From Lactobacillus sp. ESL0680 (GTDB taxonomy: Bacteria > Bacillota > Bacilli > Lactobacillales > Lactobacillaceae), in the NCBI RefSeq assembly GCF_029392855.1, contig NZ_CP113945.1:806001-870000 (forward strand): a DNA stretch of 64,000 nucleotides, read 5' to 3'. The notes below the pieces were generated by a model. The model saw nothing but the letters and a program-made list of their open reading frames with translations. It ran no database searches and was not told the origin of the DNA. Positions 1 through 64,000 of this stretch are shown here, piece by piece (position 1 is the stretch's first letter; every line of letters starts with the position of its first letter). A program made the position numbers and the translations under genes.

Positions 1-41
1 GAAAACACGGTAGAGGCCGTCACTGCTTTTTTGGCAGATAA

Positions 42-707
42 CTAAACGTAGAGTAAAACGGAAAAGTACATTAACCCTGACCCCAGCATTACAAACAAGT
101 GCCAGATGACATGGATAAAGGGAATGCGCCGCATTGTGTACAATAGAGCACCGACAGTATAAGCAACGCCGCCGCCGACAAGCAGCCAAAAGCCAACTGG
201 ACTAAGACGGATATAGAGTGAATGTCCTGAAAAAATCACCAGCCAGCCCATGGCAACGTACAAGACGGTGTCAAGGATTGTGTGTTTGCCGCGGTTAAAA
301 ATATAGTAAATGATGCCAAAAATGGTTAATGCCCAGATAAGGATGAACAAAATCCAGCCCCACGTCCCACCAATGGCGACTAGGGAATATGGCGTGTATG
401 AGCCAGCGATCAACAAAAAGATTGATGAATGATCGAAAATTTGAAAAACATTGCGTGCCTTAGTAAAGATTAGGCTGTGAAAAAGGGTCGAGAACAGGTA
501 TAAAAAGACTAAACAAGCCCCATAAACACTGAAAGTAACGATCCGCAAGGCATTACCAGTAGCTGCGGCCCTAATAATTAACATTACTAATCCGGCAACA
601 GCTAAGCCAAACCCAATTCCGTGGGTAATGGCGCTAAAGGTGTTGTCAAGAATGTAATATGTTTTTGATCTTGTTGTTGGCTCTTGCCAAAGTTGTTTTA
701 ATTTCAT
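42..707 (-). CDS. Hemolysin III / PAQR-family membrane protein
   Basis: Integral membrane protein of the hemolysin III (YqfA, PAQR) family; the bacterial role is poorly defined and haemolysis should not be assumed. About 221 residues with seven hydrophobic segments. The family HGIGF motif lies near residue 32, an FHS motif near residue 78, FDHSSIF near residue 92, and a late HVIWHLFVMLGS motif holds the paired histidines that form the metal site in PAQR proteins. I chose ATG at 707; an upstream in-frame TTG at 713 is possible, and the ribosome binding site (GGA) is weak for both. It is monocistronic and divergent from the DegV gene, one of the few - strand genes in this replichore. Confidence 0.85.
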   Translation of the reverse strand: MKLKQLWQEPTTRSKTYYILDNTFSAITHGIGFGLAVAGLVMLIIRAAATGNALRIVTFSVYGACLVFLYLFSTLFHSLIFTKARNVFQIFDHSSIFLLIAGSYTPYSLVAIGGTWGWILFILIWALTIFGIIYYIFNRGKHTILDTVLYVAMGWLVIFSGHSLYIRLSPVGFWLLVGGGVAYTVGALLYTMRRIPFIHVIWHLFVMLGSGLMYFSVLLYV

Positions 708-734
708 TATCAAAATAGTCCAATCATTTTCTTC

Positions 735-758
735 TGCATTAAGTTTTTTTGCTATAAT
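735..758 (+). promoter_or_regulatory. Extended -10 promoter for the DegV-yozE unit
   Basis: TATAAT at 753-758 is preceded by TGC, giving an extended -10 (TGCTATAAT), with no good -35. It lies about 65 bases upstream of the TTG start chosen for the DegV gene. The same extended -10 occurs in front of recU. Confidence 0.5.
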
Positions 759-824
759 GCTTGTATTGATATTGGTAACATTTTATCATAAATGTAACGC
801 GAATTAGAATTGAGGGCGAATACG

Positions 825-1685
825 TTGTCAGAGATAAAAATCATGACAGATTCTTCAGCGCAGCTAACGCCAGAGGAAATTGAAAAATATCATATCACAG
901 TTATTCCATTACTGGTAACAATTGATGACCAAACATACGTTGATGGCGTAGATATTACACGACAAGAATTTGTCGAAAAAATGACGACAGCAAAAGAATT
1001 ACCGAAGACCAGCCAGCCGCCAATCGGCCAATTGGTTGATACAGTCAACGAGTTAACTGCTGACGGGAGTCAAGTTATCGGCATCTTCTTAGGTAAGGGC
1101 TTGAGCGGCACAATTGACGCGACAAGACAAGCTGTCAAAATTGCTGGTAAGGATGACCAAGTTAGTTTGGTCGATTCAGAATTGACTGATCGTGCTGAAG
1201 GGTTGCAAGTTTTAGAAGCTGCCCGTGGGGCTTTGAAAGGACAGACTGTCCAAGAAATCTTAGAGCATCTAGAACATATTAAACAGACGCAGCGCCTGCG
1301 CATGATGATTGTTAATTTAGAAAATATCGTCAAGGGTGGACGACTGGGACCTGTTTCTGGTAAAATTGCTACTCTGCTGAACATTCGCCTTGAGCTGCAA
1401 ATGCCAGGCGGTCATTTAAAGGTAGCTAAAAAAGGCCGCGGTAAAAAATTCTCATCAGCCTTTGATAATCGGGTGTTAGCTGATATCGAAGCTAACAAGG
1501 ATAAGATTAAGGAAGTAGGTATTTCTTACGTTTCCCTTGATGGTGTGCCGCAAAAGTTAAAGGATTTTGCCCAAAAAATCAAGGAAATTAATCCTGAAAT
1601 TGACGTGTTGGTACGAGAGACTAGTCCAGTGATTGCGACACATGCGGGACTGGGCGCTTATGCAATTTTGTACTATACGGAGTAA
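825..1685 (+). CDS. DegV family protein (fatty-acid-binding, FakB-like)
   Basis: DegV/FakB proteins bind a fatty acid and present it to the kinase FakA for entry into phospholipid synthesis. The early MTDSSAQL motif, the KTSQPPIGQ segment and the SGTIDATRQ loop match the family, which is usually 280-290 residues; this start gives 286. The longer reading opens at TTG 810, but GAGGGCG at 812-818 is a good ribosome binding site seven bases before TTG 825, so I prefer 825. It is followed after 2 bases by yozE. A second, diverged DegV paralog lies at 24905-25783; two or more FakB proteins with different fatty-acid preference are common in Bacillota. The ligand is not predictable from sequence. Confidence 0.85.
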
Positions 1686-1687
1686 TC

Positions 1688-1918
1688 ATGGCTTATCGAG
1701 AAAGTTTTTATCGTTATTTAATGACGCAGCGCGACAGTGATTCGAATGATGAAATCGCACAATTTGCAAACAATGCTCAGAATGATCAAACTTTTCCTAA
1801 ACAGGAACAAGATTACGAAAAGCTATCCGATTATCTTGAATTAAATGCCGGTTATTTATCCAGCATGAGTATTTTTGATCGGGCCTATGAGATGTATCAA
1901 GAAAAGATGGCGTATTAA
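1688..1918 (+). CDS. yozE: YozE family protein (UPF0346)
   Basis: A 76-residue acidic protein matching the YozE/UPF0346 family: the [16 protein letters not shown] start, the central [16 protein letters not shown] segment and the [15 protein letters not shown] end are characteristic. The fold is a small SAM-like helical bundle; the function is unknown. ATG is 2 bases after the DegV stop, so the two are probably cotranscribed and coupled. A terminator follows directly. Confidence 0.85.
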
Positions 1919-1920
1919 GT

Positions 1921-1947
1921 AAAGCTCCTAACCTTTGGGGCTTTTTT
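1921..1947 (+). terminator. Intrinsic terminator after yozE
   Basis: AAAGCTCC (1921-1928) pairs with GGGGCTTT (1937-1944), one G-U pair, loop of 8, followed by a T run. It separates the DegV-yozE unit from rbgA. Confidence 0.75.
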
Positions 1948-1967
1948 AGTGTTAAAGAGGAAAAAAG

Positions 1968-2807
1968 ATGGCGACAATTCAATGGTATCCGGGACATATG
2001 AACAAGGCGCGCAACCAGCTTGAAGATAAGATGGGGTTGATTGACGTTTTAGTTGAAGTCTTGGATGCCCGTATCCCGCAATCATCAAGAAATCCAATGA
2101 TTGAGGAATTAGTGGGTAATAAACCTCACTTAATAATTTTAAATAAGGCAGACTTAGCTGATCCGGTATTAACGAAAATTTGGCAAAAGAAATTGACCGG
2201 TAAAGGCAAATTTGTCATGGCGATGGACTCACTGCATAATACCAACATGCAGGTGCTGGTTCGCATGGTCAAAAAAGCTGCTGCGGCTAAAGTTGAAAAG
2301 CTTGAAGCCAAGGGGGCTTCTAATCCGGTGATTAGAATTGCTTTAGCTGGCATCCCTAACTGTGGTAAGTCGACAATTATTAATCGTTTGGTTGGCCGCA
2401 ATGTGGCTGCAGTCGGCAATAAGCCAGGCGTAACTAAGGGACAAACTTGGCTTAAAACCCAGACTAATATTCAAATTTTAGATACACCGGGAATTTTATG
2501 GCCTAAATTTGACGACCAAGAGGTTGGCTACAAGTTAGCTGCCTTTGGTGCTATTAAGGATAGTATCTTTCATGCCGATGATGTGGCGCTGTTTTTAATG
2601 AAGAATTTGCGTAAATATTATTTGGCTAATTTGGCAAAATTTGCCCGTACACCTAAGGACGAAATTGCTAAGATTAACGATACTGACCTATTGCTGGCAA
2701 TGACCGAATCTTACGGGATGCGGGATGATTATGATCGCTTTTCACTTTACTTACTGCAGCGGCTGCGTAAAGGTAAAGTAGGTCGAATTACGCTGGATCG
2801 CCCATGA
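1968..2807 (+). CDS. ylqF: Ribosome biogenesis GTPase YlqF/RbgA
   Basis: Circularly permuted GTPase needed for late assembly of the 50S subunit. The permuted motif order is visible: G4 NKAD at residues 59-62 comes before G1 (GIPNCGKST, 128-136) and G3 (DTPG, 172-175). The N-terminal WYPGHMNKA motif is an RbgA/YlqF hallmark. At 279 residues it is family length. The ribosome binding site is AGAGG before the ATG. Its stop overlaps the rnhB start by four bases, and ylqF-rnhB is a conserved pair in Bacillota. Confidence 0.95.
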
Positions 2808-3556
2808 CAATTAAAGAAATAAAAGAGCTGCTTACAACTGAGGTTAGTGAAGCAGAATTAGCTTCGTTAAGTGCTGATCCACGTGCAGGGGTCCAAAAGT
2901 TATTATCCAGTTATTACCGCCGTAAAGAAAAGCTGGCGCAAAAAAAGGCCGACTTTTTAACTAGAATGCAGTATGAACAGGAATTTTGGGCTAAAGGACA
3001 AATAGTTGCCGGTGTAGATGAAGTTGGTCGTGGCCCTTTAGCGGGACCAGTAGTTACGGCTGCCGTGATTATCGATGCCAATTTTGATCTGCTTGATGTC
3101 AATGACTCTAAAAAGCTGACGCCGCAAAAGCGCCTAGAACTATACCCGAAGATCTTGCAGGAAGCAGTCAGTGTTGCCGTGGGTGTTAAAAGTGCCCAGG
3201 TAATTGACGAAATTAATATTTATGAAGCTGACCGGCTGGCAATGGCGCAGGCAGTTATGGATCTTGACCGTAAGCCAGATGCGTTGTTGGTTGATGCGAT
3301 GGATGTCCCGGTTGACTTGCCGCAGGTGCGTCTAATTAAGGGGGATGCGAAATCTAATTCTATCGCCGCTGCTTCCATTGTCGCCAAGGTCTTTCGTGAT
3401 AAGTTAATGGCTGATTATGGCAAGATTTACCCGCAATACCAATTTGACCATAATTCTGGTTATGGCACTAGCGCACATCTTGCTGCGCTAAAGGAATACG
3501 GGCCAACCCCAATTCACCGTAAGACTTTTGCTCCAGTCAGCGATTTTTTTAAGTAA
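2804..3556 (+). CDS. rnhB: Ribonuclease HII
   Basis: Degrades the RNA strand of RNA-DNA hybrids and excises single ribonucleotides from DNA. 250 residues. The catalytic [12 protein letters not shown] motif gives Asp72 and Glu73; later DSKKL and VDAMD motifs supply the other acidic residues. The first 65 residues form the helical extension typical of Gram-positive RNase HII. ATG overlaps the rbgA stop (ATGA), indicating translational coupling. Confidence 0.95.
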
Positions 3557-3569
3557 AAATAGAATATTT

Positions 3570-3608
3570 CCTCCTTTTTTACGTATTTGTAATTAGGAGG
3601 CTTTTTTT
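3570..3608 (+). terminator. Hairpin with T run whose 3' arm is the dprA ribosome binding site
   Basis: CCTCCT (3570-3575) can pair with AGGAGG (3595-3600), followed by CTTTTTTT. It looks like an intrinsic terminator for rbgA-rnhB, but AGGAGG is also the Shine-Dalgarno sequence of dprA (ATG 3610), so the stem could also mask it. Confidence 0.5.
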
Positions 3609-3609
3609 A

Positions 3610-4458
3610 ATGGAAAAAACAAATTTTTTGTTACGCCTAAAGTTACAAAAGGGACTGGGTTACGTCAAAATGCTGCAGATTGCCAGTCAATTGGACGATG
3701 AGCAGGTAAATCTGCAAACGTTGAAAGAGATGACCTTGCCACTGGGAGTGAAAGAAGCCAGTATAGCTGCTTTTAAGTCAGAAAAATTTGGCAAAGTGAT
3801 TAAACGAATTAAAAAGCAGTGTCAGGTAATCAGCTTCTTTGATGATAATTATCCTGAACAATTGCGGCAGATATATCAGCCGCCTCTAATTTTGTTTGCT
3901 CGCGGAAACATTGCCTTGCTCCAAAAAAGAATTGTGACTATTGTTGGCTCACGGCAGGCAACGGTCTATAGTCAGCAAGTTTTGGCGCAACTTGTGCCTG
4001 ATTTGGTTAAGCATGACATTGTAATTGCTAGTGGCTTAGCTAAAGGCGTTGATGTTTTAGCACATCAGGCAACTTTGCAAAATCAGGGCCAGACAATTGC
4101 CGTTGTCGGTAACGGCTTGAATCATTATTACCCGATGATTAACCACAACACGCAAGAAAAAATTGTCCAGCAGGGGCTAATTTTGAGTGAATATTTACCT
4201 GACACACCGCCGCGGCCCTTTCGCTTTCCTGAGCGCAATCGCATTTTAGCTGGTATAGCCGAAAGTGTCGTAGTCACGGAGGCAAAGGAAAAGTCAGGTT
4301 CCCTGATTACGGCTAATTTGGCTTTGCAAGAAAATCGCAATGTTTATGCGGTGCCAGGTCCGATTACTAGTCCATTATCGGCAGGTCCCAACAAGCTGAT
4401 TGCAGTTGGCGCTAACCCAATTACTGACTTTAAATTAAATGAAAGATTTGACAACTAG
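3610..4458 (+). CDS. dprA: DNA-processing protein DprA (Smf)
   Basis: Binds incoming single-stranded DNA during natural transformation and loads RecA; it is also kept in species not known to be competent. 282 residues. The N-terminal part is helical. The Rossmann-like DprA domain begins with [11 protein letters not shown] near residue 110 and contains [27 protein letters not shown] and the conserved [22 protein letters not shown] stretch. The C-terminal winged helix seen in some DprA proteins is absent. It sits in the usual rnhB-dprA-topA order. Its ribosome binding site lies inside a hairpin. Confidence 0.95.
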
Positions 4459-4523
4459 CCATTAAATATTCTATTCTCAGAATAGTATTTTTTAAAAATA
4501 GAATTTTAATGAGGAGGCATTTG

Positions 4524-6635
4524 ATGCCTACTAAGTCAAAGAAACGTAAAAGTAAAAAAACATTAGTTATAGTAGAATCGCCGGCAAAGGCCAAGACGAT
4601 TGAAAAATATTTAGGTCGTAATTATCGTGTAATTGCTTCTAAAGGACATATTCGCGATTTGCCCAAGTCACAAATGGGCATTGATTTTGACAATGATTAC
4701 AAGCCAAAATATATTTCGATTCGCGGCAAAGGCGACACAATTAAGGAATTAAAGTCGGAAGCTAAGAAGGCCAAAGATGTGTATCTGGCATCCGACCCCG
4801 ATCGTGAAGGAGAAGCAATCGCGTGGCATGTTGCTCATGCGTTAAACTTAGACGATACGGCCAAGAACCGGGTAACTTTTAATGAGGTTACCAAGGATGC
4901 CGTTAAGGAAAGCTTTAAGCATCCCCGGGCAATTGATATGGATACGGTTAATGCCCAGCAGGCACGGCGGATTCTTGACCGAATAGTGGGTTATTCACTA
5001 TCCCCGATTTTATGGGATAAGGTTAAGAAGGGCTTGAGTGCTGGCCGGGTACAGTCAGTTGCCTTAAAATTGGTAATTGACCGCGAAAAGGAAATCAAGA
5101 ACTTCAAGCCGGAAGAGTATTGGACAATTGATGCCGAATTTAAAAAGGATCAGAAAGCTTTCAAGTCACAATTTTGGGGTGTTGACGGCAAAAAGAAGGA
5201 ACTGCCAAATAATGAGGCCGTTCAGGACGTTTTAGCCAAAATCGATAAGAAACAGCCGTTTAATGTCATTAAAGTCGTTGCCCGTGAACGGCGCCGGCAG
5301 CCTGCTGCACCATTTACAACTTCGACAATGCAGCAGGAAGCCAATAAGCGGCTTAATTACCGGACAAGACGGACAATGAGTATTGCCCAACAGCTCTATG
5401 AAGGAATTAGCTTGGGTAAAGAAGGAACAGTTGGTTTAATTACCTATATGAGAACCGACTCTAAGCGGACATCACCGATTGCGCAAGCTGAGGCATCCAA
5501 GTTTTTAAATGAAAAATATGGTAAGGAATATGCCGCAAAGGGTCAGCGGCACTTCAAGAATGCTCAAGATGCCCAAGATGCCCATGAGGCAATTAGACCT
5601 ACCAGTATTTATCGGACACCGGAATCGCTTAAAGATGTTTTAACCACTGAGCAATACCGGCTGTATAAGTTAATTTGGTCACGCTTTTTGGCTAGTGAAA
5701 TGACACCAGCTGTTTATGACACAGTCAGAGCTGATATTGAGCAAAATGGTGTTACTTTCAGAACAACTGGTTCGAAGATGAAGTTTCCTGGATTTACCAA
5801 GGTTTACGATAATCAACAGGAAAACAATGTCGAATTGCCAGATTTAAATGAAGGCGATCAAGTTAAGTTAGTTAAGTCGGATAACAAGCAGCACTTTACG
5901 TTGCCGCCAGCACGATACACTGAAGCTAGCTTGGTTCGTTCACTTGAAGAGAATGGCGTCGGCCGGCCATCGACATACGCACCAACCATTGATACGATTC
6001 AAAGACGCTATTATGTCAAACTTGAGGGTAAGGCAATTGTCCCAACAGAATTAGGTGAAATTGTTGATGACTTAATTGAGAAGTTCTTCCCTGACATTGT
6101 TAACGTTGATTTTACCGCGCAATTGGAAAATGACCTCGATAGTGTCGAAGAGGGTAAGAAAGATTGGGTCAAGGTCATTGACGAGTATTACCACCCATTC
6201 AAAAAGGAGCTTGATAAGGCAGATGCCGATATTAAGAAGGTTCAGATTAAGGATGAACCGGCTGGTTTTAACTGCGACATCTGCGGGGCACCAATGGTCA
6301 TTAAGATGGGCCGGTACGGTAAGTTCTATGCTTGCTCGCGCTTCCCTGATTGCCGTAATACCAAGGCAATTGTGAAGAAGATTGGTGTCACTTGTCCGAA
6401 ATGTGGCAAGGGGGATGTTGTCGAAAAGAAATCTAAGCGTAACCGTAAATTCTTTGGCTGTTCCCGTTATCCAGAATGTGACTTTGTCTCATGGGATAAA
6501 CCGATAAACCGCAATTGTCCTAATGATGGTCACTTTTTGGTTGAAAAGAAAAACAAAAAAGGCCTGGTTGTTCTTTGTCCTAACGGCGACTATAAGGAAG
6601 AGCCTAAGGATGAAGGCGCTGTAAAAGAAAGTTAA
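4524..6635 (+). CDS. topA: DNA topoisomerase I
   Basis: Type IA topoisomerase that relaxes negative supercoils. 703 residues. The TOPRIM domain starts at [18 protein letters not shown] and includes [13 protein letters not shown]. The catalytic tyrosine is in [10 protein letters not shown] (residue 308 from this start). The C-terminus has two four-cysteine zinc ribbons (CDIC...C...C and CPKCGKG...C...C) and a third degenerate one with only two cysteines. I chose ATG 4524 over ATG 4509 because GAGGAGG (4511-4517) is a perfect ribosome binding site six bases before 4524 and overlaps the earlier ATG. Confidence 0.97.
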
Positions 6636-6644
6636 ATTTAAGTT

Positions 6645-6678
6645 AATATCATCAAGTCAGACATGGTTTGATGATATT
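6645..6678. promoter_or_regulatory. 11-bp perfect inverted repeat between topA and trmFO
   Basis: Arms 6645-6655 and 6668-6678 are perfectly complementary, with a 12-base loop. No clean T run follows (CTTGTATTT), so it is either a weak terminator or an mRNA structure at the topA-trmFO junction. Confidence 0.45.
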
Positions 6679-6721
6679 CTTGTATTTAGAAAAATATTTT
6701 TTAGAAAAGGAATATCTTAGA

Positions 6722-8038
6722 ATGCCTAAAAATGTAACAGTAATTGGTGGTGGACTTGCCGGTAGTGAGGCAACCTGGCAGTTAGCAAAGCGTGGAATCC
6801 AGGTTGACCTGTACGAAATGCGACCTACAAAGTTAACGCCAGCACATAAGACTGGCAACTTTGCGGAATTAGTCTGCACCAACTCGATGCGGTCCAACCA
6901 GTTGTCAAATGCCGTTGGCTTGTTAAAAGAAGAAATGCGGCAGTTAGACTCACTTATTTTGGAAGCTGCTGACAAGACACAGGTTCCTGCTGGCGGTGCA
7001 TTAGCCGTTGATCGGGATAAATTTAGCGAGTATGTCACTGAAAAGTTACACTCACTGCCTAATGTGACCTTTCATGATGAAGAAATCACGGCTATTCCTC
7101 AAGATGGAATTACAGTGATTGCAACAGGACCACTAACAAGTGATGCTTTAGCTGGTCAAATTCAGCAATTTTCTGGAACTGACAGCCTGCACTTTTTTGA
7201 TGCGGCAGCACCAATTGTGGCTGCTGATTCGATCGATCAAGACATTGTTTATAAAAAGTCACGCTATGACCGCGGGGAAGCTGCTTATCTGAACTGCCCA
7301 ATGACTAAAGAAGAATATGATCGCTTTGCTCAAGAATTGGTTAATGCGGAAACTGCGGAAATGCACGGCTTTGAAAATAGTGATGTGTTTGAGGGCTGTA
7401 TGCCAATAGAGGTTATGGCTGCTCGGGGAAGCAAAACCATGTTGTTCGGTCCTTTGAAGCCAGTTGGTCTGGAAGACCCGCATACTGGTAAGACACCATA
7501 TGCTGTTGTTCAATTGCGGCAAGATAATGCTTCTGCTTCGATGTATAATATTGTTGGCTTTCAAACTCACTTAAAATACGGTGAGCAAAAGCGGGTCTTT
7601 TCAATGATTCCGGGATTAGCCGATGCGCGGTTTGTCCGTTATGGTAAAATGCACCGCAATACTTATATGGCTTCACCAGAGGTCTTAACTGCCAGTTACG
7701 AAGCTAAAAAGCAACCGGGGTTGTTCTTTGCCGGTCAAATGACTGGGGTTGAAGGCTATGTTGAAAGTGCCGGCAGTGGTTTGGTTGCTGGAATTAATGC
7801 CGCTAGACGGGCGATGAGTGAAGATACTGTTGCCTTTCCTAAAGTGACAGCACTTGGTTCAATGGCTAATTACGTCACTACAACTAGTGCGAAGCATTTT
7901 CAGCCAATGAATGCCAGCTTTGCCCTTATTCCGGGGCTTGAAGGTAAAAAAATCCGGAATAAGCGTGAACGGCACGAAAAGATTAGTGAACGTGGTTTAG
8001 CAAGTTTGGCTAAATTTAAAGAGGAAGTCTTGGGTTAA
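6722..8038 (+). CDS. trmFO: tRNA (uracil-54-C5)-methyltransferase TrmFO, folate-dependent
   Basis: Methylates U54 of tRNA using methylenetetrahydrofolate and FAD (formerly Gid). 438 residues. The dinucleotide-binding motif [11 protein letters not shown] is at the N-terminus, CTNSMRSN holds the conserved cysteine region, and [21 protein letters not shown] closes the FAD domain. A longer reading from 6668 is possible, but ATG 6722 starts right at the FAD motif with AAGG upstream. First gene of the conserved trmFO-xerC-hslV-hslU block. fhs, another folate enzyme gene, lies at 34006-35682. Confidence 0.95.
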
Positions 8039-8962
8039 ATGTCAACGCAGGATCAAGAATTGCAAAGCTTTATTTCTTATTTGCAAAATGAGCGGCATTA
8101 CAGCAGCAAAACGATTAAGTCTTACCAAACTGATTTGCTTGAGGCAAAGGCATTTTGGCAGGCTAATGGTGGTTTTGTGTCGTGGCAAAAGATTAGTGAA
8201 CGTGATGTTGAGATTTTTTTACAAAGTCTTGCAGAGCGAAACTTAACGCGAACGACACAAGCGCGGAAGATGTCTAGCTTACGGTCATTTTATCGTTTTT
8301 TAGTGCGACGTAAGGTTGTCAAGGTTAATCCAACACAGACGATTACGCTGCGCAAAAAGAACCGTAAGCTGCCACAATTTTTCTATACTCCGGAAATGAA
8401 GCAGGTTTTTGCGACTTTAACGGCGACTGATCCACTAACGGAGCGCAACCTTGCAATGTTTGAATTGTTTTATACAACTGGCATGCGGGTAAGCGAAGTT
8501 AGTGAATTAAAAATCGGGCAGCTGGATTTGGACCTAAAAGTTATTCTGGTTCATGGTAAAGGCAATAAGGATCGTTATGTGGCCTTTGATGAGCAAACCA
8601 AAACAGCTTTGGTGCAGTATCTCACAGATGCACGGCCGCAGCTTCTTGGTCAGCAAGATGATACCCAGACAGTCTTTTTAAATAATCAGGGTCACCCAAT
8701 TACGCCGCGGGGAATTGAATATGTCATGCAAAAAGTATTTAATAAGGCGGGGGTTAGCGGTAAGGTGCATCCCCACGAATTGCGGCACTCATTTGCGACG
8801 GCAATGCTTAATAATGGCGCCGACTTACGCAGTGTGCAAGAATTACTGGGGCATGCCAATTTATCGACAACTCAAATATATACCCATGTTACAATGAGCC
8901 ACTTACAGGCTAATTACGAGCAGTTTTTTACTCGTAATAATCAGAAAGATGAGGCAAAATAA
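8039..8962 (+). CDS. xerC: Tyrosine recombinase XerC (CodV)
   Basis: Site-specific tyrosine recombinase. 307 residues: N-terminal SAM-like DNA-binding domain (about 1-90) and C-terminal catalytic domain. The catalytic set is visible: Arg in TTGMRVSE, Lys in HGKGNKDR, HELRH, His in LLGHANLSTT and Tyr in IYTH. ATG directly follows the trmFO stop, and its own stop overlaps hslV by one base. Because a separate XerS sits next to the candidate dif site (20974), this protein may not be the main dimer-resolution enzyme. Its place upstream of hslVU is the ancestral codV position. Confidence 0.92.
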   Translation: MSTQDQELQSFISYLQNERHYSSKTIKSYQTDLLEAKAFWQANGGFVSWQKISERDVEIFLQSLAERNLTRTTQARKMSSLRSFYRFLVRRKVVKVNPTQTITLRKKNRKLPQFFYTPEMKQVFATLTATDPLTERNLAMFELFYTTGMRVSEVSELKIGQLDLDLKVILVHGKGNKDRYVAFDEQTKTALVQYLTDARPQLLGQQDDTQTVFLNNQGHPITPRGIEYVMQKVFNKAGVSGKVHPHELRHSFATAMLNNGADLRSVQELLGHANLSTTQIYTHVTMSHLQANYEQFFTRNNQKDEAK

Positions 8963-9486
8963 TGACAACAATTTGTTCAGTAAAATTTAATGGTAAAACA
9001 GCAATTGCCGGTGACGGTCAAGTTACCTTGGGTGAAAAGGTAATCGCCAAGGCAACAGCTAAAAAGATTCGCCGGATCTATCATGACCGCGTTGTAATCG
9101 GCTTTGCCGGCGGTGTAGCTGATGCCGTTAGTCTGCAGGACATGTTGGAAGGCAAACTCGAAGCTTTTGGCGGTGATCTGCGCCGGGCAGCTGTTGAGAT
9201 GGCACAATCATGGCGTAAGGATGCAACATTGCAAAAGTTAGATGCGATGCTCATTGCGTTTGATGAAAAAGACTTATTATTGATTTCTGGAAACGGTGAA
9301 GTGCTGGAACCAGATGAAAACGTTGTTGCCATCGGTTCTGGTGGTAACTTTGCGCAAGCTGCCGCAATTGCTTTAACGAGACATTCGTCGGGGATGTCAG
9401 CAGAAGAAATTGCCCATGAAGCCGTTGAAATTGCTTCGGGAATTGATATTTTTACTGATAATCAAATTATTACGGATGAACTCTAA
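8962..9486 (+). CDS. hslV: ATP-dependent protease subunit HslV (ClpQ)
   Basis: Peptidase ring of the HslVU (ClpYQ) protease. 174 residues. After Met removal the N-terminus is TTICSVKFNGK, so the nucleophile is Thr as in most HslV and unlike the serine of Bacillus ClpQ. AGDGQVTLG and GFAGGVADA are family motifs; GSGGNFAQAAA lies late. It overlaps xerC by one base (TAATG) and is followed 15 bases later by hslU. Confidence 0.96.
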   Translation: MTTICSVKFNGKTAIAGDGQVTLGEKVIAKATAKKIRRIYHDRVVIGFAGGVADAVSLQDMLEGKLEAFGGDLRRAAVEMAQSWRKDATLQKLDAMLIAFDEKDLLLISGNGEVLEPDENVVAIGSGGNFAQAAAIALTRHSSGMSAEEIAHEAVEIASGIDIFTDNQIITDEL

Positions 9487-9501
9487 TTAGGAGAAAAATT
9501 C

Positions 9502-10911
9502 ATGGAAATAAAAACGCCAAAGCAAATTGTAAATTTGCTAAATGAATACATTATTGGGCAAGATGAAGCTAAAAAGTCGGTTGCGATTGCACTTTATAAC
9601 CGTTACCGCCGCATGCAATTGCCAAAGAAAATGCAGGAGGATATTACTCCGAAGAACTTGCTGATGGCTGGTCCAACTGGTGTTGGTAAGACCGAAATTG
9701 CACGGCGGCTAGCCGCAATTGTCGATGCACCTTTTGTTAAGGTTGAAGCAACTAAGTTTACCGAAGTTGGTTATGTCGGCCGCGATGTTGAATCAATGGT
9801 GCGTGACTTAGTTAATGAAGCTGTGCGGATGGAAGAAAAAGATCAATTTGACCATGTGCGCGCTCAAGCAGCTAAAGAAGTTAATAAGACTTTGGTACGG
9901 TTATTAGTACCCGGCATTAAGCATGAAAAACATCAAAATCAGATGCAGGAAATGCAAAATATGATGTCAATGTTAATGGGCAGCGGACAAGACGATCAGC
10001 ATTCTAAAGATGCCGACCAAGAAGAAGTAACTGATGAAATTCGCAACCAACGGTTAACGGTCGCTGAACAATTAAGCAAGGGGCTATTAGAAGACCGTGA
10101 AGTTACGATTGAGGTCGAACAGGCACCAAAAGTTAACCCAATGGGTGACATGATGGGACAAATGGGTATTGATATGAGTTCCATGCTAAGCGATTTGGTA
10201 CCTAAGAAGAAGGTTAAGCGAACTTTACCGGTAAAAGATGCCCGTGAAGTCTTAATTCAAGAAGAATCACATAAGTTGATTGACTACGACACGCTTTACC
10301 AAAAGGCCATTGAGCGGACTACCAACAACGGGATTATCTTTATTGATGAAATTGATAAGATTACTTCCGGTAATAAGAAAAATTCTGGTGAAGTTTCCCG
10401 TGAAGGTGTCCAACGTGACATTCTGCCAATAGTTGAAGGTTCAACCGTGCAGACAAAGTATGGCCCAGTTTCAACCGACCATATTCTCTTTATTGCCGCA
10501 GGAGCATTCGCTGAAACTAAGCCAAGCGATTTAATTCCTGAATTGCAAGGACGGTTTCCAATTAGAGTGGAACTGAATGCTTTGTCTAAGGATGACTTCG
10601 TTAAAATTCTTAAGGATCCGGAAGACTCGCTCTTAGAGCAGTATGTAGCTTTATTAAAGGCTGACGGAATTAAATTAATCTTTACACAAGAAGCTGTTGA
10701 ACGGATTGCCCAGATTGCCTTCGATGTTAACCAAGGTACAGATAATATTGGTGCTAGACGACTGTCGACAATCCTTGAAAAATTGCTTGAAGACGTTTTG
10801 TATGAAGGCCCAGACATGGAAATGGGTGAAATTACGGTAACTGAAGCATATGTTAATGGAAAACTTAGTGATATAATAACAAATAAAGATTTAACTAAGT
10901 TTATTCTTTAA
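9502..10911 (+). CDS. hslU: ATP-dependent protease ATPase subunit HslU (ClpY)
   Basis: AAA+ unfoldase that feeds substrates into HslV. 469 residues. Walker A is GPTGVGKT (57-64) and Walker B is [10 protein letters not shown] (about residue 274). A methionine-rich I-domain follows from about 110 to 240 ([29 protein letters not shown]). The GYVGRDVES pore motif is present near residue 92, and the C-terminus ends LTKFIL, the type of tail that docks into HslV. Ribosome binding site TAGGAG 5' of the ATG. Confidence 0.96.
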
Positions 10912-10917
10912 CAAAGG

Positions 10918-11817
10918 ATGATGAGTGAGATGGACTACATTATCAAAAATACAATTTTAAAAGTTGTTATTTCAAGTAAGGGTGCTGAACTGCAAAGCGT
11001 TAAGAGCCAGCATAGCGGCTATGAATACCTCTGGCAGGCAGATCCTAATGTCTGGGGACGCCATGCGCCGGTATTATTTCCAATCGTTGGCCGGCTTAAA
11101 AATGATGAGTATACCTACCAGGGTAAGACTTATCATATGACGCAGCATGGCTTTGCTCGTGACATGGAGTTTAGCGTTGAACAGCAGACGGCAGAGAGTA
11201 TTACCTTTTTGCTTAAGGATACTCCCGAAACAAGAAAGATTTATCCGTTTAAGTTTGAATTGCGGGTCAATTACAATTTGTTAAATAACTTGCTTGAAGA
11301 GAACTTTAGCGTGACGAATAAGTCAGCTGGAGAAATGATTTTTGGTATTGGTGGCCATCCGGGATTTAATATTCCAACGACTAACTCAATTACTAAAGAA
11401 GATTACTACTTTAGTACCAAGCCTTCGATTGCAAGAGTGCAAATTCCGTTAAAGGGTTCCTATTTAGACTGGGATAATCGCTCGCTAGCCTCAACCAACA
11501 GTCTGATTACGTTAAGCGATCACTTATTTAAGAATGACGCGTTGATTTTTCAGATGAAGGGCCATGACAATAAGGTCTCACTTAGAACGGAGACGAGTGA
11601 TTTTCATGTTAATGTCTGGCTGCGGGATGCACCATTTGTCGGTGTTTGGTCACAATATCCGCAAACAGCCGACTATGTTTGTATTGAACCCTGGTGGGGA
11701 ATTGCGGATCTAAGTGATACGAATGGTAAGTTAGAAGAAAAGTACGGCATGAACCATCTGGCTCAAGAAGATACTTTTACAGCAGGTTTTGGCATGGCTT
11801 TTCATGATCAAAATTAA
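10918..11817 (+). CDS. Aldose 1-epimerase family protein (LacX/GalM-like)
   Basis: Likely hexose mutarotase-related enzyme of the LacX branch. About 295-299 residues of beta-rich sequence. The GAELQSV start, the LWQADPNVWGRHAPVLFPIVGRLK segment, TQHGFARDMEF, GGHPGFN and IEPWWGIAD near the end match the family. The start is uncertain: ATGs at 10918, 10921 and 10930 are all in frame and AAAGG sits at 10913-10917; 10930 begins closest to the usual family N-terminus. It is last in the trmFO-hslVU run. The substrate sugar cannot be told. Confidence 0.85.
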   Translation: MMSEMDYIIKNTILKVVISSKGAELQSVKSQHSGYEYLWQADPNVWGRHAPVLFPIVGRLKNDEYTYQGKTYHMTQHGFARDMEFSVEQQTAESITFLLKDTPETRKIYPFKFELRVNYNLLNNLLEENFSVTNKSAGEMIFGIGGHPGFNIPTTNSITKEDYYFSTKPSIARVQIPLKGSYLDWDNRSLASTNSLITLSDHLFKNDALIFQMKGHDNKVSLRTETSDFHVNVWLRDAPFVGVWSQYPQTADYVCIEPWWGIADLSDTNGKLEEKYGMNHLAQEDTFTAGFGMAFHDQN

Positions 11818-11820
11818 GCA

Positions 11821-11848
11821 AAAAAGAGACACTAACGTGTCTCTTTTT
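11821..11848. terminator. Bidirectional-type terminator after the epimerase
   Basis: Perfect 12-bp stem (11821-11832 with 11837-11848) around the loop TAAC, with A and T runs on either side. It ends the trmFO-to-epimerase transcript. Confidence 0.9.
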
Positions 11849-11863
11849 ACTTATAATTAACGC

Positions 11864-11891
11864 TTGCGAACAATTGTTCGAATAGCTATAA
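11864..11891 (+). promoter_or_regulatory. Promoter overlapped by a perfect LexA-type palindrome
   Basis: TTGCGA (11864-11869), 16 bases, TATAAT (11886-11891) form a promoter pointing to the + strand. Over the -35 and spacer lies CGAACAATTGTTCG (11867-11880), a perfect 14-bp palindrome fitting the Gram-positive SOS box (GAAC-N4-GTTC). No gene starts downstream on this strand; the transcript would run into a hairpin and then antisense to plsY. Confidence 0.55.
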
Positions 11892-11897
11892 TATAAA

Positions 11898-11926
11898 AGC
11901 CAGTAAACTAAGGTTTAACTGGCTGT
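11898..11926 (-). terminator. Terminator of plsY
   Basis: AGCCAGTAAAC near 11898 pairs with GTTTAACTGGCT with one bulged base. Read on the - strand it is followed by CTTTTAT, so it fits as the terminator of plsY (stop at 11940). Confidence 0.65.
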
Positions 11927-11939
11927 ATTTATTTCTAGT

Positions 11940-12575
11940 TTATAATTTGTGGTGCCGCTTTTTATACCAATAAAGCAAACCGAACGGGATGATATTCTCA
12001 CTGTGGTGCTCAAGGCGCTTAATGTTATCGCGATGTCTTGTAAAAAGAATAATGAGCATCACGCCCGCAATAATGGTTAAGAAAATATCGTGAAAGAAAA
12101 ATGACGCGATAAATATTGCTGTAATTGCGATTAGGCTTGATAAGCTAACGTACGATGTGATAAAGACAAGCGGTAAAAAGATTGCCGCACAAACACCAAA
12201 GAATTGGAGATTGTAGCCTAAGAAGACACCGGCGCTGGTGGCTACTGCCTTTCCGCCCTTAAATTTAAGGAAGATCGAGAAGGTATGGCCTAAAACGGCT
12301 AACCCACCGCAAATTAGTAAAACATACTTAGGGTACGGTAAATGAAAGATGCGTGGCAGACAGGTTGCAAGTGTTCCCTTGAGAACATCGACAACTAGTA
12401 CGAAGCTGCCCGCAACCGGTCCAAACACTCGAAATGAGTTGGTGGTACCGATATTTCCCGACCCGTATTTACGGATGTCCTCATGGAAGAATAATTTGCC
12501 GACAATTACCCCCGTCGGGAAGGATCCTATTAAGTATGCTAGAATAAATACCAGTAATAATTTCAAATTTATCAT
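11940..12575 (-). CDS. plsY: Glycerol-3-phosphate acyltransferase PlsY
   Basis: Membrane enzyme that transfers an acyl group from acyl-phosphate to glycerol-3-phosphate, the first committed step of phospholipid synthesis. 211 residues with five or so membrane segments. Family motifs are IGSFPTGVIVGK, the GSGNIGTTNSFRVFG motif (about 38-52), and LKFKGGKAVATSAGVFLG. It is divergent from parE, the plsY-parE arrangement common in Bacillota. The two DegV/FakB-like proteins in the window would feed the same acyl-phosphate pool. Confidence 0.95.
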   Translation of the reverse strand: MINLKLLLVFILAYLIGSFPTGVIVGKLFFHEDIRKYGSGNIGTTNSFRVFGPVAGSFVLVVDVLKGTLATCLPRIFHLPYPKYVLLICGGLAVLGHTFSIFLKFKGGKAVATSAGVFLGYNLQFFGVCAAIFLPLVFITSYVSLSSLIAITAIFIASFFFHDIFLTIIAGVMLIILFTRHRDNIKRLEHHSENIIPFGLLYWYKKRHHKL

Positions 12576-12672
12576 TTAAATCCTGCTCTCTTAGTGTATT
12601 AAAGCTATTTTAGCAAAAATTATCCAAGTTGGCGGTGAATTTTTAAATGATTTAATAACTGGAGGAGTTTAT

Positions 12673-14631
12673 TTGGTTAAAACAAATAAAAAAACAAGTT
12701 CTTACGATGACTCGTCAATTCAGATTCTTCACGGTTTAGAAGCAGTCAGAAAACGGCCGGGGATGTATATCGGGTCAACTGACATCCATGGTCTAAATCA
12801 ATTGGTTTACGAAATTGTCGATAACTCAGTTGATGAGGCAATGGCTGGCTATGGTAAAGAAATTGATGTGACAATTCATCAGGATAATAGCGTGACTGTG
12901 CGCGATTTTGGTCGAGGAATGCCAACAGGGATGCATAAGTCAGGAAAGCCGACGATTGAGGTTATCCTGACTGTTTTGCATGCCGGTGGTAAGTTTACTG
13001 AACAAAATTATAAGACATCAGGTGGTCTTCACGGTGTTGGTTCTTCTGTTGTTAATGCTTTATCCAGTTATCTAAAAGTTAGGGTTGTCCGTGACGGTAA
13101 AGCTTATGAAGAAGAGTTTGCTGACGGCGGTCATCCAGTAGGAACTTTGAAGTCACTGGGTAAGACTAAGGAAAAAACTGGAACAACAATTACGTTTAAG
13201 CCTGATGAAACTATTTTTTCAACGGTTAAGTATAAGTATGAAACGATTCAGGAACGTATTCGTGAGTCGGCATTCTTGTTAAAGGGTGTTCGGTTTGTTT
13301 TGACTGACGAACGTGAGCCGGAACATCATGATGATTTTAAGTACGATGACGGGATTAAGTCTTTTGTGTCTTATCTGAATGAAGGTAAAGACACTCTGAA
13401 TGATGTTTTTTATTTTGAAGGCAAGCAAGACGGGATGGAAGTTGAGTTTAGTGGTCAATATAGTGACAGCTATTCAGAAAACCTAGTTTCGTTTGTTAAT
13501 AATGTTCGCACCGCTGATGGTGGTACTCATGAAGTGGGTGCACGAAGTGGTTTTACGCGGGCGTTTAACGATTATGCCAAAAAGCAGGGTCTGCTGGGTA
13601 AAAAAGATAAAAATATTGATGGGTCTGACTATCGTGAAGGTCTTAGTGCCGTTCTTTCAGTAAAGATTCCGGAAGAATTGCTTGAGTTTGAAGGTCAAAC
13701 TAAGGGTAAATTGGGCACACCGCAGGCACGTTCAGTGGTTGATACACTCGTTTACGAGAAGATGTCATATTACTTAATGGAAAATGGGGAGTTAGCCCAG
13801 GACTTGGTTAAGAAGGCGCAACGGGCGAGGGATGCTCGTGAAGCAGCCAAAAAGGCACGTAATGAAAGCCGTAATGGCAAAAAGCGCCGCAAGAAAGAAG
13901 TTTTGTCTGGGAAGTTAACGCCAGCGCAATCGCGTAATCCTAAAAAGAATGAATTATTCTTGGTTGAGGGTGATTCTGCCGGTGGTTCTGCTAAGCAAGG
14001 CCGAGACCGAAAGTTTCAAGCAATTTTGCCGCTGCGGGGTAAAGTTCTAAATACCCAAAAGGCTAAATTACAAGATATCTTCAAAAATGAAGAAATCAAC
14101 ACCATGATTTATACCATTGGTGCTGGAGTTGGTGCCGAATTTAAGGCAGAAGATTCTAATTATGACAAAGTAATTATCATGACGGATGCCGATGACGATG
14201 GTGCGCACATTCAAATTTTGCTGCTGACGTTTTTCTACCGGTACATGCGGCCAATGATTGAGCAAGGCAAGGTTTATATTGCCTTGCCGCCGCTTTATCG
14301 CCTGCAAAAGGGCCGCGGAAAAAAGGCACAAGTTAAGTATTCCTGGACCGATGAAGAATTAGCAACTGACGAAAAGAATATGGGTCGGGGCTATATGCTG
14401 CAAAGATTTAAGGGTCTGGGTGAAATGAATGCCGAACAGTTATGGCAGACAACCATGAATCCAGAATCCAGAATATTAATTCGGGTGAAGATAGATGATG
14501 CTGCCCTGGCTGAACGCCGCGTTACGACACTGATGGGTGACAAGGTTGCTGCTAGACGGAAATGGATTGAACAGAACGTTAAATTTAGAATGGGCGAGAA
14601 CGCGTCAATCTTAGAAGAAGAAAATGAGTAA
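12673..14631 (+). CDS. parE: DNA topoisomerase IV subunit B
   Basis: ATPase subunit of topoisomerase IV, which decatenates daughter chromosomes. 652 residues. GHKL ATPase domain at the N-terminus (EAVRKRPGMYIGST, YEIVDNSVDEAMAG, GRGMPTG, TSGGLHGVGSSVVNALS) and a TOPRIM domain with LVEGDSAGGSAKQGRDR and MTDADDDGAHI. The start codon is TTG at 12673 with a strong GGAGGAG ribosome binding site five bases upstream. parC follows after 15 bases. Its location near the terminus is notable given the role in terminus decatenation. Confidence 0.96.
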   Translation: MVKTNKKTSSYDDSSIQILHGLEAVRKRPGMYIGSTDIHGLNQLVYEIVDNSVDEAMAGYGKEIDVTIHQDNSVTVRDFGRGMPTGMHKSGKPTIEVILTVLHAGGKFTEQNYKTSGGLHGVGSSVVNALSSYLKVRVVRDGKAYEEEFADGGHPVGTLKSLGKTKEKTGTTITFKPDETIFSTVKYKYETIQERIRESAFLLKGVRFVLTDEREPEHHDDFKYDDGIKSFVSYLNEGKDTLNDVFYFEGKQDGMEVEFSGQYSDSYSENLVSFVNNVRTADGGTHEVGARSGFTRAFNDYAKKQGLLGKKDKNIDGSDYREGLSAVLSVKIPEELLEFEGQTKGKLGTPQARSVVDTLVYEKMSYYLMENGELAQDLVKKAQRARDAREAAKKARNESRNGKKRRKKEVLSGKLTPAQSRNPKKNELFLVEGDSAGGSAKQGRDRKFQAILPLRGKVLNTQKAKLQDIFKNEEINTMIYTIGAGVGAEFKAEDSNYDKVIIMTDADDDGAHIQILLLTFFYRYMRPMIEQGKVYIALPPLYRLQKGRGKKAQVKYSWTDEELATDEKNMGRGYMLQRFKGLGEMNAEQLWQTTMNPESRILIRVKIDDAALAERRVTTLMGDKVAARRKWIEQNVKFRMGENASILEEENE

Positions 14632-14646
14632 AGAGGTTTTTAATTA

Positions 14647-17103
14647 ATGGCGATACAAGAACGAATTCGTGAAATGCCGCTTGAGCAGGTCATGGGTGAA
14701 CGATTTGGACGATATTCCAAATACATCATTCAAGAACGGGCTCTACCGGATATTCGTGATGGCTTAAAGCCAGTGCAAAGAAGAATCCTTTACGCAATGT
14801 ATCAGGATAATAACACTTACGACAAGCCGTTTAAAAAAGCAGCCAAGGCTGTAGGAAATATCATGGGTAACTTTCACCCACATGGCGACAGTTCGATTTA
14901 TGGGGCGCTAGTTCACTTATCACAAGACTGGAAAATGCGCGAGCCGCTAGTTGAAATGCACGGTAACAATGGTTCAATGGATGGCGATGGTCCCGCAGCT
15001 ATGCGTTATACGGAATCACGACTGAATAAGATTTCCAACATGCTGCTCCAGGATATTGATAAAGAAACCGTCAATATGGTGCTGAACTTCGATGACACGG
15101 AATATGAACCGACAGTTTTGCCAGCTAGATTTCCTAATTTACTGGTTAATGGTTCAACAGGAATTTCTTCAGGTTATGCGACTGATATTCCGCCACACAA
15201 CTTGTCTGAAGTGATTGATGCCACGATATATTTATTGAAACATCCAGATGCTACGCTTGACGACCTGATGAAGTATGTTCAAGGCCCAGATTTTCCTACA
15301 GGGGCAATTGTCATGGGGCAAAAGGGACTGCGTGAAGCTTATGAAACTGGTCGCGGCCGGATCCAGGTTCGGGCTAAGACTTCAATTCAAGAAATCCGTG
15401 GCCACCGCCAAGAAATTGTGATTACCGAAATTCCATTTGCTGTCAATAAGGCCTTAATGGTTAAGAAAATGGATGAAATCCGCCTTAATAAGGAGATTGA
15501 CGGGATTGCAGAAGTTCGTGATGAAACTGACCGTCACGGATTATCAATCGTTGTTGAACTTAAAAAGGATGCTGACGCGCAAAATATTTTGAATTATCTA
15601 TTCAAGAATACTGAACTGCAAGTTTCTTATAACTTCAACATGGTTGCAATTGATAATATGACACCAGTTCAAGTGGGATTGAAGCATATTTTGGCTTCTT
15701 ATCTTGACCACGAAAAAGATGTTGTCATCAAGCGAACTAAGTTTGACTTGAATAAGGCACAAAATCGTTTAGAAATCATTCAAGGATTAATCCACGCAAT
15801 GGATATCTTAGATCAAGTGATTAAGGTTATTCGTGGATCGAAGAATAAAACTGACGCTAAGAAGAACTTGACTGCTAATTTTGACTTTACCTCAAGACAG
15901 GCAGAAGCGATTGTTTCCCTGCAACTGTATCGTATGACTAACACCGATGTTGATGCATTAGTTGCAGAACAGACGGACTTAAACGAAAAGGTCGACCAGT
16001 ATCAACAATTGTTGTCTGATCCCAAGGTTTTGGACAAAGAAATTATTCGTGAATTATCAGCTGTTAAGCGTGAATTTGGCAATCCGCGGCGAACAGAAAT
16101 TTCTACTGCCACTGCCAAAATTCAAATTGATGAACAAGCATTAGTGACTGATGAACAAGTTCGCGTTTTAATCAGTCGTGACGGCTATTTGAAGCGCTCG
16201 TCATTACGCTCATGGCAATCAAGTGACGATGCCGAAAACGGCTTACCAGATGGCGATGATGTTGTTTTTGAGAAGACAATCTCAACATTAGCTAGTCTGT
16301 ACTTGTTTACCAACCGTGGTAATGTCATTTACCGCCCAGTCCATGAATTAGTTGAGGCCAAATGGAAAGAAACAGGGCAGCACTTGTCTCAGGAAATCGG
16401 CTTACCAAGTGATGAACAAGTAATTCGGGTTTTTGCGTTTGATAAGTTAGATAAAGAAGTCAACTTCTTGCTGGCTACCAATGATGGTTATATTAAGCAA
16501 CTAGAGCTGGCTAATTTACAGCCAACGAGAACATATCGCTCTAGGGCAATGACTGCCATGAAAATGAAGTCAACAGAAAGCCAAGTGGTTCGCGTTGATG
16601 TTGTTCAGCCGGATACAAAAGCAGAAATCATTTTGTTCACGCGTGATGCTTATGCCGTTCGTTATGATGTAAGTGAAGTACCGACATCTGGCGCCAAGGC
16701 CATTGGGGTTAAATCAGTTAATTTGAAAGATGATGACTTTATCGTGTCTTACATTTTAATTGAGCCTGAATACCTGGGCTTAATTAAAGTTGGATTGATT
16801 ACACAGCGTGGAGCTTTTAAGCAATTCAAGGCAGAACTAATTAACAAGGTATCACGGGCTAAGCGTGGAGTACTTGTCTTACGTGAATTAAAGACAAAGC
16901 CACACAGAATTTCTGCACTGGTATCTTATGGGCAAAATCACACTTTAAGTATTATTACTAGCAGTAAAAGAAAAGTAACATTACAAACTAATGAATATCC
17001 AGTGGGCGACCGTTATTCAAATGGTTCGTTTGTAATTGATACAATCAGTGATGGCGAGCCTGTCAGTTTACTGCTGGGTCAACCTTTATCTAATAATAAT
17101 TAA
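14647..17103 (+). CDS. parC: DNA topoisomerase IV subunit A
   Basis: DNA-cleaving subunit of topoisomerase IV. 818 residues. The catalytic tyrosine is Tyr121 (PAAMRYTES). The winged-helix domain is followed by the tower and a C-terminal beta-pinwheel with the repeated short blades expected for ParC. The quinolone-resistance region reads HPHGDSSIYGALVHLSQDW: serine is kept at the first hot spot (S82) but the position usually held by Glu is Gly86. It forms an operon with parE. Confidence 0.96.
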   Translation: MAIQERIREMPLEQVMGERFGRYSKYIIQERALPDIRDGLKPVQRRILYAMYQDNNTYDKPFKKAAKAVGNIMGNFHPHGDSSIYGALVHLSQDWKMREPLVEMHGNNGSMDGDGPAAMRYTESRLNKISNMLLQDIDKETVNMVLNFDDTEYEPTVLPARFPNLLVNGSTGISSGYATDIPPHNLSEVIDATIYLLKHPDATLDDLMKYVQGPDFPTGAIVMGQKGLREAYETGRGRIQVRAKTSIQEIRGHRQEIVITEIPFAVNKALMVKKMDEIRLNKEIDGIAEVRDETDRHGLSIVVELKKDADAQNILNYLFKNTELQVSYNFNMVAIDNMTPVQVGLKHILASYLDHEKDVVIKRTKFDLNKAQNRLEIIQGLIHAMDILDQVIKVIRGSKNKTDAKKNLTANFDFTSRQAEAIVSLQLYRMTNTDVDALVAEQTDLNEKVDQYQQLLSDPKVLDKEIIRELSAVKREFGNPRRTEISTATAKIQIDEQALVTDEQVRVLISRDGYLKRSSLRSWQSSDDAENGLPDGDDVVFEKTISTLASLYLFTNRGNVIYRPVHELVEAKWKETGQHLSQEIGLPSDEQVIRVFAFDKLDKEVNFLLATNDGYIKQLELANLQPTRTYRSRAMTAMKMKSTESQVVRVDVVQPDTKAEIILFTRDAYAVRYDVSEVPTSGAKAIGVKSVNLKDDDFIVSYILIEPEYLGLIKVGLITQRGAFKQFKAELINKVSRAKRGVLVLRELKTKPHRISALVSYGQNHTLSIITSSKRKVTLQTNEYPVGDRYSNGSFVIDTISDGEPVSLLLGQPLSNNN

Positions 17104-17106
17104 AAG

Positions 17107-17131
17107 GCTTACAATTTATAAGCAGATTTTT
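17107..17131 (+). terminator. Weak hairpin after parC
   Basis: GCTTA (17107-17111) can pair with TAAGC (17119-17123), followed by AGATTTTT. The stem is short, so this is a tentative terminator. Confidence 0.3.
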
Positions 17132-17253
17132 AATAAAATATGTTTATAGTTGGGTTAAAAGTTTTTGAATTATACTTTGACATGAGCGTAATTTTATTTG
17201 ATAATAGCATGTAAATATAAATATATTCTTGCTATGATAGAGGAAATTATTAC

Positions 17254-18189
17254 ATGCCTAAAACAGATACAATACTTTCAACTAAGTCCTTACATTATTT
17301 TTTACAATTAATTGATACGATGAATTACACGCAGGCTGCGCAAATATTGGGAATTACACAGCCGGCGTTGACGCAACAGATTAAAAAAATTGAACATGCA
17401 ATTGGTACACCCTTGTTTGGTCAAATGGGTAAAAAGCTTTATTTAACTGAAGCTGGTAAGGAACTGCAGACTGGGGCAATTAAGTTATTGAACACAATTA
17501 ACTCAGTTGTCAGCGGTATCCAAGAGTTTACTCAAGCTGACAAGGGTCAAGTCTCAATCGGTATCTTAGATAGCATTAACTCTGAAGTTTTGCGGCAGTT
17601 CTTGGTTGCTTTTAACCAAAAGAATCCTGATGTTACGCTTAATGTGACGTATTATGACCGCAAGAATTTGTGGTATAACTTGGACAATAACTTAATTGAT
17701 ATTGCAGTTATGTTCTTACCTGACAGTACCAAGAAGAGTCAGGCTGAATTACAACACCAATATGAACACTGCACGATTTATGAAGATCAATTGACGGTGT
17801 TAACTCATAAAGATACAGTTGAGGCAGGGCAGTCATACCCAATTTCTCGCTTTGCTCATCGCGAATGGGTTGCTTATCCAGATGATTTCTACTTAACACA
17901 ATTAATGAAGAAAAAGCTTGGCGCTAAGACCAACGTCAAAGACTGCCTGACTGTTCCAATTAGTTTTTCAGCAACTGAGCAGTTAGTTAAGACAGCACAA
18001 GAGACTGATTACGATACGTTTGTCAGTGATGCATATTATCAAGCTCATAAAGATGAGATTACATTGACGCCAGTTCACTTAAAAGAAGTTAAACCATTTG
18101 CTGTGTCGTTAGTTTATCGTAAAGGCAAAAAAGATGTTCCGCGGATCAATAATATTTTGACCGAATTTAAAAATTTCTTGGATAAATAA
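17254..18189 (+). CDS. LysR family transcriptional regulator
   Basis: 311 residues. The N-terminal winged helix-turn-helix is clear (LHYFLQLIDTMNYTQAAQILGITQPALTQQIKKIE, then GTPLFGQMGKKLYLTEAGKEL) and is followed by a LysR substrate-binding domain starting near residue 95 (GQVSIGILDSINSEVLRQF). Ribosome binding site AGAGGA nine bases before ATG. It stands alone between parC and ppaC; there is no divergent partner gene, so no target can be proposed from position. Confidence 0.9.
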   Translation: MPKTDTILSTKSLHYFLQLIDTMNYTQAAQILGITQPALTQQIKKIEHAIGTPLFGQMGKKLYLTEAGKELQTGAIKLLNTINSVVSGIQEFTQADKGQVSIGILDSINSEVLRQFLVAFNQKNPDVTLNVTYYDRKNLWYNLDNNLIDIAVMFLPDSTKKSQAELQHQYEHCTIYEDQLTVLTHKDTVEAGQSYPISRFAHREWVAYPDDFYLTQLMKKKLGAKTNVKDCLTVPISFSATEQLVKTAQETDYDTFVSDAYYQAHKDEITLTPVHLKEVKPFAVSLVYRKGKKDVPRINNILTEFKNFLDK

Positions 18190-18249
18190 CGTCTATTAGC
18201 TAAAATAGAATAGAACGATTATTTTATAAAAGAAGAAAGAGGAAGATTA

Positions 18250-19179
18250 ATGGAAAAAGAGTTAGTTTTTGGCCACCAAAATCCTGATACTGATGCGATT
18301 GGGACTGCGATAGCTTACGCATACTTACAAAACAAGTTGGGCTTTAACACCGAAGCTGTAGCATTGGGTGAACCTAACGATGAAACTGCCTATGCTTTAA
18401 AGAAGTTTGGCTTTGAAGCACCACGGGTAATTAAAACCGCTGCTAATGAAGTTGATAAGGTAATGCTTGTTGACCATAATGAGCCGCAACAGAGTGTTTC
18501 TGATATCGACCAGGTAACAGTAACTCACGTTGTTGACCACCACCGGATTATGAACTTTGACACTAGTTCACCACTGTTTTACTTAGCAGAACCTGTTGGT
18601 TGTACAAGTACAATTATGTGGAAGTTGTACAAGCACTTTGGTGTTGAAATTCCGCAAAACATTGCCGGAATTATGCTTTCCGCAATCATTTCTGACACTT
18701 TGCTGCTCAAGTCACCAACGACTACAGATGATGACAAAGAAGCTGTCGAAGCTTTGGCTAAGATTGCTGATGTTGACTACCAGACTTATGGTCTTGAAGA
18801 GTTAAAAGCTGGTACAAACATCGCTGCTAAGTCAGAAGAAGACTTAATTGATTTGGATGCTAAGAGTTTTGCTCTTAACGGCAAAAACGTCCGTGTTGCA
18901 CAAATTAATGTTGTTGACTTGCCAGAAGCAATGGAACGTAAAGATGCCTTCTTAAAGACAATGCAAGAAGCATCAGCTGCTAACGGCTATGACATGTTTA
19001 TGCTCTTGATTACTAATGTTCTTGATTCCGATTCAAAAGCTCTTGTAGTGGGCTCAGATGAGGCTCAAGCAGCATTTGAAAAGGCATTTGGTAAGGTTAC
19101 CGATTCAGAAATCAGTTTACCAGGAGTTGTTTCGCGTAAGAAGCAAGTTGTCCCACCATTGACTGAAGCTTTTAATTAA
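18250..19179 (+). CDS. ppaC: Manganese-dependent inorganic pyrophosphatase (family II)
   Basis: Hydrolyses pyrophosphate to phosphate, pulling biosynthetic reactions forward. 309 residues, DHH superfamily. Metal ligands are seen in [25 protein letters not shown] and [12 protein letters not shown]; the C-terminal DHHA2 domain ends in [14 protein letters not shown], the substrate-binding SRKKQ motif. Ribosome binding site GAAAGAGGAAG. Its stop codon lies inside a long perfect inverted repeat shared with the convergent XRE gene. Confidence 0.97.
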
Positions 19180-19246
19180 ACTTAAATATCAAAAAAGACG
19201 AAGTAGGGAATTAATCCTACTTCGTCTTTTTTGATATTTAAGTTTA
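19177..19246. terminator. 31-bp perfect inverted repeat between convergent ppaC and XRE gene
   Basis: Arms 19177-19207 and 19216-19246 are perfectly complementary over 31 bp with an 8-base loop. Inside is a strong stem with A6 and T6 tracts, giving a terminator in both directions. The left arm starts at the ppaC stop codon. Confidence 0.9.
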
Positions 19247-19250
19247 AAAA

Positions 19251-19610
19251 TTAATCTTTGTTAATTTCTTTGGCTAAAATGATGAAAGACTTGCATACGC
19301 GTTCAGCCTTTTCAGGAGCCATTTTTCTTAATTCGTTAAGAACCTTCTTGATGAATACTGGAGTATTATCTTGATGATTTTCCGCTTTAACTTCCTTAAA
19401 GCGGTAAGCGTTCATGATAATGTCCGGTGTAGTTGTGTTCAAAGCTCTGGCAATTGAGTCAAGCTTTTGAATACTAATGTTTTGGTTCTTAGTACGTTCA
19501 AGACGTGAGATAAAGTTAACTGACAAATCACTTAATTCAGCGAGATCCTCCTGTGTCAGCTTCTGTTCACGTCGACGACGGCATATTTCTTTTCCTAAAT
19601 TTATACTCAT
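19251..19610 (-). CDS. XRE-family helix-turn-helix regulator
   Basis: 119 residues. A Cro/CI-type helix-turn-helix occupies about residues 6-62 (LGKEICRRRREQKLTQEDLAELSDLSVNFISRLERTKN), followed by a charged helical tail with no recognisable domain. The gene is monocistronic, at the edge of the terminus region, with over 1.3 kb of gene-free sequence upstream. This setting resembles a lone regulator left from a mobile element, but nothing else of such an element is visible. Target unknown. Confidence 0.85.
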   Translation of the reverse strand: MSINLGKEICRRRREQKLTQEDLAELSDLSVNFISRLERTKNQNISIQKLDSIARALNTTTPDIIMNAYRFKEVKAENHQDNTPVFIKKVLNELRKMAPEKAERVCKSFIILAKEINKD

Positions 19611-20195
19611 GGAATAAACAACCCTTTCAAAAAATAAACTCTATCCTATATATTATAAAATAAATATATTACAAAATAAAACAATAAAATTAATAAGTGT
19701 AAGCTTTAAGTTTAACTAATAAATGTAAAACTTAAAACTCACTTTTAAAAACCCCAGATAGTATTGTAGGACATTTTGCTGAAAATTCAAATAAAAATGC
19801 ACCTAGAAAAAGTCAACTTAAAATAAAAAAGGCAAAAAGTGGCAAATATTATCTTAAATGGGTAAATGGCTTGTTATATGGGAGTGTAGGATAGCAAGAT
19901 TAAAGGATAGTTAATTATTAAATGTTATATATTTAAATTTAGTCAAGTAAGTGCTTTAAATTTAAATTTTTAAAGATAATTTTTATTAAATAGATAGATA
20001 AATTAAATAATTACTTGATTTAAGTGAATATTTATTAATTTTTAGTAGCCGAATTTTTCTTTCGGCAGCAATTATTTTATGAAGTTGTTTAGTGCAAATC
20101 CTTTTTTAGTGTTGTTATGTGGTGCAAGAAAAAATTAAGAGGAAAGAACTTGGGAAGGAGAATATAAAAGAGTAATTGGTAGAATTACGTAAGTA

Positions 20196-20229
20196 ATAAC
20201 TTCGTATAATATATATTATGTAAAGTAAT
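20196..20229. other. loxP-like 13-8-13 dyad
   Basis: The left 13 bases (20196-20208) are identical to the loxP arm ATAACTTCGTATA. The next 8 bases are ATATATAT, and the right 13 (TATGTAAAGTAAT) match the loxP right arm at 9 of 13. Overall 27 of 34 positions agree with loxP by my count, with exact arm-spacer geometry. Chance in AT-rich DNA is possible. Confidence 0.35.
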
Positions 20230-20599
20230 ATTGAAAAATCACTATAATTTGGAAGAGTCGCTGTTAATTGCTAGTAGTATGACAAATTGTTACTAATAAG
20301 ATTATTTAGTTAATAAGCGGCAGCAAAATTAATTTTGTGAGCAGTAATCATTATTATTTATTGCTGAGATTGTAATTCTACGGTCAAATTAACTGGTTTT
20401 GCCCGATAACTGTCAAACTTAATTACCTAGTTTGGATTATTATTAAGAGTTTAAAGGCTAATAACAATAATTAATTGTAAGAGATTGGCAATTTGAAGAT
20501 TGATGTTTGGTTGCTGATTGAAGCGACATATTCATGAGAGGAGTACTTGATCGAGTTTGGTGTTTGGTTAAGCTGGGTTTACTTAATAATTTTCGTATG

Positions 20600-20629
20600 C
20601 TATCATTAAAACTATAATTTTAATGATAG
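20600..20629. other. dif: Candidate dif site (dif_SL type) for XerS
   Basis: Perfect inverted repeat: left arm CTATCATTAAAA (20600-20611), centre CTATAA (20612-20617), right arm TTTTAATGATAG (20618-20629). The core AAACTATAATTTT is the same as I recall for streptococcal/lactococcal dif_SL. It lies about 345 bp upstream of xerS, the typical arrangement, and at the switch in gene orientation, as expected for the chromosome dimer resolution site. Confidence 0.8.
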
Positions 20630-20882
20630 GTATAAATGGCTACATGACAGTGTTTTTAGCTAAATTAGTTTGATTAATTGAATTTATTTAATGACTTGTA
20701 GACGAATTTTATGAAATACAATTTTTGAAATTTATAGAAAATTAACTGTAAATATTGAACGTATTTTTGACAAAATCTATTTGCTGCAAAACTTATTTCA
20801 TTAGCAAGAATAAGAGTTTATAGCCTTAGAATATTGATTTTTGTGACTCTTCAAGCCTGCTAGTCTCCCTCCTCTGCTCGTT

Positions 20883-20936
20883 TATAATACTTGCATAATC
20901 AAAAAACGAACATACATTCTAGTTTTGCTTTATAAT
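20883..20936 (+). promoter_or_regulatory. xerS promoter region with imperfect LexA-like box
   Basis: TATAAT occurs at 20883-20888 and at 20931-20936, either of which could be the xerS -10. Between them CGAACATACATTCT (20907-20920) resembles the SOS box with one mismatch in the core (ATTC instead of GTTC). Confidence 0.35.
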
Positions 20937-20973
20937 TATTAAATGTAATCAACCTTTTAAGGAGAACAGATTT

Positions 20974-22041
20974 GTGGAAACTAAAAAGTATTTAGACTTA
21001 ATTGAAACCGAACTTAAGGGCATGCCGGATTTTGTTAAAGAGTATAATTTCGGCACTACCCATTCTTTAACGACAACATACCAATATTTAACCGAAATTC
21101 GGCGCTTTTTTGACTGGCTGCGTCAAGAAGGAATTTCATCTGCACCAGATAATAGTCAGATTAGCGTTGACACGCTGGCTAATTTACGGCGCAATGACAT
21201 TATGCTGTACATTAACTATTTGGGGCACGTGAAAAATCAACAGGGACATTTGAACTCACCGACAACGATTAATCGGTCAATTAATGCCCTACGCTCTCTA
21301 TTCAAGTTTTTAACGATTACAGCTGACAATAATGATGGTCAGCCCTACTTTGAACGCAATGTCATGCTTAAAATCGACTCGCTTAATAATACTAAAACGC
21401 TGAATTACCGAGCTCATATTCTTGAGTCGCACATGTACATTGGTAAATTAAAATATCAGTTTCTTGATTTTATTGAAAATGAGTACGAGCAGCACTGCAA
21501 TAAGCAGGCATTGCCAGCCTTCAAAATCAATAAAGAACGTGATATGGCAATTATTGCCTTGATTTTAGGTACAGGAATTAGAGTTTCTGAATGTGCCGGC
21601 GTTAATTTAGCAGATTTAAACCTTAAAAAAGCTACACTTGATGTAACTCGTAAAGGTGGCCAGCGTGATAGTGTTCCAATTGCCGAATGGACTTTAGACT
21701 ATATCACTGAATATCAAAAAGTTAGACGTGAACGTTATTCTGCTACTAAGAAAGAAACGGCATTTTTCTTAACGCGGTGGCACCAGCAAACAAAAAGAAT
21801 GACCACTAACGCAATTGAAAAAATGGTCAACAAGTATTCTGCTAGCTTCGGTCACCCGTTAACGCCACATAAATTGCGTCATACGCTTGCTTCTGAGCTC
21901 TATGGCGTGACTAAAGACCAGGTGCTTGTAGCACAGCAGCTTGGACAAAAAGGCACCTCAGCGACTGATTTGTATACGCATGTCGATCAAAAGAAACAGC
22001 GTGACGCATTAAACGAAATTTCTGAAACCGAAAATAAATAG
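20974..22041 (+). CDS. xerS: Tyrosine recombinase XerS
   Basis: Single-protein dimer-resolution recombinase acting at dif_SL, as in streptococci and lactococci. 355 residues, close to the usual 356. The sequence follows pneumococcal XerS as I recall it (TTINRSINALRSLFKFLT, NKERDMAIIALILGTGIRVSE, DVTRKGGQRDSV, VTDLYTH-like end). Catalytic residues: Arg203, Lys227, His299, Arg302 and Tyr334. The residue that is normally His in LGH is Gln325 (LGQKG). The start codon is GTG with AAGGAG nine bases upstream; the candidate dif site is 345 bp upstream. Confidence 0.93.
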   Translation: METKKYLDLIETELKGMPDFVKEYNFGTTHSLTTTYQYLTEIRRFFDWLRQEGISSAPDNSQISVDTLANLRRNDIMLYINYLGHVKNQQGHLNSPTTINRSINALRSLFKFLTITADNNDGQPYFERNVMLKIDSLNNTKTLNYRAHILESHMYIGKLKYQFLDFIENEYEQHCNKQALPAFKINKERDMAIIALILGTGIRVSECAGVNLADLNLKKATLDVTRKGGQRDSVPIAEWTLDYITEYQKVRRERYSATKKETAFFLTRWHQQTKRMTTNAIEKMVNKYSASFGHPLTPHKLRHTLASELYGVTKDQVLVAQQLGQKGTSATDLYTHVDQKKQRDALNEISETENK

Positions 22042-22050
22042 AAATAGACA

Positions 22051-22084
22051 AAAAGCCCAGTTATTTGACAATAACTGGGCTTTT
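22051..22084. terminator. Terminator between convergent xerS and S9 peptidase
   Basis: Perfect 15-bp stem (22051-22065 with 22070-22084), four-base loop, A and T tracts on the outer ends; works in both directions. Confidence 0.92.
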
Positions 22085-22105
22085 GATATAAAACTGCGAT
22101 ATTTT

Positions 22106-24076
22106 TTATTGATGTTTATCAAACCATTCTTTAATATCATACATTCTGTGGATTCTAAGAGACGGCAAGCCATTACGTGACACGCCGTGGAATGATTGCG
22201 GGTAGCGAATCATGTCGGTCTCTGCCCCTGCCAGTTTAACGGCAGTAAAGAACTCCTCACTTTGTGAAATTGGACAACGCATATCCCATTCACCATGGAG
22301 TAATCTAATCGGCGTTGTTACGTTTTTGGCATAAGCTAACGGAGACATTCGCCAATATTTTTCAAGGGCTTCGTCGTCGCTGAATAAGTCTGCCTGCAGT
22401 TCTTGACGGTCGAACCAATAACCGATATCTGAGGTGCCATTCATGCTGATCCAATCACTAACACAGCGCTGGGCAACCGCTGCTTTAAACCGTTTGGTGT
22501 GCCCTACAGCCCAAGTTGTCATGAAGCCGCCGTAAGAACCACCAGCGATGTATTGATGGTTCTTATCTAATTCAGGGAAATGTTCCAAGGCATAATCTAG
22601 ACCAGCTAAGACGTCAGAAAAGTCGTTTTCGCCATAATGGCCGTCAACATCATTACAGAATTTTTGACCGTACGTGGTTGAGCCACGCGGGTTAACGTAA
22701 ACTATTCCGTAGCCCCAACTAGCTAAAACTTGAAATTCATGGAAAAAGGTTTCACCATAAGCTGCATGTGGACCACCGTGAACATACAACAATACTGGAG
22801 ACTGTTTAGGCTGGTTTGCTGCAGGCAAGTACCAGCCTTCCAGTTCTTGTGTTTTGTCTTTGGACAGATAAGTGAATTTTTGCGCCTTAAGATAACTATG
22901 AGTTTGTTCGAAGTCATGATTAGGATTATACAACTGGCTTGTGGTTTTAGTTTCAAGGTCAAAAAGTAATAATTCACTTGGCAATGCCTGTTTTGAAATT
23001 GTCAGAAGTAATTGCTGAGGACCAGCTGCACAAAAGTCAGTAATATCTTCAGCTTCATCACGAATTAATTGCACAGTATCCCGATTACCTAGGTACAATT
23101 GACTGTGACCGTGATGTAAAGCAGTAAAAGCATACTGTTCATTATCTAACCAAACTACACTGTTGCTGCATAAATTTTGGGTAAAGTCTGCAGTTAGAGC
23201 TGCTTCGTATCCTACATCAACGTCGGGCAACTGCTGAGTTAAATTAGTCAATTGTTTAGTTGCTAAAGAATACAGCCACAGATCGTTAACGGTTTGCCCT
23301 GGATAACTGTTATCATTGCCGACCAATGCTAAAGTTGTCCCGTCCGGTGAAAATGCCGCGGCAGAAAAACTCCCTTGAGCAACTTTACTAGTAATTAATT
23401 CGGTAGTACCCATCTTTTCGTTATAAAGATACACTGCCTTGGTGTAATCAATATCGGTATCAAGTTCAGGCTGGCGCCCCCTGATATAAGCAATAGTCCC
23501 TGCTTTGGCTGCTGCTAATTCAAAATCGTCCTTAGTTGTAAATAAAACTGTTGCTTCTTGCGTTAGTTTATCTACCTTAATCAGTGAAAATTCGGCATCA
23601 TTTTCAAACCAGCCATAACCATCTAATCGCCCATTTAGCTTGGTTACGTGTCTAACTTCTGGGAATTTTTCCGTTTTGAATTTAGGTTTTTCTTTAGTTT
23701 TCTTAGTCTTCACATACAAAGCTTGCGTGTCATCTGAAACAACTAATTCTTGAACGGAAACGTCATCACTATCAGTTAACAAGAACGGCTGTGCACTACC
23801 GCCATCAATTGGCATCCTGTAAAGTTGCGGCTTTTCGCTGTCTTCTTGATGAAGATAATAGAGAAAATCGCCCAATACTCGCGGACTACTATTTAGCCCT
23901 CCCTGACTCCAAACGCGATAGTTTTTATCTTGATCGAGACTAACCAAATTGGCCAAATAACTGTTGCTGTCTTTTTTAATGAAATTTTCAGTAAAAAATA
24001 TTTTATCATCGTAAAATCGTACTTGCGAAACTGATCTTAACTGATAAAGGTCTTCTGGTGCGATGTTTTTCGTCAT
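22106..24076 (-). CDS. S9 family serine peptidase (acylaminoacyl/prolyl oligopeptidase type)
   Basis: Cytoplasmic peptidase acting on short peptides. 656 residues: a WD40-like beta-propeller over about the first 400 residues and a C-terminal alpha/beta hydrolase. The nucleophile is in GGSYGGFMTTWAVGH, the acid in HGEWDMRCP and the histidine in PQSFHGVSRNG, all in the expected order. No signal peptide. It has its own transcription unit; an upstream Nudix gene ends in a terminator. In lactobacilli such enzymes contribute to peptide use, but the specificity cannot be read here. Confidence 0.92.
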   Translation of the reverse strand: MTKNIAPEDLYQLRSVSQVRFYDDKIFFTENFIKKDSNSYLANLVSLDQDKNYRVWSQGGLNSSPRVLGDFLYYLHQEDSEKPQLYRMPIDGGSAQPFLLTDSDDVSVQELVVSDDTQALYVKTKKTKEKPKFKTEKFPEVRHVTKLNGRLDGYGWFENDAEFSLIKVDKLTQEATVLFTTKDDFELAAAKAGTIAYIRGRQPELDTDIDYTKAVYLYNEKMGTTELITSKVAQGSFSAAAFSPDGTTLALVGNDNSYPGQTVNDLWLYSLATKQLTNLTQQLPDVDVGYEAALTADFTQNLCSNSVVWLDNEQYAFTALHHGHSQLYLGNRDTVQLIRDEAEDITDFCAAGPQQLLLTISKQALPSELLLFDLETKTTSQLYNPNHDFEQTHSYLKAQKFTYLSKDKTQELEGWYLPAANQPKQSPVLLYVHGGPHAAYGETFFHEFQVLASWGYGIVYVNPRGSTTYGQKFCNDVDGHYGENDFSDVLAGLDYALEHFPELDKNHQYIAGGSYGGFMTTWAVGHTKRFKAAVAQRCVSDWISMNGTSDIGYWFDRQELQADLFSDDEALEKYWRMSPLAYAKNVTTPIRLLHGEWDMRCPISQSEEFFTAVKLAGAETDMIRYPQSFHGVSRNGLPSLRIHRMYDIKEWFDKHQ

Positions 24077-24185
24077 AGATCTGTACTCCTTTGATTAATT
24101 ATATTAAATATTATTTCATTATTTATTAATTTAATTAATCTTACTATTCTGACCTTTTTTGTCAATCCTTTTTCTAACTAATAAA

Positions 24186-24224
24186 AATACCCGATTGACA
24201 GTAATTTCCCGCCAATCGAGTATT
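24186..24224 (-). terminator. Terminator after the Nudix gene
   Basis: AATACCCGATTG (24186-24197) pairs with CAATCGAGTATT (24213-24224) with one mismatch; on the - strand it is followed by TTTTTAT. Confidence 0.75.
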
Positions 24225-24231
24225 TGAAGTT

Positions 24232-24855
24232 TTATTCAAAAGTTGTCTGCCAGTTAGGATCATGATATGCATCAAAACATGTCTTGATTTCGGCTTCACT
24301 ATTGCGCTCAATTGATAACTCAGGCAAGTTTTCAAGGCTAAAATAGCGGCAGTCGCTTGTTTCAGTATTTTTAACAAACTCCCCGCCAATTTCACGACAC
24401 AAGAAGAACACATTAACGACATTAATTGCTCGTTCACCGCGAATTGTATGGTTATGGTCGCAAATTGTAATCACGCGTTCAGCTTCGACATCACGTCCTG
24501 ATTCCTCTTTGGCTTCCTTAATACAATTTTGGGTAACAGACATATTGGGTTCACACCAGCCGCCTGGCATTGACCAAGCGCCGTCGATAGTTTCTCTGAC
24601 CAGCAAGATTTGATCGTCCTTAAAAATTGCGGCCCGTGTCCCTAATTTAGGGGTTTGGTAGCCGTCATCACTACTAAACAATGATTTGACCTGCTTTAAT
24701 GGCAAGCCGGTTTTAGCAGCCATCATTTCGGTTGCGATAGCTCTAATTCGTTCATAGCGTTCCCGGTCGAATTTATCATGACCATATTCTAACCCATTTT
24801 GTGCTAAACTTTGTAATTCAATTGCCCAATTAGTAAACTGATCTTTTTTATCCAT
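24232..24855 (-). CDS. Nudix hydrolase with N-terminal helical domain
   Basis: Probable hydrolase of a nucleoside-diphosphate-linked compound. 207 residues: an N-terminal helical NUDIX_N-type region (about 1-60, with LQSLAQNGLEYGHDKFDRERYERIR) and a Nudix domain from about residue 68. The Nudix box is GWCEPNMSVTQNCIKEAKEESG. It keeps the metal-binding EAKEESG core, but the first conserved Glu is Met and the Arg is Lys; this variation is known in proteins with this N-terminal domain. It lies between the DegV and S9 genes, each with its own terminator. Substrate unknown. Confidence 0.88.
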   Translation of the reverse strand: MDKKDQFTNWAIELQSLAQNGLEYGHDKFDRERYERIRAIATEMMAAKTGLPLKQVKSLFSSDDGYQTPKLGTRAAIFKDDQILLVRETIDGAWSMPGGWCEPNMSVTQNCIKEAKEESGRDVEAERVITICDHNHTIRGERAINVVNVFFLCREIGGEFVKNTETSDCRYFSLENLPELSIERNSEAEIKTCFDAYHDPNWQTTFE

Positions 24856-24879
24856 AACTTTTTCCTTTGAATACTACAG

Positions 24880-24906
24880 AAAAAGCAGCTATAGCAGCTG
24901 CTTTTT
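24880..24906 (-). terminator. Terminator overlapping the DegV stop
   Basis: AAAAAGCAGCT (24880-24890) pairs with AGCTGCTTTTT (24896-24906), loop ATAGC. It ends the DegV gene, whose stop codon lies in the outer stem. Confidence 0.85.
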
Positions 24907-25783
24907 ATTTTGTTAAATCAATTTTGTCAATATCAATCATCCAGCCAATGGCAAGTGATTTTTCACCTAAGTGTGTCGCAATTCCGGGACTAAATTTGGT
25001 GATTGAAATTGTCTTGTCTGGAAATTCTTTTAGCAAGAATTCATTGGCTTCCTTAACTTGACTTTCATCGTTTGAATCAATGATAAATAACTTGATTTTA
25101 TCTTTGTATGGCAATTGACTAATTTTTTCAACCGTCAAATTTTCCATTTTGGTAAAAGCACGTTTCATTGACCGAATTTTGTCAAATGCAACAATGTCAC
25201 CGTCTTTGAAAGTTAACAGTGGCTTGATATTGAGCATTGAGCCGATAAATGCACCAGCGTTACTTAACCGACCGCCGCGACTTAGATTCTTAAGGTCATT
25301 AACAACAAAAACTTCATCAATTGTTGCTCTAATCTTATCTAAATGGTCAAGGATTGTTGTTAAATCTAAACCGTTTTTAATCATCTTAGCAGCAGCCAAT
25401 ACTAAATTGCCTTGCAAACGCACAGTCATCTTAGTGTCAACAGGATGAAGATTGTATGCTGGATGATTTTGAGCAATATTACATAAAGTCTGATAAAAAC
25501 CAGAAATACCACTAGAAAGTGTGATTGCAATAATTGCCTCGTATCCCTCATCATGCAGCTTGTCAAAAAGTGTAATCATGTCACCCATACTTGGCTGTGA
25601 GGTCTTAGGAAAATCTGCGCCCTCTCTCTGCAGCTCAAAAAGCTTGTCGGAAGTAATATCAATGCCCTCTAAGTATTCCTGATTACCAATAATAACTGGA
25701 ATTGGTACAACAATAATATTATTGTCTTCAGCTTCTTGTTTAGTTATAACGCTAGTACTATCGGTAACTAATGCAATTTTCAT
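24905..25783 (-). CDS. DegV family protein, second paralog
   Basis: 292-residue DegV/FakB-type fatty-acid-binding protein. MKIALVTDSTSVI at the N-terminus, FPKTSQPSMGD, TLSSGISGFYQT and the SRGGRLSNAGAFIGSMLNIKPLL stretch are family marks. It is clearly diverged from the paralog at 825-1685, which supports different fatty-acid ligands rather than recent duplication. Monocistronic, 73 bases from the MarR gene upstream. MarR-family regulators often control lipid genes in Bacillota, but the link here is only positional. Confidence 0.87.
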   Translation of the reverse strand: MKIALVTDSTSVITKQEAEDNNIIVVPIPVIIGNQEYLEGIDITSDKLFELQREGADFPKTSQPSMGDMITLFDKLHDEGYEAIIAITLSSGISGFYQTLCNIAQNHPAYNLHPVDTKMTVRLQGNLVLAAAKMIKNGLDLTTILDHLDKIRATIDEVFVVNDLKNLSRGGRLSNAGAFIGSMLNIKPLLTFKDGDIVAFDKIRSMKRAFTKMENLTVEKISQLPYKDKIKLFIIDSNDESQVKEANEFLLKEFPDKTISITKFSPGIATHLGEKSLAIGWMIDIDKIDLTK

Positions 25784-25856
25784 CTAATTAACCTTTCGCT
25801 TATTAATATGTGATACAGAGAAATTATAGCATAAAAATAGGCGGTCATTCTACTAC

Positions 25857-26270
25857 CTAGAGAGACTTTGCAGTTTCTAACTTAGTTAATAGCTGGTTAA
25901 TGATAGCATTCAACTGGCTGATTTCACCTTGTGATAGGTCTTCAAAGAGCATTTGTTCAATCTGCTTTAAAGTAGCCTTTAATTCATCTGCTTTACGAAC
26001 GCCAGCATCATTTAAAACAACTGACTTACTAGAATCACTCTCTGAACGAATGATTTTTACTAATGTTAACGTCTTTTTCTGCTGCAATTGCCTACTTAAA
26101 GTTGATAAAGAAATATTTAGCTTATTTGCTAAACTCCCCATTTTTAATGGCTGATTACCATTTTTATCAAAATATAGTAAAATCCTAGTTTGCGATAAGT
26201 TTAACCCACATGTACGACTGATTTCATTTTTTATTTGCGCGGCAATCGTGCTAAAAGATAAAATATCCAT
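25857..26270 (-). CDS. MarR family transcriptional regulator
   Basis: 137 residues with a winged helix-turn-helix typical of MarR: CGLNLSQTRILLYFDKNGNQPLKMGSLANKLNISLSTLSRQLQQ, then a wing with VKIIRSESDSSKSVVLNDAGVRKADEL and a C-terminal dimerisation helix. It is transcribed towards the DegV gene and could share a transcript with it. Palindromic TAACATTGTTA at 26351-26361 in its upstream region is a possible operator. Confidence 0.85.
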   Translation of the reverse strand: MDILSFSTIAAQIKNEISRTCGLNLSQTRILLYFDKNGNQPLKMGSLANKLNISLSTLSRQLQQKKTLTLVKIIRSESDSSKSVVLNDAGVRKADELKATLKQIEQMLFEDLSQGEISQLNAIINQLLTKLETAKSL

Positions 26271-26648
26271 TCAACTAACCCTTTTCCTCTGAATAACTAA
26301 AAGATAAAATTATTTTTCATACTATAATTTTTAACAATTAAAAAGCTAAATAACATTGTTAAATGAGGTTTTATCATATCAGATAGAGTGTGAAACAACA
26401 ATGGCTAGTATGCAAATAATTTTATTGTGAAACATTTTAGTATTAATTTTAACTTATAACTAATAAATACAAGTATCCATTAATATATATTACTAGTATA
26501 GCATCTTTTTGCAATGATTTGTTTAGTTAAAATTAATTTAATTAATATATTGTTAATATACGTTATTTTAAGAAAATTGCTTAAAGGACATCTTATACTT
26601 ATTACGAAATAATTGGTATAATAGAGTTCGTATTTTGAGGTGATATAT
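26271..26648. promoter_or_regulatory. Intergenic region between MarR gene and rqcH
   Basis: About 375 AT-rich bases between divergent genes. TTAACAAT (26331-26338) is repeated inverted at 26355-26362, and TAACATTGTTA (26351-26361) is itself a palindrome; both are candidate MarR operators. The rqcH promoter is TATAAT at 26617-26622 with TTATAC 18 bases upstream. No credible gene is seen; a 63-codon frame on the - strand overlaps the rqcH start and looks spurious. Confidence 0.4.
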
Positions 26649-28337
26649 ATGGCATTTGACGGCTTATTCATTCATAGTCTATTAAACAGTGTGACCCCTG
26701 CCCTTGTTGGCGGGCGCTTATCAAAGATTTACCAGCCTTTCAGTCAGGATTTAATTTTGACTTTTAGAAAAGAGCGTAAAAATCAGCAGTTGCTGATTTC
26801 GGCTAACGCACAATATCCACGATTTTATTTAACTAAGCAAGCGATCAGTAATCCGGATAAGGCACCCACTTTTGTAATGGTGCTGCGAAAGTATCTTGAA
26901 GGGTCAGTTTTGCAATCGATTAATCAAGTTGGTGTTGATCGCATTATCAATCTTTGCTTCAGTAATCGCAACGAACTTGGCGATCAAGTACAACTTATTC
27001 TGTCAGTTGAGTTAATGGGTCGCCACAGTAATGTGATTTTGTACGACCAGACAAGTGGCCATATTATTGATTTGTTAAAGCGCATTAATCCGGATGAAAA
27101 CCGGGCACGAATTTTACTGCCAAAGGCAAAATATGAACTGCCCCCACTTAATCCGGGTTTAAATGGCTTTGACCTAACAGAAAATGACTTTAAGCAGGAA
27201 ATAACTGGGTGCGAACCGGCTATTTTTGCTAAAAAGATTGGCGGCTTGGATAAAGATGACCGTAATGAATTGACTGGTTATTTGGAAGATGATTACACTT
27301 ATTCATCCTTTACCACTTTTATGCAGCAATTTGATAAATCTGGTGCCTTTATTTTAAAAACGCCAAACAACAAGCGCAAAATCTTCCCTTACCTTCCCTA
27401 CCACTTAGATTTGGTTCAGGAAAGTACAGATTCTGACTTGAATCATGCTCTAGATGAATTTTACCAATATCAAGCTAACCGTGATTGGGTTAAGCAAAAG
27501 GCAAGCCAAGTTGAGCGAATTGTCAAAAATGAACAAAAAAAGTTAAGCAAAAAAATTGTTAAGCTTAATAAGCAGCTCGACCAAGCAGAAAATTCCGAAG
27601 GGTATCGTATTCGGGGTGAAATTCTAAATGCGAATTTAGGTCAAGTTAAACCTGGAATGACAAAAATATCTTTACCTAATTATTATGACAATAACGAGCC
27701 GATTGAGATCAAACTTGATGCGGCTCTATCCCCAGCACGTAATGGTCAAAAATATTTTACTCGTTATAAAAAATTACGCGATTCAATTAAGCATGTTAAG
27801 CAGCAGATTGAAATCGCGCAAAATAACCTAACCTACTTTGATTCAATTCAAACGGCAATTGATAATGCGGAGCCGCAAGACATTGACCAAATTACTGATG
27901 AATTAATCAGTCAGGGTTATCTTCGCCGGCCGCAAAAGCAAAAGCGCCGTAAGAAAATTACCGAACATAATTTAAATAAGTTCAAACTTACTTCTGGCAA
28001 AACGGTTCTGGTTGGGAAAAATAATTATCAAAATGATTGGTTAACGCTAAAAAAGGCTAATAAAACTGATCTTTGGTTCCATGTCAAGAACATTCCTGGA
28101 TCACATGTTATCCTGCAGGATGATTCACCAACTGAGACGGATATTGCCGAAGCCGCTGAAATTGCCGCCTACTTTTCTAAGGCAAAAGATTCAGCACACG
28201 TGCAAGTTGATTATGTTCAAGATAAGCGGGTTAAGAAACCTAATGGTGCCAAACCTGGCTTTGTTATCTATACTGGTCAGAATTCTATTGAAGTTACACC
28301 AGAAAAAGACAGTGTTTTGAATAAAAGAATCGATTAA
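26649..28337 (+). CDS. rqcH: Rqc2 homolog RqcH (NFACT protein)
   Basis: Ribosome quality control factor that adds alanine tails to nascent chains on stalled 50S subunits; older annotation calls it fibronectin-binding protein. 562 residues: NFACT-N domain (AFDGLFIHSLLNSVTPALVGGRLSKIYQP, and RINPDENRARIL with the conserved D-R pair), a coiled coil (about 280-400) and the NFACT-R domain near residue 455 (KTVLVGKNNYQNDWLTLKKA, DLWFHVKNIPGSHVIL). ATG 26649 has GAGGTGA just upstream; GTG 26640 is less likely. It is one of few + strand genes in this half of the window. Confidence 0.95.
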   Translation: MAFDGLFIHSLLNSVTPALVGGRLSKIYQPFSQDLILTFRKERKNQQLLISANAQYPRFYLTKQAISNPDKAPTFVMVLRKYLEGSVLQSINQVGVDRIINLCFSNRNELGDQVQLILSVELMGRHSNVILYDQTSGHIIDLLKRINPDENRARILLPKAKYELPPLNPGLNGFDLTENDFKQEITGCEPAIFAKKIGGLDKDDRNELTGYLEDDYTYSSFTTFMQQFDKSGAFILKTPNNKRKIFPYLPYHLDLVQESTDSDLNHALDEFYQYQANRDWVKQKASQVERIVKNEQKKLSKKIVKLNKQLDQAENSEGYRIRGEILNANLGQVKPGMTKISLPNYYDNNEPIEIKLDAALSPARNGQKYFTRYKKLRDSIKHVKQQIEIAQNNLTYFDSIQTAIDNAEPQDIDQITDELISQGYLRRPQKQKRRKKITEHNLNKFKLTSGKTVLVGKNNYQNDWLTLKKANKTDLWFHVKNIPGSHVILQDDSPTETDIAEAAEIAAYFSKAKDSAHVQVDYVQDKRVKKPNGAKPGFVIYTGQNSIEVTPEKDSVLNKRID

Positions 28338-28338
28338 A

Positions 28339-28369
28339 AAAAGCGAGAATGCAATGCATTCTCGCTTTT
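28339..28369. terminator. Terminator between convergent rqcH and carB
   Basis: 14-bp perfect stem (28339-28352 with 28356-28369), three-base loop, flanked by A and T tracts; bidirectional. Confidence 0.9.
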
Positions 28370-28389
28370 GCGCCTTTTAATTCAATTTT

Positions 28390-31300
28390 TTAAATTGGCT
28401 GTGTGGTTAGAGATAGTGATTCTAAGACATGCAGAATTAATTCCGTAGTTTCAATACTGGAAAAGACAGGAATATGCGTGTTCAAAGCCTCGTCCCTAAT
28501 CTTAATTGCATCACCGCTTGCTGTATCAGAAAGATTAGTAATATTAATTACCATGACAATCTTGTGCTGGCTGATTTTTTCCAATAAATTATTTGGATCT
28601 GAATGAACCTTGCTCACCACACCAGTTGTAATTCCGGCTTCAGCGAAGGCATTGGCGGTTCCTTCAGTGGCAACAATTTTAAAGCCTAAGCGGTCAAATC
28701 GCTGTGCTAACTCTGTCACTTTTTTCTTGTCTTCATCACGAACAGAAATAAAGATTGTCCCAAAGCTTGGGATGTGTAAGCCGCTGGCTTCATAACCCTT
28801 GTAAAGAGCTTTGGCAAGTTCCGTGTCACGGCCCATTACCGAACCAGAAGATTTCATTTTCGAATCAAAAGTATTGCCACTATTGTAGTCAACATACGAA
28901 AAGACAGGCATTTTAACGTGAATAAAGTTATTTGAATGCCACAAACCCATTTTGCAGTCTAGGTCAGCTAAATCTTTGCCAGTTAATACTTCTGTGGCAC
29001 AAGCTGTAATATCCTTACCCAAGGATTGTGATAAGAACGCAACATTGTGCCCGGCATACGGCTTAATTTGCAATAGATAAATGCTTTTATCAACAATTAA
29101 AAAGTGCAATGTAAAGATGCCCCGCATCTTTAACCGTTTAATTAATTCGGATGCATATTCGATTAACAGCTTCTTGCCTTGCTTAGATAAGTTTTGGGGT
29201 TTAAAGACCGCAATTGAATCCGAAGCATGTGAGCCAGATTGTTCTAGGTGCTCAATAATTCCGGGAATAGAAACATCTTTACCATCAGAAATTGCCGTAA
29301 TCTCGTACTTGTTGCCTTCAATGAAATGCGACAAAGTTACTTTTGATAGTTGAGTTTCCGCGACATATTTGTCTAAAGCTGGCTGATCGTAAACAACGGC
29401 CGACTTTTGCTTAACACCTTGATTATTAAAGCCACCAATTAAAATCGGGAAATTATGTTCACTAACAAATTCTTCTGCTTCTTTTGCATCAGTAGTTGTT
29501 AACAGTGAATTTTGCTTGAGTGATTTGACTGGTGTTGCCGAAAGCTGCTTGATTTTATCAACGGGATTTTCACTATGATTGCCTAAGACGTTTAACCCAC
29601 GTTGAACCAGCTTCTCCCCCATGGCATTAATTTTTTTGCCAGAGAATTGAAGCAGAACATTCTTAATGTTTTCTTTGTGAGCAACCTGAACGATGTTCTC
29701 AACCGTGACCGGTTCAAAGTAGATGCGATCGGTGTACTTATAACTGGTAGCTACCGATTCATCATTATTGGAAATCAACACAGTAGCATAATTATTTTTA
29801 TGTAAAGTTTCTACCGCATGACTAACCATGTAGTCAAATTCACTGGTAACCGATACCTGTGCTGGCAGCATGCCGATAACTAATACCTTCTTATCAGCTA
29901 TTAGAGGCTGAACCTCATCTTGAACGCCAAAGGAACTGTAATATGCTTGAACTTTCGGCTGATAAACACCTGCTGACCCGTCAATCTGTAAGTAAGACGG
30001 CGTCAGGTGCAATTTTTTAAGATGTTTTTGCAAGGCATCAAGATTAATACCAGTTAAGGTGGCTATCAACTCATCACGAAAGCCGCGTCTTTTTGCTTCA
30101 ATTAGTAACTCATCACTTGGCTTAGTGTCATTTAACTTACGGCCGATTTCGGCAATATTCTGCAATTTTTGAAAATAAACGGGATGCAGCTGCACCAATT
30201 GCTGCAATTCTTGATAAGAAAAACCTTTGGCAATAGCTGCCAATAATCTAATCAGGTGCAGTTCATCAGGATGAAGTAGATCTTGTTTAATTTCTTCCTC
30301 GTCTTTGTCTTTTTCAGAAATGAATAGCTGTACAGCTGTATTGAGATTAACAGTTGAGGCTAGTCCTTTCAAAAATGCTGTTTCGAAATTACGGCCAATT
30401 CCGATAGCTTCACCGCCTGACTGCATCCTTTTGCCTAAAGAATAATGATTGGTTCCTAATTGTGTTAGTGACCAATACGGCATGCGGACAGCAACCTTAT
30501 CTTGGGTTGGCTCGATTGCCGCATTTAATCCTGACATTGGATCAGTAATTTCATTTAAGCGATAGCCAATTGCAATTTTACAAACAACGTAACCAATACT
30601 ATAAAGGTCAATTCGTTGCGACCAAATTGCACTCCTAGTTAAGCGCGGCTTAATTGTTAGAATCTTGACATCAAATTTTGTACCTTGATGCTTGACGGCA
30701 AAATGAATATTTAAAATGCCAACAATCTTTAAACTTGCCGCGATTTTCTGTGCGATTTGTCTAATCCGTTGAACTTGGTCGTTATTTAACGTTAATGCTG
30801 GCATGACCATTGCGGAATCACCAGCGTTAACTGCAACTGGTTCAATTGAATCCGCAAAGCTGGTAAACAAGACATTACCGTCATTGTCGCGAATAATGTT
30901 AACGATAACCTCTTCCCATGAAGATAAATCCTCAATTAAACGGTAATTATCACAGGAAAAGCCCTCACACTGCCGCTCTTTTTTGATATAAGTAACTAAG
31001 TCTTGGCACTTTTGAAAAATGATTTGCTTATTGGACAAGTAACGTTCTCTCTTAACCATTAAAATCGGAAAAGTAACTTTAGTATCCAATTCATGAGCTA
31101 AGTTATCACTAGAAAAGTCCGATAATTTCCAATTTTGATTAATTTCAAGACCGTTTTGCTTAAGAAAAGCAGTCATCTTCTGTTGGGAATTAATCATCAA
31201 CGTTTCTTTATTTAACGTGAGCAGCTTAATACCCATCTGCTGTAAAATACCGTCATTAACCAGGTCAAGAGTTACCGATAAGCCAGTTGTTGAACCGTAC

Positions 31301-31566
31301 GCAGGAATAATTGCATCTGGTTCTTCCATGCGAATAATTCGCTTGAGAAAGTCCAGGGTCATTGGTTCTAAATAAACAGTTACTCCTGGTCTTTTATCAG
31401 TTGAGATTGTAGCCGGATTGGGATTAACAAGAACCACATGGATGTCTTCTTCTAACAGTGCCCTGATGGCATCTGAAGTAAGTAAATCGGTCTCTGCCAC
31501 ACTTCCTACTAATGTCGGCCCTGACCCAATGATTAAAATTTTACCTAAATCATTTTCTAAAGGCAT
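28390..31566 (-). CDS. carB: CarB-like protein (carbamoyl-phosphate synthase large chain) with degenerate active sites
   Basis: Full-length (1058 residues) CarB fold: two tandem ATP-grasp halves and a C-terminal MGS-like regulatory domain from about residue 935. Compared with recalled CarB consensus, the catalytic positions are lost in both halves. The N-half glycine loop (TLGGTGGG) reads RYLSNK near 175-180; the IEVNPR metal motif is ILTIKPR (Thr304, Lys306), and the His of VHTGDS is Asn247. In the C-half, VRPSYVLGG is replaced by IGGFNNQG and VIEVNPRAS by LLQIKPYAG (Gln833, Lys835, Tyr837). The MGS domain (FISVRDEDKKKVTELA, FKIVATEGTA) is well kept. It is four bases after carA, with no frameshift. 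Probably a pseudo-enzyme; carbamoyl-phosphate synthesis by it is doubtful. Confidence 0.88.
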   Translation of the reverse strand: MPLENDLGKILIIGSGPTLVGSVAETDLLTSDAIRALLEEDIHVVLVNPNPATISTDKRPGVTVYLEPMTLDFLKRIIRMEEPDAIIPAYGSTTGLSVTLDLVNDGILQQMGIKLLTLNKETLMINSQQKMTAFLKQNGLEINQNWKLSDFSSDNLAHELDTKVTFPILMVKRERYLSNKQIIFQKCQDLVTYIKKERQCEGFSCDNYRLIEDLSSWEEVIVNIIRDNDGNVLFTSFADSIEPVAVNAGDSAMVMPALTLNNDQVQRIRQIAQKIAASLKIVGILNIHFAVKHQGTKFDVKILTIKPRLTRSAIWSQRIDLYSIGYVVCKIAIGYRLNEITDPMSGLNAAIEPTQDKVAVRMPYWSLTQLGTNHYSLGKRMQSGGEAIGIGRNFETAFLKGLASTVNLNTAVQLFISEKDKDEEEIKQDLLHPDELHLIRLLAAIAKGFSYQELQQLVQLHPVYFQKLQNIAEIGRKLNDTKPSDELLIEAKRRGFRDELIATLTGINLDALQKHLKKLHLTPSYLQIDGSAGVYQPKVQAYYSSFGVQDEVQPLIADKKVLVIGMLPAQVSVTSEFDYMVSHAVETLHKNNYATVLISNNDESVATSYKYTDRIYFEPVTVENIVQVAHKENIKNVLLQFSGKKINAMGEKLVQRGLNVLGNHSENPVDKIKQLSATPVKSLKQNSLLTTTDAKEAEEFVSEHNFPILIGGFNNQGVKQKSAVVYDQPALDKYVAETQLSKVTLSHFIEGNKYEITAISDGKDVSIPGIIEHLEQSGSHASDSIAVFKPQNLSKQGKKLLIEYASELIKRLKMRGIFTLHFLIVDKSIYLLQIKPYAGHNVAFLSQSLGKDITACATEVLTGKDLADLDCKMGLWHSNNFIHVKMPVFSYVDYNSGNTFDSKMKSSGSVMGRDTELAKALYKGYEASGLHIPSFGTIFISVRDEDKKKVTELAQRFDRLGFKIVATEGTANAFAEAGITTGVVSKVHSDPNNLLEKISQHKIVMVINITNLSDTASGDAIKIRDEALNTHIPVFSSIETTELILHVLESLSLTTQPI

Positions 31567-31570
31567 ACTT

Positions 31571-32626
31571 CTACCCCATCATCTTTACAAAATCGTCAAA
31601 AATAGATAGTGCATCAAGACTGCCAGGTGCACCTTCAGCGTTGAAAGCTGTGCCGATTATCTTTTTCTGTGGATTGCAAAATCCTGCTAATAAGTCACTG
31701 TGCAGGTCAAAATATTCCTGCTTCATTTCCATTTGCACACTATCAGCTAACACCAATTGTGAGATGTTCATTGCTGTCTGCCAAATGTGATTACAATTTT
31801 GTTCGATAACCGGATAATTAGTCCCATTAAATTCTTCAGGCAGGTCAACTAATTCAAAATTGAGATAATCGCTGAGTGCTAAAAAGCCCAAACCAATACC
31901 CCAAATTGGATATTTCCCATAAAAATGGGAGAATACTGGTTCTAAAGTAGCCTTGAGTTCAGCAGCTTTTCCAGGTCCACCTGAGATAATAATGCCATCC
32001 GGTCGCAAATTATCAATGTCTGTTACGGAAGCATCAAATGGTAGTACGGTCGCATTAATCTTTCTTAAAGATAATTCGCGCAGCATTGAGTGCTTGAGCC
32101 CCAAATCCAAAACGGCAACGGTTTTGCCAACATTTGGCGCCGCATAGGCGTTCTTAGTTGAAACTGCGGCCGACTTATTTTTGGGTAAAACAAGCGCCTT
32201 AATTTGGTCAAAAGCGTGTGCATCACTGGCGTCCATAATTGACGCCTTAATTGTCTTTTCTGTAATTAATAGGTGCACTAATGCCCGTGTATCAACTGCA
32301 TATAGTGCAGGGATGTTCTTTTCCTGCAAAAAAGAATTTAAATCTTGAAAGTTTTCGCTATCAGAGATGTTACGGGCAACATCGTTGGCAATAATGCCTT
32401 TAACAGTGGGGTTAATACTTTCGTAATCAATTGCATTAATCCCGTTGCCGCCAATCATTGGTGCTGTAAAGACAAGAATTTTGCCAGCATTAGTTGGATC
32501 GGTTAATGCCTCTTGATACCCAAAATTACCGGTCTGAATTGCTAATTCGCCAGTTGAAATGATTGAGGCACCAAAACTCTCACCTTCAAATGAACTGCCG
32601 TCTTCAAGAATTAAATATCGTTTCAT
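31571..32626 (-). CDS. carA: CarA-like protein (carbamoyl-phosphate synthase small chain) lacking the glutaminase nucleophile
   Basis: 351 residues, normal CarA length: N-terminal CarA domain (LEDGSSFEGESFGA, TGNFGYQEALTDP, AVDTRAL) and a C-terminal class I glutamine amidotransferase fold (ISGGPG at about 215). The nucleophile motif, usually GICLGHQ, is GIGLGFL (Gly at 245). The catalytic His of the HPEA motif is Asn329 (FNAEGAPG). Glutamine hydrolysis therefore looks impossible, while the fold and the partner gene are kept. It begins four bases after rluD and probably shares the fhs-lspA-rluD transcript. In many lactobacilli the lspA-rluD pair is followed by pyrR and pyrimidine genes, so the position is that of a pyrimidine operon. 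Confidence 0.88.
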   Translation of the reverse strand: MKRYLILEDGSSFEGESFGASIISTGELAIQTGNFGYQEALTDPTNAGKILVFTAPMIGGNGINAIDYESINPTVKGIIANDVARNISDSENFQDLNSFLQEKNIPALYAVDTRALVHLLITEKTIKASIMDASDAHAFDQIKALVLPKNKSAAVSTKNAYAAPNVGKTVAVLDLGLKHSMLRELSLRKINATVLPFDASVTDIDNLRPDGIIISGGPGKAAELKATLEPVFSHFYGKYPIWGIGLGFLALSDYLNFELVDLPEEFNGTNYPVIEQNCNHIWQTAMNISQLVLADSVQMEMKQEYFDLHSDLLAGFCNPQKKIIGTAFNAEGAPGSLDALSIFDDFVKMMG

Positions 32627-32630
32627 CTAA

Positions 32631-33539
32631 TCACTTAGTTTCTCTTAATTCGGATAGCCGCTCTAGAAAGATCTGAGGTGGGTCTACCTGAAACTCAAGC
32701 CATTTGCCACTAGATGGTTGTGAAAAGCCTAGAACTTGGGCATGTAAAAACTGACCATGACCTTCCAGAGTATGGTGTGGCCCGTATAGCGGATCGCCAG
32801 CAACGGGATGACCAATATAAGACAAATGGACACGAATTTGGTGCGTCCGACCGGTTTCTAGTTGACAGCGGATTAAACTGTAGTCCTTAAATTGTTCTAA
32901 AACTGTAAAGTGCGTGACAGCATCTTTGCCATTTTCAACAACGGCCATCTTCTTGCGGTTATAATGATTGCGTCCAATTGGCGCGTCAATCACACCGCTA
33001 TTCTCACTGAAGTTGCCATGAACAATGGCTAAATATTGACGCTTGTTGGTCTTGTGGGCTAATTGATCTTCTAAACTTTCGCGAGCATTGGCATTTTTGG
33101 CAATCATTAATAGGCCTGATGTATCCTTGTCAATGCGATGGACAATTCCCGGGCGAAAACCTTCAGGGCTATCTGCCAAATCTTTTGTATGATATAAAAG
33201 TGCATTAACTAAGGTATGGTCGGGATGTCCAGCTGCTGGATGCACCACCATTCCCTGCGGTTTATTAACGACAATAACATCTCGATCTTCGTAAACAATA
33301 TCTAGCGGAATATTTTCCGGAGTAACAGCCAAGGGTTTAAGTGCTGGAACAGTTACTGAAATTTGATCGCCATTCTGGACTTTATAGGACACTTTTTCAA
33401 GTTTGTTGTTAACCAATATTTGTTTATCTTGAATTAACTCTTTGATCCGTGTACGCGATAAGGTTGCAATTTGAGCTGCAATAAATTTGTCGAGCCGTCC
33501 TTGCTCACTCTTAACTTCAAGCTGATAGGTTTCAGTCAT
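32631..33539 (-). CDS. rluD: RluD-family 23S rRNA pseudouridine synthase
   Basis: Converts specific uridines in 23S rRNA to pseudouridine. 302 residues: N-terminal S4 RNA-binding domain (GRLDKFIAAQIATLSRTRIKELI) and a catalytic domain with Asp137 in GIVHRIDKDTSGLL, plus LETGRTHQIRVHLSYIGHPVAGDPLYG. It overlaps lspA by eight bases; lspA-rluD is a conserved pair. The exact target uridine is inferred only from the family. Confidence 0.93.
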   Translation of the reverse strand: MTETYQLEVKSEQGRLDKFIAAQIATLSRTRIKELIQDKQILVNNKLEKVSYKVQNGDQISVTVPALKPLAVTPENIPLDIVYEDRDVIVVNKPQGMVVHPAAGHPDHTLVNALLYHTKDLADSPEGFRPGIVHRIDKDTSGLLMIAKNANARESLEDQLAHKTNKRQYLAIVHGNFSENSGVIDAPIGRNHYNRKKMAVVENGKDAVTHFTVLEQFKDYSLIRCQLETGRTHQIRVHLSYIGHPVAGDPLYGPHHTLEGHGQFLHAQVLGFSQPSSGKWLEFQVDPPQIFLERLSELRETK

Positions 33540-33996
33540 TCACGTTACCACTTTCATCAAAAAACAATAGATAAATAAAAATCAAAATAATACCAACAGT
33601 AATTGCCGAATCAGCAATATTAAAAATATTGAAATGGATAAAATCCACTTGTAACATGTCAATGACATATTTGAGGTGAATCCGGTCAACTAAATTACCG
33701 ATAATTCCGCCTAAAACAAGGGCTAATCCACAATCAAACAAGCCATTTTTGTATTTGGGCTTGAATAAATAATAAAGACAAACACCAATTGCAAAGATGC
33801 TAATTAAATAAAACAGCCACATTTGTCCAGTGAGAATGTTCCAAGCAGCACCATTGTTTTGGACATAAGTAAATGATAAAACATGCGGGATAACTTGGTG
33901 AACCTCACCCAGGCTATAATTATTGCTAATAAAGGATTTAAGTCCCTGATCCGCAAAAACAATTACGAAAGAAATAATTAAATATAAAAATTGCAT
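33532..33996 (-). CDS. lspA: Lipoprotein signal peptidase (signal peptidase II)
   Basis: Membrane aspartyl protease that removes the signal peptide of prolipoproteins. 154 residues, four membrane helices. The catalytic aspartates are in GNLVDRIHLKYVIDM and NIFNIADSAITVG, and the YVQNNGAAW motif is present. It starts nine bases after fhs and overlaps rluD, so it is in the fhs-lspA-rluD-carA-carB run. Confidence 0.96.
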   Translation of the reverse strand: MQFLYLIISFVIVFADQGLKSFISNNYSLGEVHQVIPHVLSFTYVQNNGAAWNILTGQMWLFYLISIFAIGVCLYYLFKPKYKNGLFDCGLALVLGGIIGNLVDRIHLKYVIDMLQVDFIHFNIFNIADSAITVGIILIFIYLLFFDESGNVND

Positions 33997-34005
33997 AAAT
34001 AAATT

Positions 34006-35682
34006 TTAGAATAAACCGCTGATCTTACCATCGTTATCAACGTCAATATCAAGTGCTGCTGGATGCTTAGGCAAGCCTGGCATGTCTAAAACATGTCCGG
34101 TTGTAATTACGATAAAGCCAGCGCCATTTCTTAAACTTGCACCCTTAACATGTAAAGTAAAATCAGTTGGTGCTCCCAGCAATTTGGCGTTATCAGTGAA
34201 TGAATATTGGGTTTTAGCAATGATAACTGGTAATTTATCTTTTCCAATCTTCTCTAATTCATGAATATCTTGCTCGGCCTTTTCGCTGTATTCAACACTT
34301 GTTGCGTGATAAATCTTTTCGGCAACTTTGCTAATTTTAGTTTTGATGTCGTCATTTTCCTGATAAGTTGGCGTTAAGTCAGCCTTTCCGGAATTGGCCA
34401 AATCAACAACAGCTTGAGCAGCTTCAATACCACCCTTGGAACCTAATTCATGGTAATCAACAACCATGGCTTCAATTCCTTGTTCGTTAACCAATTGCTT
34501 TAATAGGTCAAGTTCTGCTGGAGTATCAGTCGCAAACCGATTAATTAATACGATTACAGGAACATTATAATTACGCATGTTATTCATGTGACGTTCTAAG
34601 TTCTTAAAACCGCTGCGTAAAGCAGACAGATTTTCGGTACCTAGATTGTCAGTTGAACCTTCAGCCTGATATTTTAATGCACGAACAGTTGCCACAACAA
34701 CACTGGCATCTGGCTTTTTATCAAGTTTAGTAGAGACAAAGTCCATAAACTTTTGACCGCCAAGGTCACTACCAAAGCCGGCTTCAGTTAAAGTATAGTC
34801 GCTGAGGTGTAAGGCAAGATTAGTTGCCATAATTGTGTTAGCCCCATGAGCGATATTGGCAAATGGTCCACCGTGAACTAATGCAGGTGTATGTTCAATT
34901 GTTTGCACCAAATTAGGCTTGAGTGCATTAGAAAGGAGAGCAGCAATTGCCCCTTGAAAACCAAGTTGTTTAACGTAAACGGGTTCATCATCTGTTGTAT
35001 AACCAACTAGCATTTCTCCAACCCGCTTTTTCAAGTCATTAATATCTGTAGCTAAGCACAAAATGGCCATTAGTTCATTGGCAACTGTAATCGCAAAACT
35101 TGATTCGTGCTCAATACCATTGAACTTAGATCCTTGGCCAACCGTGACTTTTCGTAAACTGCGGTCATTAACATCAATTCCGCGCTTCAAGACAATCTTA
35201 TCAGGATCAAGATGTAAGTCATTTCCTTGATAAATATAATTGTCAACAAGTGCTGCCAAAGTATCAATTGCGGCAGTTAACGCATGCATGTCGCCAGTGA
35301 AGTGCAAATTAATGTCTTCCATAGGAATGATCTGTGCTTGACCACCGCCAGTTGCACCACCCTTAAGACCGAAAACAGGTCCCATTGATGGTTCACGCAG
35401 AGCAATCATTGTTTTTTGGTGCAATTGGTTGTTAATGGCGTCGCCAAGACCAATCGTCATTGTTGATTTACCCTCGCCGGCTGGAGTTGGTGAAATTGAA
35501 GTCACCAAGATTAGTTTGCCTAGATGGCCGTTAGCTTGAATTCTCTTAATGGCTGGCCAGTTGATCTTAGCCTTATCATAACCGTAAGGTTCGAGGTCAG
35601 TTTTGGCTAAACCTGCCTTAGCTGCAATATCATTGATTGGTAAAGTTTGTGCTTCTTGAGCAATTTGAATATCTGTTTTCAA
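34006..35682 (-). CDS. fhs: Formate-tetrahydrofolate ligase
   Basis: ATP-dependent formation of 10-formyltetrahydrofolate from formate. 558 residues, full family length. P-loop TPAGEGKST at about 66-74; [40 protein letters not shown] and [11 protein letters not shown] are all typical. The first gene of the run leading to carAB. Its - strand promoter is probably TTATAAT around 35782-35788. Related one-carbon use in the window: trmFO. Confidence 0.97.
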
Positions 35683-35837
35683 TTAGAATTCTTCCTTCTA
35701 TTTTTAAAATTAAGTTGTCATATATCTGCTTGCCTTTTCATATTAGAATTTAGGTCCCACCTTTATTTAAAATCAACTGCTATTATAACAAATTTTAGGA
35801 ACATTTTCTTTATTGCAGGTTAATTTATAGATAATAA

Positions 35838-35865
35838 AAATAGCCAGCTTGATAGCTGGCTATTT
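35838..35865 (-). terminator. Terminator after the small membrane protein gene
   Basis: 12-bp stem (35838-35849 with 35854-35865), loop TGAT; on the - strand it is followed by a T-rich tract (TTTTAT). Confidence 0.85.
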
Positions 35866-35871
35866 GTTGAC

Positions 35872-36207
35872 TTAATTTTTAGCAATTCGCAATAAATAAT
35901 ATTTTTCTAAATCGGCAACAGTAATTACATAAATATGCAAATAGTGCCACTGCCAGAATAATTCAGGTTGCTTGTTGCATTTCACTTTAGCTCTAAATGG
36001 CAGTTTCAGGTACTTATTATTCCAATATGAAGTTAAAAAGGTATAAATGAGCAAGATTACAAAAATTATGCCAAGAATTATTGCCGGCCAATTTTTGACG
36101 TGGGTTCCTTCATAAGCCAAGATTAAGCTGAGGAACAGAACGATAAATACCCAGCTAAAATAAACTAACCCTACACGGCCAAGAATAATAAAGTGTTTTT
36201 TATTCAT
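35872..36207 (-). CDS. Small two-helix membrane protein, unknown function
   Basis: 111 residues with two strong hydrophobic segments (about 9-30 and 41-62) and a basic C-terminal half (RAKVKCNKQPELFWQWHYLHIYVITVADLEKYYLL). I do not recognise the family. It follows the metallophosphoesterase gene after 14 bases and is last in the ypsC-phosphoesterase unit, ending in a terminator. Confidence 0.65.
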   Translation of the reverse strand: MNKKHFIILGRVGLVYFSWVFIVLFLSLILAYEGTHVKNWPAIILGIIFVILLIYTFLTSYWNNKYLKLPFRAKVKCNKQPELFWQWHYLHIYVITVADLEKYYLLRIAKN

Positions 36208-36221
36208 TTAGCTACTCCTGA

Positions 36222-37451
36222 TTAATATTCAACTGTAGTTTCCAAATTGCTATGATCTGTTGTGTCATACAGTGTTCTCATGTAATTGCGGAATTTAGGA
36301 TGTTGTGCTTCAAGCGTTTGGTAAGCTACCGAATCATGAATTCGGTTAAGTTCTTCCTGACTAATATGATTATGACCAGTGAAATAATTATAATTCATAC
36401 TGAGAAATAACTCATTTACCTGCTTGATTAATGGTGGCTGGTTTTCGGCCAAAGGGTCAGGAATAGCAGAATTGCTGCTTAAATTACGCAACTGAATCTC
36501 TTTTAAATATTGGTGAAAATGGGTCAAAGTATAATTTTGTTGCTGAACCTTAGTCAAATAGGGCTTCATGGCAAAAGTCTCCCGTTGATACGTAACTTTT
36601 TCAGGATTTACTTGGACAACACCGTATGCTTGATCGTAAGAACAAAAGCTCGAAGTCACAACTTCAATTGTAGGTGTCTTACCAACCGGTCCAGCAATGT
36701 TTTGGGCGTGAATATGACCGGAAAAGGCCATTTTGATATCAAACTCTTTGCATATTTGTCTAAGCATTGGCGCATTATTTAAGACAAACCCGCGATTAAC
36801 TGCAGGGTTATGGACATAAAGCGTGTGATGCATAAAGAGCAGCGGCCGCAAGTGCTGTTTGCGCGCGTTGATTAATTGCTTCTCAAGCCAGACAAACTGG
36901 TCATCACTAATCTGCCCTGCAGTAATTGGTGAAGTGAAATTTTCTTGAGTGCCATAAATATTTGAATCCAGCATTATCAATAGATATTGCGGATTTAGCT
37001 GCACACTGTATGCCAGTGAATGTGGGTCTTGACTTAAACTGCAATCGTATGTCGATTTAAAGATCTGCCGCCAAGCTGCGGGCCCAACTTGCGGAGTAAG
37101 AATTTGTTTTTCACCTTTAAAGCTGCGGGCCCAACCATCATAAATATCATGATTACCAGGCAAAACTAATAGTTTAGTTTCGGTTAAACTACTAAAAATT
37201 TCTTGAAACTTCTGCGTGGAAATTAATTCCCCGTTAAAAGTAACATCACCAGTTACAATAATTGCGGCAGGCTTTTTTTCTTGGGCCATTTTACAAAAAG
37301 CACTCAAAGCTACTTCTTGATACACCAAGTCCTTACCTTGACTGGTGTTTTGCATGCGCACAAAAGCTGGACCATTGTCGTGAAGACTGTCCGCAATTAA
37401 ATGTGTATCTGTAATTATCCAAAATTCAGTGTTTAACTTATCTGTAATCAT
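36222..37451 (-). CDS. Metallophosphoesterase (calcineurin-like)
   Basis: 409 residues. The five metal-binding blocks of the calcineurin-like fold are visible: ITDTHLIADS, VTGDVTFNGE, LPGNHDIYD, MHHTLY and SGHIHAQNI. A family-specific C-terminal part of about 140 residues follows. No signal peptide is evident. It resembles a group often annotated as cyclic nucleotide phosphodiesterases, but the substrate cannot be deduced. Start overlaps the ypsC stop by four bases (coupled translation). Confidence 0.87.
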   Translation of the reverse strand: MITDKLNTEFWIITDTHLIADSLHDNGPAFVRMQNTSQGKDLVYQEVALSAFCKMAQEKKPAAIIVTGDVTFNGELISTQKFQEIFSSLTETKLLVLPGNHDIYDGWARSFKGEKQILTPQVGPAAWRQIFKSTYDCSLSQDPHSLAYSVQLNPQYLLIMLDSNIYGTQENFTSPITAGQISDDQFVWLEKQLINARKQHLRPLLFMHHTLYVHNPAVNRGFVLNNAPMLRQICKEFDIKMAFSGHIHAQNIAGPVGKTPTIEVVTSSFCSYDQAYGVVQVNPEKVTYQRETFAMKPYLTKVQQQNYTLTHFHQYLKEIQLRNLSSNSAIPDPLAENQPPLIKQVNELFLSMNYNYFTGHNHISQEELNRIHDSVAYQTLEAQHPKFRNYMRTLYDTTDHSNLETTVEY

Positions 37452-38572
37452 TTTTTATTTGCCCAGTATTGGTAGAAGTCTACGCGCAGGTTACCGTTAA
37501 ATAATTTACGCTTTTTGGTTGCGCGTGCACCAAAACATTTTTCAAAATCAGGATCACCAACCAAGTAATATTGACTAAAGCTATCATACTTATGAAAAAC
37601 TTCGCCCATTTGCTTATAGAGAGCTTCGGCAGATTCCTTATCCTTCAAACGTTTACCGTATGGCGGGTTAGCGATAATGATGCCGTTTTCTAAATCCGTC
37701 GCAAAGTCCTTAACTGCCACCTGCTTGAAATTAATATCTTGCAGCACCCCAGCATTGTGGGCATTTAACTTGGCAATTTCCAAAATTGATTGGTCAATAT
37801 CACTCGCCCAGATTGGCTGCTCTAATGGTCGAACCAGTGTTTTGGCTTCTGCTAAAGCTGTTTCGTGTAAGCTAGTATCAAACCAGTCAAAACCGTCAAA
37901 GGCAAACTTCCGCCAAGTACCTGGTGCAATATTTTTGGCAATTAATGCTGCTTCAATTGCCAGCGTTCCCGACCCTGTCATTGGGTCAATTAGTGGATGA
38001 GTGCCATCATAAGGGGTTAATTTAATTAAACTCGCCGCAAAGTTTTCTTTTAAAGGCGCGCCACCGTGTTCAATTCTGTAGCCACGCTTAAAGAGACTGG
38101 CGCCAGTTGTATCTAATGAAATCCGTGCCGTATCTTTATAAATGTGAATGTCGAGCGGATATTCATTACCACTTTCTGGCAAAAAGCCGCGCCGGTGATA
38201 CTGGTCAGACATTTTGTTAACAATTGCCTTTTTGACAATTGACTGAATACCTGGTTCAGAATGCAATTTTGATCTAACAGAACGGCCTTGAACCGGAAAC
38301 TTAGCATCAATCGGCAACAATTCAGCCCAGTCAATATCATAGACTTGGTTATAAAGCGTCTCAAAATCAGTCGCCTTAAACTCCTTCAATAGAATTTTAA
38401 CGCGGTCTGCGGTCCGTAGCCAGAGGTTAGTTTTAACGATGTCTGCTTGATTCCCCTTAAAGAAAACCCGACCATTTTCTGTTTTAGTTTCATAACCAAG
38501 TGCTTGCAATTCTTTGGCAACGACGCTTTCAAAGCCCGCGCCCATTGTTGTATAAAGTTGGTATTGTTTCAT
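37448..38572 (-). CDS. ypsC: THUMP-domain class I RNA methyltransferase (YpsC/RlmL-like)
   Basis: Probable N2-guanine or adenine methyltransferase of 23S rRNA. 374 residues: N-terminal ferredoxin-like and THUMP region (about 1-155) and a Rossmann methyltransferase with MTGSGTLAIEAALIA (SAM binding), ASDIDQSILEIAKLNAHNAG and the catalytic IIANPPYGKRL. Its place beside rnpB-gpsB-ypsA matches ypsC in Bacillus. The exact modified base is not established here. Confidence 0.9.
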   Translation of the reverse strand: MKQYQLYTTMGAGFESVVAKELQALGYETKTENGRVFFKGNQADIVKTNLWLRTADRVKILLKEFKATDFETLYNQVYDIDWAELLPIDAKFPVQGRSVRSKLHSEPGIQSIVKKAIVNKMSDQYHRRGFLPESGNEYPLDIHIYKDTARISLDTTGASLFKRGYRIEHGGAPLKENFAASLIKLTPYDGTHPLIDPMTGSGTLAIEAALIAKNIAPGTWRKFAFDGFDWFDTSLHETALAEAKTLVRPLEQPIWASDIDQSILEIAKLNAHNAGVLQDINFKQVAVKDFATDLENGIIIANPPYGKRLKDKESAEALYKQMGEVFHKYDSFSQYYLVGDPDFEKCFGARATKKRKLFNGNLRVDFYQYWANKK

Positions 38573-38599
38573 AAATAATCCTTTTCATTTCTTAAAAAA

Positions 38600-38629
38600 A
38601 GCGTTGAGCCCTTCGAAAAGCTCAACGCT
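38600..38629 (-). terminator. Terminator of rnpB
   Basis: AGCGTTGAGC (38600-38609) pairs with GCTCAACGCT (38620-38629); on the - strand it is followed by a run of seven T. Confidence 0.92.
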
Positions 38630-38637
38630 GCCAGTGC

Positions 38638-39005
38638 AAATATTTATAAGCCACGTTCTGTTCCAGTAATTTTGGCAAAATCACCTTCAGCAGCCATCTA
38701 TCTTTACTATAAAGTAATCCAACCTTTAGTTCAATTTCTTAGGTTGAGACGCCCCCACCAAATTTGGGTTGCACGCTCGCAGGGTTTACCTCGTTCCACC
38801 AGCAGCGTTTCCACTGCTGCTTCGTCACTGTGGCACTTTTCAGGATAGTCATGCATATCAAAGACTTAGCACTTTTTCCGCCGTAATTAAAAATTCTTTA
38901 GCTTATTGAGCTAAATACGAACACTACAAGCATCGCAGCTCGTGCGTGCGTGGACTTTCCTCAGCTCGGCATAAAGCCAAACCGCGACTGCTCAAAATTC
39001 ACACT
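38638..39005 (-). ncRNA. rnpB: RNase P RNA (bacterial type B)
   Basis: Catalytic RNA that trims the 5' ends of tRNA precursors. On the - strand the conserved GAGGAAAGTCC block lies near 38953-38963 and the universal 3' block ACAGAACGTGGCTTAT near 38650-38665, about 300 bases apart, as expected for a type B RNA of about 360 bases. Ends are approximate: the 5' end is set by the promoter and the 3' end by the terminator. gpsB and ypsC flank it as in Bacillus. Confidence 0.93.
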
Positions 39006-39012
39006 AAGAAAG

Positions 39013-39040
39013 ATTATACCAAAAGAAATTACTTTTGTAA
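39013..39040 (-). promoter_or_regulatory. rnpB promoter inside the gpsB 3' end
   Basis: On the - strand TTACAA (-35), 16 bases and TATAAT (-10, 39013-39018). The -35 lies within the last codons of gpsB, and transcription would start near 39006. Confidence 0.75.
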
Positions 39041-39463
39041 CCCATAAACTTGTCTTTCCAAGTTATAAACCTTGCGTTCAAGTGCCGAAATGCGTTGAAT
39101 TATCGCCATGTTAGTCGAATTTTCGGTTTCTTGATCGTTATCTGCAAAAGAGTTAAAGGTGCTTGATTGACTACTTGGAGTATACGTCCGAACAGTATCT
39201 TCGGTTGGTTCAGTTGGCACAACGCGGCGTGATTTTGGCTTTTCTGCGGTTTTTTCTTTTTGTTGGTCATTGATTAATTTTCCTTGCAAATCACCAATTT
39301 GACCATAAAGATCCTCGATAATTTGTTCAAAAGTGTCATAATCAGCAATTACCTTGTCTAAAAAGGCGTCAACTTCGTCTGGGTCAATCCCCTTAACTTT
39401 AGTTCTGAATTGCTTTTTTAAAATATCCTGTGTGGATAATTGAATATCATTTAAATCTGGCAT
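39029..39463 (-). CDS. gpsB: Cell division protein GpsB (DivIVA family)
   Basis: Membrane-associated coiled-coil adaptor that coordinates peptidoglycan synthases such as PBP1 at septum and side wall. 144 residues: N-terminal DivIVA-like motif (LSTQDILKKQFRTKVKGIDPDEVDAFLDKVIADY), a coiled coil, a polar linker rich in Thr/Ser/Glu and a C-terminal helix (AIIQRISALERKVYNLERQVYGL) for multimerisation. Its partner ponA is 1.4 kb away, across ypsA and recU, as in Bacillus. Confidence 0.94.
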   Translation of the reverse strand: MPDLNDIQLSTQDILKKQFRTKVKGIDPDEVDAFLDKVIADYDTFEQIIEDLYGQIGDLQGKLINDQQKEKTAEKPKSRRVVPTEPTEDTVRTYTPSSQSSTFNSFADNDQETENSTNMAIIQRISALERKVYNLERQVYGLQK

Positions 39464-39517
39464 AGTGACGACAACTCCTTTATCATACCCTTTTATTTTA
39501 GCAAAAAGAGTGCGTGC

Positions 39518-40123
39518 TTAAAACCGCAAATTTAACTTTAAACAAACTTTTAAGTTATTCTGAACGCTTTTTTCTGTAAGACTTTCTTGATATTCTTCTG
39601 CCACATCTTGTAAATCATAAAAATCGATTAATTCTAAGGGATAATCCTTGGTTTCTTGGTGTTTTTTGATTAAATTATAATCAAATTTCGGTTTACCCGG
39701 ATTTTCAGGATCATAGATCATTAGTGCTTGATCTGTATGCATCAACATAAAATTTTGGTAGTTGCGCAGTTGGACTGGACTTTGATATGGATGACTTGAC
39801 GTTGAGGCATAAAAATCAACTTGATTTTTTAAATTGAGAAATTTGCCTTGGTTGGTTTCATTCCAGCGACCGGCAAATTCTTCATATGGCGTAATCATTG
39901 AAACGCGTAAAGGATAGCGGTCACGTAAGCTGATTGCAACCTCACTGGCCCATTGCTCAACGCCCAGGTTAGCACCAGTAATTACCCAATCAAGCTGGCC
40001 ATCTTCTAGTCGCTTTATCATGCATTTTTCCAGAACAAGCTTGATAATTTTAATCTTGGGATCTTTATCGCCAAAGGTACTTAACTCGTAATTTCTGTAA
40101 CCGGTAACCCATAGTCGTTGCAT
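39518..40123 (-). CDS. ypsA: YpsA family protein (DUF1273, SLOG fold)
   Basis: 201 residues. MQRLWVTGYRNYELSTFG, VITGANLGVEQWASEVAISL, MITPYEEFAGRWNETNQ and the LMIYDPENPGKPKFD stretch are typical of YpsA, a Rossmann-like SLOG protein linked in Bacillus to cell-division control. Its neighbours gpsB, recU and ponA are those of Bacillus. The ligand and reaction are unknown. Confidence 0.9.
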   Translation of the reverse strand: MQRLWVTGYRNYELSTFGDKDPKIKIIKLVLEKCMIKRLEDGQLDWVITGANLGVEQWASEVAISLRDRYPLRVSMITPYEEFAGRWNETNQGKFLNLKNQVDFYASTSSHPYQSPVQLRNYQNFMLMHTDQALMIYDPENPGKPKFDYNLIKKHQETKDYPLELIDFYDLQDVAEEYQESLTEKSVQNNLKVCLKLNLRF

Positions 40124-40167
40124 AGTGAAACAGATAGCTCCTTGTTCAAAATTTTTTTCTTTATTGC

Positions 40168-40173
40168 TATAAT
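40168..40173 (+). promoter_or_regulatory. Extended -10 of the recU-ponA promoter
   Basis: TTGCTATAATG carries TATAAT at 40168-40173 with the TGn extension. The -35 candidate TTGTTC (40143-40148) is 19 bases upstream. The leader to ATG 40193 would be very short. Confidence 0.5.
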
Positions 40174-40192
40174 GCTAGCAGGAGTGAGATTG

Positions 40193-40828
40193 ATGGTCAA
40201 ATATCCAAGCGGCAGTTTAGCCGCATTTCGTAAATCAACTGAAGAACCCAAAATCCGCACAAATTTTCAGCACCGTAAAAATGTCAGTTTTTCGGGACGT
40301 GGGATGACTTTGGAACAAATGATTAACGAATCAAATAAATATTATCGTCTAAAGGAAATGGCCGTTGTTCACAAAAAGCCAACGCCAGTGCAGATTGTGA
40401 AGGTAGATTATCCTAAGCGGTCAAGAGCAGTAATTCGCGAAGCATATTTTCGCCAAGAGTCAACAACGGACTATAATGGAGTATATAAAGGTTATTATTT
40501 AGACTTTGAAGCTAAAGAAACCAAAAATAAGACGAACTTCCCGCTAAAAAATTTCCATGAACACCAAATTGTCCATTTAGAAGAATGCTTGAAGCAGCAG
40601 GGAATTTGTTTTACAATTATTGGCTTTACAAGCTTAAAACGGTATTTTGTCACTCCTGCTAGTTTTATTATTAAAGCTTGGTGGACTAAAGATAAAAGTT
40701 CAGTGACTTTATCCGAGGTAGAAAAGTGGTCAGTTGAAATTAAAAGTGGTTTTCAGCCTACGCTGCCCTATTTAATTGCTGTCGATCATTTTATTACAGA
40801 TAGGAATATGAATAATGGCAAACAATAA
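40193..40828 (+). CDS. recU: Holliday junction resolvase RecU
   Basis: Cuts four-way DNA junctions in recombination and chromosome segregation. 211 residues from this start. Nuclease motifs are GRGMTLEQMINESNKYY, TTDYNGVYKGYYLDFEAKETKNKTNFPLKNFHEHQI (Asp, Glu and Lys of the active site) and the late LPYLIAVDHFI. I chose ATG 40193 because GGAGTGA (40181-40187) is correctly spaced and MVKYPSG is the family start; an upstream frame to 40118 would run through the promoter. It overlaps ponA by 14 bases. Confidence 0.94.
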   Translation: MVKYPSGSLAAFRKSTEEPKIRTNFQHRKNVSFSGRGMTLEQMINESNKYYRLKEMAVVHKKPTPVQIVKVDYPKRSRAVIREAYFRQESTTDYNGVYKGYYLDFEAKETKNKTNFPLKNFHEHQIVHLEECLKQQGICFTIIGFTSLKRYFVTPASFIIKAWWTKDKSSVTLSEVEKWSVEIKSGFQPTLPYLIAVDHFITDRNMNNGKQ

Positions 40829-43160
40829 ATCTAGTTCAAATAATCAGCGCCAGTCGCGCCAAGAATATCGGCAAAAACAGCCCAAACCGTTGTGGCGGCG
40901 GATAGTTAAGTGGTGTCTGATAGCTGCGTTACTGCTAATTGTTTCGGGAATTGGTCTTTTTGCATATTATGCAAAAGATGCACCTAATATTAGCCAGGCA
41001 CAGCTTGAAAGCGGCGGTTCATCCGGCTTTTATACAACTAATGGCAAGTTTCTCTTATCGCTTGGTTCAGAAAAGCGTATCTACGTTAAGGACAGCCCTA
41101 AATTGCAGCTGCTTAAGGATGCAATTGTATCAGTTGAGGATAAACGCTTCTATAAAGATAAGTTAGGTGTTGACCCAATCAGAATTGCTGGTTCAATGTT
41201 AACTAATGCTCAAAGCAAAAGCATTGCCGCTGGTGGGTCGACAATTACCCAGCAGTTAGTTAAATTGACCGTCTTTTCTACTGATGCTTCGCAAAGAACG
41301 TTGCGCCGTAAAGCCCAAGAGGCTTGGCTGGCAATGAAAGTTCAACGCGAATATACACATGACCAAATTCTGGAATTTTATATTAATAAGGTTTACATGA
41401 ATTATGGTAATTATGGAATTGGGACTGCTGCCAATTATTATTATGGTAAGAGTATTGGTAAGCTTGACTTAGCCCAAACAGCATTACTTGCTGGGATGCC
41501 TAACAGACCAACTGCTTATAATCCATATACTTACCCAAAATATGCTAAGTATCGCCGAGATATTGTCTTGGGTGCAATGCTTGATAATAAGAAAATCACG
41601 CAGGCGCAATACGATCAGGCGCGCAAAGAGAGCGTTAAAAAAGGTCTTAAGTATCATAGTCAAAAGGCGCAAACTAATTTGCGTAAAATTGACGACCCAT
41701 ATATTAAGGAAGCAATCGCTGAAGTACAAGCCAAGGGCTTTGACCCCTACCGTGATAACCTCAAGATTACAGTGAATATTGACCAAAAAGCTCAGAACAA
41801 ACTTTATGAGCTTGCTAATAATGGTCAAGTGCCGTTTACCAGCGACCAAATGCAAGTTGGAGCTACCGTAGTTGATCCTAGCAGCGGCCATATTGTTGCG
41901 ATTATCGGTGGCCGCCACTTACCTCCTGTCCAGTTAGGTCTTGATCGTGCTGTTCAGACTAGCCGTTCAACTGGGTCTTCAATTAAACCGGTCTTGGACT
42001 ATGGTCCAGCAATTCAGTATCTAAATTGGTCAACCGCTAAGATGCTTGATGATAGTAAATACTATTACCCTGGTACCAATGTTCAGCTTTATGATTGGGA
42101 TAACAAGTATGATGGCATGATGACCATGCGTCATGCCTTGGAGCAATCACGTAATGTCCCTGCTGTTAGGACTTTAAAACAGGTCGGTGTTCCGCGAGCT
42201 GCTGCTTTTGCCCAAAAATTAGGAATTAATGTTCCTAAGTCTTCCGGCTTGTCAGTAGCGATTGGGGCAAATGCTTCAAGTATGCAGATGGCTGGTGCCT
42301 TTAGTGCTTTTGCGACAATGGGTGTTTACCACAAACCGCAGTTTGTTTCTAAAATTGAAACTCCAGATGGTTTAACAAGAAACTATGATTCCGCTGGTGT
42401 TCGGGTAATGAGCAAGTCAACCGCTTATATGATTACTGACATGCTTAAGGGAGTAATTAAAACTGGTTCAGGTACTAGTGCTAAAATTGACGGCCTGCAC
42501 CAAGCTGGTAAAACTGGTTCGGTTAAGTATTCCGATCAAGACCTAGCTCGCTACCCTGGCTATGCTTCAACGCCTAAAGATTCTTGGTTTGTTGGTTATA
42601 CGCAAAGCTACGTCATGGGTGTTTGGACCGGCTATGATAATCTAAAAGACGGGACAATATCTGGTATTGGTCAGCAATCCGCCCAATTATTGTATAAGAG
42701 CATGATGTCGTATCTGATGCAGAACAAGGCCAATGTTGATTGGCAAAAGCCGGATTCAGTTATTCGGGCAAGAATTGCTAAAAACTCTAACCCACCTGAA
42801 GTTTCTACAAGTGGACAGTGGCAATTATTTGTTCGCGGTCATGCGCCGAATGGAATTGTTGACGATAGCAGCAGTTATGATGAAGATGATGAGAAAGCTG
42901 ATACAAATAGTTCTAGCTCAACGACTAATACGCAGGAAAACCATGCTGTAAATCAGCACCAGCAGCAAAATGGTTCTACTACACAGTCCCATGATAGTCA
43001 GCACCATACCAATACACATCAGAATAACCAAAATAACAATAATCAATCTGAACATCATCAGTCTAACTCTAATAATTCCTCATCAAGTTCAACGACTAAT
43101 GAAGGATCATCAACGACAACGACTGAAAATAATTCAACTGCTAATAAGCAGCATCATTAA
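40815..43160 (+). CDS. ponA: Class A penicillin-binding protein 1A
   Basis: Bifunctional peptidoglycan synthase. 781 residues: a basic cytoplasmic N-terminus, one membrane anchor (about 32-52), a GT51 glycosyltransferase domain with Glu108 in VSVEDKRFYKDKLGVD, and a transpeptidase with STGSSIKP (serine near 388), SRN and KTGS. The last 100 or so residues are a low-complexity tail rich in Ser, Thr, Asn, Gln and His, outside any catalytic domain. Pairing with recU is conserved. It is the last gene before the accessory block at 43.2-57.8 kb. Confidence 0.96.
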   Translation: MANNKSSSNNQRQSRQEYRQKQPKPLWRRIVKWCLIAALLLIVSGIGLFAYYAKDAPNISQAQLESGGSSGFYTTNGKFLLSLGSEKRIYVKDSPKLQLLKDAIVSVEDKRFYKDKLGVDPIRIAGSMLTNAQSKSIAAGGSTITQQLVKLTVFSTDASQRTLRRKAQEAWLAMKVQREYTHDQILEFYINKVYMNYGNYGIGTAANYYYGKSIGKLDLAQTALLAGMPNRPTAYNPYTYPKYAKYRRDIVLGAMLDNKKITQAQYDQARKESVKKGLKYHSQKAQTNLRKIDDPYIKEAIAEVQAKGFDPYRDNLKITVNIDQKAQNKLYELANNGQVPFTSDQMQVGATVVDPSSGHIVAIIGGRHLPPVQLGLDRAVQTSRSTGSSIKPVLDYGPAIQYLNWSTAKMLDDSKYYYPGTNVQLYDWDNKYDGMMTMRHALEQSRNVPAVRTLKQVGVPRAAAFAQKLGINVPKSSGLSVAIGANASSMQMAGAFSAFATMGVYHKPQFVSKIETPDGLTRNYDSAGVRVMSKSTAYMITDMLKGVIKTGSGTSAKIDGLHQAGKTGSVKYSDQDLARYPGYASTPKDSWFVGYTQSYVMGVWTGYDNLKDGTISGIGQQSAQLLYKSMMSYLMQNKANVDWQKPDSVIRARIAKNSNPPEVSTSGQWQLFVRGHAPNGIVDDSSSYDEDDEKADTNSSSSTTNTQENHAVNQHQQQNGSTTQSHDSQHHTNTHQNNQNNNNQSEHHQSNSNNSSSSSTTNEGSSTTTTENNSTANKQHH

Positions 43161-43179
43161 GTCAGATTAATAATTAAAG

Positions 43180-43211
43180 AAAACCTCACGGGTTAGTTAC
43201 CGTGAGGTTTT
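43180..43211. terminator. Terminator between convergent ponA and ABC-F gene
   Basis: 12-bp stem (43180-43191 with 43200-43211), loop of 8, then TTATTTTATTT; the A tract on the other side lets it serve the - strand gene too. Confidence 0.9.
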
Positions 43212-43215
43212 TATT

Positions 43216-44760
43216 TTATTTAGCTAACTGGTTTAACTTTTGGGTAATTGCTGCTATTTCTTTAAGTTCGACAGTCGGATCGGCAATCATCTGGTCTCGT
43301 TTAAACTTGAGTAGTGCAATTTCCTCTTCCTTGTTATCACCGTTTGCTTGCAGATAAGCACCATTAAGCAATTGCCCACTTTGAATTTGCCATTTAGGCA
43401 AGTTGAGTTCGGCAATAAACTGCTGGTCATGTGACACAATGATTAACGCAAACGGATAATTATTGATAAAGTCAGTTAGTGCCGCAATTGAACTAATATC
43501 TAAGAAATTAGTCGGCTCATCAAGCAAAAGCAGATTATGTCGACCTAACAAGATATGAGCTAAGTTAAAACAAACTAATTGCCCACCACTTAATTGTTTA
43601 ATTGGTTCATTAAAAGCTGGCTCCAAATTCAAGTCTCCCAATAACTGCATTGTTGTGCTGCGAGTGAAAATTGATTCGTGTAATAACTTATCTAATACAG
43701 TCTCATTAGTTAATGAAGTTGTTAAGTCTTGGTTGAATAGCCCACTATTTAATTGCTGATGATAAACGCCAGACAGTTGCTGCTGGGCCAACTTTTTCAA
43801 AAAAACTGACTTACCGCTGCCATTAGGTCCAACCAAAGCAATTTTACTATTAGTTTGCAGTTTCAATTCATGATTAATTGTAAAAAATTTTTGCCGTTGC
43901 CAGCAAATAATCTGCGGCTTAATGGTCACTAAGTTAGCTTTATTTGGCAGCTGCAAATCACTTAAATGAATTGCAATATTTTTCAATGTAATTTGTTGTC
44001 GCTTGTGGGGATACTTAATTGCCGCATTTTCCGCTGCTATTTTCTTTGTTAGAATGCGGCTTTGCCTTAGTAGTTTTCGCTGTGTACCACTGGCGTCACC
44101 ACGGGACTTCCAATCAGCAACTGAGATACCAGCTTTACGTTTGCGTGCGGTGTGACCCTGAGCTTGCTTATGTTGATATTCTTTTTGCAGTCGCTTGCGT
44201 TTTAATTCGTGTTGGTGGTCTTGAGCCTCTTGATGCGCCTTTTTCTGAGCTGAAAATTTTTCATAAGCCGCAAAATTGCCGTTAAAGACTGTGACTTTTT
44301 GCCCCTTCAATTCCCAAGTGCAATTAGTAACACTATTCAATAATTGTCGATCATGACTAATTACTAGCATAGGACAGCGTAATTGCTGCAGCTGGTCAGT
44401 TAACCAGACTTGCCCAGCTTCATCTAAGTTAGAGCTAGGCTCATCAAGTAATAGTATCCTATTTTTCTGTCCCTTTAACTGCTGAAAAGCATGTTTAAGT
44501 GCAGTTTTTTCCTTTTCACCACCACTTTGGTCTGTTTGCGGTAATAATTGTGGTACATAAATGGGGGAACAATTTTTAATAACTTGGCCGTGTGCTTCTT
44601 CGGGTAATTGCAAGATCGCCCGCATTAAGGTCGTTTTGCCAACACCATTTGCTCCAATTAATCCGACTTTTTCATTGGTAGTAATTTTTAAATTAGGGAT
44701 AGTAAATAGCTTTATACCCTGATAACTAATTGTAAGATCAATAATTTTAATAAATTCCAT
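43216..44760 (-). CDS. ABC-F family ATPase, possible ribosome protection protein
   Basis: 514 residues with two ABC domains and no membrane segments. Walker A sites are GANGVGKTT and GPNGSGKS; signatures are QSGGEKEKTALKHAF and LSGGQLVCFNLAHIL, with DEPSSNLD and DEPTNFLD. A basic linker (about residues 180-240, RKRLQKEYQHKQAQGHTARKRKAG) joins them, as in the Vga/Lsa/Msr group that displaces antibiotics from ribosomes. ATG 44760 has AAGGTG eight bases upstream; GTG 44769 is an alternative. A leader peptide and hairpin upstream suggest attenuation, which supports a drug-related role. The drug is not predictable. Confidence 0.85.
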   Translation of the reverse strand: MEFIKIIDLTISYQGIKLFTIPNLKITTNEKVGLIGANGVGKTTLMRAILQLPEEAHGQVIKNCSPIYVPQLLPQTDQSGGEKEKTALKHAFQQLKGQKNRILLLDEPSSNLDEAGQVWLTDQLQQLRCPMLVISHDRQLLNSVTNCTWELKGQKVTVFNGNFAAYEKFSAQKKAHQEAQDHQHELKRKRLQKEYQHKQAQGHTARKRKAGISVADWKSRGDASGTQRKLLRQSRILTKKIAAENAAIKYPHKRQQITLKNIAIHLSDLQLPNKANLVTIKPQIICWQRQKFFTINHELKLQTNSKIALVGPNGSGKSVFLKKLAQQQLSGVYHQQLNSGLFNQDLTTSLTNETVLDKLLHESIFTRSTTMQLLGDLNLEPAFNEPIKQLSGGQLVCFNLAHILLGRHNLLLLDEPTNFLDISSIAALTDFINNYPFALIIVSHDQQFIAELNLPKWQIQSGQLLNGAYLQANGDNKEEEIALLKFKRDQMIADPTVELKEIAAITQKLNQLAK

Positions 44761-44779
44761 AACTATCACACCTTAGTAA

Positions 44780-44853
44780 TAATATTTTTAAATTATGGAA
44801 TTTGTCCTAACAAAAGTTGATCTTTAATTAAAAATTGCTCTTGTTAGGCAACT
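44780..44853 (-). promoter_or_regulatory. Attenuator-like long stem between leader peptide and ABC-F gene
   Basis: On the - strand CCTAACAAGAG, which includes the leader stop codon, pairs with CTTTTGTTAGG (one G-U). Pairing extends outward through GGAAgTTG with CAAATTCC, with one mismatch and one bulge. The pairs cover about 17 bp. No strong T run follows, so it may work by RBS access or by a non-classical terminator. Confidence 0.6.
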
Positions 44854-44888
44854 TCCATCATATTTTGATTGACTAGTAAACTTCTCAT
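44844..44888 (-). CDS. 14-residue leader peptide upstream of the ABC-F gene
   Basis: Short frame reading MRSLLVNQNMMEVA then stop, with a strong ribosome binding site AAGGAAGTG six bases before the ATG. It ends inside the 5' arm of the long stem preceding the ABC-F gene. This is the layout of ribosome-mediated attenuation known for antibiotic-resistance ABC-F genes: a ribosome stalled by a drug on the leader would keep the stem open. A candidate promoter is TTGGCA near 44961-44966 with TAAAAA 17 bases later. Confidence 0.65.
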   Translation of the reverse strand: MRSLLVNQNMMEVA

Positions 44889-44967
44889 CAGAATCACTTC
44901 CTTGTAAACGGATTTGTCTTACGACATCGTGATATTTTTAATAATTTTATCATTAATTGCCAAAATA

Positions 44968-44996
44968 AAAAAGACATAGCTATGCTATGTCTTTTT
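44968..44996 (-). terminator. Terminator of the accessory Sec operon (after asp2)
   Basis: 13-bp perfect stem (44968-44980 with 44984-44996), three-base loop, T run on the - strand; four bases from the asp2 stop. Confidence 0.9.
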
Positions 44997-44999
44997 AAG

Positions 45000-46556
45000 T
45001 TATCGTTGATACTTATTCTTTAATGTTTTACCGACCTGGCGTACAAACCAATTGGCAATACTTGGAGTGTCATCATTGTGTCGCCCAGGAAAGCCTTTAG
45101 AGAGTAAGTGAACTTGCGGATTGCGTTTAACCAAAAATTCCCTAAGCTCTGCAAAGGCATTGGGATCGTAGTCGTCGTTTTCCATGTAGCCCAATGCAAA
45201 GGTCGTATTAGTAAAGCAGCTATTGGAAAGTTTGCGCCACATGTGGTCGTTCATTCGCTTCTGGGCTTCTTTGTCATTAGCACCTTCATTGATTAAAACC
45301 AGGTCACTGGCACATCTAAAATCTTCTGGTCGCTCAATACTAATATTTCCCGCAATGGTGCCAATATTTAGCAAAATTTTGGCAATCACAATTGCACCGG
45401 GATTTAATTGTGACCCATAATACATTGCACCATAGGTACCCATTGACATTCCCGACAATACTAGGTCTTGATTAGTAAAGTTCAGCTTTTTCAAGTAGCT
45501 CTTAATAACGGCAAGTACTTTTTGCTCGAAATGATCGGAACCAATATAAAAGCCGCCGCCTTCATAACGCAAATCACTAATTAATAAAAACGGTGCCTGC
45601 AAGTTCTTCATCATTCGATAACCTTCAAATGATTCGGCTGTATGATAACCGCTGAAAATAACATTTAATGGTGGCTTCAAGTCGCCAGCATTAAACAAGT
45701 AGGCAATGTCTCCGCTCAAATGGCGGTCATCGTTTACTGTCTTAGCTCCAAGTACAATATTGCCGTACTTACCAAGTGAACGTCTAATATGGATATAGCC
45801 TAGGTGTAATTTACCTTCACCGCGAACATAAAATTGGAGAATAAAATAGGTTGCTTCTTTTAATCCGGCAATAACTAACTTGCCGTCATGTAATTCTTTG
45901 CCGCTCTTACTAAATCTCCCAATTATTTTATTTTGATTGAGTGAAAAACACAGGGCTTCAACTTTTAATTCAACCGATCCTAATTGTTGAAATTCAATAA
46001 TTATGTCTTCATCCATTTCAAGGGGCAAGTAGACACTGTGACGTAGTTCTGCCAGCTTGGTCCATCCATTAGTTGCGGCAACTTTGAGGTCATAATAATT
46101 GTTACCGACTAACTTGGCATTAGCCATAAATTGTTTTTGCAAGACGAATTCAGATAAAGTGATGCGGTACCCTTCGCCGCGACCGTAAAAATAATGATTG
46201 AGGGTAAACTGTAAGTTGCTTAAGTCAGCACCAAAATCGAGCTTAAAAGCACCACGTAAATCCAATAATTGTTGCACTTTACCGGATAATTTTGCTTGAC
46301 TGCTATAGATTATCTGATTGGCGGGCAATTGCTTTAACAATTCATAATTTGTCAGCCACGAAGAAGTCTCATCTAACAGAAAAAAGGCGTCAGAATAATC
46401 TTCATTGAACTCTGATTTGTCAAAAATGGGTTCTAAATCATTCTTGTGCAAATTAAATGGCTCAGCCCAAACATAAGTAAAAGTTGTTAAAAATTTATCG
46501 GTTAAGTTATAGGACTGTTGACCACTGTGGAATAGGTATCGTTTTGCTTTTTTCAT
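45000..46556 (-). CDS. asp2: Accessory Sec system protein Asp2 (putative glycan O-acetyltransferase)
   Basis: Part of the accessory Sec export complex; in Streptococcus gordonii Asp2 also acetylates GlcNAc on the exported serine-rich protein. 518 residues with a C-terminal alpha/beta hydrolase domain. The nucleophile elbow GMSMGTYG gives Ser371; Glu459 (YMENDDYD) and His493 (GRHNDD) fall at spacings close to the known triad (S362, E452, H482), so catalysis looks intact. It directly follows asp1 (no gap) and is last in the operon. No glycosyltransferase gene follows, unlike in streptococci. Confidence 0.9.
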   Translation of the reverse strand: MKKAKRYLFHSGQQSYNLTDKFLTTFTYVWAEPFNLHKNDLEPIFDKSEFNEDYSDAFFLLDETSSWLTNYELLKQLPANQIIYSSQAKLSGKVQQLLDLRGAFKLDFGADLSNLQFTLNHYFYGRGEGYRITLSEFVLQKQFMANAKLVGNNYYDLKVAATNGWTKLAELRHSVYLPLEMDEDIIIEFQQLGSVELKVEALCFSLNQNKIIGRFSKSGKELHDGKLVIAGLKEATYFILQFYVRGEGKLHLGYIHIRRSLGKYGNIVLGAKTVNDDRHLSGDIAYLFNAGDLKPPLNVIFSGYHTAESFEGYRMMKNLQAPFLLISDLRYEGGGFYIGSDHFEQKVLAVIKSYLKKLNFTNQDLVLSGMSMGTYGAMYYGSQLNPGAIVIAKILLNIGTIAGNISIERPEDFRCASDLVLINEGANDKEAQKRMNDHMWRKLSNSCFTNTTFALGYMENDDYDPNAFAELREFLVKRNPQVHLLSKGFPGRHNDDTPSIANWFVRQVGKTLKNKYQR

Positions 46557-48026
46557 TTAAATCAGCCCTTTCCATTCCTCAACTAACTTTTCTGCTGAAA
46601 ATTGCTCGATTAGTTTAACATCTTCAATTGCCGCATCATTCCAAGCCGAAAATTCACTCAAAAACGGCTCAAGTTGTTGCACTAACTCAGTTGACTGCTT
46701 GATGCAATAACCGTTAACCCCTTCGTGCACCATGCCATTAGCCTGCTTGACTATCTGAGGAATACCGGCAGTAATAGCCTCTAGTTGTAAGGAAAAGCAA
46801 GTATTGTCTCCAGTATCTAAGTATAGCCGAACCTGCCGTAATAATTTTTTTCTAGCTTGATAATCGGCTAACTCCTTAAAGGTAATTCGCTTAATTGCCG
46901 CAATTCGTTCGGTAATCTTTTTAGCAGCTGCTTCATTACGCAGTTTTTGCTTGTCCAAGTTGCTAAATTCTTGGTTAAATTGCTTGATTAAGATTTTAAT
47001 TAATGCTTTTAAAAATTGACCGTGGACTAGGTCACTATCTGTAACAACAGTTACGCTCGGATATGTGACTAGCAGGTCGAGTAATTGATACAAAATCTTG
47101 GTAATTGTGTCGTAGCTACTGTGTCCAACACGCCAATAAATCAGTTGCTCGGCTAAATAATTGCTGTTGCTAAATGAAAAATCAGGGAAATACGGTGCGA
47201 TAATTCGAGTTTGCTCTTGGCTGACGGGATAATTAGCTAGGAAGTTATCTTTGACACTATCGTTAGGAAAAATGTAAGTGGCATTAACTGCGGCTGTAGA
47301 AAACTGCGTTGTGTCTTCCACCAAAAAGTAAAAACGCTGGTCCACTAATTGATCTTGTAAATTGATGCTAGTATTCCAGGCATCAGCAATGACTGGCTCG
47401 GCAGGATTAAGGTGCGGCTGGACAAATTCAGCGATTATTTCAGCTAAATTAGCATACTTTTTTTTCTTAAACCGATTTTTATGTGCTTTAGCAATTAAAA
47501 TCTCTTTATCAGTAGCTGTCATTACCAATTCGTTCTGACAGTTAAACCATTCTTTTTTAAATGGCTTTTTTTGCTCTGCGGTTGAAAAATAACTGCGACT
47601 ACTGCGAAAACCGCGAATATCATATTGGTCGCTAATTGATGATGAACCACTTATCTGCGTAACCGTGTCAACGCAACCGTTTTTGGTCAACTTGACCTGC
47701 AATGCTGGCTGATTATCACGGTAATATGTCACAATGCCGCTTTGGCTGTCGCCATAGGAAGGAACGTAAGCAGACGAAAGGTTTAAATCTGTCAAAAACA
47801 TGGGACTACCAGGAGCATCAATTCCCTGAATTTCATCAAAAATTGCACAATAATGCTGGCGAGTAATACCTGCCTGCTTAAACAGTAATTCAGAATCAGG
47901 AAATTCATCAATTAAGAGCAATTGGCAAGATAATTTTGCCTTAGTAAAATTCGAATACAAGTTTAAAATACTGTTTTCTTGGTAAAAATCATTTGTTACC
48001 CGTAAATTAGGAATTAAAGTTATCAT
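46557..48026 (-). CDS. asp1: Accessory Sec system protein Asp1
   Basis: 489 residues. Asp1 has a GT-B glycosyltransferase-like fold without known activity and forms a complex with Asp2 and Asp3 that brings the serine-rich substrate to SecA2. Signs include the ITLIPNLRVTNDFYQENSILN start, the SSSISDQYDIRGFRSSRSYF segment near 140 and the late GIPQIVKQANGMVHEGVNGYCI motif, which resembles the donor-site region of GT-B enzymes. It lies 15 bases after secY2 and abuts asp2. Confidence 0.88.
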   Translation of the reverse strand: MITLIPNLRVTNDFYQENSILNLYSNFTKAKLSCQLLLIDEFPDSELLFKQAGITRQHYCAIFDEIQGIDAPGSPMFLTDLNLSSAYVPSYGDSQSGIVTYYRDNQPALQVKLTKNGCVDTVTQISGSSSISDQYDIRGFRSSRSYFSTAEQKKPFKKEWFNCQNELVMTATDKEILIAKAHKNRFKKKKYANLAEIIAEFVQPHLNPAEPVIADAWNTSINLQDQLVDQRFYFLVEDTTQFSTAAVNATYIFPNDSVKDNFLANYPVSQEQTRIIAPYFPDFSFSNSNYLAEQLIYWRVGHSSYDTITKILYQLLDLLVTYPSVTVVTDSDLVHGQFLKALIKILIKQFNQEFSNLDKQKLRNEAAAKKITERIAAIKRITFKELADYQARKKLLRQVRLYLDTGDNTCFSLQLEAITAGIPQIVKQANGMVHEGVNGYCIKQSTELVQQLEPFLSEFSAWNDAAIEDVKLIEQFSAEKLVEEWKGLI

Positions 48027-48041
48027 TTTTCCACCTAATCA

Positions 48042-49259
48042 TTAGTTCTTGGCCCACATGTTAATGACGTACTTACGTTCATTATTGAGAGTTTGGTATT
48101 CTTGCTTAGCGGCATAGACAATCGTAATAATAATGAATGCATTACCGATAAACGGTGTCAAGTTGGCTAATTGGTGCCATTTCAGTCCCAATATCAGTGG
48201 CCATACACTAATTAAAATTAAAAACAAGCTGCTAATCCAAGTTAATCTGATAAAGTGTTGCAGTAAAAAGCTTTCCGTGTCAGCCCCAGCAACTGTTTCG
48301 TAAAAATAACAACCGGATTCTTTTAGCTCTCTTGCCTTAACACTTGGCTGCAGCGAGATAATACCAAAGATAAAGTTCAAAATTATGATTATCAGTATAT
48401 AGAACAGAATACCGCTTACTTGGTTGAGCAACGTTAGACTAAGAACGATATTTTTGAATTTTTTAATATTGCCTGATAGCATTCGCGGCAGCATAAAGAG
48501 CGTGTTGGAAAACATAAAGGGCATGGCACCACCTAGCAGTAAGCGCATCGGAAAGAATGATTCCGCAAAGTTACTGGTTAACATTGGGTTGCGTAAAGGA
48601 AGCCGTTCCTCAGCTCTAGTTAGGATTAGTCCACACGGAATTAATAGTATAACGACTGCAAAAACAATAATTAGGTTGTTGGTTGTAAATTTGTAAGTTC
48701 CGTTGCCCCAGCCATGCTTGAGAATTGTCGGCAATGACACCAACAGCTGCGGTAACATCAACATTGCCGAGCCGCCAATTCCTTTTTCTGAATTAAGGTT
48801 AGCTAAGAAGACAGCAATCATTGCTCCTGCAATTAAAACGATAGTTGTTAGTAAAAAGCTGACATTATGACCAAAAAAGCCAATGTAAATCAGCGCCGGG
48901 CGTAAATTGTAGGCATACATAATTCCCTGCAAAATTCCGAAAAATAAACTTAAAAAGTTAATTAAAATCCCGGTGTCGTGAGCAGACATGTTTCTTAACT
49001 TAGCAATATCTAGTGAAGTTATTGCCTGTAAAACAATGTTGGCAGACATATAGGGGCCAATGCCTAGCATTAATAGCGAGGGCCGATTAGTTTGCGCCCC
49101 AGTGTACATCCCGATTACCCGTAAAAGTGTGTTCCTCCTTAAATAATGTTCCGCAATTTTAGTAGACACGAATGGAATAATGATAAACTGTCCCAAACAA
49201 TAAACTGCCACCAAAAAAAGCAACCACAGAATTCGTTTTTGTAAAGTTCGCTTTTTCAT
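48042..49259 (-). CDS. secY2: Accessory preprotein translocase SecY2
   Basis: Channel of the accessory Sec system. 405 residues, about ten membrane helices, shorter than housekeeping SecY. IIPFVSTKIAEHYLRR, a GIGPYMSANIVLQAITSL segment matching the SecY plug/TM2 region, and GGSAMLMLPQ are seen. It lies between secA2 and asp1; in streptococci secY2 is the first gene of this run. Confidence 0.93.
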   Translation of the reverse strand: MKKRTLQKRILWLLFLVAVYCLGQFIIIPFVSTKIAEHYLRRNTLLRVIGMYTGAQTNRPSLLMLGIGPYMSANIVLQAITSLDIAKLRNMSAHDTGILINFLSLFFGILQGIMYAYNLRPALIYIGFFGHNVSFLLTTIVLIAGAMIAVFLANLNSEKGIGGSAMLMLPQLLVSLPTILKHGWGNGTYKFTTNNLIIVFAVVILLIPCGLILTRAEERLPLRNPMLTSNFAESFFPMRLLLGGAMPFMFSNTLFMLPRMLSGNIKKFKNIVLSLTLLNQVSGILFYILIIIILNFIFGIISLQPSVKARELKESGCYFYETVAGADTESFLLQHFIRLTWISSLFLILISVWPLILGLKWHQLANLTPFIGNAFIIITIVYAAKQEYQTLNNERKYVINMWAKN

Positions 49260-49305
49260 CGGTGCATTGCCCTCCTATTTCTATTCTTTACCCAAGTTAC
49301 TGTCA

Positions 49306-51639
49306 CTATGCAAAATAAATCTGCATCCCTTCATCAGAGCTTCCATCAGTGTCCGAACATAAGACGTTTCTCATTACCCGCTGAGCAATATCCTGCCGCA
49401 TCTTAATAAAACTGTTTAACGCATCTGTCTGATACTGATACATCGGATTACTTTGTCCTGTAGTTTTTTGTTCGGTTTCTACCCGTAAAGTCTCCAGTGT
49501 ATCTACCTGCGTAACCCAGGAATCATCAATTGCCTTTAGAATTGTCAACTTCTCATAATAATGCCAAGCTTCCTGATTTTTAAATTGCTTTTTCTTCTTA
49601 TCTAAAGCAGCAAGCATGATCTTTTTAAGCTCCTGCCGATAGCTAGATGAATGACTAATGTTAATCTGTGTCACAAATTCCGGATCAATATTCTCTAATA
49701 GATAATCCATAATAGTTGCTGTCTGCAAATTGTCTTCGACCACAAAATTATCAATTGCCTGCTCACTGTTCGTAATTACTAATTCATCAAGGTCCTGATA
49801 TTCTTCCATAACTTGTGTACGTGCATGATAAACAGCCTCTCGCTGCAGACGCATAATCTCACCATACTGCAACGTCATAAACCGCGAAGATTCATTTTGG
49901 TGGGCAACATTCTTTTGCAAATTATCAAATAAATGCTGGTACCGTAAATGTCCGGTAATTTGTTGAACGGACTGCTTTTCGTGGCGTCTAATTGCCTTAC
50001 TAATTCTGGAAGATGGAAACTTATTAACTAGTTGATCCTGCAGAGAAGTATAAAAAATCGTCGTTCCCGGTTGTCCTTGCCGACCAGCACGCCCTCTTAA
50101 TTGGTTGTCAATTCGCTTGATGCTCATTCGCTCGGTACCAATAACTAACAGACCGCCTAATTTTTTAGCTTCGTCAGACAAAACAATATCAGTCCCGCGA
50201 CCAGCCATTGATGTTGAGACAGTTACCATTCCCACTTGTCCTGCGACCGCAATCATCGCTGATTCTTGAACAACACTACGTGCGTTTAGCAAATTATGAG
50301 GTATGTGCTCACGAAACAATAAGTCAGAATATAGGTTAGATAGTTCCAAAGAACCGGTTTCGATTAATATTGGTCGTCCTTTTTCATGGTTCTGCTTTAC
50401 TAGTTTTAACGAGCTTAGTAGCTTCGCCTTATTAGTGAAAAATATCTGGTCGGGTTTATCTTCCCGAATACTTTCTTTATTAGTCGGTACCTGAACAACG
50501 GCTAGGTTATAGATACGCATTAATTCACTGCGATCAGTTGATGCCGTCCCGGTCATTCCCGCTAAACTTGTAAACATACGGAATAGGTTTTGATAGGTAA
50601 TTGTCGCAATTGCTTGCTGCTGGGGAGTGACCTCTAGTCCTTCCTTAACCTCAATTGCTTGATGAAGACCTGCCTGCAATTGCATACCGTTCATCTTGCG
50701 ACCATTATTATCATCAATCAGGACAATTTTACCGTCATCTACCAAGTAGTCTTGATCGCGTTTTAAAACATAATTAGCCTTAAGTGCTAAATATAAATAA
50801 CGATAGATGTCAGCGTATTTTTGCGCTAGGATATTAGGCACCCCATAAAACTCACTAGCTCGCTTAATCCCTGTCTTCAAAAACCAGACTTTCTTCCGGT
50901 CTTTGCTGTAGGCAAAATCGCGCTTTTCTTTTGCCGTCTTAATAAAGGTATCTGCCAACTTAGGATAATTTGATTGTCCCTTAGGCCGACCAGAAATTAC
51001 TAACGGTGTTGAGGCAAGATCTAGTAAAACCGCGTCAACTTCATCAATTAGGGCAAACTTAAAGGGCGGCATAAATTGCTTTTCGGTTGTTGACACGAGG
51101 TTATTGGTTAAATAATCAAAGCCAAAGGTGCCGCTGTCAGTGTAAACAATATCAGCTTGGTAAATTTCTTGCTTTTGCTCGTTATCAGTCGCGTCTTCAC
51201 TATTGTAGCTAACAGTTAAGCCTAGCCAGCGATATACTCGACCCATATTGGTTGCGTCACGTTTTGCCAGGTAGGAATTAGCCGTAACTAAAAAGTTCCC
51301 GGGACCTGTCAAGCCATGCAAAAACATTACCATCGTTGCGGTAAGTGTCTTGCCTTCGCCGGTTTTCATCTCGATGACATTATTGTAGTGCATTGCCACG
51401 GCACCAAAAATTTGCACCTTAAACGGCCGTAACCCCAGCACCCGTTCATCTGCAACGCAGACTAAGGCGTAAGCTTGCACTAACAGTGAATTAAGTGAAG
51501 TGCCTTGCTGGTACTGCCGCTGCAGTTTCTTTGTTTTAGCCTTAATTTCGTCATCACTTAACTCAGCAAATTGATCGCGCAATTTCATAATTTGGGTTGT
51601 CTTTTGCCAGTAGCGGTGATTTTTTAAATATGACTTCAT
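49306..51639 (-). CDS. secA2: Accessory translocase ATPase SecA2
   Basis: Motor ATPase of the accessory Sec pathway. 777 residues, shorter than SecA1 and without the C-terminal zinc-binding tail. Walker A is MKTGEGKT (about 91-98), with LIDEVDAVLLD, the preprotein-binding region and the second helicase domain (TVSTSMAGRGTDIVLS, RIDNQLRGRAGRQGQPG) all present. It starts 13 bases after the small Asp4-like gene. Confidence 0.95.
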   Translation of the reverse strand: MKSYLKNHRYWQKTTQIMKLRDQFAELSDDEIKAKTKKLQRQYQQGTSLNSLLVQAYALVCVADERVLGLRPFKVQIFGAVAMHYNNVIEMKTGEGKTLTATMVMFLHGLTGPGNFLVTANSYLAKRDATNMGRVYRWLGLTVSYNSEDATDNEQKQEIYQADIVYTDSGTFGFDYLTNNLVSTTEKQFMPPFKFALIDEVDAVLLDLASTPLVISGRPKGQSNYPKLADTFIKTAKEKRDFAYSKDRKKVWFLKTGIKRASEFYGVPNILAQKYADIYRYLYLALKANYVLKRDQDYLVDDGKIVLIDDNNGRKMNGMQLQAGLHQAIEVKEGLEVTPQQQAIATITYQNLFRMFTSLAGMTGTASTDRSELMRIYNLAVVQVPTNKESIREDKPDQIFFTNKAKLLSSLKLVKQNHEKGRPILIETGSLELSNLYSDLLFREHIPHNLLNARSVVQESAMIAVAGQVGMVTVSTSMAGRGTDIVLSDEAKKLGGLLVIGTERMSIKRIDNQLRGRAGRQGQPGTTIFYTSLQDQLVNKFPSSRISKAIRRHEKQSVQQITGHLRYQHLFDNLQKNVAHQNESSRFMTLQYGEIMRLQREAVYHARTQVMEEYQDLDELVITNSEQAIDNFVVEDNLQTATIMDYLLENIDPEFVTQINISHSSSYRQELKKIMLAALDKKKKQFKNQEAWHYYEKLTILKAIDDSWVTQVDTLETLRVETEQKTTGQSNPMYQYQTDALNSFIKMRQDIAQRVMRNVLCSDTDGSSDEGMQIYFA

Positions 51640-51652
51640 GTTTTTTCTCAGA

Positions 51653-51835
51653 TTATCTAACTAATAGTTGAATTAACGGATAAACCGCGCCAATAATAAT
51701 TCCCAGTCCTAACAGTAAACTAACCAAGATAGTTAATTTTTCTGTTTTTGTCTTGTGGTTCTTTTTAACTATTGGATATTTATTTTCTTCATTCCCAAAC
51801 TGCTTTTGAATTTTTTCATCAAGTGGACTTTTCAT
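51653..51835 (-). CDS. Small single-helix protein, SecE/Asp4-like
   Basis: 60 residues: a charged N-terminus (SPLDEKIQKQFGNEENKYPIVKKNHKTKTEK) and one C-terminal membrane helix (LTILVSLLLGLGIIIGAVYPLIQLLV). The shape and position in an accessory Sec operon fit Asp4, the SecE-like partner of SecY2 in streptococci; the identity rests on context and topology, not on clear similarity. AAGGAGG lies eight bases before ATG 51835 (TTG 51838 is less likely). No separate Asp5/SecG-like gene is seen. Confidence 0.65.
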   Translation of the reverse strand: MKSPLDEKIQKQFGNEENKYPIVKKNHKTKTEKLTILVSLLLGLGIIIGAVYPLIQLLVR

Positions 51836-51867
51836 CAAATCAGCCTCCTTGTTAATAAGATAAAGCT

Positions 51868-52656
51868 TTATTGTGTCTCAGAAACAGACTTTAGCTGGGC
51901 AACAATAGTTTTTGTTATGTCATCATGTGCCGGTTGCTTAATGAGCTGACGCAACCCCGCATTAGTCAATAGCTGTGACAATTCATTAACTAGCTGTGTT
52001 AAATCAGCAGCACTCAATACAAATTGTCCATTTTGGTCAAGCGGCAACGTGATGAACACATGATTGTAGTTTTTGTTAAAGTTCAATCGCTGCACTACAT
52101 CTGCCTTGGACTGAATGTGTAATACAAACGGCTTATTGCTGAGCTTCTTAGTTTGAATTTTAATTAAGCGAAACGCTGCATGGCAGTTTAACTGGATGTC
52201 CCATTTGCTCATTGTTTTAGTTTTGACAAGGATAACAGCGGTAAATTCAAACTTATGGTTGTTTAAATTAATCAGATCGAGTTGATAGTTCTTTGTTTCT
52301 GGTAAGACAGTGAATACGCCGCCCTTTTGCTCAAAAACATCATGCTTAAGCTGACCATTATCATCATCAAACTGGGTAACAGCTAGTGACAATGAATTAT
52401 GAGGTTCTTCAGTACTATTAATTAAAAATTGGTATCTTTGATTAGCTTCAAGTATTGGTAAATACATACTTGGAATTTCATCAAGAGCCAACTGCGCATT
52501 ACGCCAAGTTATTAATGGCTGTCCCGGCGACAAAATGGCATTTTCATAACTAATTTTATCGTCGCCAAAATTAATCTTAGCCCCGTAAGTATAGAGATAG
52601 AACAAATTTAAGGGACAAAAAAAGAGATAGACATTTCCCACAATCTTAGACCTCAT
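51868..52656 (-). CDS. asp3: Accessory Sec system protein Asp3
   Basis: 262 residues, first gene of the accessory Sec operon. Asp3 is a carbohydrate-binding-module-like protein that bridges Asp1 and Asp2. The stretch YGAKINFGDDKISYENAIL, then PGQPLITWRNAQ and YLPILEANQRYQFLIN, followed by beta-rich sequence, matches the Asp3 pattern. The region after about residue 150 is longer than in S. gordonii Asp3. The start is uncertain because no clear ribosome binding site precedes ATG 52656. A TTATAAT element upstream (around 52713-52720) suggests its own promoter. Confidence 0.78.
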   Translation of the reverse strand: MRSKIVGNVYLFFCPLNLFYLYTYGAKINFGDDKISYENAILSPGQPLITWRNAQLALDEIPSMYLPILEANQRYQFLINSTEEPHNSLSLAVTQFDDDNGQLKHDVFEQKGGVFTVLPETKNYQLDLINLNNHKFEFTAVILVKTKTMSKWDIQLNCHAAFRLIKIQTKKLSNKPFVLHIQSKADVVQRLNFNKNYNHVFITLPLDQNGQFVLSAADLTQLVNELSQLLTNAGLRQLIKQPAHDDITKTIVAQLKSVSETQ

Positions 52657-52757
52657 AATTATTAAATAAACTAATGAACGATAACTATAATATTCATTGA
52701 TATACTAAGATTATTATAACATAAACCGCCTACATTTATTATAAAATCTGAATATAT

Positions 52758-52805
52758 AAAAACACCCAATGTCTATCTTAAATTCGATAAATATTGGGAT
52801 GTTTT
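52758..52805 (-). terminator. Terminator after the serine-rich protein gene
   Basis: AAAACACCCAAT near 52758-52770 pairs with ATTGGGATGTTTT (52793-52805) with one bulge; the - strand continues into TTTTATATATT. It separates the adhesin gene from the asp3-asp2 operon. Confidence 0.65.
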
Positions 52806-52829
52806 AACTAATATTCTTAATGATTAGAA

Positions 52830-55800
52830 TTAAATATTACCTGCGGCAACATAGATACCATTACCAATGTAGACGAAGTCTCTGCCTCTAATTCGTTTGA
52901 TAGTGTATACCTTGACTAACTTGCCTTTCTTCATTACCTTTCTGTTCATTCTGTGCCCTTTCTTATTGTAGTAGAAGGCATTGTGAACTAAGCGTCTCTT
53001 AATTCCGGCAATATTACCTGCAGCAACGTATCTACCTTTACCGATGCTGTAGAATTTCCGACCTTTAATTACTTTAACGCCGTAAATTCTGATGGTCTTT
53101 CTTCTTCTTAAGACCTTCTTACCAACACGCTTGCCCTTCTTGTTGTAGATGTAAGCATTGTGGATAAGAAGCTTATCTTCAGGAGCGTAGCTGTTACTAC
53201 CGCTGTTTGAAGCTGAATTGCTTGCGGAATTAGATGCCGAAGTGCTGGTTGAACCAGGATTTGAAGTCGAGGTTGAGTTGCTCGATTGCGACATAGTCGT
53301 ACTGGTTGAAGTAGATACACTTGCACTAGTAGAACCAGACAGACTAACTGAAGTTGATGAAAGACTAGCTAAACTGTCACTAGTTGATAGTGAAGCAGAT
53401 TGGCTAACTGATTGACTGATGACAGCTAAACTACTTGAAGCAGAAGCACTTACTGAACTTAAACTGCTTGATGCTGACGTGGATGCACTAGATAGGCTTT
53501 CAGAAGCACTCTTTTCAATTAGACTTACACTATTTGAAAGTGACTCTGAAGTACTACCTGATGCCTGTTCACTATTCTCGACACTAGTTGAAGTTGCTGC
53601 GCTCTCACTAGCTAAACTTGCACTTAATGAAGCACTTAATGAACTTAAACTTGTTGAAACTGATGCTGAAGCACTAACTAAGGCAGAAGATGCTGCACTT
53701 TCAGCGGTACTTTCACTATTTGAAACTAATTCAGAAGTGCTGGTTGAAGCATTTTCACTATTTTCAACACTAGTTGAAGTTGAAGCACTTGCACTAGCTA
53801 AACTCTCGCTAAGTGATTCACTTGCTGCACTTGCACTAAGTGAAGCTTCAGCTGATTCGCTGACCAATGTAGAAGTTGCTTCACTTTCAGCGGTACTTAA
53901 ACTAGCTGAGATTACTTTTGAAGTACTTGTTGATGTGCTTTCGCTATCAGCAACGCTACTTGAAGTTGAGTTGCTTGCATCAATTAAGCTTTGACTATGT
54001 GAAGCACTTACTTCGGCTAAACTGCTTGAAGCTGATGATGATGCATTAGCTAAACTTTCAGCAAGGCTACTTGAAGCGGTACTTAAACTAGCTGAAAGTT
54101 CTTCTGAAGTACTGGTTGATGCGTTTTCGCTATCGGCAATGCTGGTTGAGATTGAGTTACTTGCATCAATTAAGCTTTGACTAAGCGATTCACTTACTTC
54201 GGCTAAACTACTTGAAGCTGATGATGATGCATTAGCTAAACTTTCAGCAAGGCTACTTGAAGCGGTACTTAAACTAGTTGAAAGTTCTTCTGAAGTACTA
54301 TGTGATACATTTTGGCTATCAGCAATGCTAGTTGAGATTGAGTTACTTGCATCAGTTAAACTTTGACTAGTTGATGAACTAGCTGAAGCTAAACTATCTG
54401 ATATAGATGTACTTGCACTAACTGAGTTAGTTTGACTAGTTGCAAGCGAAGAAGCTGCACTTTCTGAAGTTGATGATAATGCTGACAATTGCTCTGATGT
54501 GTAGCTAGAGTTAGCATCAGAAAGTGAAGAACTTTCATTAATAGAAGTACTTTCACTAGCAGCAACACTACTTTCGAGTGCAGTTGATGCAGAAGTAGAC
54601 GCACTATCTAGGCTTTCAGAAATACTACTTGAAACTGAATTTGCACTATTTGAAAGTGACTCTGAAGTAATGCTTGATGCATGTTCACTATTAACAATGC
54701 TAGTTGAAGCTGATGCTGATGCATCAATTAAGCTTTGACTATGTGATGCACTTACTTCAGCTAAACTACTTGATGCTGCTGATGATGCACTAGCTAAACT
54801 AGAAGAGATGCTGTTTTCAACTGAATTTACACTAATTGACAGTGACTCTGAAGTAATGTTTGATACACTTTCGCTGTCAGCAATGCTAGTTGAAGTAGAT
54901 TCACTTGCACTAGCTAAATTATCGCTAAGTGATGCACTTACTTCGGCTAAACTACTTGATGCTGCTGATGATGCACTAGCTAAACTAGAAGCAAGGCTAC
55001 TTTCAGCTGAACTTGCACTATTAACAAGTGAGGCAGCCGTACTGATTGACGCACTTATATTGTCAGCAATGCTGGTTGAAGTAGATGCACTTACTGAAGT
55101 ACTCTCACTAGCTAAGCTTGCACTAGTAGATGCACTTGCTGAAGATAGGCTGACCGAAGCTGAAGCTGATTCAGCTGCCAAACTAGAAGCAGCTTCACTA
55201 GCACTAGTCAAAAGTGACATTGCCGTACTGATTGATTCACTTACACTATTAACAATGCTATTTGAAATTATTTGACTAGCTGACTCACTTATACTTGCTA
55301 AATGTTGACTAGTAGATACACTTGCTGACTCTAAGCTTGCTGAAAGTTCTTCTGAAGCACTGATTAAACCAGAAGCAACTTTGCTTGCAGCTGTACTTGC
55401 ACTTTCTGAAAGTGACACTGAAGTGCTGGTTGAAGTACTTACACTCTCGCTAAGGCTTGATGAAGCTGATTCACTAATTGAAGTACTTACACTAGATAAA
55501 CTTTGACTGAGTTCTTCACTTGCAGAAGCTAAACTAGCTGAAGTTGAAGTAGATGCACTAGACAAACTGGTAGAAATACTATTTGCAACCAAGCTTGCAC
55601 TTTCTGCAACTGACTGAACAATACTTGCTAACTGGCTTTCACTACCTGATACACTTTGTGATTCAGATACTGAAGTTGACATGAACTTACTAATCGAAGT
55701 TGAAATTGATGTGCTAGCATAGCTTAAACTTTGCTCAGCAGATAAGCTGTAACTTGCTTGAGCACTGTATACTTCCTGTAATGAAGTTGAAGCACTTGTT

Positions 55801-57773
55801 GATATGGAAACGCTGAGGCTATTTAAGCTTGCTGAAATTGATTCACTAGCAGAAATCAAACTAGTTGATGCAGATTCACTAAGACTAGTTACAGTACTAA
55901 TGCTTGCAGAAACTGCACTTGATAAACTGGTCGAAGCTGATGCAAGTTCACTTGAAGTGTATTCACTATTAGCGTTAGACATTGATGTACTTAAACTTGC
56001 TGAAGTGCTGTCGCTAAGTGAAGCAAGTGTTGAAGCTGCAAGTGATGCACTAGTTGAAATTGATTCAAGGGTGCTGGTAGCAGTACTTAAGCTTTCTGAA
56101 GCGGAATCTTCCAAACTAGTTGAAATTGAGCTAGCGAAGCTTTCAAGATTACTGATACTGGTTGACAGTGAATTTTCTAAACTAGTTGATAGTGAATTAA
56201 TACCACTTTCAGCGATACTTTCACTGGTTGAAAGTGATGTTTCCAAACTAGCTGAAGTACTTTCACTGACAACAGCTGATACGCTAGCAAGCGTACTTTG
56301 CAATACACTTAAACTTTGTGAGAGTGATGATGCAGTACTTGCTGATTCACTAGCCAAAGTTGAAGCTGATTCAGAAACAACTGCCGATAAGCTATCGCTT
56401 GCACTACTTAATGATGTTGAAATTGAAGTCGAAGCTGAATTGTAAGCATCAAGTAAACTCTGTGAAGTTGATGCACTTACACTAGCAATACTTTCTGAAA
56501 GAGAAACACTGGCTGCTTCTAAGCTTTCGCTTTGTTCAGATAAGCTAGTTGACAATGAAGCTGACAGACTGCTTAAACTGGCTGAAGTTGAAGCTACAGT
56601 ACTTAAACTAGTTGAAGCTATAGTACTTAGACTAGCTGACACGTATTCACTTGCTGAAATAACAGTAGAAAGGCTTGCTGATAGACTTGATAATTGTTCT
56701 GAATTATATTCTTCAGCTGCATTATATCTAGAAACACTTTCACTAACACTAGTTGATTCACTTGCAGAAATTAAGGTCGACAAACTAGCAGAAAGTGATA
56801 CAGAATCAAGACTTTCTTGACTGGTACTGAGTGAGAACAGTTTAGAAAAACTAGTTGACAGTGACTCAAGAGTGCTGGCAAGTATGCTGGCACTAGTTGA
56901 GGTTGAACTTAATAGACTGGCTGAAACCGAATTAGCATAACTTACGGCTGTTGACAAACTAGTCGAAGCTGAGTCAACTAAACTGATTGATAATGATGCA
57001 GCTTGACTTTCTACCAAACTTTGCTGAGTAGATTGTGAAGCAACCAAACTGTCTGAAATTGACGTTGCGGTACTTGTCGCAATGCTCAAACTAGTTGAAG
57101 CTGAATTAATCAAACTGGTTGAGTATGACGAAAGTTGACTAGCTGATGTACTTAAACTGTTAATCATTGAAGTTTGTACACTAGTTGAAAGAGAAGCAGC
57201 AAGACTAGCTGCAGTGCTTAGACTAGTTGAAGCAGAACCAGATAAACTGTTAGAAAGTGAAGCTGCAGCACTTGCCGCTGTACTAGCAACAACACTCAAG
57301 CTGGCTGAATTTGAAGCCGAAGTTGAAGCTGCAGCTGAAGCAATATCGGAAAAAATATCCTTAGTTAATGAAGTTGATTGAGACTTCTTAACTGTTATTG
57401 ATTCAGAGAGTCCATCGCTTTGTGAATCAGTAGTTGAATTACTTGTACTTGACTGACTAACTGATTGAGCAGTTGCTTCTGATTCTGAAGTACTTGAAGA
57501 ATTAGAGTTAGAATTAGTCGTACTCTGTGATGAAGCACTTTGGGAAGCTGGAATTGCTGCTGACTTGGCATTTGCCAAGACATCATCAGTAGTTGTTACC
57601 TTACCTGTCGTTACACTTGCAGCATGAGTAACACTTGGTGATACAGCAAGACCGCCGAGAACACCACCAATTGTTGCAGTACCAGCTGCAACAATATTTC
57701 TAGTTATCTTATGGACTTTATTTTTATGTTTTTTATTTAAGAGACTTTGTTTCTTTTTATGATTAGAGCTCAT
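52830..57773 (-). CDS. Giant serine-rich repeat surface protein with C-terminal SLAP domains
   Basis: 1647 residues, the likely substrate of the adjacent accessory Sec system. Residues 1-52 form a long basic signal peptide with a glycine-rich core (AAGTATIGGVLGGLAV), cut near THAAS. About residues 65-1530 are almost pure Ser with Ala, Thr, Leu and Glu (repeats of the SxSxSLSxS type). The only breaks are a short linker (near 120-145, LSESITVKKSQSTSLTKDIF) and three Tyr motifs (YNSEQLSSLS, YTSSELASAS, YTSEQLSALS). No globular ligand-binding region is seen. The last 115 residues are two SLAP repeats (LIHNAYIYNKKGKRVGKK and LVHNAFYYNKKGHRMNRK, each ending VAAGNI). There is no LPXTG, so attachment should be non-covalent. 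Ribosome binding site AAGGAGAGG. Confidence 0.9.
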   Translation of the reverse strand: MSSNHKKKQSLLNKKHKNKVHKITRNIVAAGTATIGGVLGGLAVSPSVTHAASVTTGKVTTTDDVLANAKSAAIPASQSASSQSTTNSNSNSSSTSESEATAQSVSQSSTSNSTTDSQSDGLSESITVKKSQSTSLTKDIFSDIASAAASTSASNSASLSVVASTAASAAASLSNSLSGSASTSLSTAASLAASLSTSVQTSMINSLSTSASQLSSYSTSLINSASTSLSIATSTATSISDSLVASQSTQQSLVESQAASLSISLVDSASTSLSTAVSYANSVSASLLSSTSTSASILASTLESLSTSFSKLFSLSTSQESLDSVSLSASLSTLISASESTSVSESVSRYNAAEEYNSEQLSSLSASLSTVISASEYVSASLSTIASTSLSTVASTSASLSSLSASLSTSLSEQSESLEAASVSLSESIASVSASTSQSLLDAYNSASTSISTSLSSASDSLSAVVSESASTLASESASTASSLSQSLSVLQSTLASVSAVVSESTSASLETSLSTSESIAESGINSLSTSLENSLSTSISNLESFASSISTSLEDSASESLSTATSTLESISTSASLAASTLASLSDSTSASLSTSMSNANSEYTSSELASASTSLSSAVSASISTVTSLSESASTSLISASESISASLNSLSVSISTSASTSLQEVYSAQASYSLSAEQSLSYASTSISTSISKFMSTSVSESQSVSGSESQLASIVQSVAESASLVANSISTSLSSASTSTSASLASASEELSQSLSSVSTSISESASSSLSESVSTSTSTSVSLSESASTAASKVASGLISASEELSASLESASVSTSQHLASISESASQIISNSIVNSVSESISTAMSLLTSASEAASSLAAESASASVSLSSASASTSASLASESTSVSASTSTSIADNISASISTAASLVNSASSAESSLASSLASASSAASSSLAEVSASLSDNLASASESTSTSIADSESVSNITSESLSISVNSVENSISSSLASASSAASSSLAEVSASHSQSLIDASASASTSIVNSEHASSITSESLSNSANSVSSSISESLDSASTSASTALESSVAASESTSINESSSLSDANSSYTSEQLSALSSTSESAASSLATSQTNSVSASTSISDSLASASSSTSQSLTDASNSISTSIADSQNVSHSTSEELSTSLSTASSSLAESLANASSSASSSLAEVSESLSQSLIDASNSISTSIADSENASTSTSEELSASLSTASSSLAESLANASSSASSSLAEVSASHSQSLIDASNSTSSSVADSESTSTSTSKVISASLSTAESEATSTLVSESAEASLSASAASESLSESLASASASTSTSVENSENASTSTSELVSNSESTAESAASSALVSASASVSTSLSSLSASLSASLASESAATSTSVENSEQASGSTSESLSNSVSLIEKSASESLSSASTSASSSLSSVSASASSSLAVISQSVSQSASLSTSDSLASLSSTSVSLSGSTSASVSTSTSTTMSQSSNSTSTSNPGSTSTSASNSASNSASNSGSNSYAPEDKLLIHNAYIYNKKGKRVGKKVLRRRKTIRIYGVKVIKGRKFYSIGKGRYVAAGNIAGIKRRLVHNAFYYNKKGHRMNRKVMKKGKLVKVYTIKRIRGRDFVYIGNGIYVAAGNI
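53819..54376. repeat. 186-bp (62-residue) higher-order repeats in the serine-rich gene
   Basis: Units starting CACTTACTTCGGC at 54005 and 54191 are near identical over 186 bp, preceded by a more diverged unit at 53819. The same 186-base spacing appears between copies at 54749 and 54935. They encode 62-residue blocks of the serine-rich region and are likely sites of length change. Confidence 0.75.
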
Positions 57774-57776
57774 TAT

Positions 57777-57810
57777 AAACCTCTCCTTAATAATAAATTT
57801 ATTATATAGT
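57777..57810 (-). promoter_or_regulatory. Promoter and ribosome binding site region of the serine-rich gene
   Basis: On the - strand a TATATAATAAAT element near 57795-57808 and AAGGAGAGG shortly before ATG 57773. A clear -35 is not evident. The rest of the 264-base gap up to nth holds the nth terminator. Confidence 0.45.
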
Positions 57811-57965
57811 ATATATATTTATACCACTTTCATTATATAGCCAAATATCACTATATTGCCAAAAAAGTCGATTAAATAACAGCATAAAATAAAGCGCATA
57901 CATAGTTTTAGAATATACAAAATGTCGATATAAAAATGATATGATAACTTTTAGAAAAACAAATT

Positions 57966-58004
57966 AAAAAACACTGCGTATGTAAAAACAAAGCAGTGTT
58001 TTTT
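57966..58004 (-). terminator. Terminator of nth
   Basis: AAAAAACACTGC (57966-57977) pairs with GCAGTGTTTTTT (57993-58004) over 12 bp, loop of 15; the - strand read-out ends in a T run. Confidence 0.85.
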
Positions 58005-58037
58005 GCGAAAATAATTTCGCTTTCAAGTTTTACTATA

Positions 58038-58661
58038 TTACTTTAAATATGTATACGGATCGTCTTTATCCCGCGCCGTCATTGAGTAACGGCCAAACAA
58101 AATCATGGCGTGGTGCGTATGAATCCATTCGTCAGGTGGCAAAATCTCTTCCAGTCTTTTTTCAATTTCAAGCGGTTTAGCATTCTGTGGGACAATATGA
58201 AATCTCTTAGAAATACGCGAAACATGGGTATCAACCGCAATTGCTGGTACACCAAAGCCATCTGCTAGAACAACATTAGCAGTTTTGACGCCAACTCCTG
58301 GTAAGGTTACCAAGGTCTTCTTATCCTCGGGAATTTGGCAGTCATATTTGTCAACTAAAATTTGTGCTGTTTCCTTGAGGTGTTTGGCTTTAGAATGATA
58401 CAAGCCAATCTTAGAAATATGATCTTCAATATCTGCAATTGTTGCCTGTGCCAGTTCAACTGGGGTTGGATAATCGGCAATGAACTTGGGCATTACCCGA
58501 TTCACCATTTTATCAGTTGTTTGGGCACTCATCAGGACTGCACAAAGCAAGTGGAAATTATTGTCCCAAATCAATTCACTTTTGGCATCAGGATACATCT
58601 TATTAATCGTACGCAATACTTTGCGTGCTTCTTCAGTGCTTAACAATTCTTCTTGTGACAT
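58038..58661 (-). CDS. nth: Endonuclease III-like DNA glycosylase/AP lyase without iron-sulfur motif
   Basis: Removes oxidised pyrimidines and nicks the abasic site. 207 residues. The helix-hairpin-helix with catalytic Lys (LPGVGVKTANVVL) and the catalytic Asp (VDTHVSRISKRF) are intact. The C-terminus, which in Escherichia coli carries four cysteines for a 4Fe-4S cluster, reads GRYSMTARDKDDPYTYLK and has none. Lactobacilli live with very little iron, so loss of the cluster is plausible. It overlaps dnaD by one base; the order dinG-tseB-asnS-dnaD-nth is that of Bacillus. Confidence 0.93.
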   Translation of the reverse strand: MSQEELLSTEEARKVLRTINKMYPDAKSELIWDNNFHLLCAVLMSAQTTDKMVNRVMPKFIADYPTPVELAQATIADIEDHISKIGLYHSKAKHLKETAQILVDKYDCQIPEDKKTLVTLPGVGVKTANVVLADGFGVPAIAVDTHVSRISKRFHIVPQNAKPLEIEKRLEEILPPDEWIHTHHAMILFGRYSMTARDKDDPYTYLK

Positions 58662-59302
58662 TAACGGTTCCTTTGTAAAAATTTTTGAACTTGCGCGACG
58701 GTTTTGAGATTATGTCTTTGCCAATTTAACAAAATTCTGTCAACATATTTTAAGCTGTATGCTTGCGACAAAACCGCTTCTCGCAATGCTAATTTAATAA
58801 TTTCTGGGTCATAGTGGTCAACACTAAGCCAAGCAGCAATTTCTTCGCGCTCAATTGGACTTAAATAGCGCCCAAACTCAATTTCAAACTGCCGCGCAAG
58901 TGTATTAAGCGGATTATTATCTAAACTATCACTAACTTTTTCGGTGTGGTCCTGATGACTTTTAATCATTACGTTAGTGGTTAAAAAGTCATCAAGCTGT
59001 TGGTAAAGATTAGCCAAGTTATAAAAATTTCCAATTCGTCCCTGGTTATCAGTTAATTGGTCAATTGTTAAATAATTTTGGTCAATCAGCTGTTGGATAA
59101 TACTTGCCACCTCACCAGTTGAGAGATTAGTATTAGCTGCAATTTGTTCATTTGTTGGGAAGTTTTCTCCTTTTTGAGCAAAGGCTTCTAACTGAATGAT
59201 TAGAATTAATTCAGGATCACTGATTTTGAGCTGTGGGTAATAAGCAATTAGACCATTCTGAAGTGTAGTAAAACCTAATTTGCGAAAATCATTGTAGTGC
59301 AA
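58661..59302 (-). CDS. dnaD: DnaD domain replication initiation protein
   Basis: Primosome protein acting in replication initiation and restart. 213 residues: an N-terminal winged helix (about 20-100, NEQIAANTNLSTGEVASIIQQLIDQNYLTI) and a C-terminal DnaD/DnaB2 domain (FEIEFGRYLSPIEREEIAAWLSVDHYDPEIIKLALREAVLSQAYSLKYVDRILLNW), including the family YIDRILxxW-type motif as YVDRILLNW. Lies between asnS and nth. Confidence 0.94.
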   Translation of the reverse strand: MHYNDFRKLGFTTLQNGLIAYYPQLKISDPELILIIQLEAFAQKGENFPTNEQIAANTNLSTGEVASIIQQLIDQNYLTIDQLTDNQGRIGNFYNLANLYQQLDDFLTTNVMIKSHQDHTEKVSDSLDNNPLNTLARQFEIEFGRYLSPIEREEIAAWLSVDHYDPEIIKLALREAVLSQAYSLKYVDRILLNWQRHNLKTVAQVQKFLQRNR

Positions 59303-59320
59303 TTAAATTCTCCCCTTTAA

Positions 59321-59353
59321 AAAAGTTGAACTAAAAATTTTAGTTCAACTTTT
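59321..59353 (-). terminator. Terminator of asnS
   Basis: AAAAGTTGAACT (59321-59332) pairs with AGTTCAACTTTT (59342-59353); the - strand continues with TTTTTT before dnaD. Confidence 0.85.
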
Positions 59354-59374
59354 AATTATATTCTATTAGTAACT

Positions 59375-60673
59375 CTATGGCTCAATGCGGTTAATCATTC
59401 TTGGGAATGGAATAGCTTCACGAACATGGTCTAATTTACAAATCCAAGCAATTACCCGTTCAAAGCCCATGCCAAAGCCAGAGTGCGGTACACTACCATA
59501 CTTACGTAAATCAAGGTACCAGCTGTAGTCATCTTCGTTTAAGCCGGCTTCAGCGATTTGCTTCTTCAAGATTTCATAGTCGCTTTCACGCTCTGAACCA
59601 CCCATGATTTCACCATAACCTTCAGGTGCCAAAACATCGGCACATAGGTATTCTTTAGGGTTTTCTGGGTTCTTCTTCATGTAAAATGGCTTAATAACCG
59701 TTGGATAATTTACGATAAAGAATGGTCGGTCAAATTTTTCGGAAATGAAAGCTTCGTCAGGAGAACCAAAGTCATCGCCCCACTTGAAGTCACGACCAGC
59801 TTCTTGCAGCATCTTAACAGCATCATCGTATGACAAACGAGTGTAGTTGCCTTCTGCAGCTGGTTCAAGCTTCTTAGGATCACGACCTAAAATTTCCAGT
59901 TCATATTGGCAGTTATCAAGAACTTGTTTAACAACATAAGACAAGAATCTTTCTTGAATATCAAGTGACTCATCTTGATGCATCCATGCCATTTCTGGTT
60001 CCATCATCCAAAATTCTGTCAAATGACGTCTAGTCTTAGATTCTTCAGCTCTAAATGTTGGACCAAAGGTGAAGATTTTACCAAAAGCTTCAGCACCAAC
60101 TTCGCCGTATAATTGACCTGATTGTGACAAGTAAGCATCCCCACCAAAGTATTCTGTATGGAATAATTCAGTAGTGCCTTCTGGTGCAGAATGCATGAAA
60201 ATTGGCGCATCAAATTTGACGAAGCCTTCATTTTCAAAGAAGTCAACTGTTGCTTTGAAAATGATGTTTCTAATGCGCATAATTGCAAATGGACGCCGAC
60301 TTCTTAACCATAAGTGACGGTGATCGAGTAAGAAGTCGATTCCGTGTTCCTTGTTTGTTATTGGGTAGCCTTCGTTGTTAGTGACTACTTTTAAGTCCGA
60401 AATTTGAATTTCGTAGCCAAAGTGTGACCGTTCATCTTGATGAACAGTACCTTTAATGTAGAAGCTAGCTTCTTGGTGCAATGATTTTGCGGCTTCAAAT
60501 ACTTCGTCGGAAACGTCATTTTTCCGGATAACTCCTTGGAAAAACGCGGTACCATCACGCAATTGCAAGAAAACAATTTTTCCACTTGAACGTTTGTCTG
60601 TCAGCCAAACATGCATCTCAACTTCTTCGTCAACATGCTTGGAACAGTCTCTAATTGAAATTAATTCTGTCAT
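59375..60673 (-). CDS. asnS: Asparagine-tRNA ligase
   Basis: Charges tRNA-Asn. 432 residues, class IIb. The N-terminal OB-fold anticodon-binding domain spans about 1-110 ([25 protein letters not shown]). The catalytic core carries motif 2 ([23 protein letters not shown]) and motif 3 ([27 protein letters not shown]). No T-box is present: only 66 bases separate it from the tseB-like gene. The aspB gene found here in Bacillus is missing. Confidence 0.97.
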
Positions 60674-60739
60674 AAATTCTTATTCCACTTTCCTTATTGT
60701 ATCAACTTAATCATACCAAAGTTTTACCTTTTGCGCGAC

Positions 60740-61222
60740 TTAACCGATAAATTTTCCGGTTTTAAATTCATATAATTTGTAACTATAATCACCTGCCGCA
60801 TTTTTAGCAGTTACTTCCCAAACTGGCTTATTCTGGTACCAGCCTAAGTTAACCTCATTAATCTTACCACCAGTATGCTTTTGATTAAATTCTGCTCTAA
60901 TCTTAGTTTCACTAACGCCCTTTTTAGCATGATAAAGGTAACCCTTCTTGGACCCAGGCAAATAAATAAAATAGTACTTACCATTTTTCTTACTAATGCC
61001 CTTGACGGCATAGCTATTAACTCCGCGGTCGAGATGATAATGTGCTTCTACCAGCGTAATTGGCGTCTTACTGGTTGCGATCTGCTTAACATTCTGGGTT
61101 TCGTTGCGTTCTGGTTGACCTGCTTGGTAAAAAAGGGCCACAAATGCAAAGTAGAGCAATACTACAATGATTACCACCCAAGTAACGAACTTAATTGTTT
61201 GTCTTGTATCATCTTTAATCAT
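60740..61222 (-). CDS. tseB: TseB/YpmB-like membrane-anchored PepSY-type protein
   Basis: 160 residues: one N-terminal membrane helix (about 12-33) and an extracellular part with two small PepSY-like units (SKTPITLVEAHYHLDRGVNSYAVKGISKKNGKYYFIYLP, then GKINEVNLGWYQNKPVWEVTAK). In Bacillus, TseB (YpmB) acts with PBP2A in cell-wall elongation. The assignment rests on this architecture and on the conserved place between dinG and asnS. It overlaps dinG by eight bases. Confidence 0.82.
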   Translation of the reverse strand: MIKDDTRQTIKFVTWVVIIVVLLYFAFVALFYQAGQPERNETQNVKQIATSKTPITLVEAHYHLDRGVNSYAVKGISKKNGKYYFIYLPGSKKGYLYHAKKGVSETKIRAEFNQKHTGGKINEVNLGWYQNKPVWEVTAKNAAGDYSYKLYEFKTGKFIG

Positions 61223-64000
61223 AATTAGCCAACTTATCTCGTAACTCCTTTAAACTGACTTTCTGTGTTTTAACCGGAATTGCATCCAGAAATACTTTAC
61301 CATAATCTCGCTGCCAAATGCGCGAATCTAAAATAACAAATTGTCCACGGTCTTCCTCGCCGCGAATTAACCGACCCATTCCCTGTCGAAAGCGAATAAC
61401 AGCGCGCGGCATTGTATCAGTTTGAAAGACATTGAGCCCTTGGTCCTGCAGCCTTTTTTGGCGCAACTTTACTTCTGGCTGATCCGGCGATTCGAACGGT
61501 AATTTAGCAACAATTACCAGGTCAATTCCACATTGGTGGAAGTCAATGCCCTCCCAAAAGCTGTCGGCACCAAGAATAATCGCTTGGTTAGCAATCGCGA
61601 ACCTTTTGGCAATTCTATTGTTGGATCCCGATAGTCCTTGAGCTAAAATCTCAAAGTCCTGCAGGTTGGGTGAGTTTAAAATCGCAGTAAAGACTTCTTT
61701 AATCTGGTCTAAGTTGGTCATTAGCACCAGCACATGCTTTTTCTTACCCAAATCATTGGTCAAAATATCTGCCAGTAGTTCATTATATTGATTATCGGCA
61801 AAATCCGGCATGTCTTTAACCGATAAGACCTCAAGGTGCTTGGCCAATTTGAATGTACTTTTACCAATGTACTCCTTAGGCATTAAATCGGCTAAGGCCA
61901 GCTGGTTGATTGCAAAGGCAAAACTATTCTCACTGGTTAAAGTTGCACTGACAAACAATAGGTGGTCAAAGCGGGCATAAATTTGCTTTAACTCGCTACT
62001 GGCATCTAGCATTAGCCAACTAATATTGGCACTAAGTGGATCTTGTGGATTAGTCAAGGTAACAATGAACCCTTCCTGCTGCAAATTTGCTTGATCGTGC
62101 AGCAGGTCAGACAGCTGGTAGCTCTTTTCAATGTAAAAGTCGAGCCGGTCAAGCTGCGCCGTAATCTCTCCTAAAAGCGCATCTTCATCATTGGTAGTGT
62201 CGCCAGCTTCCTTATCCAGTTTAAACAAAATTTGGTTAAGTTCTTGGCGGACACTTTCCAGCCGCCGTTGAAATTCACTCAATCGCGCCCTAAAGTCTCC
62301 TTTTTTGGGGAATAAGTCTGTCCCTTGAAAACTAAGGAGCAATTTTCCATTTGCCAGTAAGTTCTGATTCAGTGCCTGCTCTTTTTGCCCATACAACATT
62401 TTCTGCAGACTATTCATCGCGTGAATTAAGTCGAGTAGTTCCGGATTTAACTTTTCTAGTAAAAAGTTAAGCTGTGAGTCATTACCGTATTGATTTAAAA
62501 TGCTGTCATCAGCGTAATACAGTAAGTTGCGAATATGACTAAGCACACCCCAAAGTGATTCAAACTGAAATGAATCATTACGTGAAGTAATCACATTGTC
62601 GACAAATCTGTGAGCCTCATCAACTACTAAGTAAGGGTTCTGCCCCCAGATTGAATCATTATAATGGTTAGCCAAGTAAGCGTGGTTAGTTACCAAGATA
62701 TCGGCTTGTTCCTGGCGTTGTCTTGCCAAATTCCAAAAGTCAACGGCCGCAAAATTACTGCCCACACGAGCATCCCCAGGATGCGTCACTTCTGTAAATA
62801 ATGGCGCACGATAATTGGTCAACTGTAACTCATCTAAGTCCCCTGTTTTGGTTTGTGTTAACCATACCAAAATCCGCATCTGCAAAATCAAGGTCGGCTT
62901 GTTTTGCGTTCCCTGATAGAGACTTTGATAAAAGCCGTCGAGGTCAAGGTAGTGGCTGCTTGACTTAACCACTTCCGCAGTTAGGTCAAGCTTAGTAACT
63001 GCCAGCATTTGCGGAATTTCCTGACTGATAACCTGATTTTGCAACACCTTGGTCGGCGTTGCAATGACTAGCTTTCGGCTGGAATACAGCTGGTAGGCAT
63101 AAGCAAATAAGTAAGAAAAAGTTTTCCCAGTACCATTAGGGGCCTCAACCAGCATTGCGCGCTGCTTACCGTCGCGTAAAAAGCCATTAATCTGGTTAAT
63201 CAGGTCAACCTGCGGCTGGCGATAATTAATTTTGCCCTTAAATAACTTATGTTTAACTTCATTATTAATCGGAAACTTTGCCTTACTGCTTCGCGGATTA
63301 CTAGTAGGATTAACCTGCTGCTTCTGCAGAACAATATTGCGTACCTGCATGCGGTCTTTACTTAATGGTCGCTTTTGCTGGCGGGCATTTTCCGCAATTG
63401 TTGTAAAAATCCACGAAGTATCACGAATTAAGCCGTGAGCTAGTGAGCTCAAAGTGTTTAGTGTTGCTTGAGGCAGGGCTTCAAGCTCATGAATAATTTT
63501 AATCAATAATACCGCGGTCCCATAGGCATCAGAGTCAGCCTTGTGCGGATTTAAATGCTTGATATTTAATTGGGCTGTTAAGTCGCCAAGCTTATATGAT
63601 GGCAAGGTTGGAAAGGCAATCTTCGCTAATTCAACCGTGTCAATCGCCTTGTTGGGCAACTCATCAAAGCCATGACTGACTAGTTCATAATTTAAAAATG
63701 GCAAATCAAAATTAACATTATGCGCAACAAAAACCGTTCCCTTAAGGATTTCAATGATTTTAGGAGCGTAGTAAGTAAAGTCTTTCTGCTTTGCGACATC
63801 CTCATTATGAATATGGGTCAGATTTTGGACTGCCAAGGGAATTTCACGGTGTGGATTAATCATGAATGAATAAGTTTTAACAACCTGCAGATTTTTAATA
63901 ATTGCGCAGCCAAACTGAATAATATGATTATCGTCTTCACGCTGCGTCCCGGTTGTTTCCAAATCGACCACCGCAAAAGTATCTTTAGCAAATGATGTCA
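61215..64000 (-). CDS. dinG: DinG-family helicase with N-terminal exonuclease domain (start at window edge)
   Basis: Gram-positive DinG: N-terminal DEDDh 3'-5' exonuclease (VVDLETTGTQ, HNVNFDLPFL, HKADSDA) fused to an XPD-like superfamily 2 helicase (EAPNGTGKTFSYL Walker A, VDEAHRF Walker B, ADSFWEGIDF, RFRQGMGRLIR). It lacks the iron-sulfur cysteines of E. coli DinG, as usual for this group. The frame stays open past the first internal GTG (63971) to the edge, where the last complete codons read TSFAKDTFA preceded by TG. The start codon is therefore probably ATG, GTG or TTG with its first base at 64001, giving about 928 residues. Confidence 0.93.
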   Translation of the reverse strand, partial: TSFAKDTFAVVDLETTGTQREDDNHIIQFGCAIIKNLQVVKTYSFMINPHREIPLAVQNLTHIHNEDVAKQKDFTYYAPKIIEILKGTVFVAHNVNFDLPFLNYELVSHGFDELPNKAIDTVELAKIAFPTLPSYKLGDLTAQLNIKHLNPHKADSDAYGTAVLLIKIIHELEALPQATLNTLSSLAHGLIRDTSWIFTTIAENARQQKRPLSKDRMQVRNIVLQKQQVNPTSNPRSSKAKFPINNEVKHKLFKGKINYRQPQVDLINQINGFLRDGKQRAMLVEAPNGTGKTFSYLFAYAYQLYSSRKLVIATPTKVLQNQVISQEIPQMLAVTKLDLTAEVVKSSSHYLDLDGFYQSLYQGTQNKPTLILQMRILVWLTQTKTGDLDELQLTNYRAPLFTEVTHPGDARVGSNFAAVDFWNLARQRQEQADILVTNHAYLANHYNDSIWGQNPYLVVDEAHRFVDNVITSRNDSFQFESLWGVLSHIRNLLYYADDSILNQYGNDSQLNFLLEKLNPELLDLIHAMNSLQKMLYGQKEQALNQNLLANGKLLLSFQGTDLFPKKGDFRARLSEFQRRLESVRQELNQILFKLDKEAGDTTNDEDALLGEITAQLDRLDFYIEKSYQLSDLLHDQANLQQEGFIVTLTNPQDPLSANISWLMLDASSELKQIYARFDHLLFVSATLTSENSFAFAINQLALADLMPKEYIGKSTFKLAKHLEVLSVKDMPDFADNQYNELLADILTNDLGKKKHVLVLMTNLDQIKEVFTAILNSPNLQDFEILAQGLSGSNNRIAKRFAIANQAIILGADSFWEGIDFHQCGIDLVIVAKLPFESPDQPEVKLRQKRLQDQGLNVFQTDTMPRAVIRFRQGMGRLIRGEEDRGQFVILDSRIWQRDYGKVFLDAIPVKTQKVSLKELRDKLANYD

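Follow-up and report, generated by a model that had tools for sequence, protein, structure and literature searches.

Is a full-length carbamoyl-phosphate synthase (CPSase) gene pair without its catalytic residues a decaying relic, or is it kept for another task? The question was raised by a 64,000-nucleotide stretch of the Lactobacillus sp. ESL0680 genome (NZ_CP113945.1, positions 806,001 to 870,000; hereafter the window), in which a first-pass annotation described a carAB pair with replaced active-site residues. The pair is called dead here, in the sense of a predicted loss of catalysis. The features of the locus, in window coordinates, are as follows.

31571-32626, minus strand: dead CarA, small subunit, 351 aa, full CarA fold (ORF; Pfam CPSase_sm_chain and GATase; AlphaFold2 model)
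28390-31566, minus strand: dead CarB, large subunit, 1058 aa, full CarB fold including the MGS domain (ORF; Pfam; AlphaFold2 model)
31892..31894, minus strand: Gly245 codon of dead CarA, position of nucleophile Cys269 (ortholog alignment)
31640..31642, minus strand: Asn329 codon of dead CarA, position of catalytic His353 (ortholog alignment)
30643..30660, minus strand: residues 303-308 of dead CarB (LTIKPR), in place of the first-half metal motif (alignment)
29044..29070, minus strand: residues 833-841 of dead CarB (QIKPYAGHN), a frozen replacement of the second-half metal motif (alignment)
28462..28719, minus strand: MGS-like allosteric domain, residues 950-1035 of dead CarB (Pfam match)
32631-33539, minus strand: rluD, RluA/RluD-type pseudouridine synthase, upstream neighbor (ORF; family models)
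33532..33996, minus strand: lspA, signal peptidase II, overlapping rluD (ORF; family models)
26640..28337, plus strand: FbpA/RqcH-type protein, convergent to the dead pair (ORF; NCBIfam)

The two dead genes and rluD lie on the minus strand with gaps of four bases between carB and carA and four between carA and rluD, and the coordinates, intact frames, and spacing matched the first description. The rluD product scored above the RluA-subfamily cut-off and below the RluD equivalog cut-off. The top NCBIfam matches of the FbpA/RqcH-type product were EfbA and RqcH, each below its own cut-off; this gene is the last of the pyr operon in four other loci (L121, L122, L123, and L125).

Loss of catalytic residues in an intact fold

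Residues were numbered by aligning the window proteins to E. coli CarA and CarB (NC_000913.3). Gly245, Leu249, and Asn329 of dead CarA occupied the positions of Cys269, Gln273, and His353, of which we take Cys269 to be the nucleophile and His353 the catalytic histidine of the glutaminase. Glu331 (Glu355) was the only retained member of the Cys-His-Glu triad. All three substitutions were fixed in 73 of 73 Lactobacillus dead CarA sequences, none of which had the complete triad required for glutamine hydrolysis. Glycine also occupied the Cys269 position in the other dead CarA sequences (33/33), and the 43 canonical CarA sequences all had Cys269 and His353. The HAFDQ letters of dead CarA were considered as a dead-specific mark of new function and dropped, as 7 to 11 of the 43 canonical sequences share them; they may be a lineage mark.

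In the first half of dead CarB, Thr304 and Lys306 replaced Glu299 and Asn301, His288 replaced Gln285, and Val171 and Gln129 stood for Arg169 and Arg129. In the second half, Arg715, Glu761, Gln829, Glu841, Asn843, and Arg845 corresponded to Gly711, Lys753, His821, Gln833, Lys835, and Tyr837, and the glycine-loop positions 175/176 and 721/722 were Leu/Ser and Val/Lys. The required metal ligands, phosphate-binding arginines, and glycine loops were therefore lacking in both halves; the roles of these positions and of the MGS-site residues are assumed from the CPSase literature. Among 63 Lactobacillus dead CarB sequences, Glu841 to Gln, Asn843 to Lys, and Arg715 to Gly were fixed (63/63), the Glu299 position held Ser, Thr, or Ala in 57 (Glu was not among the listed letters), the Asn301 position held Lys or Arg in 59 and Asn in one, and Arg169 was replaced in nearly all. 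The annotated replacements in both subunits were thus borne out by the E. coli alignments and by the orthologs.

The MGS site of dead CarB retained Ser941, Lys947, Thr967, Thr970, Lys986, and Asn1008. In a comparison of 65 dead with 25 live CarB sequences from partly different genera, MGS was the only domain with higher mean conservation in the dead set (0.77 versus 0.70). Forty sites were invariant within each set yet differed between them, 19 of these in ATP-grasp II.

The AlphaFold2 models of dead CarA (pLDDT 86.9; top PDB match 1cs0_B, TMq 0.90) and dead CarB (pLDDT 86.9, pTM 0.88; top match 1c30_A, TMq 0.88 over 1083 alignment columns) superposed on E. coli CarA and CarB nearly end to end. 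Dead CarA had the Pfam domain content as well as the fold of CarA, and dead CarB the fold, oligomerisation, and MGS domains; its phmmer alignment spanned residues 1-1029. Catalytic residues at shifted positions were ruled out by alignment and superposition: the residues were absent and none had been relocated. Chance substitution is excluded because the changes recur in all 73 orthologs counted for CarA and all 63 counted for CarB. The sequences thus support a catalytically dead pair in every ortholog examined.

NCBIfam nevertheless still names these chains carA and carB, so metabolic models may wrongly assign carbamoyl-phosphate synthesis to species without it, such as those of 13 genomes described below. 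Dead CarA scored 409 bits with NF009475 (cut-off 221) and 245 with TIGR01368 (cut-off 307.35), and dead CarB 681 with NF003671 (cut-off 599) and 660 with TIGR01369 (cut-off 1027), whereas the live proteins of the same genome exceeded all four cut-offs (478 and 472 for CarA, 1598 and 1542 for CarB).

Selection on the dead pair and its live counterpart

Dead CarA was found in 73 of 75 Lactobacillus genomes, and the two without it are 59% and 76% complete. No internal stop occurred in any of the 73, and dead CarB was 1052-1064 aa long in 62 of 63 orthologs, with 10 of 73 uncounted as partial sequences (nine short loci and L072 at a contig edge). Median dN/dS was 0.039 for dead CarA and 0.063 for dead CarB (in each case the ratio was defined for 17 of 18 pairs); the corresponding values were 0.075 for both RluD and LspA, and 0.044 for Fhs. 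These are NG86 estimates from 18 hand-picked pairs, with synonymous sites saturated in some. For L076 and L077, which lack live carA, pyrB, and pyrR matches, the ratios were still 0.050 and 0.070. Both genes are therefore under strong purifying selection. Damage does exist, in the form of a CarB about 90 residues short in L038 (one of the 63 Lactobacillus orthologs), a CarB in three pieces in L227, and an in-frame TAA close to a contig edge in the CarA match of G137. Plain decay of a pseudogene pair is nonetheless highly improbable, and was dropped for Lactobacillus, given the intact frames, fixed new residues, and dN/dS resembling that of housekeeping neighbors. The early argument from intact frames against decay therefore held once ortholog dN/dS was estimated.

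A search for a second carAB or pyr operon found live carAB elsewhere in the same genome, in a pyr cluster beside pyrR, pyrB, and pyrC, and the live copies retain the catalytic residues lost in the dead orthologs. Could the dead subunits join live CarA and CarB as regulatory or decoy subunits? Dead and live chains share the same fold, a live CarA match occurs in 53 of 75 Lactobacillus genomes, and the MGS and N-terminal CarA domains are well conserved. However, a live CarA match is missing from 20 of the 73 genomes with dead CarA, and 13 of these 20 have a completeness of at least 95%, which makes this role unlikely. Thirteen Lactobacillus genomes (at least 93% complete) carry dead CarA with neither a live carA nor a pyrB match.

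Distribution and pyrR linkage in Lactobacillaceae

Of the 40 Lactobacillaceae genera sampled, 33 had genomes with a dead CarA, which rules out a single-genus oddity. Upstream of it lay rluD in 31 of the 33 genera and pyrR in 27 (adjoining in 24, with a permease between in three); an intact pyrR precedes the dead pair in most of the genera sampled. The PRPP motif was retained in the consensus of 37 PyrR proteins encoded upstream of dead CarA. The permease belongs to the NCS2 family and is closest to uracil permease, under that model's cut-off. In other genera, the same place is occupied by a working operon, lspA-rluD-pyrR-permease-pyrB-pyrC-carAB-pyr(D)FE, and the dead pair thus resembles a stripped-down pyr operon. 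Co-location with pyrR is equally expected of an operon remnant. Neither the window nor 64 long Lactobacillus loci had a pyrR, and 12 of 75 Lactobacillus genomes had no PyrR match at all; the PyrR link therefore fails in Lactobacillus as such. There, rluD directly adjoined dead CarA in 62 of the 64 long loci, the exceptions being L053, with an intervening 619-aa ORF, and L079, which ends at a contig edge.

The first-pass annotation considered the regulatory domain kept, which held for the Lactobacillus type; in the other large dead clade, MGS was lost from all 61 CarB sequences. This short type retained Gly241 and His243 (61/61), had Lys or Arg at metal ligand Glu299 (61/61), and was eroded in its second half as well as in MGS. 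Two very divergent short CarB proteins outside the 61 (L132 and L137) have Glu at 299.

An Rfam PyrR-binding site precedes pyrR-permease-carAB with the dead pair in L129 and L119. At L128, L126, L136, and L132, the Rfam search gave no PyrR site, which says little because a live operon (L005) also fell below the gathering score. Upstream of the window's genes, RNase P was the RNA matched in Rfam, and there was no PyrR site. The promoter scan yielded 19 sites where shuffled sequence predicts 23.8, and the terminator scan 10 where it predicts 6.4.

The dead state required three changes on a first quick tree, and a single dead clade was not rejected (p-AU 0.53) once the long rows L148, L157, and L095 were removed. 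A single origin of dead CarA is possible. A quick DNA pattern fits the short type only and misses Lactobacillus too; it therefore does not speak against dead pairs of the long type outside the family.

Possible roles and comparison with known systems

We consider it probable (roughly 60%) that the two proteins form a CarAB complex without catalytic activity, retained because it senses metabolites or acts as a regulator. By sequence, the glutaminase and both ATP-grasp chemistries are lost, and the models predict a complete fold for each chain. The complex would bind small ligands in the old pockets, and lysine at former metal-ligand places suggests metal-free binding. In the Lactobacillus type, the conserved MGS site may bind a nucleotide, with UMP, IMP, and PRPP-like ligands as candidates. 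The strongest case for nucleotide sensing comes from MGS, yet the short type lacks this domain. The ligand state would alter the shape of the complex and hence the activity of a partner; ancestrally, this would most probably have been PyrR, represented in L. plantarum by PyrR2. Lactobacillus would have lost the local pyrR and rewired the pair to another partner, as suggested by its persistence in genomes without a PyrR match.

The first half of the CPSase large subunit handles bicarbonate, presumably with a part for His243, and the short type, with Gly241 and His243, keeps this half. The short-type pair may therefore bind bicarbonate and have PyrR2 allow or limit pyr expression, a tentative idea. 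As cited in a passage of PMC3582564, PyrR2 of L. plantarum controls the pyr operon by inorganic carbon (Arsene-Ploetze 2006), and the Lactiplantibacillus-like G321 has two PyrR matches, one 34 bases ahead of dead CarA. The live operon is written pyrR1-B-C-Aa1-Ab1-D-F-E in a passage of PMC6044075, where the "1" suggests that an Aa2/Ab2 pair had been noticed, though the passage does not call that pair dead. On the other side, pyrR2 (lp_1782) was equated with the PyrR at this locus by elimination and not by sequence, the Glu at 299 in L132 and L137 does not fit, and the Lactobacillus type, whose first-half pocket is the looser one, is left unexplained. The wider version is similarly speculative: a dead CPSase would read bicarbonate (and nucleotides) for PyrR, and in Lactobacillus would have been uncoupled and rewired via a new ligand pocket in ATP-grasp II.

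A different function, peculiar to Lactobacillus and linked to the lspA-rluD transcript (binding of RNA or of ribosomes, for example), would suit the rluD adjacency, the persistence of the pair without pyr genes, and the much weaker acidity of dead CarB (-12.7, compared with -47.2 for live CarB). Full pyr operons share this rluD neighborhood, however, and Pfam finds no known RNA-binding domain, so we regard it as doubtful. Residual catalysis of another kind (ATP hydrolysis or another ligation) is less probable again. The second-half pocket residues are frozen rather than drifting, but the metal ligands are now Gln or Lys, the phosphate-binding arginines and glycine loops are gone, and we know of no ATP-grasp enzyme that works in such a state.

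No report of a dead CarAB was found in the open-licence papers searched, and it is unusual for a whole two-subunit enzyme of about 1400 residues to be retained in a dead form throughout a family of widely used food, gut, and vaginal bacteria. Under the sensor reading, the pair becomes a candidate for CO2/bicarbonate sensing in lactobacilli, where the response is cited, in the passage noted above, as acting via PyrR2. If true, a bicarbonate-reading dead pair would answer how PyrR2 perceives inorganic carbon.

Compared with E. coli CarAB (PDB 1JDB, 1C30, and 1BXR), the dead pair has the same two subunits, domain order, fold, and MGS ligand residues, and differs in lacking the Cys-His pair and, in either half, the metal ligands and glycine loops, and in not adjoining pyrB or pyrC. 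With respect to L. plantarum PyrR2, for which the literature passages name PyrR2 only, the Lactobacillus locus differs in having no pyrR, whereas at Lactiplantibacillus loci (L177-L179, L192, and L128) PyrR directly precedes dead CarA. The common fold extends to the ammonia-dependent human CPS1. That enzyme has lost its glutaminase cysteine and is active with both ATP sites kept, whereas dead CarB has lost both.

The window pair and its live counterpart

The dead carAB pair (CarA* and CarB*) and the features considered with it are positioned in the window as follows.

28390-31566, minus strand, CarB*
31571-32626, minus strand, CarA*
32631-33539, minus strand, rluD, the upstream neighbor of CarA*
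38642-38999, minus strand, class B RNase P RNA (Rfam score 290.8 bits, from the scan of L006, which spans window 20001-40000)

The positions given for both reading frames in the first-pass annotation were reproduced exactly by ORF calling, and its suggestion of catalytic loss was supported at the sequence level by alignment to the E. coli K-12 proteins, whose numbering is used here. Cys269, Gln273, and His353 were replaced by Gly, Leu, and Asn in CarA*, and metal ligands and glycine loops were gone from both halves of CarB*; the catalytic, metal-ligand, and glycine-loop roles of these positions are those described for CPSases. The second carAB that the annotation had considered was located at approximately 1.118-1.125 Mb, where live carA-carB follow pyrR, pyrB, and pyrC. 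The window proteins are 33% (CarA*) and 30% (CarB*) identical to these live ones. One NCBIfam carA/carB model accepted each dead chain and another rejected it, and the live CarA and CarB scored over both models each. This split in model outcomes explains how annotation would overlook the dead pair.

Conservation and spread of the dead pair

Dead CarA was found in 73 of the 75 Lactobacillus genomes searched, none with internal stops, and the two genomes without a match are 59% and 76% complete. The ortholog set comprised 73 CarA* (one, L079, ending at a contig edge) and 63 CarB*. C269G, Q273L, and H353N were fixed in 73/73 CarA*, and E841Q, N843K, R715G, and E761K in 63/63 CarB*; Q829H occurred in 61, Q285H in 62, and Lys or Arg at N301 in 59 of the 63. 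All 18 extracted live pairs retained the residues that the dead pair replaced (although 16 of these live CarA carry Asp at position 355). Pairwise dN/dS of the dead pair, a check suggested in the first-pass annotation, fell within the range of the neighbors RluD, LspA, and Fhs.

Among 397 Lactobacillaceae genomes searched, CarA matches above 320 bits outside Lactobacillus were confined to genera g28 and g40, and weaker matches (<320 bits) included dead CarA in many genera. Dead CarA was present in 33 of 40 genera sampled (13 of 18 read first, Lactobacillus included, and 20 of 22 further genera with one genome each; outside Lactobacillus, each genus was represented by one or two genomes), while only live CarA was found in the sampled genomes of g12, g13, g26, g30, g31, g32, and g34. 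Compared with 43 canonical CarA, all 106 dead CarA carry Gly at position 269 and none keeps His353 (N 77, F 14, S 6, D 5, E 2, Q 1, Y 1). Among the best 80 of 565 confirmed places, the dead type was seen in Lactiplantibacillus, Secundilactobacillus, Levilactobacillus, Paucilactobacillus, Limosilactobacillus, Pediococcus, Furfurilactobacillus, Lentilactobacillus, Apilactobacillus, Weissella, and Periweissella.

Three named loci stood apart. In Lacticaseibacillus songhuajiangensis (L249), a 950-aa CarB and a dead CarA whose four key positions read Gly/Glu/Gln/Glu occupy the rluD-pyrR place, where other named Lacticaseibacillus among those 80 places have a live operon. Loigolactobacillus rennini (L245) keeps Cys269 in CarA, with His353 to Leu and Glu355 to Asn, and in its CarB Ala replaces E299 and E841, whereas Lys replaces N301, N843, and E761; the locus is possibly a separate, younger case resembling the Lactobacillus type. 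CarB* of Limosilactobacillus equigenerosi (L227) is broken into three ORFs, indicating that the dead pair can be lost.

Two types of CarB* and predicted fold

The long type (Lactobacillus, g28, g40, and relatives) has a full-size CarB with the allosteric MGS domain. Between 65 CarB* and 25 live CarB, 40 sites were invariant (97%) within each group yet different between groups, 19 of them in ATP-grasp II. Mean conservation of MGS was 0.77 in CarB* versus 0.70 in live CarB in the same sequences, whereas all other CarB* domains were less conserved than in live CarB; CarB* was also far less acidic (-12.7 versus -47.2). The short type (61 CarB*, 813-884 aa, mostly PyrR-linked) lacks MGS and has an eroded second half, with Gly241 and His243 kept and Lys/Arg at Glu299 in 61/61. 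Used as a DNA pattern, its motif, which fits the short type only, was present in 28 of 395 genomes from the order, every one of the 28 belonging to Lactobacillaceae. Thus, each of the two main types kept a different pocket, with a basic residue in place of a metal ligand.

The short, very divergent CarB of L132 (g36) and L137 (g9), approximately 26% identical to live CarB and without an MGS match, keep Glu299, unlike the remaining short forms. The mildest case was G084 (L129), with CarA C269G and H353D, a CarB 56% identical to live CarB carrying E299A and E841A, and a PyrR-binding site (Rfam) preceding pyrR-permease-carA*B*.

Both chains are predicted to be folded. AlphaFold2 single-chain models, built from alignments of 43 (CarA*) and 44 (CarB*) sequences including one and two live rows, each reached a pLDDT of 86.9, and their best PDB matches were E. 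coli CarA (1cs0_B, TM 0.90) and CarB (1c30_A, TM 0.88).

Locus history and possible role

The dead pair is inactive by sequence, conserved, and sited where pyr operons sit. RluD lies upstream of dead CarA in 31 of 33 genera; in the other two, a 1.5-kb flank showed pyrR without rluD (L167) or neither gene (L169). In 27 of these genera PyrR precedes dead CarA, directly in 24 and separated from it by a permease in L119, L129, and L135; it was not found there in Lactobacillus, L118, L133, L134, L150, or L169, nor seen in the Limosilactobacillus and Paucilactobacillus loci among the best 80 of 565 places. Thus, pyrR accompanies the pair in most sampled genera and is absent there in Lactobacillus. 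The same place is held by a pyr operon with pyrB, pyrC, and live carAB in L121-L125 and L127 and, among those 80 places, by a live pyr operon in Loigolactobacillus, Latilactobacillus, Lacticaseibacillus, Liquorilactobacillus, and Enterococcus pallens. The simplest history would be an ancestral pyr operon that shed its other biosynthetic genes and retained carAB in dead form, often with pyrR, live operons lying elsewhere. Phylogenetic trees were built by a quick method. At G034:C1:886782-887311 a second pyrR appears to be split into two fragments, one of which contains an in-frame TAG, and an extra pyrR follows the live operon in L250 and L251 (L. johnsonii) among the 80 places.

PyrR was matched in 63 and PyrB in 54 of the 75 Lactobacillus genomes. 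CarA* occurred without a live CarA or PyrB match in 19 genomes (13 at least 93% complete), and PyrR was also unmatched in ten of these. Six of the ten (G022, G036, G039, G044, G045, and G074) are at least 96% complete and encode CarB* of 1054-1058 aa; dN/dS between G039 and G044 (L076/L077) was 0.050 for CarA* and 0.070 for CarB*. As the pair is intact and constrained in such genomes, INDEPENDENCE from the pathway is suggested: the job of the Lactobacillus pair appears to need neither pyrimidine synthesis nor PyrR.

The dead pair would sense a ligand and signal. Deletion of pyrR2 in L. plantarum reportedly makes high CO2 a requirement. Lactiplantibacillus-like G321 has two PyrR matches, at 884 and 1657 kb; the second lies upstream of dead CarA (L128), with 34 bases between them. 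A link of the dead pair to inorganic carbon is drawn from passages citing Arsene-Ploetze 2006 (PMC3582564), with a related title among the references of PMC5712122, together with the L. plantarum locus tags of pyrR2 (lp_1782) and pyrR1 (lp_2704) given in PMC7911632.
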